64,000 nucleotides of DNA from Nymphaea colorata (taxonomy: Eukaryota; Streptophyta; Magnoliopsida; Nymphaeales; Nymphaeaceae), in the NCBI RefSeq assembly GCF_008831285.2, contig NC_045150.1, forward strand, positions 5,282,001-5,346,000. The letters are read 5' to 3'. Shown here in pieces: positions 1 through 64,000 of this stretch. A program made the translations under genes and the position numbers. Each line of letters starts with the position of its first letter. Within the stretch, counting starts at the first letter, position 1. The notes under the pieces are model-generated. The model did no database searches. It was not told the DNA's origin and was given only the letters and a program-made list of their open reading frames with translations.

Positions 1-1139
1 AAAGGGATCTCAATGATGCCTATTATTTTAAAAATAGTTTTGACGATTTTTCTAGAGTTATTTCTGTTTTTCTAATGAAGTACATTGATGAACCTCTTCT
101 ATCATTAAGAGTTTATACACTTATTGAAAACCAAATTGGTAAAAGAGTGAAAAATTGAACAGATCGGGACTAAATTGTCAAAACAAATGGAATCTCGTTT
201 GAGGGCAATGGGGATACAGTGCCAACATAGTTGCATTGGCATGCCTCAAAAAATTGAGTAGGGAATACAAACACCATGATTTTTCGAATGCAGCTTGTGT
301 TCTCTCTTTTCAAAGTGGACTTCCCACAAAATTTTGAGGAGAAAGCATCATAACTGCCACTTAACTCTTGAACCAAATTAAGAACTAGTGATATCTCAAA
401 CAGCCTTTTATGAGGTTTTACACAACCATCCTAGCTCCTAAATATGAACACTCCACATCTTTTGAATGTCTTTGTTATGCTTATAACATCCATAAGCAAA
501 AAGATGCATCTTTGTAGGTTACCCATATGGCTAAAGCGCATAAATTTATGATTTAGAAAACAATATATCTTTTACTGCTCGAGATGTTTGCTTTTGTGAA
601 AATAAGTTTCCTTGTAAAAAAAAAAAGGCCAAATCTAATACTACCTCAAACAATTTGTGTCACGAACCACTCCACTCCACCAATCTAGATTCTAAACCTC
701 ATTCAAATGTTCCTGTAACCGCATCTGAAACTACTCATAGATCCTTGTGACCCAAGCATACTCCTGCTCATTTCAAGGACTATCTATCGCTCATGTCTTG
801 CCCCCGACTCCAACCCAGAGCACAAAATTTCGGTGGATTCAAGGCATACTTAAACATTTGGGTCTTGAGTACAAAAGTCCATGAATGAATTTGTGTGGTG
901 ACAATCAAGCTGCAATGTATATAGTAGCAAATCCACTCTCTCAAGAGAGGACCAAACACGTAAAAATATATTGTCATTTAATTAGGGACAAAATATAGTT
1001 AGAGGAGACCAATACTAGATTTGTGCTATCAAAAGAACAGCTCAGTGATATTTTTACTGTGAACTTTTGGGCAGGAGATATCTGTTCATCTTAAGCAAAT
1101 TGGCGCTTATTGATGTGGAAGTGCCAACTTGAGGGGAAG
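1..1139 (+). pseudogene. Ty1/copia pol relic (integrase C-terminus and RNase H tail)
   Basis: Conceptual translation on the + strand, interrupted by many stops, gives a copia integrase C-terminal stretch at about 290-600 (FQSGLPTKF, FECLCYAYNIHK, then a VTHMAKAHKFMI-like region). A large internal deletion follows. The end of RNase H lies at about 890-1000 ([26 protein letters not shown]). It finishes in a QLEGKC-like tail and a purine-rich tract directly before an LTR-like sequence. The reverse transcriptase body is missing. The element runs off the left edge and is certainly inactive. Confidence 0.75.
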
Positions 1140-1429
1140 TGTGAAGATGCATGTTGATAAGGACGAGCCATTATTGGCTTTGCCCATTTGGATATTTTCA
1201 CATCTGGCCTGCATGATTGTAGCAATGTTTACATTCATTTCCATATTTTGTTGTCATAAACAGGAAAGCGATACCTAATGCCTATCATTGTTGCTATCTT
1301 GCATATTCTATCGTTCTGTATTGTATTGTTATAAATGCTTGGACCCAATGCAAAGAAGAGCTGTGAGTCTTATTGCTTGTTATTCAGTTGTCTTTCTCCA
1401 CTTTCTTCAAGTTCTTTACTCTTGACACA
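1140..1429 (+). repeat. Probable 3' LTR of the left-edge copia relic
   Basis: The sequence starts with TG right after a polypurine tract (about 1129-1139) and the pol tail, and ends in CA near 1429 after a CT-rich stretch. A TATAAATG-like box lies near 1331. Both ends are inferred from position and TG..CA form, because the partner LTR is outside the window. Confidence 0.5.
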
Positions 1430-1731
1430 ACGAAAAGAGTACGTGTAAGAGAATTTGCCGCACCCATTATGCTTCTGATTCTACATGTAGTCTGCAAGAC
1501 AAATAGTAAAATATAGCATAAGTTTTTGTAGTTATGATCCTCATTAGCTTGCAAAACTTTGGTGTCTAGCTTTAAGAAAAACTACAAAAAGGTCGCGCAT
1601 TTTGTTATACAACAGGTATATATAGCTTGTTGTATAAAAAACGACCTTATTGAATTCAATGAAACTGTAATATGTGCAGGCATGGATGCTATTTCCTATG
1701 ATTCATGCACATTTTAGAGCTTTCTACAGCC

Positions 1732-1810
<79 letters not shown>

Positions 1811-3024
1811 TGAGCTGCAATGGCTGTCTACATGCATCGTGCTGAATATTACATTTCTCGCTTTCTTGCATTACTTTTTTGTTCAATGCAGTGTTCAAAA
1901 CTACGGAGCTGATTTCTTTTGAGAAGCATTGCATCGGGACGGGTGTAAACCGCCTCTAGCTAGTTCAATAGCTTTAATGGTTTCTATTAGATGCTGCTGG
2001 CCTTGTAGCCTAGTGGTGATCAAAAGATGACACATAGATACTTAAGTGGATGCTTGATAGGAAGCCACTGTACGCCTTTCTATGGATTTAAATTACCTGG
2101 AATATATAACACAGTAGGAGTTCCAATGGGCTTCACCACTTTCATCAATCCACGGCTTTCTATTACCAATTTTGTTCCAAGATTAACGCTAAACATGCAA
2201 GATCTTATAGTTGATGGACCGGTGTGTAAGAATTAAAATGAGGAAGAAAGAATCGCTTTTTTAGTTCATTCTATGTTCACTTCTAGAAACATCACTGGTT
2301 CGGATACTACCCACTACATTATTGCAATACGAATCAAACTTAATTAGCCGAATTCATATGAAACGAAGATCCAAAATAGTTGGTATATAGATGCCGCTAA
2401 TGTGTTAAATATATGCAGCTACCAACAACAATTAATTTGCTCGGACGACTGATCTGCCAAAAGGAAGAAAAGATGATAGCAGGATCCAATTAAATTTGAT
2501 GTACATGGGGGGTTTTGGATCTGGGTATGCTTTTTAGTCCAAAAACCAACTTAACGTATATCCAATAAAATTAAAAAAACTAACCAGTTACATGAAATGA
2601 TGAAAGTTTTGCATATTATGCTAGTCAAAATATGGAACATTCAGTTCTAAAAAATTTAGGCCTGATTTGGATTCGAAATCCCGAGCCTTCTTAGATTCAA
2701 GAAACTGATTAGCTAAATCCAAATCTAGATTAGAATTTTCAGGTGAACGGGAGGATTAATTGCACCACTCAAGCGACTCTTCCTCTTTCTCTTTCTGTAT
2801 CACGTGGTGAGATCTCCACATGCTTCAACTTTCAACTTTCAAGTAAAAGAATCCTACCCCCATAAGTAAGTCGAAGTGGAGAGGTGCTACTATAAGTTCA
2901 CTCATTTGAGTTATGCCCCTCAAGACCTTTGGTTATCTAGGTATCGGAATTTTGAGTTGCTTACTAGAGAATTAAACGAGTTGTGTGGACTTGGATACCC
3001 ACTAAGCCCACTGAATTTGTGAAG
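1430..3024. other. Intergenic, no gene recognised
   Basis: No recognisable coding sequence. It contains a compound AC/AG microsatellite. The short open frame at 2027-2236 matches no family I know and is treated as chance. Confidence 0.5.
1732..1806. repeat. Compound microsatellite (AC)n(AG)n
   Basis: An uninterrupted AC run of about 28 bases passes directly into an AG run of about 48 bases. Confidence 0.95.
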
Positions 3025-3160
3025 TTTGGACTCAGACCCGGACCCGATGGGTTCGGATCACGACGAAGGTGAGGTGGGAAGCCAATTTTGTGCAGTTTGG
3101 ACCCGGACCCGATGGGTTCGGATCACGACAAAGCTGAGGTGGGAGGCCAGTGATCCGGCC
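3025..3160 (+). repeat. Two-copy GC-rich tandem repeat upstream of WAT1
   Basis: Two adjacent copies (3025-3095 and from 3096) share a core containing GACCCGGACCCGATGGGTTC and a following GAGGTGGGA block. The first copy has a 6-base insertion near its start. The repeat is clearly richer in GC than its flanks and lies about 0.7 kb upstream of the inferred WAT1 promoter. Confidence 0.75.
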
Positions 3161-3845
3161 CTCCCCGTTTCAGGCGCTGGCTTTCTCGGACGTCATCTCT
3201 CGCCCGGCTCACGCGGCGCCCAAGACGTGGCAGCAAAGCTGGAGATGCGGCAGAGACGTGGCCCGTTATTGGCACCAACATAGTAAATCACGCTCAGAGA
3301 TACATTGGTGAGCAAACCCCCTCACGGTAGCACCATAATTTACTAACTTACCTTCTCAAGAACTCACATAAATGCACCCGAGCTAGCTTTGATAAAAGTA
3401 TAATGCTTACTCGCAATGAAATCAAAACGAGTTGAACTCTGCATTGAAGAACATTCTTTCTAACTAAGTGCAATTTAAGTGTCGAAATGTTACCAACTTT
3501 AAAATGAATCGTATGATATATGTTCTTGAGTGCATAGATGATTGCTTCTTCCAATGATTATTTGACAAATTGTATTGTGCCTAAAACCCTCAAAGCCTTA
3601 TGTGTTTAAGATTCTAACTTATGTCGAGGTTTATATAGATTTAAGACACAATTTTTCAATTTGGGTTCTAACTTATTTCGAGGTCGAGACTCATATTCTA
3701 CATTCTTCAACTTCGGGTTGATCACCAATTCAAATATACAAGCCGATGTCTTTCAAAATCCATTCGAATGCTAAGATTTACACCGCCATTGTCAGGCGGA
3801 GGCTTTTCTCGAAAACCATCTTCCACTTCCCTCTCTCGTAAGGCC

Positions 3846-3852
3846 TATATAA
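3846..3852 (+). promoter_or_regulatory. Probable TATA box of the WAT1 gene
   Basis: A TATATAA motif lies 239 bases before the first ATG. It would place the transcription start near 3880 and give a leader of about 210 bases. There is no transcript evidence. Confidence 0.55.
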
Positions 3853-3947
3853 GTGGACTACCTCGCACGACAAATTCTCCCAGGAGATCTTTATTTTCCT
3901 GCCTTCTTTACACTCTTGCTCAACCACTCTGTCCGTCTAGATCTTGC

Positions 3948-4028
3948 ATGAAATTGTTGCATATTAGAAGAAGCAATTACCATCTTTCTTTCTCTCTGAA
4001 AACTCGTGGGGAGCTTTTCTTTTCTTAA
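3948..4028 (+). promoter_or_regulatory. Upstream ORF in the WAT1 leader
   Basis: If transcription starts near 3880, the first ATG of the mRNA is at 3948. It opens a 26-codon frame (MKLLHIRRS...) that closes at 4028, 62 bases before the main ATG. Such a frame could reduce translation of the transporter. Confidence 0.45.
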
Positions 4029-4090
4029 TTCTCCGGCCACCCAGGCGATTACCGATCTTGGGGATCGAAGAAGTCTGGCAGGGCGGGTGC

Positions 4091-5684
4091 ATGCAGATGG
4101 GGAGGGGAATCCGAGGGAGGTTTAAGGCGGCGATGCCGGCGATGTCGATGGTTTTAGCGCAGATCGTGTTCGCAGGGCTCAACATACTCTACAAGATCGC
4201 CGTCGACCGGGGGATGAGCCTCCGGGTTCTCGTCACCTATCGTTTCATCGTCGGAGCCGCCTTCTTGGCTCCTATGGCTCTCTTCTTGGAGAGGTATACA
4301 ACCCATCTCTCTCTCCCTCTCTTTTTTGCGTGTCTTTGTGGTTTCTTTTACTTCTGCATGTCTCAGTCCCTGTTTGGTTTCGACGTCTGTCCTGTTGATC
4401 AGTACTGTTTGGTTTCTGATTCTGACGTTCTTGGTGCAGGAGGAACAGGGAAAGGCTCACCCCTCTCGTGCTGGTGGAATCCTTCTGCTGTGGATTGTTC
4501 GGGTACGTTTCAGTAGAATAAAAAGAACATAAGAATGAGGAAAATTTCACAGAAAGAGAGCGCGAGAGAGCTAGAAAGCAACTAAGCTTACTTGGAATGA
4601 AGATGGAAACAAAATGGTGAAAATCCTAATCAATTAGAGGAAAAGACGACCAAGATCTTGAAAATATTGATGTCCTTGGTCATTTTTCAATTTTATTCTC
4701 TTAATCTTTCCTTTTATGATTCAGGGGATCGTTGGCACAGAATCTATACATAGCCTCCATGAAGATGACCTCTGCATCATTCGTATCTGCAATGAGTAAC
4801 TTGCAACCAACATTCACCTTCATCTTGGCCATCATCTTCAGGTATTCCCATTAGTCAATCTGGCCGACCCTTGTCATCCTATAATCATCCGTGATCTTAT
4901 TGTGCGTGCGTGATCATCTTCCTTTTTTTTTTTCTTTTTTTTTTCTTTTTTTGCAATAACAGAAAAACCACTGTTGGGGTTTTCCATTGGAGGCCTAAGC
5001 GAGCTGGTTTAATCTGCCATAGTCCATCTCTTCAACAGTTTACACTCCAAGGTTGAGGTCCCTTAAACCCCGAGTATTTTCACCCGAAAATGCACGCTAG
5101 ACTGTCGTATGGTGAAGTTTACCTGACATTTTTTGTGTCCAGTGTGCATGATCTTCGCCAATAAACATATCACAGTTGAATACTCAGTTGAGTTATTTAA
5201 TGGTTGTTTGGTTGTAACTAAGATGAATTTTTTTAAAAGATTGTGGCAGATTCATTATACATGTGTTTCAAAAGATTGGGGCTTATAAAATATTTTATTT
5301 ATCAAACAACCCTGCAAATAAAACAGTAACTGTTTCATGAACGTAATTTAAAAAATAAAGCTGATTCACGAAACTGTTACATACTCACTTTCTACTACCA
5401 TGGTTGAATACTCGGTTCGAGAATCATGCTTTCCTGTCTCAATGCATGCCTCAGTTTTAGAGAAGGAAAACTACCAACTTTGTAACTCCAGTTCAGTAAT
5501 TGAATTTACTTCAAAAATTTGCAACACAAAAGAAATAAATAAAAATAAAAATATGACTTTGGTGTTGGCCTTCTTGTTTCGGGGAAGGAAGGGCGATCAG
5601 CAAGGGTCTCTAATCTAAATAATCCAACTTAGGTGGCATAAAGATATGCATAAAGATAGTGCATCACACACACACACACATATT

Positions 5685-5723
<39 letters not shown>

Positions 5724-7675
5724 ACTGTTAATCATAAACCTATTGCATCAAAGTAACATATCGTTTTCCTTTTTTCTTAACATTGGCACGCATGGTTTGT
5801 ATAATTAACTAGCTACAACAATGAATTAGCTGGAAGTGAAGTTTTTGCTAAACTTAACAGAATGGAGAGACTGGCAATAAGGAAGGCGGCAGGACAGGCC
5901 AAGATCGTGGGGACCCTGATTGGGCTTGGTGGTGCAATGCTGCTGAGCTTCTACAGGGGAGCCAACATCCAGTCGTGGTCGGTCCAGACTCACTTGCTGC
6001 ACCATCCCGATCGGGGTGGCTCAAAAGCGACGGGTAATCGAGCCCTAGGTTCGCTCTTGGCTGTAGGCAGCACTTTATGTTATTCAGTTTGGCTCATACT
6101 CCAGGTGACGCTTACCACAAGTAGCAACTCACTGCTGTCCTCCACAGTTACATATATTCTCTTTTTTTTTTTTCTCACACACAGACCTTGCAGGCGAGAC
6201 TGAGTGAGCACTACCCTCACCCTTACACCAGCACGGCCCTCTTGTGCCTCATGGCGGCGGTTCAATCTGCGTGCTTCGCCGGGATCTGCGACAAGGAGGC
6301 GGCCGCGTGGAAGCTCCGCTGGGACGTCAAGCTCCTCACTGTTATATATGCGGTACTCTTCTTTCTTCTTGGTGTTGATGTGATAATAAAAGAGCACTTG
6401 GCTTCATGCTGCAGAGCCTGCCCAGTTCATGTTTACTCTAGCTACATTCAACTGAGTCATTTGGTAGGTTACATGTACTTGTAATTTTACTTGTTCATCC
6501 TTCTATGCCATAACTCCATTAATTGGTAGGTCTCATTATCTTGTTCACCTTTCTAGAACATATATAAAGAGATTGAGTTGCATTCACAAAAGTGTAGAAC
6601 AAGAAATATGCACCAAAGGAGGATGGAGATATTTTTAAAATTTTGTATAAAGGAAGTGGAAATTTTAGATTTTTTCACTTTTTCAGAAATTTGTTTCACC
6701 CTTTTAAAAAGTTTTTTTATGATTATTTTAATTGGAGTATTTTGGTCGTTCCTACCCCTATGCACCAATATTTAGTGCACACACACCCCTATGTGCACGT
6801 AACCAGCTCCGATATATAAACCTAAGCAGCCAATGCAGCAGCCAAAATAATTGAGTGGATGAAGTATCGAGTACCAGCCAGTACCATGCAGGAAAGAGTG
6901 GTTCAATGGTTTTGTGGGGCTCATTTCCACAGGTTATGTGCTTGGCTAGCATATGTTTGGGGCTCAACTTGAACTTAGCTAGCATATGTTTGAGGCTCGA
7001 CTCGAACTTGCATGTTGAACTTGAGTTGAATTCGACTCGTTTAATGAACCAATTGGGTTCGAGTTGAGAAGTGAACTTGGTCGAATTTAAAGCTAGGCAG
7101 GCACGGCTCATTTGAACTTTATTAAACTAGTTGTGATGAGAATATATATAATATGTTTTACAACATTTTCACTAAAGAAAGGTAGTTCAAGTAGGTTTTC
7201 CATGTGCCTTATAAACTTTTGACTACTTGAGGTCCTGCAAGTCCCTCTGTAATTGTTTAACTTAAAAACTAAGTTTTTCTATTAACTGGTTCAGGTTAGT
7301 TGGCTAGGCTAAGGTCAAACCAAATCTTAAGGTACCCAAGCCGAGTGCAGCTCGGCTCTAACTCAGCTCCTGTTCAGCCTCATGTACAAGGTTCCCCCTT
7401 CAGAAGAGGAAATGAGAAAACCATTTTCCCCCCTTTTTTCTTCTTCTACAAAGCTTTTCTTTGATGACATTTGCAAAAATGACCCGGGAAATCAGCTTGA
7501 TACTATTGCTCTGTTATGTTTTATGGGTTAAGGAGGAACAAAGTGTATCGCATTCAATTCAATTGGTAAACATCGATTTTTCATTAAAAGGGGTCTATAA
7601 ATTATGTTTAGTGTAAGTTAAAATCCTAATCCTAGATTACCATTGATCGGAAGCAAACTAACAGCCTGAACTATA

Positions 7676-7706
<31 letters not shown>

Positions 7707-8209
7707 GGTGTCTAAACGCATGTTGTGGGATATTGGATGTAGGGTGTGATGGTATCGGGACTGATGCTGACTGTGTCCAGTTGGTGCGTTCAAAAGAGAG
7801 GGCCCTTGTTCGTTGCCGTCTTCAACCCCTTGATGCTCATCATCGTCGTCGTCTTTAGCTCCCTCTTCCTAAACGAGACCCTTCACCTTGGAAGGTACAA
7901 AGCTGCGCCACCCAACCTACTTTACTTGATCTTACTGTATGAACTACGAAGTATAACAAGATTGCAGTGGTTTATGGTTTCATACGTTTATATGTACATA
8001 GTGTCCTTGGAGGCGCCCTGATCGTGATAGGATTGTACGTGGTTTTGTGGGGCAAAGGAAAAGAGAAGCAGGAGATGGCGAAGCTCCCCAGCCGTCGTTC
8101 AGTAACTCAAGCTACAACCACGACGGCTGCCTCTGCGAGCATCTGCCCGGAATCTTCCTCATCTTTGTCGTCGGACGGTCAGAAACCAGGTGTCAGTGGT
8201 GAAGTGTAA
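4091..8209 (+). CDS. WAT1-related protein (nodulin MtN21 / EamA-like transporter), 7 exons
   Basis: CDS exons: 4091-4293, 4440-4502, 4725-4841, 5861-6104, 6185-6352, 7743-7894, 8002-8209. All introns are GT-AG, phases agree, and the product is 384 aa, normal for the family. WAT1-related proteins are ten-helix drug/metabolite-type transporters; the founder moves auxin across the tonoplast, but many relatives have unknown substrates. Visible family marks are MVLAQIVFAGLNILYKIAV with GMSLRVLVTYR in exon 1, SMKMTSASFVSAMSNLQPTF in exon 3, GTLIGLGGAMLLSFYRG in exon 4, and VFNPLMLIIVVV with LGGALIVIGLYVVLWGK near the C-terminus, followed by a Ser/Thr-rich tail. An ATG at 4097, two codons later, is an alternative start. 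Intron 5 (1.39 kb) and intron 3 (1.02 kb) carry microsatellites. Substrate and membrane are not predictable here. Confidence 0.93.
5665..5723. repeat. Compound CA/TA/GA microsatellite in WAT1 intron 3
   Basis: A CA run, a TA run and a GA run follow one another directly within the third intron. Confidence 0.9.
7672..7706. repeat. TA microsatellite near the WAT1 intron 5 acceptor
   Basis: An imperfect TA run ends about 36 bases before exon 6. Confidence 0.85.
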
Positions 8210-9022
8210 CTGGAGAGTTAGTGGTGGCGAGGATTTCTGGAAACACCTGTGCTCGTGATCAGCTGTGGCCTGGTGTTGATGCATTTTTGCAAAACTAGAA
8301 AGATCTTTAGAGCATTCTTTTATTTGTTCAAATTCTTCCATAATGTGAGCATTTGGGCAAGTGAAAGCTTTAAGGCCGTTTCAGTATAGGGGAGTTCTTC
8401 ATGTCGGGAGGAAGATGACAATGTAATCAAAGAGAATCTATATACGCATCATAGTGCTCTGAAAGTGAAAGAAGCAAGTTCTTTTAGTTGTCTATTCCTA
8501 TGAAAATGCCAAATTTGTCCTAGATCATTGGATTTCCCATAGAAATTTATGTAACTTTTGGTTCTGAAGTTTGTGATTTTTTTAATTGTCAATTTTATTG
8601 AAGTGCATGCACTTGCTTAATTCATTAATCAATTGGACCAAATAATTTAAGGACTACCACCTTTTCTATTAGCCAAGTAGTGTTGGTAATGCAATACCCA
8701 GTATCCATGTTATATGATGTTGAGAGGGATATTGAGTAAGAGAGAGAGAGAGAGAACATTAGATTCTTGGTATAGCAAGTTTTCTCATTTTTCTAGCAAT
8801 TGCTTCTTCTACCCCAAAATAAGATATTTGGTGCAGGCCCCTTATTAAGTGGAAAAGATTACAGTATAGAATGGCCTTTGTAATCACTACTTCTACGGGT
8901 GACTATCAAAGGTTATTGTTAGAAACCTCTTTCCTTGTAGTGACATGAAAATCTTTAATATTTTCTCCTTTTCCTTTTACCTCAAGTACTATATCTTGCG
9001 CCCTTTAAAATAGTTGAAAATG

Positions 9023-9079
9023 GATATATATATATATATATATATTATATCAAGAGAGAGAGAGAGAGAGAGAGAGAGA
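9023..9079. repeat. TA array followed by GA array
   Basis: A TA run (9023-9045) and a GA run (9052-9079) end immediately before the left terminal inverted repeat of the adjacent element. Confidence 0.9.
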
Positions 9080-9082
9080 AAC

Positions 9083-9425
9083 TTAGGTCAGGGATAGAAA
9101 CCAGACCCATTAATTTTTTGCTAAAAAAATAATTTTAAAGAACATATAAACATCCTAATGTGTTTATAAAACCTATTTTGATAGAAACCATGCTTTGAAT
9201 CAAGTTGTTATTATGAAAGATGTTGATTTTTATATTATCAAAATGTTGATGCAACGAGAGCCATTCATTTTTGCTTATTATAAAAACACTATTAAAAACC
9301 AAAAAATGACCAACTTAATATTCATTCTACATCAACCTAACCTTAAAATCATATTGGTAAGGTTAGATTTCCAAAAAAATACTTTAAATAACATATTTAA
9401 TGGGTTTGGTTTTTGTCCCTGACCT
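9083..9425. mobile_element. TIR element, copy A of a TA-associated MITE-like family
   Basis: The left end reads TAGGTCAGGGATAGAAACCA and the right end is its near-perfect reverse complement (GGTTTTTGTCCCTGACC). About 300 AT-rich non-coding bases lie between. Four more copies sharing ends and body occur in CslG introns. No transposase is present. The target duplication is hidden by the flanking TA-rich DNA, so the superfamily is unknown. Confidence 0.7.
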
Positions 9426-9469
9426 CTTGGTATAGTCTCTACCAATCACTAAATATAAATATAAATATA

Positions 9470-9472
<3 letters not shown>

Positions 9473-9527
<55 letters not shown>
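9473..9527. repeat. TA microsatellite, about 55 bp
   Basis: A perfect AT dinucleotide run, just downstream of TIR element copy A. Confidence 0.95.
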
Positions 9528-9528
<1 letters not shown>

Positions 9529-10707
9529 CCACAAACCATTTTAACCTTAACCTTGTTGTACTTCATATTAAGGTAGAGCAAAATTGGTTGGTAATTGCCT
9601 CAGCTTATGCAATCAGATCATGCATCATCAAATCTAAAAAAGAGTCAGATTGTGTAAAGATTGCAAGCTGGTTATGTACACTTCACTTGCAGGCCCAGGG
9701 TGAAGGCCTATTCATTTCAAATCCTCACAATGGCGGAGCCATGAATTTTAGGTTCCACAACATTAATTAAAAAGGACCCTTGTGTCTTAAGGAGCACCAT
9801 TTCTTAAGGAGATTTTATCGGCTGTGTGGGCAATTGCCCACTCCTGCCTATACATGGGTCTGGCAGTACTGAGCCTCTGCAAGTGAAGTGGGCCAAGTGA
9901 GCTCATGTCATGGAGGGGTGGAATCGAACTCGATGCACCTTCAAGCATAAAGACCACCCTCCATATAGATCAGTCCCTGGGTAGTTTGCCCGCACTAACC
10001 CCTCAATGTTTCTTTATTTTCACATTAATATAATATACAAATATTTATTGTGATATGTATATAAGCGCCCCTTTGTATGCAGAAATCTATGAATGAGTAT
10101 CCATTCAATCGGGCTCAGCAACTAAGTATTTTGAAATTTAGGGTACATATATACTGTCACACAGAAAAATTACCAAATAGTTTTTTTTTAATGTTAAAAA
10201 CTATCACAAATGATGCATTTCATGGCTGAAAATTGTGACCAATGATTTGTCAGTGCAAAATAAACCATTTATGATATTTTTTAGTGTCATAAAATTTAAC
10301 TCAAGATTAACACTCTAAAATCCGAATTACAGCTGGCCAACCCAACGCTTCCTGAGAAACAGGAGTTTCGGATCCGAAGAGAGGGAGAGAGAAAAGGTTG
10401 GGGTCCGAACAGAATCCGACCCGCTAACATTGGGCAACCGGAGGGAGACTTGCTCACTACGACAGGCAGATTCAGGAGGAAAACTTTGGGAAAAGACTCG
10501 CAGCAGGGGGGGAGATCAAGATCATTCGGCAGCCAGAGAGAACTTGCTCACAGCGACAGGAAAAGTTGGACGCTGGGAGAGAGAGTTTCTGTGTGCGATT
10601 AACGCTGCTGCGCTAACCCCAAACCTGGGAGGCCGCGGACTTCCTTCCTATCTCCTGAAATATCCTGCAGTTGGTATTTTCTAGCAGATTTGAACTCCGA
10701 AATCGAC

Positions 10708-13700
10708 ATGTCGGTCAGTATCTCCCTCATCAAAGCCTAATCTTGAAATTAGTTGTTTTCTTTACTCTACATTTTCAACAAACGCTTCAGATTTTGACTC
10801 TCTCTAAACATAATATATTTTGGTTTCGATTGGTAATCGAATCGATCTTTGGTGATGGGGTTGCATTTCTTCCCAGTTTCTCGCTTTCAATTTCTCCATT
10901 GAGCTTTTTGGTTATCCTTTTTCCTCCATTTCTCCACCATCTCTGTTTTTAATGTAATAACGATAAGGGGAGAAATTCTTGAGTCCAATTGAGCAGGAAA
11001 CTACAAGATGCTATCTCTCTTGGGTCTTTAGGATCAAACTTTTATGAAATAATCAACAGTATATGGTACTATTCTTACTGTATCAGAAGCTTTTTTTTTT
11101 TTCTCGACAAGGGTTCCCAGCAGCACACTCATTTTGAGTTACTTTTTCTTTTGCAACTCTTTCTTGATTTGCATGGTACTTGATGATTAAGAACTAGCAA
11201 CGACATGTCTCTGGAAAAAGATGTATACAGGGAACCCGGGATTTGCCTGAGGGAAGGCACGGTTTCAATACCTTTTGGGGTTTCCCGAAATTGAGATTAT
11301 TGTCATTGCTTGAGCATGATTATTTCAGTAATTCGAATATTTCCCTCTTCCTTTCAGTTTTTGAAGTTTTTGATCTTTTTTAACAAATTTTGGTTTTGCA
11401 TCATGTTACATATTGCAACTTTCTGAGGCACCTGACTTATTGCATAGTTTAGTCGAGCGATAGCAGTTAAAACAGGGCCATTTAACGATTAGGCAACACG
11501 AGTTTAGAGTATGAGAGCCTGTCATGTCTTTTATAGATTCTGGTGTTTATGTGTGAAATGGGGTTTCCTTCAGATATTCGAGTACAATGGAAGCTCATTG
11601 GTTGCAATGGTGGGGAAGAATTGTTTTGCTATTGCCAGTGATCGTCGGCTAGGTGTGCAGCTTCAGACTATTGCAACTGATTTTCAAAGGATCTCAAAGA
11701 TCCATGATAAACTTTATATTGGTTTAGCTGGTCTAGCAACAGATGCCCAAACCCTGTAAGAAATGCCAGGATTGTCTAAGTTTGTTTCCTTCCTTGTTTC
11801 CTAATTTTTTGTACATAACATTGCATATTATTTGTTTTGACACCAAATTCACAATAATCTAAAGGTATCAGCGACTTGTGTTTCGTCATAAGCTTTATCA
11901 GTTGCGAGAGGAAAGGAACATGAAGCCTGAGACATTTGCAAGTGTTGTTTCTGCATTGCTATACGAGAAAAGGTATGTAAAAGTTTCCAACTTGTATGTA
12001 AAAATATTTTAGAAGTATAATTTAGTGAGCCAGAAACCACTCCTAAATGTCATTTTAAAAGCCATCTATGTCTGATTTCCAAATGCTTTCTGCACCTTAA
12101 TGTGAAAAAGGTCTTTAGATTTGTTTCAAAACTTAAAACCTTTTCATGATTAATAGATTGGTTGTTTGTCCTTGTTTGTTTTACTTTTAACTCTCTTAAA
12201 TACGTCCTTCATTCTTAGAATTTCTCAGTTTTCTTGTTCACTGGATCCTTCTGTTTTGAGAAAGCTTACAATACTTATTTTACTTAAACCATTCTAGAAG
12301 CACATCTGCAAGTGGTGTTGCATATTCCAGAATTTAGCCGCACAATGTGTGGCTTGAGGCTGAATTCTATGAACTCTATCTTAGGTCAAGTTACACATCC
12401 TGGAAAAATACAATAATGCCCTTGGTATGAACGATGCTTTACTCAATTAACATAGTTTTTTTGGATTTGGATCTGATCTGATCTGAGATCCAAATAAAAA
12501 ATGCCATTCCTTAACACTGAACGGCCACCTAGGCAAGCCCATCCCGATTGGTGAACTCCCATGGGTTAGAAACTTGTATTATATTTTAAATAATTCATTT
12601 CTTCAGCAGATGCTGGAGAAAACTTGATATGTGAGTAGGTGATGTATGAAGCAATTTTTCCTCTTTGTGCCCATTTTTTCTTTAATTTATCAGTATTTTG
12701 TAATTGGTTTTTATTCTAGTCATTGTGGTTTTTTATACAAATGATTCGTTTCTTCAATAGATGCTGGAGAGAACTTGATATATGAGTGAGCAGATTATCA
12801 TCTAAGTTTTAGGTTATGCGTAAAAACAATTCTCCTCTCGGTCACCTTTTTTGTTCACTTACAGTACGTTATTGTTTCCTATTATATTCGTTTTTGAAGG
12901 GATGCAGTGCCCTTGACCTATTCTCAAACTATTCTATTTGTTTCTGTTTATGTTCTCCTTTCTTGGAAATATTGTTCTTTTCATTTTCATGTCAATATTT
13001 TTGTTATTATGACATATTTGATGGCAAATTTCTTTTGCTCTTATGCCTTTAGGTTTGGTCCCTATTTTTGTCAACCTGTGATTGCTGGATTGGGGGATGA
13101 TGACAAGCCATTCATCTGCACCATGGACTCAATAGGTGCCAAGTATGTATCCTAATAAATTTTATGAAAGTTGCATCACTAGTGCACTCCTTTCACTTTG
13201 AATGCAGATGAATGCTTTTGAAGCAGAATTCCGTCTTATCCCTCTTTTTTGCTCTTCTCTTCCGTGAGTATCATTTGGTTGCCATATTTAAATTGTACAT
13301 AGTTCATTACATGCATCTTTGAGTTTAGTAGACTTTCTAATTGGTTAGATAACTTGTTTGGAATTGTTTGTCCAATTCTCTTGAGCACCATATAGTTGCA
13401 TTGTTAAGCTGTTTTGGCCCTCAATGAAAGTTGTGTTTGATATGCATTCGTGATGCCTTTTATAGAAAAGTCAGTTATGTGTCTATGTGGACATATGCTA
13501 AGATGGTTGACATATAGACTTCATAATTCATATTATATAATGGTGGTTCCCAAATCCTTATTGGAGATTATTCTGGCTAGTTTATCAGTTAGTTCAGTTA
13601 ATGTAAGTTATACTAGATCACATGGATTCTCACAGCTTTTGGCTTGCATCAAAGTCATCATCAGTGTGATGAATCTCATCATTCAATAGTTAGGAACCTG

Positions 13701-14097
13701 CATTTTTTGTGTTCTAGCTTTTTCTTTTCTTCCCTAAATGCTGTGTCACACAGGTACTGCCAAAATGGCATAGTACCTATGTCCATTGCGGTGTGGCTCA
13801 GGCCATAGGTTGGAGACCGGTCAAAACATACTGGATATGGTCAACACACCCATGACCGTACCCATTTTTGGACTCGGCCAAAGTTGACAGAGTCTATCCC
13901 AAAATTGAGGCTTTTTTTTTTGCTGGACATATCATGTGTGCTGTATATTGCTAGTGTTTTGTGTTGTTTTTTTAACTTTATATGCTATACAATGCTGTTA
14001 CTGTTGTGTATTATTATTTATTAGTGTATTAATACACTTTTGCTTGATGATCATAGCATTAGGACTCTAACACCAATTGTTGTCATGAGTCTATTAA

Positions 14098-14137
<40 letters not shown>

Positions 14138-15360
14138 AATTATAATCACAAAAAACGCATTATTTTTAAAAAAAAACGTGAGAAATTCATTTGCTGCAAA
14201 AAGGGAAACATTTGTGTTTTTGTTGAAAAAAAACAAAAAAAATGAAATTTTGATGCGTTCATTTTTTTGGGGTTCGGTGGCATAAACTGTAATATTTGAA
14301 AATTATAATGGATTTAAAGTAAACAAATGTAAAAAGAAAAAAAGGACGATACTTGAATCAACATCAAAGGAAGGAAATGGGTGTTCTAGGGTTTCTAAAA
14401 AGACAAGTTATGCCGTGAGAGTTGGGGAAATGAACTGCTCATTCCAGTGTTATCCGTATCTCATGATACGGGCCCGTATCGTGCGATACGTAGCGCATAG
14501 ATACGTATTGTATAGGTTCGAAAAAACCTATACGATATGCCTATGATACATGATACGCATGTGTATCGTGTGATACGATTGATACGCTCCCGTATGTTGC
14601 AATATGCGGACAAAACGGGAAAAACCTTGTTTTTTGTGCTTCTTTTTAAAATACCTCCTCCCTTCTACTTTCTAAACATCTCTAAGAACTCTGGGAGGGG
14701 GACGTTTTACTAGTTTTCCAAAAAAATCAATCATATGTTGGTGAAGACATTCCATTTGAAGGCATTGAAAATTAAAATTTAAAACAATTAACAAAGAAAA
14801 TGAGAATGAATACGAAGATGATGATTATCATTGATTGATGATAATCATGATATTTGGTACTTGGCAATAACAAATTATATGGTGTGGACTTGTGATATAA
14901 TCTAAAACATTTTAAACTTGTGATTGATGCTTAGTATGTTATTCTTAATTTATGATTCTCGTTTCTGAATGTGTTATTAGTATATTATAGCTTATGAATG
15001 ATGTGTTAAAATATAAATCCTTCACCAGCACGTTGAAGAGGAGTCTCTTAGGATTCCACCTCCTTGTAGAATGTGTTAAGATATTTAATGTCCTTGTAAC
15101 ATGTGAAGAGTCTATTCTATGTTGTAGTTAATATCCTTGTTATATGTGAAGTCTTCTAGGATTCTATGTTGTAGTTAATATCCTTGTAATATGTGAAGTC
15201 TCTTAGGTTTCTATGATGTAATTAATGTCCTTGGAGCTTGTGAAATCTCCTAGGATTCTACGATTGGAGACTGTTAGAATTCTGGAAATGGGATTATAAA
15301 TAGAGGTTGTGCAAACCATTTTGGCTATGGCTTCTTCTCCTCAGTTTCTTCTTGTTTTCA

Positions 15361-15392
<32 letters not shown>

Positions 15393-18300
15393 ATCTCTAT
15401 CTTCCTGCATGAGTACTGTTTTCTGGTTACAGATATTGGTGCTAGATTTCTATCATGGTATCAGAGCGTCAGGTTACGTTATCTCTACCAAACGAAATGC
15501 CCAAACAGGTCTGATCTGGTTAGAACTCTTTTATCATCTTGTCTCTATCCTGAATTTACTTTTCTCTTGCGCAATTCTTGTTCCTTTTTCTTCTTGCTTA
15601 CCTAAGGACACATCTTGTTATATCGTGTCTTCTTTCCCTCTCATCTTCTACCTATATACAATTCCTTTCTGCTGTCATGGAAAACCGTTCGCATTCTGGC
15701 ATGTCCTCAAGTTTTTTTCCTCACCTTATTACCGAAAAACTCAACCATGAGAATTATCTGATTTGGAAAAGGCAAATCATGCCTTTCATAAGAAGTCAAG
15801 GCCTCTTTGGACATATCGATGGTTCAACAAAGGCTCCACCAATATCCGTTTTACATGAAATAAAAAATGAGGCAGGAGAAGTTATTGCTGTTCATGAAGA
15901 CAGCAATCCTGAACATGCTATGTGGATGAGACGTGACCAAAGTCTGGTTGCGTATATTTTGTCCACTTTATCTCAACAAGTGTTACTTTCAGTTTCTGAT
16001 GATTGTACTGCAGAAGAATTATGGGAAACCCTTGCTGATACCTTTTCCCAAATATCAGAAGCTCGAATTATGTACTTAAAGAAAGAATTTCAGAATTTGA
16101 GCAAAGGTTCAACGTCTATCATAGATTATTTGGGGCGTATTAAGGCCGTCGCAGACCAACTTGCTGCCTCAAGGAATAACATTTCTAATAAGGAAAATGT
16201 GCAGCAAACCTTGAATGGACTTGGGCATGATTATCATGCTTTTATTACAGCTCTTGAGGTCCTTCCTGTTATGCCTTCCTTCAACGAACTACAACGTAAA
16301 CTTCTCCAACACGAAATGAATATGAAAAGAGTCATTGAAAGGACTGATCAAGGGAACTTCCAAAATGTGTTGGCTATAAATGTAAAGTTTGGTAAGAGCC
16401 ATGGGAACTCCAACCATGGTGGTCGTGGCATTCTACCAACACCACATAACCAAGGTATGTCTCCTTTGGATACTTCAAGAAAAATACCAATTTGTTTTCA
16501 GTGCAACAAGAAAGGGCACAGTGTTGGTTTAATCCTCAAAATAAAAACAAATGGGTAAGATATGATTATAAACAAGGAAGACAAAGTTCTAAATCCACCG
16601 CTGAAGATATGCAACAGCTGTTGATGACCGCATTCTCAAATATGACTATAAAGCAAAATGAGCAGGGAGAATGGTTCTTGGATTCAGGTGCAACTACCCA
16701 TGTGACAAGAAATGCAAGTAAATTGACTAACTTATCCCCTCATTACGGTAGAAGTTGCATTATAATAGGTGATGGAAAATCTCATCCCATTACACATATT
16801 GGAAATGCACATATTCCATTGTCATCCTCGTCTCTATCACTGTCTAATGTTGTTCTTGCTCCCAATATAAAAAAGAACATCATATCCATTTCTAAACTCA
16901 TTGATGATACAAGCTCTTCTGTTGAATTCACACCTTCTTCTGTCTATGTCAAAGACCTCCAAATGAAGAAAATGTTCGCTAGAGGGGAGCGTCAAGGGAA
17001 TATGTACGTCCTCAAGGAATGTCTACCCAAGGATTCATCCACTTTTGATATAGGATTGAAGACATTTTCTCTTTCTCATAATGCGTCATCAGTGCCAAGT
17101 TTTTGCCATTTTCAATCAAAAGTAAGGGGCCCTAACCAATTTTTGGAGTCTGATTTGTGGCATAGTCGGCTAGGACACTGTGGTTGACATTTCATTGAAA
17201 AACTTGTCACAGATAGTCTCATTCCAAGATCAAGCTTACCTCTTACTTCAAGTATCAAAAAATGTTCAAGTTGTGGACTTTGTAAGGGTCATGTTTTACC
17301 TTTCCATAATATAAATCAAAGGGCTTCCAAACCTTTTGAAACTATTTTTTCTGATGTATGGGGGCCAGCCCCTATTGATTCCATGTCTGGGTCAAGATAT
17401 TATGTCTTATTCATTGACTCTTACTCATGTTTCACCTGGATTTACTTCATGAAACACAAATCAGAAGTACCCCACATATTTCGAAACTTCTATGCCATGA
17501 TTCAAACTAAATTTTCATCCAATGTGGTGCATTTTCAATGTGGAGGGGGAGAATATTCCTCGCTTGATTTTATTGAATTTCTACGTGAAAAATAGATAAC
17601 TAGACAAATTTCCTGCCCTTACACACCACAACAAAATGGTGTAGTTGAGCGGAAACATCGACATATAGTTGAACGCGCCATGAGCATGATACTAATGTGC
17701 CCATTTCCTTGTAGACTGAAGTCTTCCATACTGCTGTATACATAATAAATTGTTTGCCTATGACACTCTTGATGTCTAAATCGCCATATTTTACACTCTT
17801 AGGCAAACAACCTGATTACAAGAACTTGAAGGTTTTTGGTTGTGTATGCTATGTTCATGTTGATGCTGCTTTGAGGAACAAGTTTCAAGACAAAACTATT
17901 CAATGTAGATTCGTTGGATATGCTGATAAATATAAAGGTTTTCGATGCTATGATCCAACAACTAAACGTATCAAAACTTCAAGAAATGTCATTTTTGATG
18001 AATATAGTTTTGATAATACAAATGAAATGCTTATGACCATTGAATCTTATGATCCCTGGACCAGTACATAGTTATTCAATGCAGATCCTGTTATAGAAAA
18101 TGATGTGCCTCAAAATGAAGATCCAGAAAGAGCAATACAACCGTCGGATATGGCTCAAAGTGAAAATCAAGAAGATCCAACACAGTCATCAAGTCATCAC
18201 GAAAGCAATAATGAAGAACAGAGCAACGATGCACATCGGTATTCGGGTCTTATCTACATTCGGGTCTTATCTACAGTCGACGACTAAGGGACAAAGATGC

Positions 18301-21300
18301 TCACAGTGAAGAAGACAACATGCCCCACCTTAGAAGATCCCAACGCATTCGTCATCCCATTCACAGGTGGGTTAGCTATGATTCTTTATCACTTGATTTT
18401 CAGTTATTCATGGCAAAAGTTGGTAAGGAGGAAGAACCTACTTCATTTGATCAAGCATCAAAATCACATCATTGGAGAAAGGCAGTGAAAGAAGAAATGG
18501 ATGCCTTGCATGAATGTGGAACATGGGAGATCGTTCCGAGGCCACACGAAAAGAACGTAGTGGGCTTCAAATGGGTATACAAAATTAAATACAAACCTGA
18601 CGGCAGCATAGAAAGACACAAAGCAAGGTTAGTAGCAAAAGGGTTTACACAACAATATGGAGAAGAATATGATGAGACAATCAGCCCTGTGATCAAAATG
18701 GGAACAATTCGCGTGATTATATCATTGGCAGTTGAATATGGATGGAGACTACATCAAGTGGACGTGAAGAATGCTTTTCTTCATGGTGATTTAAGGGAGG
18801 AAGTATATATGGAACAACCTCCAGGATACACGAAAGGAGACTCTCATGCATGGGTTTGCAAACTAAGAAAATCTATTTGTGGACTTAAACAGGCCTCACG
18901 TTCGTGGTTTGACAGTTTCTCCTGCAAGATTCAAGAATGTGGTTTTCGGAGATGTCCTCTAGATCACTCTCTTTTCATTTATCGAAAGGAAAACATATTT
19001 ACTTTACTTCTTATATATGTTGATGATATTGTTATCACAGACAATTCAGAAAAACACATAGAAGAAGCTAAAGTTTTGATGATGCAAAACTTCAAAATGA
19101 AAGAGCTTGGTGATTTACGATTCTTTCTTGGAGTGGAGATTGATAGGCACAATAATCGCCTCACATTGACACAACAGAAATACACGTTGGATCTGCTGAA
19201 AAAGTCAGGTATGTCTGATTGTAAGCCTGTTGGAACTCCTAGTGTTCTAAATCAAAGACCAAGTGCTCAGGATGGGGAGTTATATGAAGATCCTATGCAA
19301 TATCGAAGTATTGTTGGGGCACTTCAATATCTTACATTTACTAGACCAGATATTATATATGCTGTGAATCAAGTATCTCAATTTATGCATGCACCTAGAG
19401 ATACTCACATGGATGCTGTCAAAAGAATATTAAGATATCTTAAAGGGACAACAGGAGATGGCTTAGTTTATGGTAAGAGTGAAAATATAACTACTGGACA
19501 TCAACTTATGACATTCACAGATGCAGATTGGGCTGGAGATCCTGATCAAAGAAAGTCCATTTCTGGTTTTTGTATTTTCATTGGACGTAATCTTGTGTCT
19601 TGGAGTTGTCGAAAGCAAAAGGCAGTAGCAAGATCCAGTACTGAAGTTGAATACAGATGCATGGCTGCAGGTACTGCTGAAGTTACATGGGTTAGACATT
19701 TGCTAGAAGACATTGGAGAAAAGATTAAAATGTCAATGTTAATGTGCGATAATCAAAGCGCTATTAACATTGCCTTTAATCCCATACAACATGGTCAAAC
19801 AAAGCACATTGAGATTGATCAACACTTTGTTAGACAAAAAGTGGAAGACAAGGAGATTCAGCCTATTTATGTTCGTACAGATGAACAAGTTGCAAACTTA
19901 TTTACAAAAGGATTAACAAAGGAACGATTCTGGTTTCTAAAAGGCAAGTTGTACATGATGCAGAACTATGCACAACTTGAGGGAGGGTGTTAAAACATAA
20001 ATCCTTCACCTGCACGTTGAAGAGGAGTCTCTTAGGATTCCACCTCCTTGTAGAATGTGTTAAGATATTTAATGTCCTTGTAACATGTGAAGAGTCTCCT
20101 AGGCTTCTATGTTGTAGTTAATATCCTTGTTATATGTGAAGTCTCCTAGGATTCTATGTTGTAGTTAATATCCTTGTAATATGTGAAGTCTCTTAGGTTT
20201 CTATGATGTAATTAATGTCCTTGGAGCTTGTGAAATCTCCTAGGATTCTACGATTGGAGACTCTTAGAATTCTGGAAATGAGATTATAAATAGAGGCCGT
20301 GCAAACCATTTTGGCTACGGCTTCTTCTCCTCAGTTTCTTCTTGTTTTCATTCTCTCTCTCTCTCTCTCTCTCTATCTTCCTGCGTGAGTACTGTTTTCT
20401 GGTTACAGATATTGGTGCTAGATTTCTATCATGATGAATCACGAACATTCTTTATGTGAGATGTGTTTTCTATATGGAATACATTTTTCCTGATTTTTTC
20501 TATTTTTTCTATTTTTTGTATTTTTTTGAATTAAAAAATTAATTTTATGATATGCTACACTACATTTACGATACAGCGTATAGGTCAGCCTGACCGATAC
20601 ACATTACGATACGCCTTTCAACAATGGCTCATTCAGTCCATTGAGGTAGGCAACAAATGTCATTCTTCCTTTTCTTTCTCTTTAGGTCTTACCCAAAGTT
20701 TAAGTCTCTTCTTAGCCATCTCTCTCTTCCTCATCTCTTTTTCTATCTGTTCTCCTTCCATCTCTCTCAATTTCTGTCCCTTCTTTTCCCCGTCTCTCAG
20801 TTGCTACCGTTGCTCTGCTGGGTTTCCAGTTTCCACACAACAGTGATTCTCTTAGGGTCTCTCACTCCTTGTATATGTTCACGTCTTTTTGATGAAGTCG
20901 GCATCTGTAGTTCTTGTCAGGGAAAACTGGGAACTGGTAATACTTATGTCCTCCCTAGATTAAAAACAGTACAAGCGGTTCAAACTTCAAACTGCCCATT
21001 TAGATCCTTCCAACTTTTAGTGTCAAGAATTTGGAAAAAAACGGTGTATTTGTTTATGTTGTGTACACGTGCCTCAGTAATACTTCCCATGTGAAGATGA
21101 AAAATGTCCCATTGTAATCTCTCTCTCTCCCTCTCTTTCTTTTAAATTACAAAAATATGCTAACCCAAAATGCCAAGTTGGCAGCCATCAAGGCATTAAG
21201 GAATCACATGAAGTCAAAGAAAATGATGAGATTCAAGGTTAGTTTCTCATATTTTTCTATGGCGAGGTACTATGATATTTAATATTTTTGTCTGAATTAT

Positions 21301-22769
21301 TGAACACTCTGACTCCAGGACTTCACCCATATTATTGGCAGGTGATTGTTTTGTTGCTAATTGTTGTGTGACTTTCATGAGTTTATGGTTTGAACATAAT
21401 TTTCTCTTCGTGTTCTAGTAACTCCAACTACTTTTGACATAATGATTGTGATTTTGCCCTTACTGCACCCTGTTCCTTGTTGAAGAACTGTCTCTTGAGT
21501 TAAAGTTCCATCCATTTTCATTGCTTTATGTTGGTTATATGATGTAATTATTCTTTATTTAAAATGCAGAGAGTTGGCAAAGGACTTTGTTGTAGGTGGT
21601 ACATCGTCTGAATCTCTTTATGGTGCTTGTGAATCAATGTACAAGCCTGACATGGTTAGTTACCTACTTCCAAGATTTCATCTTCTTTCTTCTTTGTGTA
21701 TTTACTATGCTTTAGTGGAAATTAATTCTTCTAGGTTTAGAGGGTAAGTTCTATGAGACAAATGTTTCTTTCTGATGACTTGAAATGTACTACAAAATTC
21801 CGGTCTGTTTTGCTGTTCTGGATCATAGTTGTTGAAATCCTGACTAGTCAGTCTAGTACTGCTAGTTGGTTAAGTTGGTCATTGACCCAACCTTTGTTTC
21901 AAACCAGCATCTAGTTGGTCAGACTAGTGAATTAGTCAACCCAATAGTTGGTCAGTTGATTCTTGAACTATAAGTATATGTGTATATTCATCGTAAATGT
22001 ATGCATTTATCTATTTATTTGTTTATAGTTTATACTTTATAGTCATTCGATGTTGGCTGAGTTGAAGCAGCTAGTCCTGACTAATCCTGATTAGTCTTTT
22101 TATGGTCTTGACTGACCTGTGTCTGACTTCTGATTTGATAACCTGGGTCTGGATTTTGGAAAGACTTGCAGTTTCATCTTAGGCACTCTTCCTTTTTTGT
22201 CTGCATGTAGTCCAAATTACATTTATTTTGGATGAAAGAAGTGCTAGGCAGTTTTGTTTTGGCAACTGAAAATGCATTAATTGGTATAGCTTGCCTTCAA
22301 CAAGCCATGCATCCTTCGTCTTTGTATCCAATTTTGAGACGCTGATTGCAGACCATGACACAATCTGCATTCGATTATTTCAGGGGCCTGATGAATTATT
22401 TGAGACGATTTCTCAAGCTCTTTTAGCATCAATTGATCGTGACTGCCTGAGTGGCTGGGGTGCACACGTATTTGTTGTGTAAGTAAATCCTCCATCACTA
22501 TTCTTGTTTACTCGCATGAATCTACTATTGAATGTAAAACTTGAGTTTTCAAATTTTGCTGAGTATGCTTGTATCAAAGATCAACGTGGACCAACCAATT
22601 ATGTGACACTTAACTTGTTGAATTTACTCATGTCGTTCTTGTATTTCGAGTGTTATTTTGTTGTCATGCATTTCCAACAATCATATCCATCTTATGTATC
22701 CACATGATTTGTTGTTGCAGTACACCAACTGAAATCAAGGAGAGAACCCTGAAGGGGCGGATGGATTAA
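10708..22769 (+). CDS. PBC1: 20S proteasome subunit beta type-3 (PBC), 7 exons
   Basis: CDS exons: 10708-10713, 11574-11755, 11865-11972, 13053-13142, 21570-21654, 22384-22478, 22721-22769. Phases agree and give 204 aa, the usual plant PBC length. Beta-3 is a structural, non-catalytic beta-ring subunit of the 20S core and lacks the N-terminal threonine of active subunits. Visible marks are [87 protein letters not shown] and the C-terminal KGRMD. The start was chosen because ATG-TCG at 10708 is followed by a donor (gtcagt) and joins in frame to exon 2, giving the conserved MS-IFEYNG. The first coding exon is thus only 6 nt. Intron 4 is 8.4 kb because a copia element has inserted there; the coding frame is untouched. 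Confidence 0.95.
12590..12850. repeat. Degenerate tandem duplication in PBC intron 3
   Basis: Two copies about 150 bases apart share a TTCTTCA.AGATGCTGGAGA core, then ACTTGATAT.TGAG and a CAATT.TCCTC stretch. Copy 1 spans about 12590-12690 and copy 2 about 12743-12850. Confidence 0.65.
14102..14135. repeat. TA microsatellite in PBC intron 4
   Basis: A run of about 17 TA units. Confidence 0.9.
14455..14600. repeat. GATACG-rich palindromic repeat
   Basis: Many copies of GATACG and its complement CGTATC alternate here, including the perfect palindrome GATACGGGCCCGTATC. A hairpin with arms GTATAGGTT and AACCTATAC follows. Similar GATACG/CGATAC words reappear at about 20553-20615, on the far side of the copia insertion, suggesting an older repeat that the copia element split. 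Confidence 0.6.
15004..15455 (+). repeat. 5' LTR of the copia element
   Basis: It starts TGTTAAAATA and ends CTATCA. It contains a TATAAATA box at 15295-15302, a CT run, and four tandem units of about 47 bp, the first shortened by a 6-base deletion relative to the 3' LTR. Confidence 0.93.
15456..15467 (+). other. Primer-binding site (initiator tRNA-Met type)
   Basis: TGGTATCAGAGC lies directly after the 5' LTR, the standard copia minus-strand priming site. Confidence 0.92.
15677..16558 (+). pseudogene. copia gag (UBN2-type) with a broken zinc knuckle
   Basis: The frame opens at ATG 15677 ([12 protein letters not shown]). It carries the copia gag signature: [13 protein letters not shown], a [14 protein letters not shown]-like block, and [16 protein letters not shown]. 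The CCHC zinc knuckle starts normally (CFQCNKKGH) but the second half is lost. About ten bases appear missing between the His codon and the next Cys codon, so the frame runs into a stop at 16558 and the downstream polyprotein lies in another frame. Nucleic-acid packaging by this Gag would be impaired. Confidence 0.88.
16559..18071 (+). pseudogene. copia protease and integrase, interrupted
   Basis: The aspartic protease motif is seen as [12 protein letters not shown] (about 16671-16706). The GAG-pre-integrase block ends in LWHSRLGH. An in-frame TGA stop follows at 17185, a TAG stop at 17593, and a frame break lies near 17720-17750. Integrase hallmarks are visible (CSSCGLC zinc-finger half, [38 protein letters not shown]). 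At the second catalytic position, where copia integrases have an Asp before GGGEY, the sequence reads FQCGGGEY, so the acidic residue is absent. A further stop closes the frame at 18071. Confidence 0.88.
18320..19993 (+). CDS. copia reverse transcriptase-RNase H ORF (557 aa, uninterrupted)
   Basis: This is the only long clean frame left in the element. It reads from the linker before RT (RRSQRIRHP) through the RT core ([42 protein letters not shown]) to the catalytic YVDD at residues 233-236. RNase H follows, with [11 protein letters not shown] near residue 400 and [10 protein letters not shown] further on, and the frame ends in QLEGGC just before the polypurine tract. It would normally be the C-terminal part of a Gag-Pol polyprotein; upstream stops now separate it. 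The RT could in principle still be translated if a start were available, but nothing shows that it is. Confidence 0.92.
   Translation: MPHLRRSQRIRHPIHRWVSYDSLSLDFQLFMAKVGKEEEPTSFDQASKSHHWRKAVKEEMDALHECGTWEIVPRPHEKNVVGFKWVYKIKYKPDGSIERHKARLVAKGFTQQYGEEYDETISPVIKMGTIRVIISLAVEYGWRLHQVDVKNAFLHGDLREEVYMEQPPGYTKGDSHAWVCKLRKSICGLKQASRSWFDSFSCKIQECGFRRCPLDHSLFIYRKENIFTLLLIYVDDIVITDNSEKHIEEAKVLMMQNFKMKELGDLRFFLGVEIDRHNNRLTLTQQKYTLDLLKKSGMSDCKPVGTPSVLNQRPSAQDGELYEDPMQYRSIVGALQYLTFTRPDIIYAVNQVSQFMHAPRDTHMDAVKRILRYLKGTTGDGLVYGKSENITTGHQLMTFTDADWAGDPDQRKSISGFCIFIGRNLVSWSCRKQKAVARSSTEVEYRCMAAGTAEVTWVRHLLEDIGEKIKMSMLMCDNQSAINIAFNPIQHGQTKHIEIDQHFVRQKVEDKEIQPIYVRTDEQVANLFTKGLTKERFWFLKGKLYMMQNYAQLEGGC
19978..19987 (+). 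other. Polypurine tract of the copia element
   Basis: A GAGGGAGGG-type purine run abuts the 3' LTR and serves as plus-strand primer in this class. Confidence 0.85.
19988..20431 (+). repeat. 3' LTR of the copia element, with four tandem 47-bp units
   Basis: It matches the 5' LTR over its full length. Four head-to-tail units at 20071-20119, 20120-20166, 20167-20213 and 20214-20260 share the pattern AAT.TCCTTG..AT.TGAAG followed by TCTCCTAGG.TTCTATG. A TATAAATA box lies at 20285-20292. Confidence 0.93.
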
Positions 22770-22973
22770 CCATCAACATTGGTTTGTGCTCAATGTAGTA
22801 ATGTTTCTGGGTAACTGAGCAACTGCTTTCTTTTTCGATTATCTGCTTATTTGAACATTTCACTATGCATGATTTAGGCAACATTGTTTTAGCTTGCCAT
22901 CCTTCCCATGCAGTGGCCAGGCTTATTTGTGGCAGACTTAAAGAATTTTCTTTTTGAGAACAATATGAGACAG

Positions 22974-23007
<34 letters not shown>

Positions 23008-24245
23008 TTGCTTGTTCCTGCCTTTTCATCATTTGGCCCTCAGAAATCATTAGTCTAATAGATCTCATTTGTTGCAACAATTGTTCCCATTTTTCCCACT
23101 CCTTTTCTCGTGGTATTTTTTGGCCACACCTTCACAGTCCACCCATGTGAACGGCTGTTATTTTCTTCGGCTGAAGTAGCAATTTTTTTCCTAAGGCACT
23201 TGTTTTATTTTCTCCGAAACATTCATGCTTGAATGAGCTCTTATGTTGTGTGCCGCTTCGACCATTACGCTTTGAGAGTTTGCAATCTGAGATTTCCTAT
23301 GCATCGTGTTTGCAAAACGTGGTCGTTGAGGATCATGAAGGAATTTATTGTTCTGGAATCAGACTCCTCAAGGCACTGATTATTGACAAACGTTTTACTC
23401 AGAAGTGGCGTGGGTTCCTCACATTTGCCATGGTTGCGATGACAATGTCAAGAAAATGTGCAGTGGATATAGGCTTGATTGTTTAACCCTATTCTGGAAA
23501 CCAAATTTCCTTATTTTATTTATAGAGGGTAGTCATCGACAGCGTAATACTTGTGGTTTCATTATTTTCCAGGAAGAGAATAGCAAGGATTATCATGCCC
23601 TTCTTCCCACTTGGTTAACACTGCTTAAAGACTTCATAGAAGCTTCTAGGTCGGCATTGATTGAATAAATAGATTTTGTGAAATATCAGATAGTGATACC
23701 ACTATGTTGGGTTTCAGGGCAATGAAAAAAAAGGGACTTTTTTGAAGCATCCCCAAATGGTGGAGCGTGGCTACATAGTGGAATTGTTTAGTTTAAATCA
23801 TAAGATCATAAGTGAATTGATCCCCACGAGATATTTTTTGTCTAATCCTGCATTATCAAACCATTGGTTTTAATTCTATAACCAAATATATACTCATGGA
23901 AATATAAGAGATAACGTTGAAGCGCATCCTTTCTATTCCTCAAAACTTAGGTGTGCCTTTGCCTAATATTTGCATATGGCCGACAGATACATATATTTTG
24001 ACTTCATGAAATATGATTTTGCCTTTTCCTTTTTTCCTTTTTCCCAGATCGGCGGTACTTGCCTGTGAAAAATCCAATCGAACTGCATTGGGATTTGATA
24101 CCGGCGTTTAATCAGAACCAGGCTTAGGAAGGTTAATTTTGTAGCTTCGACCAATCGACACCAGAAATTTCCGACCATGAATCTTGAACTATGGCATTGA
24201 ACTTATTCGGGTGAGTGCCAAAAATGTGAAGTATTTGAACTTCAT
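22770..24245. other. PBC 3' flank; no gene
   Basis: It begins with the probable PBC 3' UTR and includes a CT/CA run at about 22975-23006. Open frames at 23229-23486 and 23405-23668 resemble no family I know and have no splice support. Confidence 0.45.
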
Positions 24246-24249
24246 AACA

Positions 24250-24436
24250 AGGTTAAAAGTGGCCTTGGATCAAGAGATATTTAGGTTCGAACCTTGGAAG
24301 CATGAGGGAGGACGAAGGGGCAGAATCGTTAGGCAGAGGAGGATCACGTCTGGGCCTGACCTGCCAAACCCGTAGAAAGGGTATGGACTGCCTCCCTTGG
24401 TTGGGTCGGTGCTTCAAGTTCCTCTCTTTTTTTTTA
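24250..24436 (+). mobile_element. Possible tRNA-derived SINE
   Basis: An A-box-like AGGTTAAAAGTGG (24250-24262) is followed by a perfect B-box-like GGTTCGAACC (24284-24293), and a T run closes the segment at about 24427-24435. The box spacing is shorter than in a standard tRNA, and no target duplication was found. Confidence 0.3.
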
Positions 24437-25029
24437 CGTAATCTTCTTACACAACCTGCTTGAAGAGAAATCCTCACTCATTTGGCTCTGGATGGTAATC
24501 TCCTACTCAACCGTGGGCCATTTTTCTTAAATCTACATACAATGTTCCCAACGGCCTTTATCATTGACGTCCAGATCGCTGATCCCTTCTAATTTTTTCA
24601 TCTGGAAATCATGGCTCAGAGCTCTTCGTCACCTGTGCAGTCCTCTGGACTTCCACATTCAGATTTTGGTCGCTGCGACTCAACTCCACGTCTTTATAGA
24701 ACACTTAATCCACAGATGTTGCAATGGTTTCCAAAGTTTGCTCCGGTCCTACACGCAGATGGCTTATTGCTGTGGATCATATCCAAATTCTCTCTAACTT
24801 GAAAACCTTTACGGGCGTTTGATAGTCTCAGATTTGAGATCTTTAGGGTTTGAAAACCATGGATTTAAGATTAGACCCTTTCCCTTCAATCTTAAAGCAG
24901 ACCTGTTTCCAATGCAAAGAAGTAAAATAAAGATCTTAAATGTTGATCTTAGGTTTGGTCTAAGGATAAACCTTGAATTTTGCCATGGATCTTTTGGCAT
25001 ATCAGCAAAAGCATGGCATGTCAAATCCA

Positions 25030-25400
25030 CATCAGATTTGTGAATTTCAAATCCGGAGTAACCAAATACCCGTTAGGCTTTCAACTAGCAAGCAGGTGCA
25101 TCCTGTGCTGCAGGTCAGAAGAAACGGCTGAGCACCTGTTTTGGACCTGTTCAATGGTTCAGAATACTAGAACTCCCCCTCATTTCAAGTCCACGAAGGA
25201 GCAATGATACGGGTCCTTATTGTTGGCTCTTCCACAAGAAATGGTTCTTTTTATGGGTAAGATGGTTGTTTACCATGTGGGAGGGAATATGGACAGAGAG
25301 AAATGGTAGGACCTACAGAGAATACCTCAACCTACCAACTTTATCTCATAGATTCATGTTTTTTTTTTTTCATCTGTAAATCCGGATGGAAGATGTTTTC
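25030..25400 (+). pseudogene. LINE relic (zf-RVT and C-terminal tail)
   Basis: Translation gives a reverse-transcriptase zinc-binding signature (RCILCCRSEETAEHLFWTC) and, after a frame break, TMWEGIWTERNGRTYREYL, the usual tail motif of plant L1-type elements. The RT core is not visible upstream, so this is a 5'-truncated copy, as is common for LINEs. Confidence 0.75.
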
Positions 25401-25504
25401 CTGGGATTAATTTCTGACCTCCATGGTCTCTGAACAGTTTTCTTGTATGTAGGTGCTGCTTTCAGCACTGCCCAAGCATCGTTCGGCAGGCAGTTAGTGA
25501 TGTT

Positions 25505-25545
25505 ACTCTCTCTCTCTCTCTTTCTCTCCCTCTCTCTCTCTCGTC
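25505..25545. repeat. CT-rich microsatellite
   Basis: CT dinucleotides with a few T interruptions, just beyond the LINE relic. Confidence 0.8.
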
Positions 25546-26592
25546 TATTTGTTATTTTGTTGTCTGCAGCAAGAACTAAAGAGTGAAGACTACACTAAGA
25601 ATCTTGTAGTTAGTATCGTTTTCATTTTAATTGTTTACTTTTTCTCATAGATTCTAGTTATTTTTCTTATTCATTTTGTTGATCAGTTTGTTTCTTTTCT
25701 TCTTTTCTTGCCCATGGTGTGGATTGGCTGACTGAAGGTTTCTGTGATCTCATTTTCTTTATCATTTATTATACACAAACAAAATGGGAATTGGACTCTT
25801 GTAACTTTTTTCAAGGCCCCATGGATGAGATTATTTATAATATGCACTTCTAGCAAGAAAACCTCAAATGTGATGAAGCTAAGTGTTGGTGTCCTCCTAC
25901 TTAAATTTCTGTTTTCTATCCAATCATAATGCAAAGCTATCTGATTTATCTTAGTTTGATAGAAAGATGATATGTGAGCTTCCATGGCAGGAACCTACCG
26001 AAATGAATTTGTGGGAAATCGTACAAGTGGAACTGGAAATTTATATTGTTTAACAGAAGTACTTCTTCATTTCTTCCAGGATTTAAGCTAGATTTTTTTC
26101 TTGTTCCATTACTATTACTGTTTATTGTTATTATTTCGTCACAATTTGGAAGACGCCTTTTTTCTTTTTAAGTACAGTGAAATCCAGTTGCAAGATCAGA
26201 GTCCCAACTCAACTGTTTTTAAGCTACTGTCCCTCTCATGAAGCCCGCTTAACTCCCAACAAGTATTGCCTAACCAAGTGCAGCGACGCTTGCATTGCAA
26301 GGTGCCACAATGAAGCTTAAAATGCCCAGCCATGCTAACATATTCAACACAATCTCCTCACTCTAGTCCTGCTTCCTTGGTCCGTGAAAATCTATGATAT
26401 CCAGTACTAGGCTTAAGATACTTATTATTAGAGTTAAGCACTAAGTATTTCACTGGGAACAGGTGGGAACTAAGACAAATAGTTTGCTCTCAATTTCCTC
26501 TAGGACTGTCTTCCACAGTTTCCAACAAACTGTCGAGTTCTGCCGCATTGATGGCAATCCAGACCTGCTCTGTTTTACACGAAACGGTCAAT

Positions 26593-28251
26593 TTAAGAGC
26601 AATCCTCTTCAGAATTCTTGTAACGGTTCATCCTCGGCTTATAACCAGATGTCCCCAGGTGATCAGTTAGCATTGCTAAAACTTCATAAATTTCAGTAGA
26701 ATCAGGGTGGCACCACTCTCTGGCATGAAACTCGTGAACTAAGCCATTCACTTCAATGGAGCTATACCCAGGCGTTTTAGTCACCCCACTTTCCTTCATA
26801 GCAGCTCTGACACGGTCAGCATCCTCCCACCTACCAAGTTCAGCATACATATTGGCAAGAAGCACATAGTTCCCACTGTTCCGTGGATCTAGCTCTATAA
26901 GCTTCTCAAGTGCAATCTCCCCAAGATCAAGATTACCATGAATTCTACAAGCGCCTAACAGTGCTCCCCACACTACTTCATTTGGCTCCATCGGCATGTA
27001 TCTAATAAGCTCATATGCCTCATTCACGCACCCAGCACGGCCTAGGAGGTCCACCATGCATCCATAATGATCAACATTTGGTTCAATTCCATATCTATTT
27101 ATCATGTAATCGAAGTAATGCCGGCCCTCCTCGACCAGTCCTGCATGTGTGCAGGCACATAGAACATTAGACAACGTGATAGCGTTCGGCATTGCCTGCT
27201 TTTCTTCCATCTGAACAAACATCTCTATTGCCTCCTCAGCATGTCCATGCATGGCAAAGCCTCCAATGATGGCATTCCATGAAGCTGAATTTTTTTCATG
27301 CATTCGATTGAAAATGGTGAGCGCACTGGTTGTATCTCCACACTTGCAAAACATATCAATTAGAGCAGTCCCCATGAACACAGATAACTCCAAGCCACGT
27401 CTCACCACATATCCATGAATAGACAAGCCCAGTTTTAAAACTCCCAAGTTTGAACAAGCAGACAGAGCACTCACTATAGCAAACTCAGTAGCTTCTACGC
27501 CCTCTTCAAGCATCTCAACAAAGGAAGACAAAGCTTCATTGTGGTATCCATTCTGAGCATATCCACTGATCATAGCCCCCCACGCAACCACATCCTTCTC
27601 CGGCATCAATCCAAACAGCAACCCGGCATTGTTTACATCTCCCACCTGACAATAACCTGAAATCAACGTCGTCCAAGAGACAACATCCGGTTCAGACATT
27701 TCATCAAACACTTGGCGCGCAAGACCTACATAACCTAGCCCGCAATACGCACCAATGGCAGAATTCTGCACATAGATATTGCAATCAAGACCAGATTTGA
27801 AGGCACGAGAATAAGTGGACAGAGCAAATTCCAAAGCAGACAAGCTCGCACAAGACCTGAAAACTAAAGGGAAGGTGAAAAAGTCAGGCTTGATGTCTTC
27901 CTGTAGCATATGGAGATAGAGATGCAGTATCTCATCAAAGAGACCATGTTGCTCATAACCCTTCATGAGCATGTTGCATAAGAGGGTGTTGGGTTTTCTT
28001 GTTTGGTTGAACAGAAGGCGGGCATGATGGAGGAGATCAAACTGAGTGTAGAGAGAGAGGAGTTTGGAAACGTAGAACTTGTTGTTGGAGTTGTTGGTCT
28101 TGATGAAGTGCGCATGGATTTGGTGGAGATGGTTTTGGTGTTGGCATTGAAGGAAGAGGGAGAGAATGGAAGGATTGGTGGCGAGAGAGTGAGGAGGAAC
28201 GGACTGCACAGTGCAAGCAGATATGGTGAACTTCATCTGCATCACCAGCAT
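26593..28251 (-). CDS. Pentatricopeptide repeat protein, PLS class with E/E+ end
   Basis: A single uninterrupted exon on the minus strand codes for 552 aa, as is typical for intronless plant PPR genes. These proteins bind organellar RNA; the PLS class mostly acts in C-to-U editing. Successive repeats show the FYVSKLLSLYTQ, LLCNMLMKGYEQHG, DVVSWTTLISGYCQVG, DVVAWGAMISGYAQNG, FMGTALIDMFCKCG and SASWNAIIGGFAMHG patterns. They are followed by the E region (PMEPNEVVWGALLGACRIHG, NYVLLANMYAE) and an E+ block (SSIEVNGLVHEFHA). It stops after GYKPRMNRYKNSEEDCS, so the DYW deaminase is absent and a partner would be needed for editing. The start is ATG at 28251; ATGs at codons 4 and 6 are alternatives. 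The target organelle is not determined. Confidence 0.93.
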   Translation of the reverse strand: MLVMQMKFTISACTVQSVPPHSLATNPSILSLFLQCQHQNHLHQIHAHFIKTNNSNNKFYVSKLLSLYTQFDLLHHARLLFNQTRKPNTLLCNMLMKGYEQHGLFDEILHLYLHMLQEDIKPDFFTFPLVFRSCASLSALEFALSTYSRAFKSGLDCNIYVQNSAIGAYCGLGYVGLARQVFDEMSEPDVVSWTTLISGYCQVGDVNNAGLLFGLMPEKDVVAWGAMISGYAQNGYHNEALSSFVEMLEEGVEATEFAIVSALSACSNLGVLKLGLSIHGYVVRRGLELSVFMGTALIDMFCKCGDTTSALTIFNRMHEKNSASWNAIIGGFAMHGHAEEAIEMFVQMEEKQAMPNAITLSNVLCACTHAGLVEEGRHYFDYMINRYGIEPNVDHYGCMVDLLGRAGCVNEAYELIRYMPMEPNEVVWGALLGACRIHGNLDLGEIALEKLIELDPRNSGNYVLLANMYAELGRWEDADRVRAAMKESGVTKTPGYSSIEVNGLVHEFHAREWCHPDSTEIYEVLAMLTDHLGTSGYKPRMNRYKNSEEDCS

Positions 28252-29135
28252 TGGTGAAACAGCTGAGGTGCTGCGCAGGTAGATTTCAGATATGCTCTGG
28301 ATCTTGCTTTCAGACGCTACGAATTTGTGGAATGGAAGTTGGGAAGCAATTTTATCTCTGTGCTGGTGAAACGATAATTTGAAGGATATTGGAAGCGAAA
28401 GATTTTGAATGTGAAATGTCGAGAAAACATGCTCACCTATCCATAGGGTATCAGGATCAAGTCCGGATAGGAGAATGCATAAGCAACAGAATCAGAATTC
28501 AATTAGATAGAAATCAACAAAACCTTCAAACCAAAATTCAGACCACTTGCAACCTAACGCCTTGGTTGTATAGAGGGAGGGAAAGAGAAGGAAACAACAA
28601 TGATTAATTAAGAAAACTAAAGTAAAAAACTTGTTTGGTTGCAAAGGAAAAAAAAAAAAAAGAAGACAAAAAATGAAATGATACTTTAATGTAAATCTAA
28701 TCCTTCAAAGGGAATAAACAACGTTTTACATGATAGGAGCTACCACTGTTCACGTAAACCACTGCAACTAAGCTTCTTCTTCAGGTTTGTTTCTTTTATC
28801 ATCTCCGTCTATCATTTTACCACCATTTATGACGCCTCTTCCCTCTTTCCATAGTTGAGGTATTATTATAAAATAATAAAAATTATATCATATCATTTCC
28901 TTTACTTCATCTAGTTCAAACAAACATAATTTTAACAATTTATTTATTTTTATTTAAATAATTTTTATAATCACTTCTTTACTTTTCATTCTTTTTCTTT
29001 ACTATTTCTTTCCATCAATTTTTTTCCTTTCCTTTTTACCCTTTCCTTTCTCCCCATCCAAACAAACAAAGTCAGGTGTGGATATGGACATGTGGGTATG
29101 GCCACGATAATATTATATTATAATGTGCTTACGGA

Positions 29136-29136
<1 letters not shown>

Positions 29137-29196
<60 letters not shown>
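29137..29196. repeat. TA microsatellite, about 60 bp
   Basis: A perfect TA dinucleotide run. Confidence 0.95.
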
Positions 29197-29199
<3 letters not shown>

Positions 29200-29332
29200 G
29201 TCGATGGAGGGAGCCCCCAGGTGCTCTTAAGATCATGTTAATAAGGTTAAATTGTAAAATAAATTATTTTAATAATTAATTTTGAAGGCTCACGTTTTTG
29301 TTTCTTTATCAAAGTGATCATGTTTGCACCAA

Positions 29333-29334
<2 letters not shown>

Positions 29335-29393
<59 letters not shown>
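29335..29393. repeat. TA microsatellite, about 59 bp
   Basis: A perfect TA dinucleotide run about 140 bases from the previous one. Confidence 0.95.
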
Positions 29394-29399
<6 letters not shown>

Positions 29400-29888
29400 A
29401 AAATAAATGACAAAGCATCACTAAGCCATCGCCAATATCCTATATAAGATGAACTTTTTTATTTTTAATAGGCAACCGCCACATTTGAATCATGATATAT
29501 ATATATATATATATAAGCAAAATGAAAGACGAAAAAGACTAGAAGCCAAGTGAAAGACAGAAAAGGAGGTCAGCCGAGGTGCTTTTTATGAGTTTTAGAG
29601 TTTGAACATCTCACGTAGTTGAAGACATCGGATAAAATTGGAACGATACATGTACCTCGTGAAGTTGTTAAAGTTGGATGTGGCTACCCGTTTCTTGGAC
29701 TAATCAAACATCGCCTAGGTCGGACTTAGTGTAAAATTCAAATTTAGTTCTACCAAATGCAAAACTGATTCCCAGTTTCGAGTCTTTTGACATGCATTTG
29801 AACGCAAACGTCCGTCCAAGACGATAGGCCAATCTGTTCTGCCTTTCAATCTCCCTTTTTCTATGGTTGTTTTTTGTTATTTATTTGA

Positions 29889-30110
29889 CAGATCTGTTCC
29901 CCCAAACAAGACTTTAGCTGTGAAGAAATGGTGGACTTGATTCATAGAGGAAATCTGGAGGCTCGTTCGCAGGGAGCCTAGATGATAATCGGGTAACGAT
30001 AGGCCGATCTGTCTCAGTTTTGATCTTCTGCATTGTTCGGCCGTAGAGAAATGATGGATCTGATATGTAGAGGAATGTGGAAGTGCATCTGCAGAGAGAG
30101 CCTAGATTTT
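29889..30110 (+). repeat. Degenerate tandem duplication upstream of CslG
   Basis: Two copies of about 100 bases share a GAAATG.TGGA.TTGAT-type core, an ATAGAGGAA block and a CAG.GAGCCTAGAT block. The open frame on the opposite strand across this area matches nothing recognised. Confidence 0.6.
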
Positions 30111-30333
30111 GAGGTAAGGACAGAGGAATGTGCGTTTTCGATCTTTTTCTTTGTTGATCTTTTTCATCTTTCGTTTCCTTTTTTATGTTTCTTTCGCATT
30201 CAATGTCGTTAATCATTTCCCAATTTCTTTGTTGAATGGAGCTTCTTCTTCAATAATTCTGCTTTTCTTATCAGGTCGGTGGCATGACATTATTGGTGGA
30301 ATCTAGGGTTTTACTTTTCCTGTGCTAATTCTT

Positions 30334-30341
30334 TATATAAA
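30334..30341 (+). promoter_or_regulatory. Probable TATA box of CslG
   Basis: TATATAAA lies 209 bases before the start codon, implying transcription from near 30365. A CT-rich stretch sits in the inferred leader. Confidence 0.5.
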
Positions 30342-30395
30342 AATCTTTGGCATTTCATTTCCACCAACTCCAATCAAGATCGAATCTGTTTCCAG

Positions 30396-30419
30396 ATGCT
30401 GATCCTAGAATTATTCTAA
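30396..30419 (+). promoter_or_regulatory. Seven-codon upstream ORF in the CslG leader
   Basis: ATG-CTG-ATC-CTA-GAA... closes with TAA after seven codons, 130 bases before the main ATG. It matters only if the leader starts upstream of it. Confidence 0.35.
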
Positions 30420-30549
30420 AGGAGGACTCTTCTCCAGTTCCTGTTTTTTTTCTTGCTGGACTCTCTCTCTCTCTTATTTCTTCATCCCTACAATTGCAAC
30501 CACAGGACTAATCAGGTCTCCCACTGTATTGAGTTTTAGAGGTTGGGAA

Positions 30550-32176
30550 ATGGAGAAGCAACAACTCCCATTGAACACAAGCCAATCAGACCCTTTGATC
30601 TGGTTCAATCGTTTCCACGCCATATCCTACACACTTGCTCTGTTTGCCCTCTTCTACCACAGATCTCTCTCCCTCCTTCGATCCCCAACCCTCTTCTCCT
30701 TCATCTCGTTCCTCATCCTGACCTTTGCAGACCTGGTGCTCTCCCTCTTGTGGATCCTAACCCAGGCCTTCCGCTGGTCGCCGGTCCGGCGCCGCGCCTA
30801 CGCGGAGAACCTCAAGGCCAGGCTCACCGCACCGGACCTCCCGGCTCTCGACGTGTTCATATGCACTGCGGATCCTTACAAGGAGCCTCCAGTCGACGTC
30901 GTGAACACGGCATTGTCCGCCATGGCGTTCGACTACCCGGCGGAGAAGATCTCGGTGTACGTCTCCGACGACGGAGGGTCGAAGCTCACGCTCTTTGCTT
31001 TCATGGAGGCTGCGGGGTTTGCTAGGCACTGGATCCCCTTCTGCAAGGAGAACAGTGTAAAGGAGAGGAACCCACAGGCTTACTTTGCCAATGGTGCCAA
31101 CAGTGGCTTCCCGCACAATGGGTGGAGGGACTTGCAGGTAAGCCCAATATTCCTGTCGTCATTTTTTTCCTTTGCCTGTCGGCGCCACCGAACAGATTCG
31201 TCGCGTCGCGTGTTCGAGGGCCGAACAGGGATTGCCTCTGTTCGGCCCCTCACACGGTACCTTGGGTTATTCTAAAAAGACGGCATTTTGGACATTTTAT
31301 AAAAAGTAACTTTTCTCTCTTTCCTTTTTTTCCCTATAAAGAGAGTTCCCTTTACAAAGAAGGGCCTTTCGGTCATTTTGGCTGAGTTGACTGATCTTTA
31401 AAAGGATAAGTGTATATATTTATAAAGGGTCGTTTAATTCATCATGACCAAAATGCTAGATATTTTTGTTATCTAACATTAATTCACATATTTTTATTAT
31501 TTTTTTTTGTCTCAACCTTTCACAATCACTATAAACTAGATGACATTCATTCCAAAAGTTGAATTGAGACCAGGCGCCTCCTTAAATGCATGGGCCCATC
31601 CAAATTATCGTTGAATGATTCTAAGAGTTGGATTGAGATCAGGCGCCGCCTTAAATGCATGTGACCCCTCCAAATTTTCGTGTGTCAAAGCGGGACAATG
31701 GCTATCCAGGTTTCCAAAATCTATATATTTAAAAAAAGATCATAGATGCTATGATCTTATTTGGGCTCTATTATTTAGAAAGGATTTGTCTGCAACCAAA
31801 ATGAAAAATAAAAATCTATTTTCCCTCACCTTACTCCTCCCCCTTACTTTTCCCTTTTCTCTCGATATCTAATAGATACAAAGAATTTTGAGGGAGTAGG
31901 AGAAAAAAAGAGAAAAAGAAATGGAACAAGATACGTGTGTATATATATATATATAAGTCAAATTCTTTGTATGAAAAATATTGATTTTTCTATTAGTAAA
32001 ATGTTGATATAGTTCAACACTTTTCATTAAAACAAATTGAATCAAAGGATGTTTTATATCAAAATAATCTTTATAAACATATTAAGATGTTTATATTTTA
32101 TTTTAAACAGTTTTTTAACAAAAAATTAATGGGTTTGGTTTTTATCTCTAACTTAAGTGTTTGGTTTTTACCATTC

Positions 32177-32261
<85 letters not shown>

Positions 32262-32929
32262 GTAAGTCAGGGATGAAAACCAAAACTTTGATTTTTAATT
32301 TTTTTTTTATGCAATCTAACCTTATAGAAAATATATATCAAGATGATCATTTGTTAGACTTTAATGGTGTTTTTATAATAAGAAAAAATGAACAATGCTC
32401 CTGACATGACAATAAAAAATTCAACAGTTTTCATTAAAACAATTTGAATTAAAGCATATTTTATATCAAAATAGTATTTATAAACATATTAAGATGTTTA
32501 TATTTTATTTAAAATAGTTATATATATATATATATATAGATATATATATATATATATATATAATCACCTGAAATCTTTAGACAGTGGCAGTGGGTTGCGT
32601 ATGCGAGAGGGAGTACATTTCTGACAGGAGAAATCTTACAAATGCTCCGAGCTGGCAGTGGGTTGTATATATATACATTCCGTTACTAAGAATCAGACTC
32701 TCTTGCTTTCACAGAATCAATGGTTTAATTTCTTTATATCTGCATGTAAATTCAGCAGTCATTCAGTTAATGATGCCTCAAGGCATGAAGGTAATTGACG
32801 AATATATACATGTTATTGAAGGTAGTCACTGTTTAATGTTGAGCGACAATTAAGATTGCTAACTCAAAGATGGGGTTGTCTTAATTTATTGATGGTTCCA
32901 TTAGATGTACTTATTTTGTAAATTATAAC

Positions 32930-32989
<60 letters not shown>

Positions 32990-33263
32990 CATCATAATAG
33001 CTGTTCTCTTCCTTTCTCTCTCCTGCTCTCATTCAACAGCCTTTAAGAGATCTGATTTCTCGTTTAACTAAAACATGGAAATGCAGGCTATGTATGAACG
33101 TATGAAAGCGAGGATAGAGAGTGCAGTGGAAAGTGGGGATGTCGCTGTTGATCAAGTTTCCAGTGTCGAGTATCGCAAGGCTTTCGAAAGATGGACAGTT
33201 GGATTTACACGCAAGGACCATCCTGCAGTTATTGAGGTCTCTCTCTCTCTACACACACACACG

Positions 33264-33361
<98 letters not shown>

Positions 33362-36300
33362 TGTTTGATAGAAACGTGACACTTATGTCATGGATAAAAC
33401 CAGACCCTTTTATTTTGACTTTTAAAATGCTTTTTTTTGCAATCTAACCTTATTGATTGATATGATCCTGATGCAAAACATATACTAAATTCATCATTTG
33501 TTAGATTTTAATGGTGTTTTTATAATAAGAAAAAATGGGTGGCTCTCATGACATGATAATAAACAAATCAATATTTTTCGTTAAAATAACTTGAATCAAA
33601 GCATCTTTTATATCAAAATAGTTTTTATAAACACATTAAGATCCATTTTATTTAAAATAGTTTTTTATAAAAGATCATTGGGTCTCGTTTTTATCTCTGA
33701 CATAAATGTTAGGTCACAGATAAAAACCAGACCCAATGATCTTTTATTAAGTTAGGGACAAAAAAATTGATCCTTTAGCTTTTTGCTAAAAACCTATTTT
33801 AAATAATATATAAACATTCTAATATATTTATAAAAACGAATTTGATATAAAACATGCCTTGGTTCAAGTTGTTTTTATGAAAAATATGGATTTTTTTATT
33901 ATCAAAATGTTAATGTTATGAGAGCCATTCATTTTGCTTATTGTAAAAATATTATTAAAGTCTAAAAAATGATCAATTTAATATTTGTTGTTCATTAACC
34001 TTATGCCCATGATCTGTTCGTATAATTTCTTGGAGAAAAGGGTAGAGTGCTCCAAATGCACATCCTCTCACTTAGTAAAACTTCATTTTTTCGTAAAGAG
34101 ACGTTATTTTGCTCATCAACATACAACTTTTAGTAGAAAACAAATTTTTAGATCATGGTACGTATCCCAAAATCATGAAAAAAAACCACAATATGCCAAT
34201 TTGTAAAGCTTGAAAAATTACGATTTCGTGCCCTAGAACACATTTACTGATAATCTCTATCAACTAGATCTCGTACTCTGAGCAGATAAGATATACTTGC
34301 ATTAACACAGCTTGTAGAATGGGAAAAAGAACCCTCACGCACTTGCACAATCGTTCTACGTCCTATCTCCACGAGGTTTAGACACTTAGTTAAAAGAAGG
34401 TCCGGACCATAAAAATAGAAAGCAATCGATCAACTAGAACCCCATATTTCAGCTAAGCTTGCAATTTGCTATGAACATTATTTATATTTTGCGTTTGTTG
34501 AATGACAATCTCAAATAAAACAATGGGTTCTGCGATGGGAGGTCTCCCAAGCCTTTATATCATTGCATTCAATGCGTTCTATTATAAGCTTGCAATAAAA
34601 AATACACAAAAGATGAGGTTCCAATTACTTTTCATAAAGAGAAGAACCATTTGGAAGGAGCGCCAAAGCCCCTCTCTTTTCTCCTTTTGCTGAAGACCCA
34701 CTAAAATACCATGCGAGATGAGACCTACTATAAGTAGGGCTCCGTGGATGGGATTTTATATAAAAATAACCCGTCTGATTCAACCAGAAGACAAAAGGAT
34801 GGGCTATCAATAAGTGTCGGCATGGGGCAGGCAAATAAATATATATATTTTATTTTAATTAATCATATTTGTATGTTATATTGTATTTTTTTTATATACT
34901 ATATTATATTTTTATATGTATTTTATTATAATAAGACAGGGTCAGACTGAGCTCGGGTTGCGAGTCGCTGGGTCAAGCTATGGCACGGCCCCATGCCCAA
35001 ATCCTAGGCCCATGTAGTCAGTCCATGCCCAATCTTAAGGCCCAGGGGAAGGGGCAAGCCGGTCAGAGGATGGTCCCACCATTTTCTAGAGATGGTTCCA
35101 TTATCATGATCAACGCCTGTCAAAATTTTCTACGCCTATGGATTTTTGCCAATATATATGGCCTTTTACTTTATCATTATTGATGCCATGAGACGGGCCC
35201 CAGAATTATTTTAGGCTTTGGTATGAGAATTCAAGCTTTAGTCATTTTGAAGAGACATCCCACTATACTATTAGGGCAAATTGAACAATTCAGCTCATTT
35301 TTTATTTTAAAACTGCTTACAATTAATTTTTATTAAAAATCAAATGTCAGAAAATTAGAAAGATTCATCTAGGCTGCCTCCGCTCCCTCACTTTATTAAT
35401 GGACAGGATAGATGATAAATCGTTTAAATATTTTTTGAGCTGCCATTTACAAAGACTTCATAACAGGTTTTGTTCTGCTTTTGGTTTTCCTTTTGACAAA
35501 GTGATATGAATCAGAACCTGGCAAAATTGACGCAAACAATACGCTGGAGTTTAACTTCATTTTAACTTGAAACTCTTATATTTATGAGCATCGGTGCTGT
35601 CGGTATTAGTTTTGAGTGTGGTATGTGTTTTCCAAAGGATGGTGTATCTCTCGGCCGATATGCATGGGCGTGTATCGGTCTACCTTTCTACTTTTATTTT
35701 ACAATAATAATAAACAATTTTTTAAAATATTTTACAAAACAAAAATTTTCAAGCCCGAGTGATCCAACGTCCTTCCAGTTTACTGTTCATACTATGTTCC
35801 TCGGCCGACACAGCATATGCTAATTATGTTTGACAGAGAAGGTAAAAAATAGTACACAAAACTTCTGATTTACAAGCCTTCCAGGCCAACCAGCTATGCT
35901 ACCGCTTGAGGCTAATGTCTTCTAATTTTTCAAAAGGATCATGAATACTTGTTTAATCTCTCAAAAATGTTATATAACTATTCTAAGCTACCACTGCTCT
36001 CATATTTTGCCTCTTTAAGGACCTAGTGTTACACCAATGTTCGTTCGGGTGGATGATCACTGAGCCCTCCTGAGAATTCTGTTGATCAGGTATTGGTGGC
36101 AGCAGACAAGGATACGGACGGTATGGGGAATGCCATGCCAAACATTATATACATGTCCAGAGAAAAGAGCACGGCTTGTCATCACCATTTCAAGGCTGGA
36201 GCCCTCAATTCTTTGGTAAGTTGGCTATGATGGATAATAATGATGATTTATGATTGCCACGGTAGGAATGGTGAACATTGATGATTATTGTTGCATATTG

Positions 36301-39300
36301 CCATCACATGTTCATCCATTCATCTCCAATATATAGACAGACATAACTGCTCGTTGTTGGCCCATGCAAATTCTCCTTTTTGTTCCAGTGGTAGGTCTAA
36401 CCATGCGGTTTCTCTGATCAAGAGATCAATATCTACATTGGGGATTTGATGTTCTTGATGTGCATTGAACATCAGTAGGAAAGTGCACGAGTATGATAGT
36501 TTTATCTGCAACAATAGTTAGAAGAGCAAAACCTTAAGAACTATATTCTTTTTTGCATGGATCGTACTCATGCACAGTTGATCCATCCGTAGCTGTTTAG
36601 TCCTTATTCTACTAGCCAGACTCTTATCATTTGATGCTTGGCTATATAATAACCTCTGATCTGATGTTGAAGAGTACCTTTTTAATATTTCTGGCCTACA
36701 GTATGCCAAGCATAATATGGTCCTAAAGTTGAGTTGAACCTACTACAGACCTTAGTTATTGGTAGCAATGTGAAGATCTTTGGAACCTGCTTAAACCCTG
36801 CTTTGCAATGAAAATGAAAGTGACGTGAAGTTCTTGCTGTTTCAAGCTGAGGGTATCATCTCTGATGAGCAATGCTCCCATAATTCTGAACCTGGACTGC
36901 GACGTGTACTCAACTGATCCTGAGGCGCCGCTCCGAGCTCTATGTTTCTTGCTGGACCCAGCTCTATGCAGCAACCTCGCGTTCGTCCAGTTTCCCCAGA
37001 TCTTCCCCGGAATCAACAAGAATGACATCTATGGCAACGAGTACAAGCGCCTCTATCAAATCAACCCTTTGGGTATGGATGGGTCATGGGGACCTAATTA
37101 CCTTGGGACCGGCTGCTTTTTCCAGCGCCGGGCTTTCGCCGGCCCGGCTCTGTCGCCTCCGCATCCAGAGATCGTGCCGACAGGTTCTTCTAGCAGAAGC
37201 GGTGGCGGAGAGCGAATTTGGCGCGCGGCAACCTTAGAAGCAGCCGAGAGAGTTGCTGGATGTCATTACGAGAAAGGGACTGAATGGGGCTCCACCGTAA
37301 GTGCATGATTCTCTTTCTTCCTCAATGCACACGTACACATATGCATACATAAACACACACATATACAACCCACAGGAAAACATGTTTAGGAATGTCAATT
37401 CATCCGATTCGGATTGAAAGGCTGATCGAATTGCTACGACAGAATTGGATATAAAAAAAATTAATATATGATTAAAAATTTTGATCAAATTAAGATGTAA
37501 AAACGCATCCAATCGGAATCAATTTTGAATTGAAGTAAATATCCGATTGTTTTAGTTCTAAATAAATGTCTTAGTTGATATCCAAACATTTTGAAAGTCA
37601 GATCTTTACTTATCGTAATGTGGTTTGGATCCCTATGAATTTAAAATCAGATTTAAATCGGAAATAAATTGTGAATTCAGATTTTGAACATGGCTTCAAA
37701 TTTTTCTTTATTGTTTGAATCTAAATTCGAACATGGATATGTAAATATCTGATAAAGCAGATGCAACAATGAGTATATCTGATTCCAATCAAATCTGTTG
37801 ACATCCTTACTGAGTTAGCGTATTCACGAGGCATGAAATGACCAGAGAGCCTCATGCCTATAAAAAGGACGGCCGCCTCTTCAGGGGTAGAGAAGGAAAC
37901 AGGCTTTTTGCAAAATGTTCAGTATGTCCATTTCATTTGTAAAAAAAAAATGGCCAAGTATACTCATCTGTTTTTTTTTTTCAGTATTCACATACTAGGA
38001 TTCCAATATAAATTTGAATACAAAAAAAAAAAACTATATCCTAATTTGAATCTGAATGTCAATTTTACAGTATGAATCCATTTTGAATCTGATTTCTGCA
38101 TTCATATCTGAATTTTGAACCAAATACGTCTGATTTTCGAAATGTAAGAGAATTGTATATCGGACATTTGTTTAAAATTAAATCAGTTCTGAATCTGATC
38201 AGACTCGAATCCAGTCGGATGTCATTTCCTAAATTTAAATCTGATCTGATTTCCTAATCAATAAAAAAACTTTTTTATATCCAATTTTTTTTAATGGTTC
38301 AATAAGACATCTTATTCAAGTCAAGTCGGATATATTGATATCTCTATATTTTGATTGCATGCACTAGAGTGGTCGATGCAGGTGTCAAGTCTCCTGACTC
38401 ACCCAAGGCATATACGCAAAGAAAGGTGCCCATTTCAAATAGTTTTTCTTAGAAATGTGCTTCTGTAATGTATTAATTATGCTTTAGAAAGATACTTCCA
38501 ACAATAAAAGATGAACTCAGTAAGACTTGATAATGAGATATTCTGGCCCTTTATATGCAAATCAGTTATCTCAAGCGTCATTTTTAATATATAAAATTAT
38601 GGATGTATTATAGGTCTAAATTAACAACAAAAGTTAACCTAGTTGTGTTGTTCGAAACAATTGGAATAAGTTGGAAATATTTTAGTCGTGCTTACCTAGC
38701 TTGGAGATAAGACAACAACAATAGACATGTTAAAGCGGTGAAGAGTGTTAAGATGAAGTCCCGCGATCAAATTCCAATCCTGTCTCTCTACACCAATGTT
38801 TTAAATCACAAAGATCCAGAACTCGAACTGGCCATTATGAATTCCTAACAAGGCAGGTCAACTCGGTGAGTATTATTAATTTTAAAAGAAAAATGATATA
38901 TAGTAAGACCATAGAATGATTTATTACTTGTACGTTTCAGATATAAGTCAAATTACCGTCAGGTAAAGTCATACAAATTATATTTACTTAGATAATTATA
39001 AAAAAAATAGACCAATAAACCACTCCATAGTTGCATACTTTAACATGGAATAACTAAACAACAGTGATAACAAAACCTGTAACACATGCTATATATATTT
39101 TGGTTCATCTGCAGATTGGGTTCAGGTATGGTTCCCTGTCGGAGGATTTTTTCACGGGCTACAGCATGCAATGTGAAGGGTGGCGGTCGGTGTTTTACAG
39201 TCCGGAGGAGCCATCTTTTGTAGGCGACTTTCCTGCCACCTTGAATGACTTGTTGTCTCAGTGCAAGAGGTGGTCGCTGGGGCTGTTGCAGGCGGGCTTC

Positions 39301-39463
39301 TCTTGTTCCAAGTGCCCCATCACCTACGGCATCCGAAGAGCCTCGTTCATCACCGGAATGTCCTATGCACACAATGCCTTCTGGCCTCTCTGGTCCATAC
39401 CCATCACCATCTATGCGCTCCTCCCACAGTTTGCTCTGCTTCTTAGCATGCCTCTCTTTCCCA

Positions 39464-39524
<61 letters not shown>

Positions 39525-39534
39525 ATTTTATCGG

Positions 39535-39575
<41 letters not shown>

Positions 39576-40309
39576 ACCATACAGGAGACTGAAACTTGTC
39601 TTCATGCTAATACTAGGTTTTAACATGGTTTGAGGCTTTGAGCATTCACCCAAATGGGACGAAGCAGTCATACTGCTGATCCCAAGATCAGGGATGATGG
39701 AAAAAACAGCTTTTCAATCGGTAACAAACTGAAATGACCCTGCATTTTTACTTGCTATAGGCATCTGATCCATGGATCTACCTCTACACGTACCTCTTCC
39801 TTGGCTCCTATGGTCAAGACATGATTGATTTCATCATGGAGGGCGGCACCTTTCAGAGGTGGTGGAGTGACCAGAGGATATGGCTGATCAAAGGGGTTTC
39901 CTCTTTCCTATTTGGCCTCATTGAGTACCTCCTGCAACGGATGGGCATCTCCGTAGCTGGATTCAACATAACCAGCAAGGTGGTAGATGATCAAATTGTT
40001 AAGAGATATAAGCAAGGTGCTTTTGAGTTCGGAACCGTGTCGCCATTCTTCGTTACTATTTCTGCTGCTGCAGTTATCAGCCTGATCTCACTGATAGTTG
40101 GAGCAGTTAGGGCAGTGTCTCAGGGGGCTATGGCCGATATGCTTGTTCAGCTGTTCATATCTGGCTTTGTTGTGGTGAATTCTTGGCCGATATATGAGGG
40201 CATGTTTCTCAGGAAAGACAGCGGAAAGATGCCCAAGAAGGTCACTGCGTTGGCCGGGTTGCTCGGCTGTGCTTTTTATTTGACGGCAGAGTTTGCGAGG
40301 AAAGGCTAA
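30550..40309 (+). CDS. Cellulose synthase-like protein, CslG type, 6 exons
   Basis: CDS exons: 30550-31137, 33087-33236, 36090-36215, 36847-37296, 39115-39465, 39761-40309, all phase 0, giving 737 aa, the normal Csl length. Csl proteins are Golgi or ER membrane GT2 glycosyltransferases that make beta-linked glycans; some CslG/CslM relatives glucuronidate triterpenoid aglycones. Two helices lie at about residues 26-70. The catalytic series is SDDGGS (139-144), HHHFKAGALN (277-286), DCD (305-307), SED (447-449) and QCKRW, a QxxRW match (487-491). Further membrane helices fill the C-terminal third. The LPLNTSQSDPLIWFNR and QAFRWSPV blocks favour CslG over CslE, but I cannot rule out CslE/J/M. 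The start is the first ATG in the frame. The donors of introns 2 and 5 read gtctct and form the beginning of CT microsatellites. Introns 1 and 2 carry TIR elements and long TA arrays. Confidence 0.92.
31960..32152 (-). mobile_element. TIR element, copy B (partial), CslG intron 1
   Basis: It has the body of the family in opposite orientation to copy A and ends in TTAATGGGTTTGGTTTTTAT, the inverted terminal sequence. The other end is missing or absorbed by the TA-rich flank. Confidence 0.6.
32178..32260. repeat. TA array joined to GA array, between TIR copies B and C
   Basis: About 60 bases of TA pass directly into about 22 bases of GA, repeating the arrangement seen left of copy A. Confidence 0.93.
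32262..32518 (-). mobile_element. TIR element, copy C (one end lost), CslG intron 1
   Basis: It starts with GTAAGTCAGGGATGAAAACC, matching the family TIR. It shares the TGCAATCTAACCTTAT, TTAATGGTGTTTTTATAATA and ATAAACATATTAAGATG blocks with copies B and D. It runs into a TA array where the second TIR would be expected. Confidence 0.65.
32519..32562. repeat. TA microsatellite at the broken end of TIR copy C
   Basis: A TA run with one GA interruption. Confidence 0.9.
32931..32987. repeat. TA microsatellite near the end of CslG intron 1
   Basis: A perfect TA run about 100 bases before exon 2. Confidence 0.95.
33237..33358. repeat. CT/CA/TA compound microsatellite starting at the CslG intron 2 donor
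   Basis: The first intron base is also the first base of the array: exon ...GAG is followed by GTCTCTCTCTCTCT, then a CA run, then about 80 bases of TA. Confidence 0.95.
33383..33705 (-). mobile_element. TIR element, copy D, CslG intron 2
   Basis: Both ends are present: TTATGTCATGGATAAAACCA at the left and, inverted, TTTTTATCTCTGACATAA at the right. It is about 323 bp and its body matches copies B and C. It is the second copy with both TIRs, which supports the element boundaries seen in copy A. Confidence 0.7.
33709..34000 (+). mobile_element. TIR element, copy E, head-to-head with copy D
   Basis: It begins TTAGGTCACAGATAAAAACC a few bases after copy D ends, in the orientation of copy A, and shares the ACATATAAACAT, TTATCAAAATGTT and GAGAGCCATTCATTTT blocks with it. 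Its right TIR is not evident. Confidence 0.65.
39466..39577. repeat. CT then CA microsatellite starting at the CslG intron 5 donor
   Basis: Exon 5 ends CCCAAG and the intron opens directly with GTCTCTCTCT..., a CT run of over 55 bases. A short break is followed by a second CT run and a CA run. Confidence 0.95.
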
Positions 40310-40961
40310 TATATGTGATCACTCTCTGTTGGTAAATGATCAGGCCCATAATTGCAGTTACCTTTTCGAATATTTTGTGAAGTTTCAGTGCCTGATCTTT
40401 GAAAATTATCATGTGAAACTTTTGATAAATAACCCATGGCCCCACTTATTTAAAGTTTCTCTCGCTCCTCTTCTGGTTCAAACTCATATTGCCTATACAT
40501 GGGCCAGCTCAGCTTTTCTCAACATCAGACACAAGCTAAGTCAGCTGACTTTATAAGCAAATGACAAACCTCAAACATGATGAGTTGCAAGTGGGCCATG
40601 AACTGATCTTCCTAGATAGGAAGCCCAACAAAGCCAGTTATTGTGCTGATAGGATCTGCACTAGAACCATGAAAAAGGCCGAATCCAGAGAATTGAGCTG
40701 GAACCTATCGAACCTAGTGGACCCAAGAGATCAACCGTCCTTGTTTCTCATTGATCACTCCTTACTAGCTGTCACTACACTTCTAGTCGCTCACAAGATT
40801 CCCGTATCCCATTTCTAAGTTTGTCCATTGCAAGGCTCAATACGTATCCATCAATCCTTGCCACTCATTCAGTTCGACCTACCATAGCGACTAACATTGC
40901 TTGGCACTGAAAAGAACATAGGTTGTCAAGATGGTCATAAGGATAGGGAACGAAGAATTGT
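40310..40961. other. CslG 3' flank; no gene
   Basis: It holds the probable CslG 3' UTR, then unassigned sequence. No domain was recognised in the small open frames. Confidence 0.45.
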
Positions 40962-41186
40962 TGTTGATAGAGGAGGTTGATAAATTGATAACTAAGATTC
41001 TATTTTCTATCATTGTGTCTTTCTATTTTTCTGTTGTATCCTACTATTTCAGTTACTTTATGAGGCTATCTTCTTGCCTCTTGTATCCATCTTCTAGTTG
41101 TATCATCTTCTCAATATAAATGCATAGGCTTGCAGTAGTGAACAAGAAAGTCTGACAAGTTTTACAGGTCTGATGTCTGTATTTCA
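40962..41186 (+). repeat. copia-type LTR relic
   Basis: It starts TGTTGATAGAG and ends TATTTCA, has an AATATAAATG TATA-like box near 41115, and is followed at once by a primer-binding-site match. The element body is degraded and no second LTR was found within the window. Confidence 0.65.
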
Positions 41187-41198
41187 TGGTATCAGGGC
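41187..41198 (+). other. Primer-binding site relic
   Basis: TGGTATCAGGGC differs by one base from the standard initiator tRNA-Met site and follows the LTR relic directly. Confidence 0.7.
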
Positions 41199-41704
41199 TC
41201 TTGTGAGCATGATATCATGGTTGTCATGAATCTGGATCCTTAGTTGAATGCCACAGCAAATTGAAATGCATACAAACTTCAAATAGAATTATTTCTGTTA
41301 CATTGAAATGCATACAAAAGATAAATTTGGTCCAACCATTATCAATTGGTTGAATTAGACAAACCAATTGATGCATATTCTCTAACTTGCATGCTTACAC
41401 TCTAATTGTGTAACACAGGCATGGTCATCGTGCTATACATCCTCAACATATCATGTTCATGCAGCAACAACTTGAGTTTCATGTAGCAATGAATACCCAA
41501 CAATATTGCCTTCATAGTTTCTGCAAGCTCCCAAGCACATCATCAACTCCATAATGTTATCAACAAACTTTGACAATTGGAATATACTTGCTGAACAATT
41601 GCTTAATTTGTCTATCCACAATTTTAACTAGAAAGTTGTTGGTGGTACAACATTTGTTTAGCTCAATGCCTTCATAACATATAACATGTGTTTGATCACG
41701 GATA

Positions 41705-41815
41705 TACTACGGGAGTAACTCCCACTATAGCAGCAAGAGCAAGACATGTAGGCGGATCAATTCATCAAGTTCCCATTGAAATCGGATCTACATAAGGAAA
41801 AGCACTTGCCATTTG
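41705..41815 (+). pseudogene. rps7: Plastid rps7-like fragment (nuclear plastid DNA)
   Basis: Translation gives [20 protein letters not shown] and then PIEIGST, a stop, and GKALAI. This corresponds to the conserved central region of plastid ribosomal protein S7, with one in-frame stop and a few changes. About 110 bases are recognisable and flanking rps7 sequence is absent, so this is a short transferred fragment, not a gene. A mitochondrial origin is less likely from the motif but was not tested. Confidence 0.7.
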
Positions 41816-42109
41816 TTTGTTATTAGGGGCATAAAATGTTCAGTTTGAAATATGGCTTTTATATTAAGTTCTGAATCAGTTGATCTCTTCAACATACAAC
41901 ACAATATTTACTGATCATACTTCTTGCTAGCCTAAAAATACACCCTACAAAATTTTCAACCTCAAAGGAAAGTTGTCTTCTTTTGTCGCCTGCTTAACTC
42001 TTTTTTTCTGCTTTGAGAAGCAAATAGTTTCCACCTTATCAATTGCACTTCTTTAGAATAATGATGTAGTATTGGAGAAATATCTCCTACTTTAGCTGTC
42101 CAACATTTG

Positions 42110-42680
42110 ACCACAACTTATGAAGAACTACAAGGCCACTCATACAGTTCTTCAATGTAGGCTTGCTTAAGTGATATCAAAAGGATGTCATAATCTTTCA
42201 AGAACTTTAGTGATACTGTCACATGCTTGACAACTTTTACAAGAGAACATTTCAATTTCTTGTGGTTCATGCAGACCTCAACCTGCTCATGTACAAGTAA
42301 TGTCATGTATTCAATGCAAAATCGCAATTTCTGATTCATGAGCATGCATGGGGTAGTTGCACTCATGATGCTTTAATTTGAGATGTATAAGTCTGCTATT
42401 CTGCATAAGCACACCTCTCATGCCAATATGTGAACCATTAGTACAGACCACAAACCTAAAATTGTATCTAAAGGCAATGCCAATGCTTGTACTATAGGCA
42501 ATCACTACTTGATCTCTTAAAAACTATGTTCCTTACAAGGACTTTGAACAAATTTTATTCCCTTCTGAAGGAGTCTCATCAAAACTGCAATACAAGATAA
42601 ATTCTGGATAGCCCTCCAATCATATCTTGCTCGTACCAAGAAACTCAAAATCTCAAGAAACTATGAATCTCCAATCAATT
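42110..42680 (-). pseudogene. Ty3/gypsy RT-RNase H relic
   Basis: Read on the minus strand from about 42680 downward, it shows the end of RT (DWRAIQNLSCIAVLMRLLQK, then GIKFVQSPCKEHSF). It continues with RNase H marks (VCTNGSHIGMRGVLMQNSR, KHHECNYPMH, VEVCMNHKKLK). These match the gypsy pattern of CTDAS..GIGGVL, HE.NY and TDHKSL, with catalytic residues changed and several stops. No LTRs were found nearby. Confidence 0.75.
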
Positions 42681-42897
42681 TATCAAAAGTATCACCAAGA
42701 CTTTGATGATTATCATGAGCGAACTGCCTCCACCTTAACTAAATCAACTGATGCACCATCTGCAGAGATCACATCCCTCAAGAAAATCATCTATCAAGCC
42801 AAAACTCACATTTTATGCACCTTAACTAGATCAACTGATGCACCATCAACTGAATCCTCTGTCTAATTAGTCTAACAACTCGTTAGCTCATTTACTT

Positions 42898-43380
42898 GTA
42901 ATACCCCCACTTTGATAAGTTTAGTCCCGTATGAAATATTTAAGGGCTTATAAATGAGGTTGTTAAGTTGTTGATTGTTCTAGTTCCTAGCTTTTTTTTT
43001 ATGTTAGAATTAAAGTTGTTAGGGAGTGGGTTGGGATCCATTAAACTAGGGGTCTGATCCTAGTGGGAGAGTGGGTTGGGTCGTTATAGTGATTGCAAAG
43101 TATGGTTTAGTACTCGGACATAAGGTCCTACACCCATTCATCCACATGTGTGGGTGCGTGTGCCTTAAAAGAGTGGATTGTAAAGCCTCACTTTGAGAAA
43201 CTTAGTTTTGTATTGAAGATTGTAGAGAACTTCAAGGGCTTGTAAAGGGAGTTTGTTAAGCAGTTGGCTGTCCTGGTTCTTAAGTTTTTTTCAAGACCAA
43301 ATTGCTAAGGGTGGGTTGAGATCTACTGGACCAAGGGCCCGAGCCTGATGAGGAAGTGGGTTGGGTCATTACAGTAATAC
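42898..43380. repeat. Diverged tandem duplication (about 240-bp unit)
   Basis: Two successive copies share CACTTTGA.AA..TTAGT, GGGCTTATAAA..AG-type, GTTAAG..GTTG, and a GTGGGTTGGGTC.TTA.AG end. Similarity is clear but only moderate. Confidence 0.55.
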
Positions 43381-44653
43381 TATGGATGTCATGCTCTAGG
43401 GTGTCTTTGAATCGTTATGTTGGGTGTCATTTGACAAAAGTAACACATTATTGTTGTCCCATGAATCTACCCAAGAAATAGAGCAGAAACACTTGTTATA
43501 GTATTTATTTTTTTTAGGCCACTTCATAGGATGGTAATAGAGTGTTACTATTGCCAAATAGCCCCTTATGTATCACATTAGTCATCAACTCAATCTCATG
43601 TGGAGGTGGTGAGGTAAGTAAATCATGCACTACCTTAACATTTGTGTAATCACATGGGGGACAAATATTAGCTAAAAACACACAACGTTCTTCTCCACCA
43701 TCTCTTGAATCTTCAAGGCTTACACCGCCTTTCCTTCACAATAAGCCTTGCCCATGTAGTACTTTATCTTAAGTAGATTGGGCAAGAAAAAACTGCTTTT
43801 TAGTAAAGATCAAAATTCAACAGAGAAATCGAGACAAATCCAAGGAGAATTGGATGAAAGAGCGCAGGATGAAAAAGATAATTCCTCTGCTTCAGTCGTT
43901 GCCTGGATATGTCTTTTGGACGAACGGTATATGGAGTTTCACATCAATTTGCAGTCTTTTCCTTTGTTGAATACCTGCTAAAAGTTGATGCAACGCTTTG
44001 ATATGAAAGTAATTGATGCCACAGTTGATCCCATAATTTTCCCGACGAATTAAACGCACCATTGAACACTTTCGATCGGTTTGAAGACAAAATAAAAGGA
44101 TGGTTTGTTAAGATGACAATACAGTTGGTTTTCCTCCAACAAGTGGAAAAAATGACGACAAAAATCTTGCTCATGGGCTTCTCTCTTTCAATCTTGAGTT
44201 TGAAAATTGGCTAACACATTAAAAGAGGCAATGGATTCTTACAGCCTTGAACAGGATCTATTCTTTGGTTGGACAACACTAACCTTTCACACTGTTCCAG
44301 AACCCAGGCATTTCCATTTTATCATATCAGGCTTACTTTAGGATAAAAAACTCAAACCAAGTTGCTTGAATTTTATTGTTGACACCTGAGACTTCAGTTT
44401 CTATGGATCTTACGACGCTTCTTACTTGGATCTATCCACTCACAAGCCAGTCCCAGAAGAGACGTCACCCTTGTCATAACCTGGGCCGTTTTAAGTGTTA
44501 ACTTTGATATCATTGATGAACTTACAGTCTGTCTCGCATATATACACACAACATGGATACTTCAGAACTATTTTGCACTTAACCTCTGAAACATGGTTCA
44601 TCAACCAACCCTTCCATCTTCAATGTGGATATGAGCCATTCCTATTTGTAGCC
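43381..44653. other. Downstream flank of the bZIP gene; no gene
   Basis: The part next to 44654 should be the bZIP 3' UTR on the minus strand. The small open frames elsewhere show no recognisable domain. Confidence 0.45.
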
Positions 44654-45842
44654 TTAATTGTTGCCAGATCCTCCGGTGAAATCCACGGATTTCTGCTGAG
44701 ATTGATCTGCAAGAGGCTCTCCGCTTGACATTGGTGGACACAAATGGGGATGCTGAACATGGGCTCGACCTAGATGATGCAGTTGCAGATTCTGACGGAA
44801 GAATGGCGCATTCGCCTGTGGCATGCCCCTGCTGAAACTGTTTCCATTCATAGGTGGTACTTGTCCAGTTGCAATCTTTAGTCGTTGGACTTCTTCCCTC
44901 AATGCTTCGTTCAGGGCTGTTAAACAGTAGCATATGTTGAGCAACAGCAAGGACATAATGAGATCAAAGCAAATCTAACTTGCATTATGTGATGGCCCTT
45001 TCTGGAAGAAAATCAAGTGATATATATATATACAGTTCCTCATGTCCTGACTTAAAACTGCTTAAGGTCAATTAGGTGTTCGAAAGTTTTCCATGGAAAC
45101 AAGAAAGCGCTTACGATCAAGATATTCATCTTGTTGAAAGGGTCTTCTGAGTGACATTTTAGTTTTGTAAACTCGTACCTCATGTTTTGAAAATCATGAG
45201 ATGCAAATCTAACTTGCATTATTTTCTTACTGTTGTGCAACTAAAGGCATGGTGTAAGTAATGACATCAAGGGAAGCAGCATTTGCATGCTCATGCATTT
45301 TAAAAAATAAAAAAATAAAAATAGAAGGGGAGAGGTACTGTGATAGCATTGAGCATGGAAGTAGACATGTCTAGCAATACAGGTATACTCTATTGTACCC
45401 AAAAAAAAAAGAAACTGAAAATACATAGTGGATAGCAAAAATGGTAACCTCTACAGCAACCGTTCACTTTTCTCAGATGGAACCTACCTTTTCTAAAGAG
45501 GAAAAGTGAGTGGAAGCTATTAGAATATATAAACCATATGATGCATACTGACCACTATGCTAGCTAGTAGCTACTCAATTTTCCTTCAGAAAAGGGTGAA
45601 ATAGACCTTTAAGGCCGAGAACATCATTCAGTTACACACATATATATAGAATATTTGGACTGAGTATATTTGAGCACTTGATTAAGTATAAATAATAATT
45701 TTCTAGTTAACTTAACTCAAGGTGCCTAGGAGAAATGGTATCCATCCATCATATGCCTACTACTCAACCATAAAGCGTCTTCAGCATCTTCGATGAAAAG
45801 GAAAAGTCATATTACACAACATTTTAGTGGATAATAGCAGAT

Positions 45843-45878
<36 letters not shown>

Positions 45879-48800
45879 GTATTGAGAGAGACAAGACATG
45901 CATGTGGCAAGGAACTAATCATTTGAGTCACCACCTCAGGAAAATTTGGTGCTTTGGGTAATAAGATCACACAAATCTTGTTAGATTTTCCTACAAAACA
46001 CATTTCTATCTAAAAACTGTCCTTCCATTTCTTTCCTAACACTTCAAGCAGTGAGTGAAGATCAGCCAGTATATTGAAATTGCTGCCATATCTATTCTTT
46101 CAGTGCAACTTCAGGAATTCATCTGATTCCTGTACACTGTTCCTTTCCTAAAGCATGATGAACACTGAATTTGAATGTGAACTGGTCAAAACAAACAGAA
46201 GGCTATATTAAGAAAAGCACATGATAAACAATAAGCTCAGCCAACTGGTCATACAGGACCCCATGTATGTAAGGCTTGAGAATAATGCTATATTGAAGAT
46301 CTAAAAAAAGATTTTTGGTTTATATAATCGTCTCCCTGCTACCTGCTGTTTTGGCTCATAACTTTTTAGGTGTGAGTCGAAGCCAGTAGCAAGGTGGGGT
46401 GAGGTCCATCTCACCAAGCACTCCAGTTAAAGTTTGCTTCACATCACTAAAATTGGTAGCCAAACCAAGTTAAACACACGGATCAGAATCTCATACACAT
46501 GGATGTGTTTGCCTTAAGGAAGATGCATTGTAACACCCCATGTGTGTAAAGGATGAGAATAGTCTGGTTCAAGGTTTTATATATTCATGTGCCCCAGTGA
46601 TATTTAAAGAAACTAACAGACTGATCAATAAATGACAAACAGGTACAAGTTCTGACATCACCACAGCCCACCACTTTGTCACTTACACAGCTATCAGTTG
46701 TCTAGGTTTCATGGCCTTTCTAGGTGCACAGCTATCAGTTGTCTAGGTTTCATGGCCTTTCTAGGTGCGAACAAAGCTGGCTACAAGGTCAATTGGTATC
46801 GCTGTACCAGGAAGACCAATCACTTAGATCATGTTGTTGGAATTGTCATGGATCTTGCATATCATCATGCAGCCAGTAAACCTTACACAAACACTTCTTC
46901 ATACTATACATGTCCATCCCAAATTTAAGGACAAAATCCACACAAAGACATTCGCCCTATGTGATGACTGATGAGTCAACCTCTGAATGGAGATATCAAT
47001 GACTATGAAGGTAGCAAATTAAAAATATTTAAATTGAAAATTTCCTGATGTGATGCATTTCCAACTAATACAATATTTCAGGCCAGCCACAATCACATAT
47101 GAACCTCATTCATTCATATTTTATCTCTCGTCTCCATCAGAAATCAGTCTATGTTTTGCATTGTATACAATGTCCGGATCAAGAAACCAATCTCATCCAT
47201 TCATTATCATAAGTGATGATAGTTATTCATCAACCAAATATCCGTATAATTCTAATTGTTCTGATGGTAGCACCAGATCTACTGGATTAGCAGCTCGTGA
47301 ACTTTTGCATTACAAGAAAATGTCTTCTCGTTCTATATGGGAACATGTTCAATAGACGGATCATCATTACAGCATTATAAAGTCAACAAGTCGGGCTACT
47401 GTGCCTCGTATCTTCCAGATGCATCGTGGAAGTCACAAGCATCGTTAATGGGTTCCAAGTGGTAAGGTTTTCCTCGGGTATTTCTCGCAAAGCTGAAAAT
47501 CTCAGGAAAAAATTTGGCACTTTTTTAGAAAATAAAATAATCATAAAAAATTAGGAAAAAGTAAAATAAATGACAAACTAACAAGAAACATAAAAAAACA
47601 ACTTGATAAATTTATAAAAATGATGTTTTAGTAATAAAAGAAATGAAGATAAATAATTTAACTTAAGTTCTAACTTTTAAAAAAAATAACATAAAAATAA
47701 TGAAAAAAAACACAATAAAAATGTGAAAAAAATCACTTTGGAGCTTTTTCAAAAAAGGGGAAAGAGATTGATTTTTACCGTTTTCATTGTCTTTTAACAT
47801 TTCTCTCAAGTTTTTTGGAAAAAAAGAAAAAAAAACACTTTCTGCAACTATGGTTGAAACACACTGAGTTACCTATCCCTTGTTTCATAGGTTAAGGCTG
47901 CACCTAATAAATATATATTAGACTTTGCCAAGATTGAGAAATTGAACAGTGATCATTATGACATACGGAACTGGAAAACTCCATTCGCACTGCAAGAGGA
48001 TCAAGCTTGATCTCCATCATGTTGCAAGCAAACCTAAGAATAATAACACTATGCAATGTCATAAGAACAAAGAGATCTATGAAGGCTGGAAGCGCATTAA
48101 TAGTGTGGCAAGAGTTATTAGGCTATGTGCAATGCAGGACAACTTCATGTGTCAGTTTGAGCAGTATGGCACAATTCACTAGATATGGTTGATATTGAAA
48201 GACAAGTATAGGGGTACATCAGCAACCAAATTTATAAAATTCACTATAAGTTTTTATTCATATTCACAATCCTCCTCAGCACACTAGGAGATTGCACCTT
48301 AAGGAGATGGCAAACATGATCAGAAAGTTGAACTTGTTCAGAGATCATTTAACAACTAAAGAGCAGGTCAAACCAGTGACACATCACTGCCAAATAGTTG
48401 GAAACATGTGAAAATGAACATGAAAACAATGAGAATATCAAGACATTTGATCATGTTGCATGTCATCTACAATTGGAGTAAAAGCACCTGGAGGCTGCTA
48501 AAATGAGTAATTGAGCATTTGGTGCTAAAAACCCCAAGAAGCATCCCAACTTCAAGAAAAAAGAGGAAATAGACCAGAGCAGTTCACTAAAAATCCATTT
48601 AACATAACTCAAATGAGGGATCGAAGGTAGTGAAGAAACAGAAATTCAAACCCAATCAACACCGAGGAAAGCATGATGGCAAGGAAGCTAACATTGTGAT
48701 GAAATGTTTTAAATGTAGTAAGATGGCCCATTTTGCTCATGAATGTGTTGACAGAAAGCAAGTATTTGCTACCAAACATTTATATTATCATGCACATATT

Positions 48801-51800
48801 TCCAGTTTTTTTTTATGCCAGTTGAATATCATATCTTATAGATTATTGACTCACAAGCAACAAACCACGCAAACAAGTACCACAGCTTGTATGTTGAATA
48901 CCGGCAAATCTCAGTAGGATAGGAGTAGTTATTCCTAGGGATTAACAGCAAAGCTGAAGTCAAAGGAATCGAAACCTGCAAATTAGATTTGCAAGGAGGG
49001 CAGACATGATTTCTGCATGATCTATTCCATTTTCATTCGATTTTCCAGATATTTGAAAGAGCCTCACTCTGTTTCTGCTCTTTTGTTATAGCAACCACCT
49101 GCTAACTACCACCAGTTACAAGAAAATGCTCACCCACACGCACTGCCATAACCCAATTAGAGTGACACTCACCACAGGAAAATCCCCATTACATAGATAT
49201 CCCTAATTTCACCCCCAATTCCCTTATTTATAGCCATTTTCTGGGTCAATCCAGTACACCCGATCCCGACCCAATTCTAGAACCGAAACCTGTACACTAA
49301 CATTACTCCCCCCTTCCCTTCAAATGTGATGAACAAAATCAAATGTTGACAGACAAGAGTCCTCCCATGACTGCAGCCAACTAGGGCAGTAGCAAACAGT
49401 AAAAACATGGCTCAACAATGGCCATGATAGTGAAAGGATACATTTGAAAATCAGCTTCTCCAGCTCAAAAACTTCCTCCAAGTTGGCATGAGACAGTACT
49501 CCCAATAATGGCAAACCAGCTGCGTGGCTACTGGACCCTCATTTCTAGCTTCCTTGTTCTATGTTAGAATGGCTGCAGTTGAGTTCTGCATTTAGGGTTA
49601 ATGCAAAACATGCCTGCCCTAGAAGATGCTTTGATACGGGTGGCCAAGGAACTTCTCCCATGTCCAGTCCGGTGGGATGATTTGAGCACATCTTGCACCG
49701 GCTTAGGTCAGTCCAATCTTGTAACATTTTCCTTATTTTGGCCATGGCTGGCTGGTATAAAGAACATTTCCCCCTAATCATAAGAGATGAGCAAGTGGCA
49801 AACAAGCCTGTTTTTATCTTCAGCATATCATGATAGAACACAGCATTCTACATCTGAGCTTCAATAATTGGCAATATGACCTATGGATGAAGACGACCAC
49901 ATAATTCAGCTGTAATTTTACGAACATCTTCAAACTCCAATAAATGAAAGGCCCTATTTACTAGGAAGGGGCTATGCAATCTTCATCATCATTCTCATCA
50001 CATTTTCTAGATGTCTCCAATTTACCATGCACGCTGGAGGAGTTCAGATCATTTAGAACTCGCAGAGGAAGTAACCTAATAAGGAGAAGTGGACATAGCC
50101 GATCGAACAGCATATCCTTCAACTCAATGGAATCATTTTCTGTGCAACATCCAGCCTTCCATTTGCAAAGCAGGAATTCATTAAATATCTTTTTTACTAC
50201 ACATATCCAATAAAATGCGGTGAAAAACTACATTCCCAAGACCTGCCATTTCCTCGCTAATGTAACTCAAAAGTGGAGAAGAACTGCATTTGATCGATCA
50301 CCAAACATTTTGTCCATCAAAGGCTCAATCAGACTGTTTCGGTCCGAACACTTGCAGACCACTTAGGTGTCAATCGAAGAACCAAATCAATGTCCTCTCT
50401 TAAACATGACCATAAATAGAACATCTGAGGTTATAGTTTCTGCTGCTTGCGCTGAAACTTTTGAGGCATTTGAACTGTGACTAAAATCTCTAACGCAGTC
50501 AAGAAGTACAGATACTGCATTAAGTTTGTCTTTCCAACATTTCAGTAATGTAACCACAGCATCACTAGCAAAAACTGGACTCACTTATCATGACAATAGA
50601 TGTATTTCAGCAAAGCAGGCAGAATAAAAGTAGGATCAAGCTGCGAGAGCAGTTTGGCTGCCGATACGCATTTTACAAGCTCTTCATCACCAAGGGTTCC
50701 AACAAGTGTTTTCCTATGTCACGCCTTAACGAAGAAGGCAGTTCATTTCCTGAATCTGAACATAAAGCCATGAGCTCAGAAAGAACATCTATAGCATTTC
50801 TCCTTTGGATGTGATTTTTTGAGTCAAGCCGCCCAAAAAGTTCTTGAAGACCTTGATCTGGATATAAGAAGCAATATTATGCAGTGAATGAGACAACAGC
50901 TCTTGCAAGAACATCTCGTCCATCCAAAAATTGAGCAACAATGGTAATGCTGTTTCCATTTGACCAAAATTAGGAGGCTTACTTTCAAATGCAGGAGAAC
51001 ATCTTCTAAAAATAATAGTCTTGCAAGAACATCTCGTCGCCTTTCTTATTCTCTAATCACTGCCAGATACTCCTCACTCTCCCTGGCGTCCCTAAACTGC
51101 AACAGTGGAGGCTTCCCTGGTTGCTCCAATGGTTCTCTATCGTAGTGTACTCTCGATCAAGTGCAGAGGGAAACCACTCAAGATGCCTTTGGCCACCACC
51201 GGCTCCCGACCGGAATCACTCCAATTCTTGTGCTATTTGTAATTAGCCTAGCTGATGCAACATGCCCAAGTCCGTGGAACCCGCCATGCCTGTGTTGGGT
51301 TTTCAACCTGATTTTTAGTGCATTTTTTGAGGGGCATTTGGCGCCATTTTGGGACTATGAGCGTCTTCCTCTTGAAGATGCAGAAATCTCTACCAGATCT
51401 CTTCCTTGGTTACATGGCAGATGACTGCTCTCTTAGATTGGAATGGGAGTGGAAAGACATTAACCCTTTCGTCCGCCTCTCTTAAGAACTCACCTCCAGC
51501 TTCAACAAACTGGTCGTTGTCGGTGACTGGGTGCTCAACGACACGACCGATCGTCCTCTATGGTAGGACTCAACGTGGGAGAACAACATCTTCAACCTCT
51601 TAAACTGTACAACATTTTCTTGCAGTGTCGCCCGTGAGTAGGGTATTTGACCCAACACTTGGAGCATCTTCTTCAGATTTGCAATCTGAAGTTTCTGAAT
51701 CGGTACTCAATCGTGCGTGAAATTCCTTGTCTGAAAGAGCAACCTCGGTTAGTTTCTTGCCTAGAAACTTTTCCAGCATCAGACTCATCTGCCTGTATTC

Positions 51801-54800
51801 GGCCATCATAGTCTCCCACAAGTCATTTATGCCATCTCGTTTTTGGTCAATCCTTGCAACGGAAGTCTCCATCTTCTCCGAATGACACTCTCCAGAGTTT
51901 GCCGACTGCATCCTCAGACATTGGCGCTCTGATACCTTGTTAGCAACCACCCGCTAACTTCCACCAGCTACAAGATAATATGCACCCACATGCACTGCCC
52001 TAACCCAGTTTGAGCGACCTCACCAGAGAAAAATCCTTATTACATCGATATCCCTAATTGTGCCCCAATTCCCTTATTTATAGCCATTTTCTGGGTCAGT
52101 CCAGTAGACCTGATTCCAGAACCGAAACCTGGACACTAACATTTTGACTTTGGATTATGAATTCTTGCTTGGAAACTCTTGTATGGATATTTACCTTGAC
52201 ACTGCACTTATATGTTCTGAACTTGTCTCTGCAACCAATTTTATGGAGTTATTTTTCAAACCTGATATGGTAAATTGTGGTCCTAAGGAATTCCCAGGGA
52301 TATTGAAATCTAATCTCTACTTTCATTCATGTCCAAGTTTTTATTCACCTTCCCTTAATTCATCTTCTTCCTTTCTCCCTTTGTTCATATTTCTTTCATC
52401 CTTCCTATCGTCACAATTTTCTAAATCCATTTTCTTACCAATCTGTTTCTAAATCTTTCCTTCAATAGCAGAAAAATGTGGTTCCCCAGTCGACAATAGG
52501 AGAAAGCCCTTATTTTTCTGTGTTTGAGTTTTCCCTTTAAAACGTGGGCTGTGGTTTCTCCTTTATTCCATCCTTCAGTCTGTTCTTGTTTTTGTTTCTT
52601 AATTCTGATCCAATATCTATTTTCCGTGCTTATCTTCTGGTCAATATCTGTCTTCCAAACGTTCATACTCTTCTTGATGTCTTGCCCTAATTCTGAAATT
52701 CGAAAATCTGAAATCCCTAATTCTAAATCCCTGATTCAGAAATCTGGCCTGCCTGTCCTTGCCTCCTGAAATTGGCCTTCTTTTGAGCACTGAAGTACAC
52801 TGTGACCAGAAGTGCTGAAGATCACAGCACTGAAATATACATTGTCATGAGGATTGACCTTCTCAGCACTGAAAATCAATCTTTGATCAATTCAGTCTAC
52901 TAGTATGTGTTGACTGGGGTAAGCAACATATTCAAACTGTCCTGATGCCAAAAAGAAAGAGAAGAAAAGATAGAGAAAGAGATAGAGAGAGATGTGTCCA
53001 AGTTTGGTGGGTGGTGACTTAAAAATTACTTATAGCTGTGCTGATTTCCAGGCATGTTTCTAAGCATAGTGACTGAAAAATTGCTTCCACCTACGCCAAG
53101 TATTCCAGATCACATTTCTTCCTTGTCATCCATATCTTAATTTTCATCTTATTTTGTCTTTGTTTGCCTGCTCATGGATTACTCCCCATCTCAATCTAAA
53201 CTTTCTAATTTGAGTCATCTTGTCTCTAAAAAGTTGAATCGGTTCTGATTTTCTTAAACTGAAAGAGATAAATTCTTCCTTTTATCAAGAGACAGGATAT
53301 ATTTGATATGCCAGCTTGAGTGCCACACTGCATCTGTGGCAGTCTCACAAGAAAAAAGAAGAGAAAAGAAGAGGCAGAGAGATGAGGAAGAAAGAGGAGG
53401 AGGAAGAGGAAGAAGGAAGGAGGAAGGGTGGCCTGGATGCAGCTGAAGAGGTAGAGCTGGGATAATGATGGTTACGATTTCCCATGCAGGAGGCAAAGAA
53501 CGGTGAAGGGGCAGTCAGCTAATTTTCTTCACAATCCTGAGTTTGTCTCATTGATAAAAAGTGATCACTGATCAGGTCTTGGTGGCCCACATTACCTCCA
53601 CTTTTTGCCAAGAGGTAGTGGTGTCTATTCTAGATGGCTGTTTTGCAAAGGAACTTTGGAACAAATTGGTCCAAAGCTACCCTCAAGTTTCAGAAGCCCA
53701 AATGTTATAACACAGGTGAATTCCAACTTCTGAAGAAAGGATCTAGGACAGTGTCGAAGTATTTGAACGAAATAAAGGGTATTACAAATCAATTGGCAAT
53801 TGTTGGGAGCGATGTCTCAAATAAAAAGAAGGTACAACAGAGATTAACTGGTTTAGGGCCAGAGTTCCACGCTGTTGTGACCACATTGCCATATCTTCCA
53901 ATTCTTCCTACCTTTGAGGAGTTACATATTATCGTATGAGATAAGCCTGAGGAACCTCAAAGATGACATACTGTCCAGTCAAATTATCATAACATTCTTG
54001 CTCTAGGGGTTGTTTGTGAATGTGGATGTGAACTGTGAAGGCACCGGCTTTCATAGAGAAGAGGTAAGTGGGAGATATGGATAGGGAGGACGTGGTTTGC
54101 TCTCTACTCCAAATATACCTCGCAGTTCGAATGCAGGCAATCGAAGGTATGTTCCTGCTTCTTTTTTGTAAAAGTGGATTATTGGTTCAATCCGAAAAAT
54201 AAAGGAAAGACTATGTCACATAGGTACGGGTGCAGACAAAATTCAAAATCACGGGCACACGGGTACGGCTGGCTGTACATATAATATATACATATATATA
54301 TATATAGACACACACACACACAATATGCAAAAATACATTCATTAAGATTACAATCCAATACAATGCACATAATTATATCGTAATGTATTGAATATATAAA
54401 TTCTATGTTGTATATTGAACATATAATTACAGATACAGCAATACACGGGTGTGCCTGTGCATCTGAAGTGTCGGAGGCATGTCCATATCCACACACGTGT
54501 CCAAGCAAATTGACTCCAACACTTCAGGTGCACAGGCACACACGTGTATCAGAGAGGAAAGATAACCTCAACTTGAATCAATAAGGCAATCCAATGGGAG
54601 AAAACTGAATGTTAATTCACACCAGTTGTTATACATTATCTTCTACATCTGAACATCAAGCAAAATTACTTGGGTGTCCGTGTCTGGTATGTGAATCCTA
54701 TGCATTGTCATAAATATTGTTCTTGATTCATTGGGTTTTCAATGGCAAAATTTTTCACGGGTGTTTTTGCCAGTTTTTTGGCAAAGTTATTTTTCCTGGG

Positions 54801-57800
54801 AAAACATTGGGAAATTGTGGAAATTTGTTTAAAAAAAGAAAAAATCACAAAATTAGATAAAGTAAAATAAATGAGAAACTAAAAAGAAGACATAAAAAAA
54901 TAACTAGATAAGATGATAACAATAAAGTTTAATGATGATAAATAATTTAGGTTAAGTTTAAAGCTTAATCCATGATGGTATTAATGTCAGAAAGATAAAA
55001 ATGAAAAAAAAGGGGAAAATGCGATAAAAATGTGTTACTTAATTTTCACCTTACTTAAAAAAATGTTTTTTTTTTCACTTTTCTCATGTGTTCCTTTTTA
55101 AGGCTATATATTGTGTATTTTTCAAAAACATGTGATATCTAGAATGGTTCTATGACAGTGACTCATGTTGTAGGAGATGTCGATAAGTTATGAAACTCCA
55201 AAGTTACACGGGTGCAGGGTGCAAGGTGCAGGTGCAGCAATAAATAAATATATGTGTACGTGTGAAGAAGTTAAAAGTAAAGAAAATTTCTCTTACAATA
55301 AGCCTATTACTGTAAAAACAGAGGCTCTGAAAAGCATTATGGTAAGAAATGAAAGGTAAGATGGTAAGAAATTTTAAAAGAAATGGGTCCCTTTCTCGAA
55401 ATGTTAATAATGAGGAAAATTAAAACAAAACAAAAAAAAGCTTATGAAAACCCTAATACCATTTCCTTTTATCATTCTTCTCTCTTGCCGATAGTCCACC
55501 TCTCCTCTCCTCCTCCTTCTCCTCTTCCTCTTCAGTTTTCATCCTTCTTTTCCCTCCTCCTCCTTCTTCCTCCTCCCTCCTCCTTTCTGCTCCTTCCTTT
55601 CTCCTTGTTCCTCGTTTTTCCCTTTTTTTGAGTAAAGGCACAACCCAGCAGAACCTGCATCACGTCGACACACGTGTGGCAGTGGCACCCAAAGTGCCTC
55701 ATCCTTGTGTTGTAGTCAAACTCTATTTCTTGTTTTAGAGAAAGCAATATTTTGACTAGAGATATCCACTCCTAAGACCTTATATAAAGTTAGTGGCACT
55801 ATAACACTCATTTGATAAGGATAAAACCAAAATCATCTTGATTCAAAACCATGTTAATTATTTCATGCAAGCACAACACTTTCAGCCTCAATTGTAAGGG
55901 GAACTAGACATATAGGTGCTCAGTAAACCATTATGATCTGCAAAAATTTTACTCCAAAGCATGAAAGGGACATAACAATGGTATACAAATTACCATCACG
56001 AAGATGTGCTTGTTGCTCCATAGCTTGCAAACGTAGTTTGAGTTCCTTGTTCTCAACTGTCAGCCCATTAGTATCCCTCTGTTTTAGAAGAGAATATGCA
56101 TTACTGGGCTTGCTCAAGTCGTAAGAAGAGTATAGGGTCATACTAGAACTGGAGAATAAAACTTCATACTATGTCATGTGAATCATGCAAGTTAATAAAC
56201 ATAGATAACTGAACAAAATATTCTACATTTCACAACTGTAATGAGTTTTTGCTAGTAGAACAACTTATAGTGATCTACTAATTCAGTTGCATGGTCCAGC
56301 ATGTGTGTTTTAACCTAAAGATGACTAAACAAGCAGAAAATCAAACAAGATTAAATCATTGTCAAATCTGATTCTTTTTTGCAAATTCCAAAGCATTTCC
56401 ATCTATGCAAGGGGAAAAGGGATACTAGAAACCAAAATGTCAAGGAAACAACATATCTTAGCAGCCCAAAACATAACAAGTTGATGCTCTAAGTGAAAGG
56501 AAATACCACTAGAAGCTTTGCAACATAATCTGGTGTGCTAAAAAATGTGCCTAGTCCCCAAGCTTTGACTGGTTGGTTAAGTTCCTTGTTCCCAAACATT
56601 GAAATTGGCTAACCCGTGACCTAGGCACTCAACAACCTAGCCTTTTTTTCTTCAACAACCTACCCTTTTTTTCTTCAACAACCTAGATTTTCTTCTTCTT
56701 CTTCTTCTTCTTCTTCTTCTTCTTCTTCTTCTTCTTTTGTTATCTGAGGCAATTGATTTATCTTTTCAACAAAAGGTAGCTTTCCCGCTTTTTCTTCTTG
56801 AGTAATTGTATCATTCCTCTGGTGTAAATTTTTCTCCTTTTTCATACTTTTTATTTTTCTGTTTTACATCAACAATTCATGAGTTTGACCAAGCCAGCCA
56901 TTAGCTAACTCTCAATGGCAAGAATTCTCACCATCGAAGCTAGCCCAATAACTAGCTTGGCCTTTCATCTTGTATAAATAAAAGAGATGTCCTCCCTTGT
57001 TAATTATGCTTTTCAAGCAAATATCATCTATTATTTCTTTTATATGCCTTATTGCAATTGCATGAGCATTTGGCGCATAGGTTCATCTGAACCATTGAGA
57101 TTGCATGTTTCCACCTTAGTGATCATTATTGTTGGTCTATTTTCATGGTATCCAAATTGAGGCTTATATTGTACTTAAAGTATTCATTTTTGCCTCATTT
57201 TAAGAGCCATTTGGAGAAAAAGATCCATCTTGGTGCTATTGAAGATTCAAAGGGCATGAAATCATTCACCATGACTGATTACTAATAAAATCTCCCCAAC
57301 AATGCAAACTTTGAAAATGTGCAATTTCCTGATTAGATTATTAATCAAATCTCTATTGGTTATGATTTCCAGCAGAATTTATTTGTAAAAAGGTTTCTCG
57401 TCCCAATAAATTTATTCTTAAAAGCAGAACTCTAAAACGTGAATGTCCAATTTCCTGACCAAAAGAAGCATCACTCCCAACCGCATCACCAAAACAAGAC
57501 ATTATCCAATGGAAAAACATCCAATAATTTCAAATTACAATCACAAATTATTGATAATTTGCAGGTCAGTAGCACCAATGACATATGCTCTCCCACAAGA
57601 GTTTTCGGGGACAAGCATAAACCAACAAAAGCAATATCAAGCTAGCACTCTACTACCTGAAGCAGCGTAAGCTGCGCTGACAATGTAGTTGCCTCTGTCT
57701 GAAGTGTCTGTACCTTCCTTTCTAGCTCACTTGTATAACGTATCTTTCGCTCCTTTGACCGTGCGGCAGATTGCCGGTTGGCAAGAATTCTACATTAGAG

Positions 57801-58975
57801 ACACCCAAGAAAACTCAGATAAAGGAAAAATATAAAACAAGACAAACCATACGACAATCTCAGAAGACATCTATATCAAAAACAACAGTCACAACCAGTA
57901 TTCTTCAAACCAACACCACATATCTCAAACTTTATCAGGGAAGCACTCTTCCCTGCAACAACTATATAAGCTACCTGAATAAGGAAATTACAGAAAAAAA
58001 AGATACCAATGCTTATAACAATGAAAAGCAACTTGAACGCTAGAAAAAGTAGCGTCAAATACCACAATAAACGCTGCAAGCATTCAATGATTATGTACAG
58101 AATTTTTAATAAATTTATAAAATTATGAAAGCAAAAACCGATAACATGTAGTCATCGGGATGGGATCGACGATAACAATGACAGAAAACAAATGTTATTC
58201 AAAGAAAACTTCGTCCTAAGTATGTATATGGAAGACAAACAATGAATCGAGATCTGAGGTACTCCAGTGCAGCAACAAACCCTTAAATCCGCAAGCAATC
58301 AGAAGTTAAAGATAGAGTGCGTCCAGCCAAAAGAAAAGACATGATAAATAGCAGAAAGCGGCTACAAGAAAAGAAAAAGCGAAAGCCACGCCTTTTAGCC
58401 CTCCTTGGATCGATTAGAGAGAGCTCGGCGAGCTTATCCGCAGGCATCGCCTTCTTCACGTCCGCCACCGACTCCACCGCAACCGGAAACGATGAAGGCC
58501 CTGGAAACCCATCGACCGATCCGGCCCTCCGGTGCTGCGGTCTCCACCCAGCTTCCGGCATCGGCGCTGTCGGGGCCCCGTTCTCCGCTGCTCCTGCCTT
58601 GAACCCCAGGCCGTCCAGGAATGCCGCGTCCATAGACAAACTTCTCAAGTGTGTGGCACCTCCTCCTCCACCAGATCCAACCTCCTCCTTGACTACGCTC
58701 GTGGGCTCCGGGGACTTCTCGGTGTCCATGAGCGCCAGAAACTGCAACCCGTCTCCGGAATTGTTGTCCTCAGAGAGCGATGGGACGTCAAGGAACGGTA
58801 ATTCAGCGTCAACGTCGAATAGGAAATCGTCCGGCAGTCGGAAGGCGATTTCCGAGTGGGCTCGGCGGTGCGAGCCCCGTCGTGGGTTGTCCGCCATCTG
58901 ATCGAGGGTTTCCCTGCCGGAATTTCCGCCAGATAAGGAACCTCCGGCGCCCCCGCCGGAGAACTGGGTCTCCAT
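44654..58975 (-). CDS. Group I bZIP transcription factor (VIP1/RF2a/PosF21-like), 4 exons
   Basis: CDS exons on the minus strand: 58975-58392, 57789-57657, 56078-55994, 44916-44654; 354 aa with agreeing phases. The basic region [15 protein letters not shown] carries N-x7-K (N199, K207) in place of N-x7-R, a group I hallmark, and continues into a long leucine zipper ([20 protein letters not shown] onward). Three HxRxxS motifs at S41, S114 and S153 match the 14-3-3 docking sites known for VIP1, which suggests stress-controlled nuclear entry. The RRAHSE...LPDDFLFD block is typical of the family. The first intron begins AG|GCGT: only a GC donor at 58391-58390 keeps the frame, since a stop lies just upstream of the fixed acceptor. 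Intron 3 is 11.1 kb and full of transposon DNA. A 14-codon upstream ORF precedes the start. Confidence 0.93.
45851..45892. repeat. CA/TA microsatellite in bZIP intron 3
   Basis: A CA run passes into a short TA run and a GA stretch. Confidence 0.85.
46687..46768. repeat. Perfect 41-bp tandem duplication
   Basis: The unit starting ACAGCTATCAGTTGTCTAGG occurs at 46687 and again at 46728; the two copies match until the last base or two. Confidence 0.9.
47460..47860 (+). repeat. AT-rich dispersed repeat, copy 1
   Basis: An A-rich stretch contains AAAGTAAAATAAATGA.AAACT, ACATAAAAAA.AACT and AGATAAATAATTTA blocks. The same blocks recur in the same order at 54730-55080. Confidence 0.6.
47920..48910 (+). 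pseudogene. copia gag relic with zinc knuckle
   Basis: The relic starts near an [12 protein letters not shown]-type block and continues through [20 protein letters not shown] and QFEQYGTIH. After several stops it ends in an intact-looking CCHC zinc knuckle ([14 protein letters not shown], about 48706-48747). This is a different copia lineage from the element in PBC. No pol sequence follows. Confidence 0.75.
49084..49302 (-). repeat. 3' LTR of the compact retroelement
   Basis: It matches the 51938-52141 copy along its length, including a GGCTATAAATAAGG box on the minus strand. Confidence 0.85.
49306..49321 (-). other. Polypurine tract of the compact retroelement
   Basis: The minus strand reads GAAGGGAAGGGGGGAG directly before the 3' LTR. 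Confidence 0.8.
49545..51000 (-). pseudogene. Captured alpha-solenoid (ARM/HEAT-like) gene segment, intronless
   Basis: Translated on the minus strand, with a few frame breaks and stops, it gives a continuous helical-repeat-like protein. Blocks in order are [20 protein letters not shown] with [35 protein letters not shown] with [52 protein letters not shown] with RVLNDLN, and [20 protein letters not shown] with AMAKIRKML. No intron-like gaps separate the blocks, as expected of a reverse-transcribed mRNA. I do not recognise the parent gene by name. The domain class is inferred from the repeated amphipathic-helix pattern and leucine spacing. It is broken and not expected to make a functional protein. 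Confidence 0.65.
51600..51950 (-). other. Leader-region ORF of the compact retroelement
   Basis: A minus-strand open frame crosses the primer-binding site and runs 116 codons, including [20 protein letters not shown] and [12 protein letters not shown], a coiled-coil-like stretch. Retroelement leaders often encode such an N-terminal Gag segment, but I see no diagnostic Gag motif. It could be a Gag remnant or a second captured piece. Confidence 0.4.
51938..52141 (-). repeat. 5' LTR of the compact retroelement
   Basis: A 204-bp LTR with perfect TGTTAG..CTAACA ends. A TATAAATA box (minus strand, within 52075-52082) suggests its own promoter. Confidence 0.85.
53347..53432 (+). repeat. Polypurine tract in bZIP intron 3
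   Basis: About 85 bases are almost all A and G on the + strand, with GAA and GGA repeats. Confidence 0.85.
53577..54170 (+). pseudogene. copia gag relic related to the element in PBC
   Basis: Blocks [58 protein letters not shown] and [20 protein letters not shown] match the gag of the 15-20 kb copia element position by position. A YWFNPKNK-like remnant of its post-zinc-knuckle region follows. At least one frame shift (near 53710) and several stops are present, and no LTRs adjoin. Confidence 0.75.
54443..54547. repeat. Long inverted repeat (34-nt arms, 37-nt loop)
   Basis: Arm 54443-54476 and the reverse complement of 54514-54547 agree at all but a few positions (for example GTGTGCCTGTGCA.CTGAAG). 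The RNA would form a stable hairpin. Confidence 0.85.
54730..55080 (+). repeat. AT-rich dispersed repeat, copy 2
   Basis: It shares block order with 47460-47860 and follows a similar CGGGT.TTTCTCGC-type lead-in. Confidence 0.6.
55497..55628 (+). repeat. Polypyrimidine tract in bZIP intron 3
   Basis: About 130 bases consist almost wholly of C and T in CCT and CTT units. It ends about 370 bases from exon 3. Confidence 0.85.
56690..56736. repeat. (TTC)n trinucleotide repeat in bZIP intron 2
   Basis: About 15 perfect units; read as (GAA)n on the transcribed bZIP strand. Confidence 0.95.
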
Positions 58976-58996
58976 AACGGTCGGAGAAATTCGAGA

Positions 58997-59041
58997 TCAA
59001 TCGCCGGAACGCGGGTTGGTCCGCCCTTCTACTACTCCCAT
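58997..59041 (-). promoter_or_regulatory. 14-codon upstream ORF before the bZIP start
   Basis: On the minus strand an ATG at 59041 opens MGVVEGRTNPRSGD and stops at 58997, 21 bases before the main ATG. The close spacing would hinder reinitiation, so the uORF may limit bZIP translation if the leader includes it. Confidence 0.5.
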
Positions 59042-59869
59042 TCGATGATGAAGTGTGCTTTTGCCGTTTCCCTCAACTCAGAGAGAGGGAGAGAGAACAG
59101 GAAGCCCTCCGTGGGACAACGGTGGAAAAACGGTAAAAAGATTTCTTTGGCCGTGGGACCCACGGAACTGCAGGAGTCGCCGTTTCCGGATGCAAGGCAG
59201 CTGAATCTTAGCTTTAACTGTGTACGTGGATAGCATTTTTTTTTATTTTACAACTTTTTATTTTATAATGTTTCAACGCATAATGATTGATCATTTTCCA
59301 CAAATATCATATCTTACTAAGATGATTTCAATTTTCACAAATATCTTGTCAAACTATGGACGATTTTATACAAGTAAACAATAGTCTCTCCGTGGCATAA
59401 GCATGCTCAATTTCTTCATGGTGGAAACATGCTTTCATATGAAGGCTTTGGAAACCTCCATTAGAACATCAAATTTCATTTTCTCCTGAAAATTCCTACG
59501 TATTCATCATTCCTGGTGACAACTAAATACTCCAATCAATGTTTCATGAATATAATGTTATGATCTGTTGACGAAGTTTACTTTGCAAAGTCACAAATTA
59601 GTCATGAACTTGACAACAATCTCAAGCAATAGCTGACATTATGTGACCATGGCGTGGAGCAAGTCACAAATGATTAGCCATTGCACATTAATTAGTGTTT
59701 TACAGTAATGTAACTACAATTTTGAAGACAAAATTAGTGTTTTACATATAAAATAGATGCAATACAGTTGAACTTCTGGTACCATTTAATTTGACTTAAT
59801 CTTTGTTGTTTGATTTATCCATTGTTGATGAAGAAGTTGAGGGGTATAAGATATCATATGTTGCATCCA
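59042..59869. other. bZIP promoter side and spacer
   Basis: The stretch to about 59235 is GC-rich and is probably the bZIP leader and core promoter. Beyond it the sequence is AT-rich with no recognised feature. Confidence 0.45.
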
Positions 59870-60344
59870 AATGTTACTCTTATCAGCAAAAGAGACTGAA
59901 TGGTCACCAAAATGGCCTATAAATATAGTTGTAAATGTTGATGACAACAATGGGAGAGAAATAGCAGCCATGAACCAATTGGTTGAAGATGTTAATGAAA
60001 TATTAATTGCGAGTAGCTTTTATAGTGCAGTAGTTAAAGATGTAATGGATACAATAGCTAATGGTTTTATGAATGCACTCATACTTGAGCAAAGGAGAAC
60101 CCAGTGTGATGATACAGATGGAACAAAAGAAAATATTTCGGTAGATGCATGTATCCATGAACAAAGCATAGAAGACCTTCCATATGTTGCGTACTTGAAT
60201 AGAGGAACAACCGCCCTAATGCATATGGAGCAAAGGAAAGATGTTTTGATACTTCAAAGTGGATCTATTGTGCGAAGAGTGTGTTATGCTCCTCGGTTGT
60301 GTGTCATGTCCCTTTCCCTAAGCAACCAACTCCTTTCCTTTCCA

Positions 60345-60458
60345 TTAATGATACTGAAGGTCACTGATTCAGGTCAGACAAATCCTGATATGTGCACACG
60401 ATTAATGATACTGAAGGTCACTGATTCAGGTCAGACAAATCCTGATATGTGCACACGT
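60345..60458 (+). repeat. Perfect 57-bp tandem duplication in the FAR1-like relic
   Basis: Two adjacent identical 57-base units each encode LMILKVTDSGQTNPDMCTR in an open frame; the period is divisible by three. Confidence 0.92.
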
Positions 60459-60965
60459 TCATGAATAAAGCACAAAGGATTTTATTGTCATTGGAGATTT
60501 CACATGAAGGAATGAAGTTTAGTGATGAAGAATGCATTCACCTTCTACAATAATTATGCATTCTAACATGAGTTTTGTGTTAAAAGAAGTAATCATGGTA
60601 AAAATAAAAAACATGATGGTTGCAAAGCAGACTTAATGTGTCCACAAGAGGGATAAATGAAGAAGAGCATGACAGCAAAATTCAATTAGGACTTCAAGTT
60701 GTAGACTTGGTATAAGGATGGTGATAAGAGACATAAATTTTAGATCTATTGCTTAAAATATTTGTAAGCAAAAACAACTGGCCCATGCCTTTTCGTGTTA
60801 TTGCCTACATGATGATGCCACACGTAATGGTAATGCAAGCTCATGCTACAATTGAAGAAATAGCATTTAATGTTGGTATTGTTATAAAACAAACATATAA
60901 CTACATTGACGAGATAATGGCAGGTATAAAAATGTGTCTTTTACATTGTTTGAACTAAAGAACCA

Positions 60966-60977
60966 CCCCCCCCCCCC
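60966..60977. repeat. Run of 12 cytosines
   Basis: A homopolymer C tract, rare in this AT-rich region and prone to sequencing error. Confidence 0.8.
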
Positions 60978-61420
60978 AACAAAAACAAATAATCTATCAT
61001 AGAGAGCAATAAAATATGTCTTGTACTAGCTATTTGCAGAAGTTGAATGGAACCTGAATGAATGTTATAGTGTCTTTCCATTGGATGACAACGAATATGT
61101 ATTAAACATGTTTTAAAATAATGTTTGACGGTTGATAAACCATAAGGACAAAGGGAAGTGAGTAATGACATGTGACCTACAACATTTCTATACAAACACG
61201 ATTGACACCCAAAGGGTTGAGAGTATGCATGCGATACTTAAGAAGAACATCTACTTGTGCTTAACAATTTTCCGTTTCTTTGAGCAAGATGAGTTGCTTG
61301 TAAAGAATTTTGGAAGCAATGAGCATTGGATTGTAAAGGATTCACGCAATCTCGATAAAGATGGGGATGAAGATGTTGATGCATATAACATATGTATACA
61401 CTCTCACTATGTTTGAGAGA

Positions 61421-62599
61421 GTGAAAGTTGAACTTATTGAAGCTATTAATAGTTAACTAGAAATAACTGTATTCAAGGATAATGTGTACAAATACTAGGT
61501 GGGGTTATATATGGTGACTTGCAACATAGAAGGCATGACACTTCAATGCTCATCTACAAAATTCAAATTTAGTAATATTTTTTGTTAACATGCATTGAAA
61601 CTGCTGATACAGGAGAGCATAAATGAAATATCTCCATAATATGTACCACAATGTTGAACCAATAATGCTAAAAACATGTTGCTAGGTATTTATAACATTA
61701 CTAAGACCAACAACAACGACATATGTCTCATTGCTTCCCCATACTGACATTTATGTTGCTTGTTAATGCTTGTTGAAATTGTCAAATGGTTGCAACTGAA
61801 ACTATTGAGGTGCAAGATGTAGAAACTTGAACAACCTACAAAAGCGACTGTCTTGTGGAACTACTAAGAATTTGTTTCAGCCCAATAATTACTAATATAT
61901 ATTGGTTTACACATTCAGTACATTATGTATATTGTTTATGTTGTAGGAGCTAATATGCATGGACTTTTCTTGTAGCATCTGAAGTGCATGAGACGCATGG
62001 TAAGCAAAGTGCATCTGACATACCATTTTTGAGTTTTACATGACATAGAATGTGAAGTACATGTGAGATAGCATGCAAAGTGCATTTGGCATAGTACACA
62101 AAGTGCCACCCCCTAGTAGAGTACGTGACATTTCCATATGAACATTTCCAAAGTGATGTTGTTTGCTTGGATTATGATATGTCAAATGGCACAAGGAGAT
62201 GTTTGAACAACTATCCATGTGTGCAAAAGTTGCAAAATGGCGACAGACCTCTTTACAAACAATTTTTTTGGGGCTTCTTCCCTTTGTTGTTGTCGAATGT
62301 TCTTATTTTCAAGAAAATATTTTACTCAACATTTTTTGTTTAGAAATATTTAATGTTCTTAATTTTAGGAAATATTTTGCTGGACTTGCATTTTTGTTGA
62401 GAAATATTTAATGTTCTCTCAACTATCATCTATTCTTGCCATATGCCAAAACGACCCTGCTAGAGGTTATGCCTCCGATTAAATTAATCAAAAAATTAAG
62501 CTGATGAAAAAGGAATATACAAAATTACTCAAACAAGGATCAGAAGAATGATGGTGTTACCTATGACCCACAAAAAACCCGACCCAAGGGAAAGAGTGT
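61421..62599. other. AT-rich spacer with degenerate GCAAAGTGCAT repeats
   Basis: No gene was recognised. Between 61978 and 62112 a loose AAGTGCAT motif recurs four or five times. Confidence 0.4.
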
Positions 62600-64000
62600 T
62601 AAGGCATAACATCAAGAAGTAAGGAGAGGATTTCCACTGATGGCTCAAGCAAGCTGCAAACAAAAAGATGGATTGCCGCAGCTATAGCAGCATGTCCCTT
62701 AGAAAACCTCGTCCTACCCATACAACAACTTTTGATCCAATTTAGCCAAAAAATTTGGTTAGAAAGTAACAAAATTGAGTTCCATTTGTCAGCATGAATA
62801 GTACACAGCAGGTTGTTGAGGGCGTTGGTTATAGGGAGAAGCAAATCACCGTCTACTATCTCTATGTGTGCGCACCAAAATTGTCCAGTATAGTTTTTCA
62901 CATCGTATGCGATGAATTTTTTTTCCGCCCCTGCTTAGTGAGACAATTTGGACACAAACCTGACCTAGTTGAATGGCAGGTCAGCTATCCATAGAGCAAC
63001 CAGTTAACATCCAAGCCCTGAAGTGTTGTGATTCGGTGTTACTTCTACCGGCAGCTATACAAGCATCTCCAGTAGTGTTCAAAATTTTACAGCACTCAGA
63101 TGAGAGATTTGAGTTGGCGAAGCCTAGCATATACCTATTCCTAAAATACATAGGCCTTAAACTATGGTGCCAAAGAAAATCTTCCAACACCTCACCAACC
63201 ATCCTAGTTTGGGACCGCTATTGAACCATCTTTTAAGAGCAACCACCGTGTTATCACTAGCAACTAACTTCTTTTTAAACTTGGTCATGTCCTACCCCCA
63301 AACCTATTTGGCCAAAGAACATGTCAAAAGAACATGAGAGATACTTTCTTCCTTTGCTTGGCAAACATGGCAGCGATTGGCGAGCAAGATTTCTCTTCTT
63401 TGGCTGCGGTCTTGAGTTGGGAGGTGTCCTTCCATGGCCATGTAGGTGAACCATTGCACCTGAGGTGGGTTTGGTTATTCCAAATCCATAGTCTCCAAGA
63501 GTCATTGGCAGTCTTCACTCTAAGTGTTGCCACAAGTCATGAAGGTAGATCTCCCTACTTAGAATCCCATGGAAGGTCAAGGAATTAGGGATCTATGAGA
63601 TAAGAGGGAGATCAACACCTACCCAAAGGCAGAAGGCTTTGAACGACGGCTCCAACCTGAGATCAGACTAGATAACCTCTTGGACAGAGCAACAGAGAAA
63701 ATTGCTAGCCCCAGCTATAATCGTTAGCTATAAGGAGCAGCACTAGGCACCTCTCGGACCAATTGTCATACCAAAAATTAATCCGACCAACCCCCGACAC
63801 CCATCTGACCTGCTCCTCAATCTTCTTCCATCCCCTATCAACTCCACGAAAGAACTAGGGTTTTTGCCTTTGGCTTTGACAATGACAGCCCATCCATTCA
63901 GGTACTTTTGTGCCACAAGAGACTCTCACCAATTGCATGTAGAGACCACATTTAAAGCCATCTTCGCCAGATGCACCAAGTTCTCCTCTTTGATATGCTT
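62600..64000 (-). pseudogene. LINE relic (RT C-terminus and zf-RVT), continues past the window
   Basis: On the minus strand, from the right edge inward, it shows WKKIEEQVRWVSGVGRINFW then YDNWSER (the plant L1 G.G..INFW.DNW block). A zinc-binding domain follows (REILLANRCHVCQAKEESIS then HVLLTC), and next a TRFSKGHAAIAAAIHLFV tail. Multiple stops make it inactive. The RT core would lie beyond 64000. Confidence 0.7.

Follow-up and report, generated by a model that had tools for sequence, protein, structure and literature searches.

Gene capture by LTR elements is already known, from the maize element Bs1, which lacks pol, and from the soybean TRIMs; such capture has often been inferred from similarity alone. 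A review describes Bs1 as holding segments of three host genes that were acquired in separate events, none of them full-length (PMC13317346), and it is described elsewhere as carrying exons only (PMC4717578). TRIMs such as soybean GmaRetroS15 are reported to have short LTRs, 4-6-bp duplications, and exon-only fragments of up to three host genes per element; they are given as under 1 kb in length, with gene-carrying forms of 1,172-1,449 bp (PMC4717578). A maize survey lists gene fragments in 425 intact LTR elements and, under its conditions, reports none that combines fragments of two or more nuclear genes (PMC2774510). LTR retrotransposons with gene fragments are reported for 672 rice and 1,343 sorghum genes (PMC3726574).

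The window, a stretch of 64,000 nucleotides from the water lily Nymphaea colorata, contains an LTR element comparable to these systems. Like Bs1, which carries parts of a plasma-membrane H+-ATPase gene and of two further genes, it has exon-only host sequence within its LTRs, and the intron-bearing donor lies in the same genome; the likeness to Bs1 drawn in the preliminary description is supported. Several host genes in one lineage are also a common feature, found here in relatives (L027 has one gene from C6 and one from C12) and not in the window copy. The host and the donors differ from those of Bs1, as do the 12 exon pieces from a single donor and the sublineages with different genes. The element resembles TRIMs in its short LTRs, 5-bp duplication, and lack of retrotransposon proteins (judged by eye), but its 3,056 bp exceed the limit of about 1 kb stated for them in the source. 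It is similar to the maize, rice, and sorghum elements in carrying gene fragments, as far as the three species are covered in these surveys, whereas L027-type copies differ from the elements reported in the maize survey in carrying two host genes. No description of the element family or of its donors was met in the literature searched.

Structure and setting of the element

The sense of the element is the minus strand, and its parts are as follows.

44604-58996, minus: host bZIP gene, approximate exons by eye at 58286-58996, 57658-57793, 55997-56082, and 44604-44921
49081-49085: left copy of the target-site duplication TTTTG
49086-52141, minus: whole element, 3,056 bp (49081-52146 with the target-site duplication)
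49086-49302, minus: 3' LTR of 217 bp (element sense), degraded at its outer end and with a TATA motif at 49225-49233
49303-49321, minus: polypurine tract GAAGGGAAGGGGGGAGTAA
49322-49724, minus: 3' interior of the family
49725-49734, minus: 3' junction microhomology AAGGAAAATG, 10 bp, donor exon against the family's 3' interior
49725-51038, minus: cDNA of the C6 host gene, captured as 12 exon pieces without the 11 introns between them
51019-51038, minus: 20-bp patch at the 5' junction, an exact match to donor 23371011-23371030
51039-51925, minus: 5' interior, partly common to other loci of the family
51926-51937, minus: primer-binding site AGGTATCAGAGC, differing from TGGTATCAGAGC at one base
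51938-52141, minus: 5' LTR of 204 bp (element sense), TGTTAG...CTAACA, with a TATA motif at 52075-52083
52142-52146: right copy of the target-site duplication TTTTG

The LTRs are identical at 183 of 206 ungapped columns (89%), with 17 gap columns, and their K2P divergence of 0.122 corresponds to about 6% per lineage. The TGTTAG..CTAACA ends named in the preliminary description are perfect in the 5' LTR only; the 3' LTR is degraded at its outer end and has TTATAG (plus strand) instead of the expected TGTTAG. The primer site, polypurine tract, and TATA box of that description are all present, the last as TATTTATAG (plus strand) at 49225 and 52075, one per LTR. The TGGTATCAGAGC-like primer site is presumably of the initiator-tRNA type. 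The reported absence of pol genes agrees with inspection by eye, which shows no pol frame in the three sense frames; some interior frames were also scanned against Pfam. The 5' interior contains a 117-aa open frame with no Pfam match, and no colinear exon series of any donor was seen in it. TTTTG occurs on both flanks; the match rate of pentamers at neighbouring offsets is 0.002. This single shared duplication, together with the primer site and polypurine tract of the family, speaks against LTRs from unrelated insertions. We read 49086-52141 as an LTR retrotransposon that is non-autonomous and dead. It lies on the same strand as the bZIP gene, inside an intron of about 11 kb (about 44925-55995), and the second exon of that gene has a bZIP_1 match (E 1.9e-8).

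The donor gene and its spliced copy

A genome search with 49545-50900 gave 26 matches, of which 12 are exon pieces that lie colinearly in one C6 gene (88-96% identity); 11 belong to eight other copies, two to the family's 3' interior, and one to the window itself. The donor is located on another chromosome (C6:23370903-23403694). After blastn refinement, 49725-51038 comprises 12 donor exon pieces in order, at 89.8-96.2% identity. The donor span of 32,792 bp consists of 1,310 bp of exonic sequence and 31,482 bp of intron, the latter missing from the element. None of the 11 introns is present in the copy, and for each of them there are GT..AG borders that reproduce the junction in the copy. The protein-like block in the element's sense and free of intron gaps, as first described, is real, but its limits are 49725-51038 and not 49545-51000, since 49545-49724 belongs to the 3' interior of the family itself.

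Across 13 exons, the donor cDNA keeps an open frame. Exon 8 has two tandem acceptors, and the element copies fit the outer one; the donor cDNA was built with the inner one, so a 6-bp "insertion" common to the copies is an artefact of this choice and was rejected. The ARM/HEAT-like label has weak support from a HEAT_2 match (E 3.6e-4) at 21.2 bits, below the curated cut-off of 27.7. A PDB search with the donor gave weak matches (E 0.14 and above), mostly to XRCC4 constructs, and we take the gene to resemble Arabidopsis AT3G57570. Nine short window frames gave no usable Pfam match for the captured part, and the donor thus had to come from the genome search.

The segment matches a host gene, keeps none of its introns, and sits between the LTRs of one insertion, which supports the capture of a spliced host mRNA proposed in the preliminary description. 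The element very probably carries the cDNA of such an mRNA, taken up by template switching of reverse transcriptase.

Both capture ends appear to lie inside exons. At the 5' end of the window copy, which is within a donor exon, the 20-bp patch is placed ahead of donor 23370912 onward and forms a small repeat, which may reflect a strand jump within one exon. The complexity of this junction suggests that it did not arise in a single event or was altered by recombination later on. Beyond the 3' capture point, the donor frame stays open for ten further codons. The donor has GT directly after this point (AAAATG followed by GTGGAG), which leaves some room for a splice end there. In place of the microhomology AAGGAAAATG, L039 has CCAAGGAAATGCTACAAG.

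Relatives and competing explanations

A search for related copies, as suggested earlier, shows that the window element is one member of a multi-copy family. The same C6 gene occurs in eight further loci, giving nine in all. The 3' interior at 49322-49724 is also found in relatives without the captured C6 gene (L035, L036, L037, L039, and L040; part of it in L038). Among eight relatives with a paired LTR, the primer site beside the 5' LTR is TGGTATCAGAGC in three (L035, L036, and L040), one base off in L030 and L037, two in L032, and three in L039; L031 has none. In one sublineage a second gene, from C12, contributes six spliced exon pieces, which occupy the place of the window copy's 3' interior. 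L027 carries both genes, and the window copy is without the second. The C12 gene has no usable Pfam or PDB match and presumably resembles a TARBP1/SpoU methyltransferase. In related elements, an insulin-degrading-enzyme gene (C6, 44 kb) is represented by 11 exon pieces in spliced form. Neither the 5' interior of L030 nor the interior of L039 showed donor exons in colinear series. A stretch of L034 matches donor 23410855-23410924 at 84%. Among the loci examined, no otherwise identical copy lacking the insert was found, because these loci are mosaic. Judged from the sequences, the family has taken up at least three host genes, repeatedly.

A 126-bp piece of the captured exons, between GGAA followed by GTAAGC and CCAG followed by ATCAAGG, is missing from L027, L029, L030, and L031, and this loss looks like a cryptic splice. 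This gap bears on whether the C6 gene was captured twice, from different mRNA isoforms, once in the window type (window and L028) and once in the second-gene type (the four copies just named). Exon B differs between the types, with 23370948-23371065 kept in the window and missing from the other four by the apparent cryptic splice; the 3' junction differs as well (23403694 against 23403684), and the donor sits between both groups on an unrooted tree. On the other hand, at 29 of 1123 sites the window has a non-donor base that recurs in each of the four other copies, as far as these cover the site. The non-synonymous share of these sites, 17 of 29, is higher than expected from a constrained donor (P 0.001, 0.03, and 0.23 if 70%, 60%, and 50% of changes are synonymous), and the 3' ends are only 10 bp apart on a 33-kb gene. 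Two independent captures are plausible but the less likely reading.

Read-through transduction, the model for retroviral oncogene capture, is a more doubtful explanation. An element in or beside the donor would give a read-through transcript that, once the host had spliced it, would recombine with the RNA of a second element. The common sense of element and exons and the exact splicing are expected here too, the donor GT after the 3' capture point fits, and the 126-bp loss indicates that RNA of the elements may undergo splicing. Evidence to the contrary comes from the 5' end of the window capture, which is inside an exon, and from the matches of L027 and L031, which start without a preceding AG in the donor. 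The family LTRs have no good match on either strand of C6:23362001-23415500, where a single 26-base match (E 0.008) was obtained. A LINE-made processed pseudogene inserted into an LTR element would also be an intronless copy within a retroelement, but is highly improbable, as the copy comprises only an inner part of the coding sequence, the window copy has neither poly(A) at the insert junctions nor an mRNA 3' end, its 5' and 3' junction sequences are not a duplication of each other, and inserts of the same style from two other genes occur in the family.

Proposed course of events, decay, and significance

Under template switching, transcription and splicing of the C6 donor would have given an mRNA that entered a retrotransposon particle, with proteins putatively supplied in trans by an autonomous element; no such helper was met in the analysis. 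Minus-strand synthesis would have begun in the 3' LTR, passed the polypurine tract and 3' interior, and switched to the host mRNA at AAGGAAAATG, where the junction is visible. Copying of the 12 exons towards the mRNA 5' end, with one jump at the 20-bp repeat, would have been followed by a return to element RNA at the 5' junction. The chimera integrated in the bZIP intron, leaving the 5-bp duplication observed, and has since decayed neutrally. Related copies spread, and one sublineage has the six C12 exon pieces.

The window copy diverges from the donor by 7.1% and contains four nonsense codons and eight indels, one of them a one-base loss. Comparison of this value with the LTR divergence per lineage suggests that insertion came soon after capture. 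Selection on the captured frame was considered and rejected at a donor-window dN/dS of 0.95, and the copy is a neutral relic. Over 16 pairs, dN/dS ranges from 0.33 (L032-L033, a short comparison) to 1.24 (window-L027). One shared deletion is 39 bp long. L029 still has an open chimeric frame of 416 codons. In a simulation of random change, 120 changes left the frame open in 1% of trials and 60 changes in 10%, a weak indication given the many copies inspected. With a dN/dS of 0.84-0.96 for its captured part in four pairs, the L029 frame was rejected as proof of function.

Tentatively, the family may be a capture-prone one of water lilies, in which LTRs, primer site, and polypurine tract serve as fixed ends and spliced host mRNAs are swapped between them by strand jumping. 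Its sublineages would differ in their genes (the HEAT-like gene of C6; the C6 and C12 genes; insulin-degrading enzyme; perhaps a TOC159-like gene) and would contain long chimeric frames. The intron-bearing donor and its spliced copy occur in a single genome, where the junctions are legible, nine loci carry one captured gene, and two more genes are found in sublineages. This allows a direct reading of the order of events, of the sites of strand jumps, of the captured splice form, and of what became of the fused frames. The loci represent a natural series in which to test how mRNAs of the host get into retroelement particles and whether the resulting chimeras become genes.

Element structure and insertion site

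The non-autonomous element of the window is read in the minus-strand sense, and LTR comparison gives its two repeats:

51938-52141, minus strand, 5' LTR
49086-49302, minus strand, 3' LTR

The preliminary description reported matched LTRs, a primer site, and a polypurine tract. All are present, but the primer site, next to the 5' LTR, has one mismatch against TGGTATCAGAGC, and the LTRs are identical at 183 of 206 ungapped columns, with 17 gap columns (K2P 0.122). The polypurine tract adjoins the 3' LTR on the interior side, and TTTTG stands at both element ends as a target-site duplication. Relatives within the genome have the same layout to varying degree. Among the eight other loci with paired LTRs, the primer site is intact in L035, L036, and L040, one base off in L030 and L037, two off in L032, and three off in L039, and none was found in L031. 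Duplications were read by eye in the flanks of two relatives, L036 (CATAT) and L032 (GCTTTC).

The element lies in an intron of about 11 kb of a host bZIP gene and has the same sense as this gene, whose exons were read by eye; one exon matches bZIP_1 (E 1.9e-8). On one side of the element, 48603-48917 holds a zinc-knuckle frame with a weak zf-CCHC match below the cut-off, and on the other side ~53600-54000 reads by eye as gag-like. Both are probably debris of an older retroelement. The window also contains a copia-like element at 15003-20433 (LTRs 93% identical, long gag-pol-like frames by eye), and related direct and inverted repeats of ~100-580 bp with 68-91% identity at 9024-9527, 32013-32526, and 33282-34001.

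Donor gene and probable mode of capture

The proposal that a spliced host mRNA was captured is supported by a donor gene on contig C6, of which 11 GT..AG introns are missing from the copy. The genome search (408 Mb, 783 contigs; query 49545-50900) gave at least 26 matches, a lower bound like all match counts here, since only the best candidates are scored. These comprise 12 colinear exon pieces at C6:23371031-23403694, 11 rows from eight other copies (L027-L034), two rows of the family's 3' interior, and the window itself. In a Blast comparison with the donor stretch the match spans 51028-49725, wider than in the genome search, and a 20-bp patch lies at 51038-51019. All 11 introns between the 12 pieces have possible GT..AG borders that reproduce the junctions of the copy, and these introns sum to 31,482 bp compared with 1,310 bp of exon. 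The joined exons keep one frame open across 13 exons, and the donor thus looks like a working gene. Its protein is presumably like Arabidopsis AT3G57570. The earlier ARM/HEAT-like label is tentative: the HEAT repeats that Pfam detects are weak and score under its curated cut-off.

At the 3' junction of the window copy, the donor exon runs up to AAGGAAAATG and is followed by TTACAAG of the family's 3' interior; L039, a relative lacking the donor gene, has CCAAGGAAATGCTACAAG at this position. Past the capture point the donor frame is open for ten further codons, which argues for a continuing exon. A GT directly follows this point in the donor, and with it a splice end here is just conceivable. 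At the 5' junction, the element is followed by GACGAGATGTTCTTGCAAGA (donor 23371011-23371030) and then by donor 23370912 onward; this capture end is inside a donor exon. Strand jumping in reverse transcription would leave marks like those at both junctions. A LINE-made retrocopy would bring poly(A) and a duplication, whereas neither occurs at the junctions of the window insert. Capture of the spliced mRNA by strand jumping is very probable; the GT that follows the 3' capture point keeps it from being rated higher.

That LTR elements capture genes is well established (PMC4717578, PMC13317346, PMC2774510, and PMC3726574). A maize survey found, under its conditions, no element in which fragments of two or more nuclear genes occurred together (PMC2774510), and several host genes per element are described for soybean TRIMs (PMC4717578) and Bs1 (PMC13317346). 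The window element resembles Bs1 in mode of action but differs from TRIMs in size, and is filed as Bs1-like in mode, with TRIM excluded by size. A Nymphaea-directed search of mostly open-access literature, at abstract level, returned nothing on such capture.

Of 1308 sites compared with the donor, 93 (7.1%) differ in the window copy, 22 of them synonymous and 71 non-synonymous, with a dN/dS of 0.95. Read in the donor frame, this copy has four nonsense codons and eight indels. The LTR divergence of 0.122 equals ~6% per lineage since insertion. This is close to the whole distance from the donor and suggests that insertion came soon after capture. With 1.3e-8 substitutions per site and year, a value from grasses that is uncalibrated for this plant, insertion would date to about 4.7 million years ago.

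Related copies and the number of captures

The C6 donor gene is present at no fewer than eight further loci (L027-L034), in three of them as short parts (L032, 355 bp; L033, 286 bp; L034, 148 bp aligned). In L034, a 70-bp stretch (3400-3469 of the stretch used) also matches C6:23410855-23410924 at 84%, past the last captured exon. A tree of seven sequences joins L028 with the window (support 84) and places L027, L029, L030, and L031 in another group (support 100). The latter four lack 126 cDNA bases, 23370948 to 23371152, as if by cryptic splicing from GGAA/GTAAGC to CCAG/ATCAAGG, and have a 39-bp deletion in common.

One founding capture is tentatively favoured over two in a comparison with the donor as sole reference. 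At 29 of 1123 compared sites, the window has the same non-donor base as every copy of the other group present at the site (four compared: L027, L029, L030, and L031); 12 of these are synonymous and 17 non-synonymous. Constrained donor evolution should be mostly synonymous, and the probability of this pattern under pure donor evolution is 0.001 at 70% synonymous, 0.03 at 60%, and 0.23 at 50%. These values, and 3' ends of the two groups just 10 bp apart, argue for a single event. Two independent captures are a less probable but plausible alternative, to which the difference in exon B between the window-type and L027-type groups lends weight.

Further captured genes in the family

An amplified relative, represented by L038 and nine or more loci like it on C5, C7, and C10, has the 3' interior in common with the family and carries an acidic open frame. 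We take this frame to look like the TOC159 chloroplast import receptor; it has a diverged match at C10:24278922-24279560 (75%) and is a possible fourth captured gene.

At GGCCAAAAT, L027, L030, L031, and L034 pass over to a second host sequence, which, with L027 as query, gives six colinear exon pieces at C12:22758570-22771607 among at least 34 matches. Positions 371-564 of the second-gene query also match C1:32489440, 32545899, 32623227, 33523970, and 13121721 and C18:2015 at 77-81%. In L029, pieces of the C6 and C12 genes are joined in an open frame of 416 codons at C6:17725066-17726316 on the minus strand. The first part of this frame has a dN/dS near 0.9, which gives no sign of function. 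At ~770-3646 (sense), L029 has a reverse-transcriptase frame (RVT_1 E 9.5e-33) together with frames that by eye resemble gag and protease, and these merge into the captured-gene element near 3782. The family LTR was not found on the reverse-transcriptase side, and the whole is possibly a chimera or a nested remnant.

An insulin-degrading-enzyme segment occurs in L035 and L036, which have the LTR and 3' interior in common with the window, and in L040, which has the 3' interior. A 347-residue open frame of L035 matches Peptidase_M16_M in Pfam (E 6.9e-78), and a piece of L036 matches insulin-degrading enzyme in the PDB (E 7e-14). With L036 as query, 11 colinear exon pieces lie at C6:14195816-14240138 among at least 62 matches. 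The test of exact splice borders covered the first donor, and the C12 and insulin-degrading-enzyme cases are based on colinear, abutting matches. The colinear exon pieces at the three donors indicate that this element family acquired spliced sequence from three host genes, and that one sublineage carries two.
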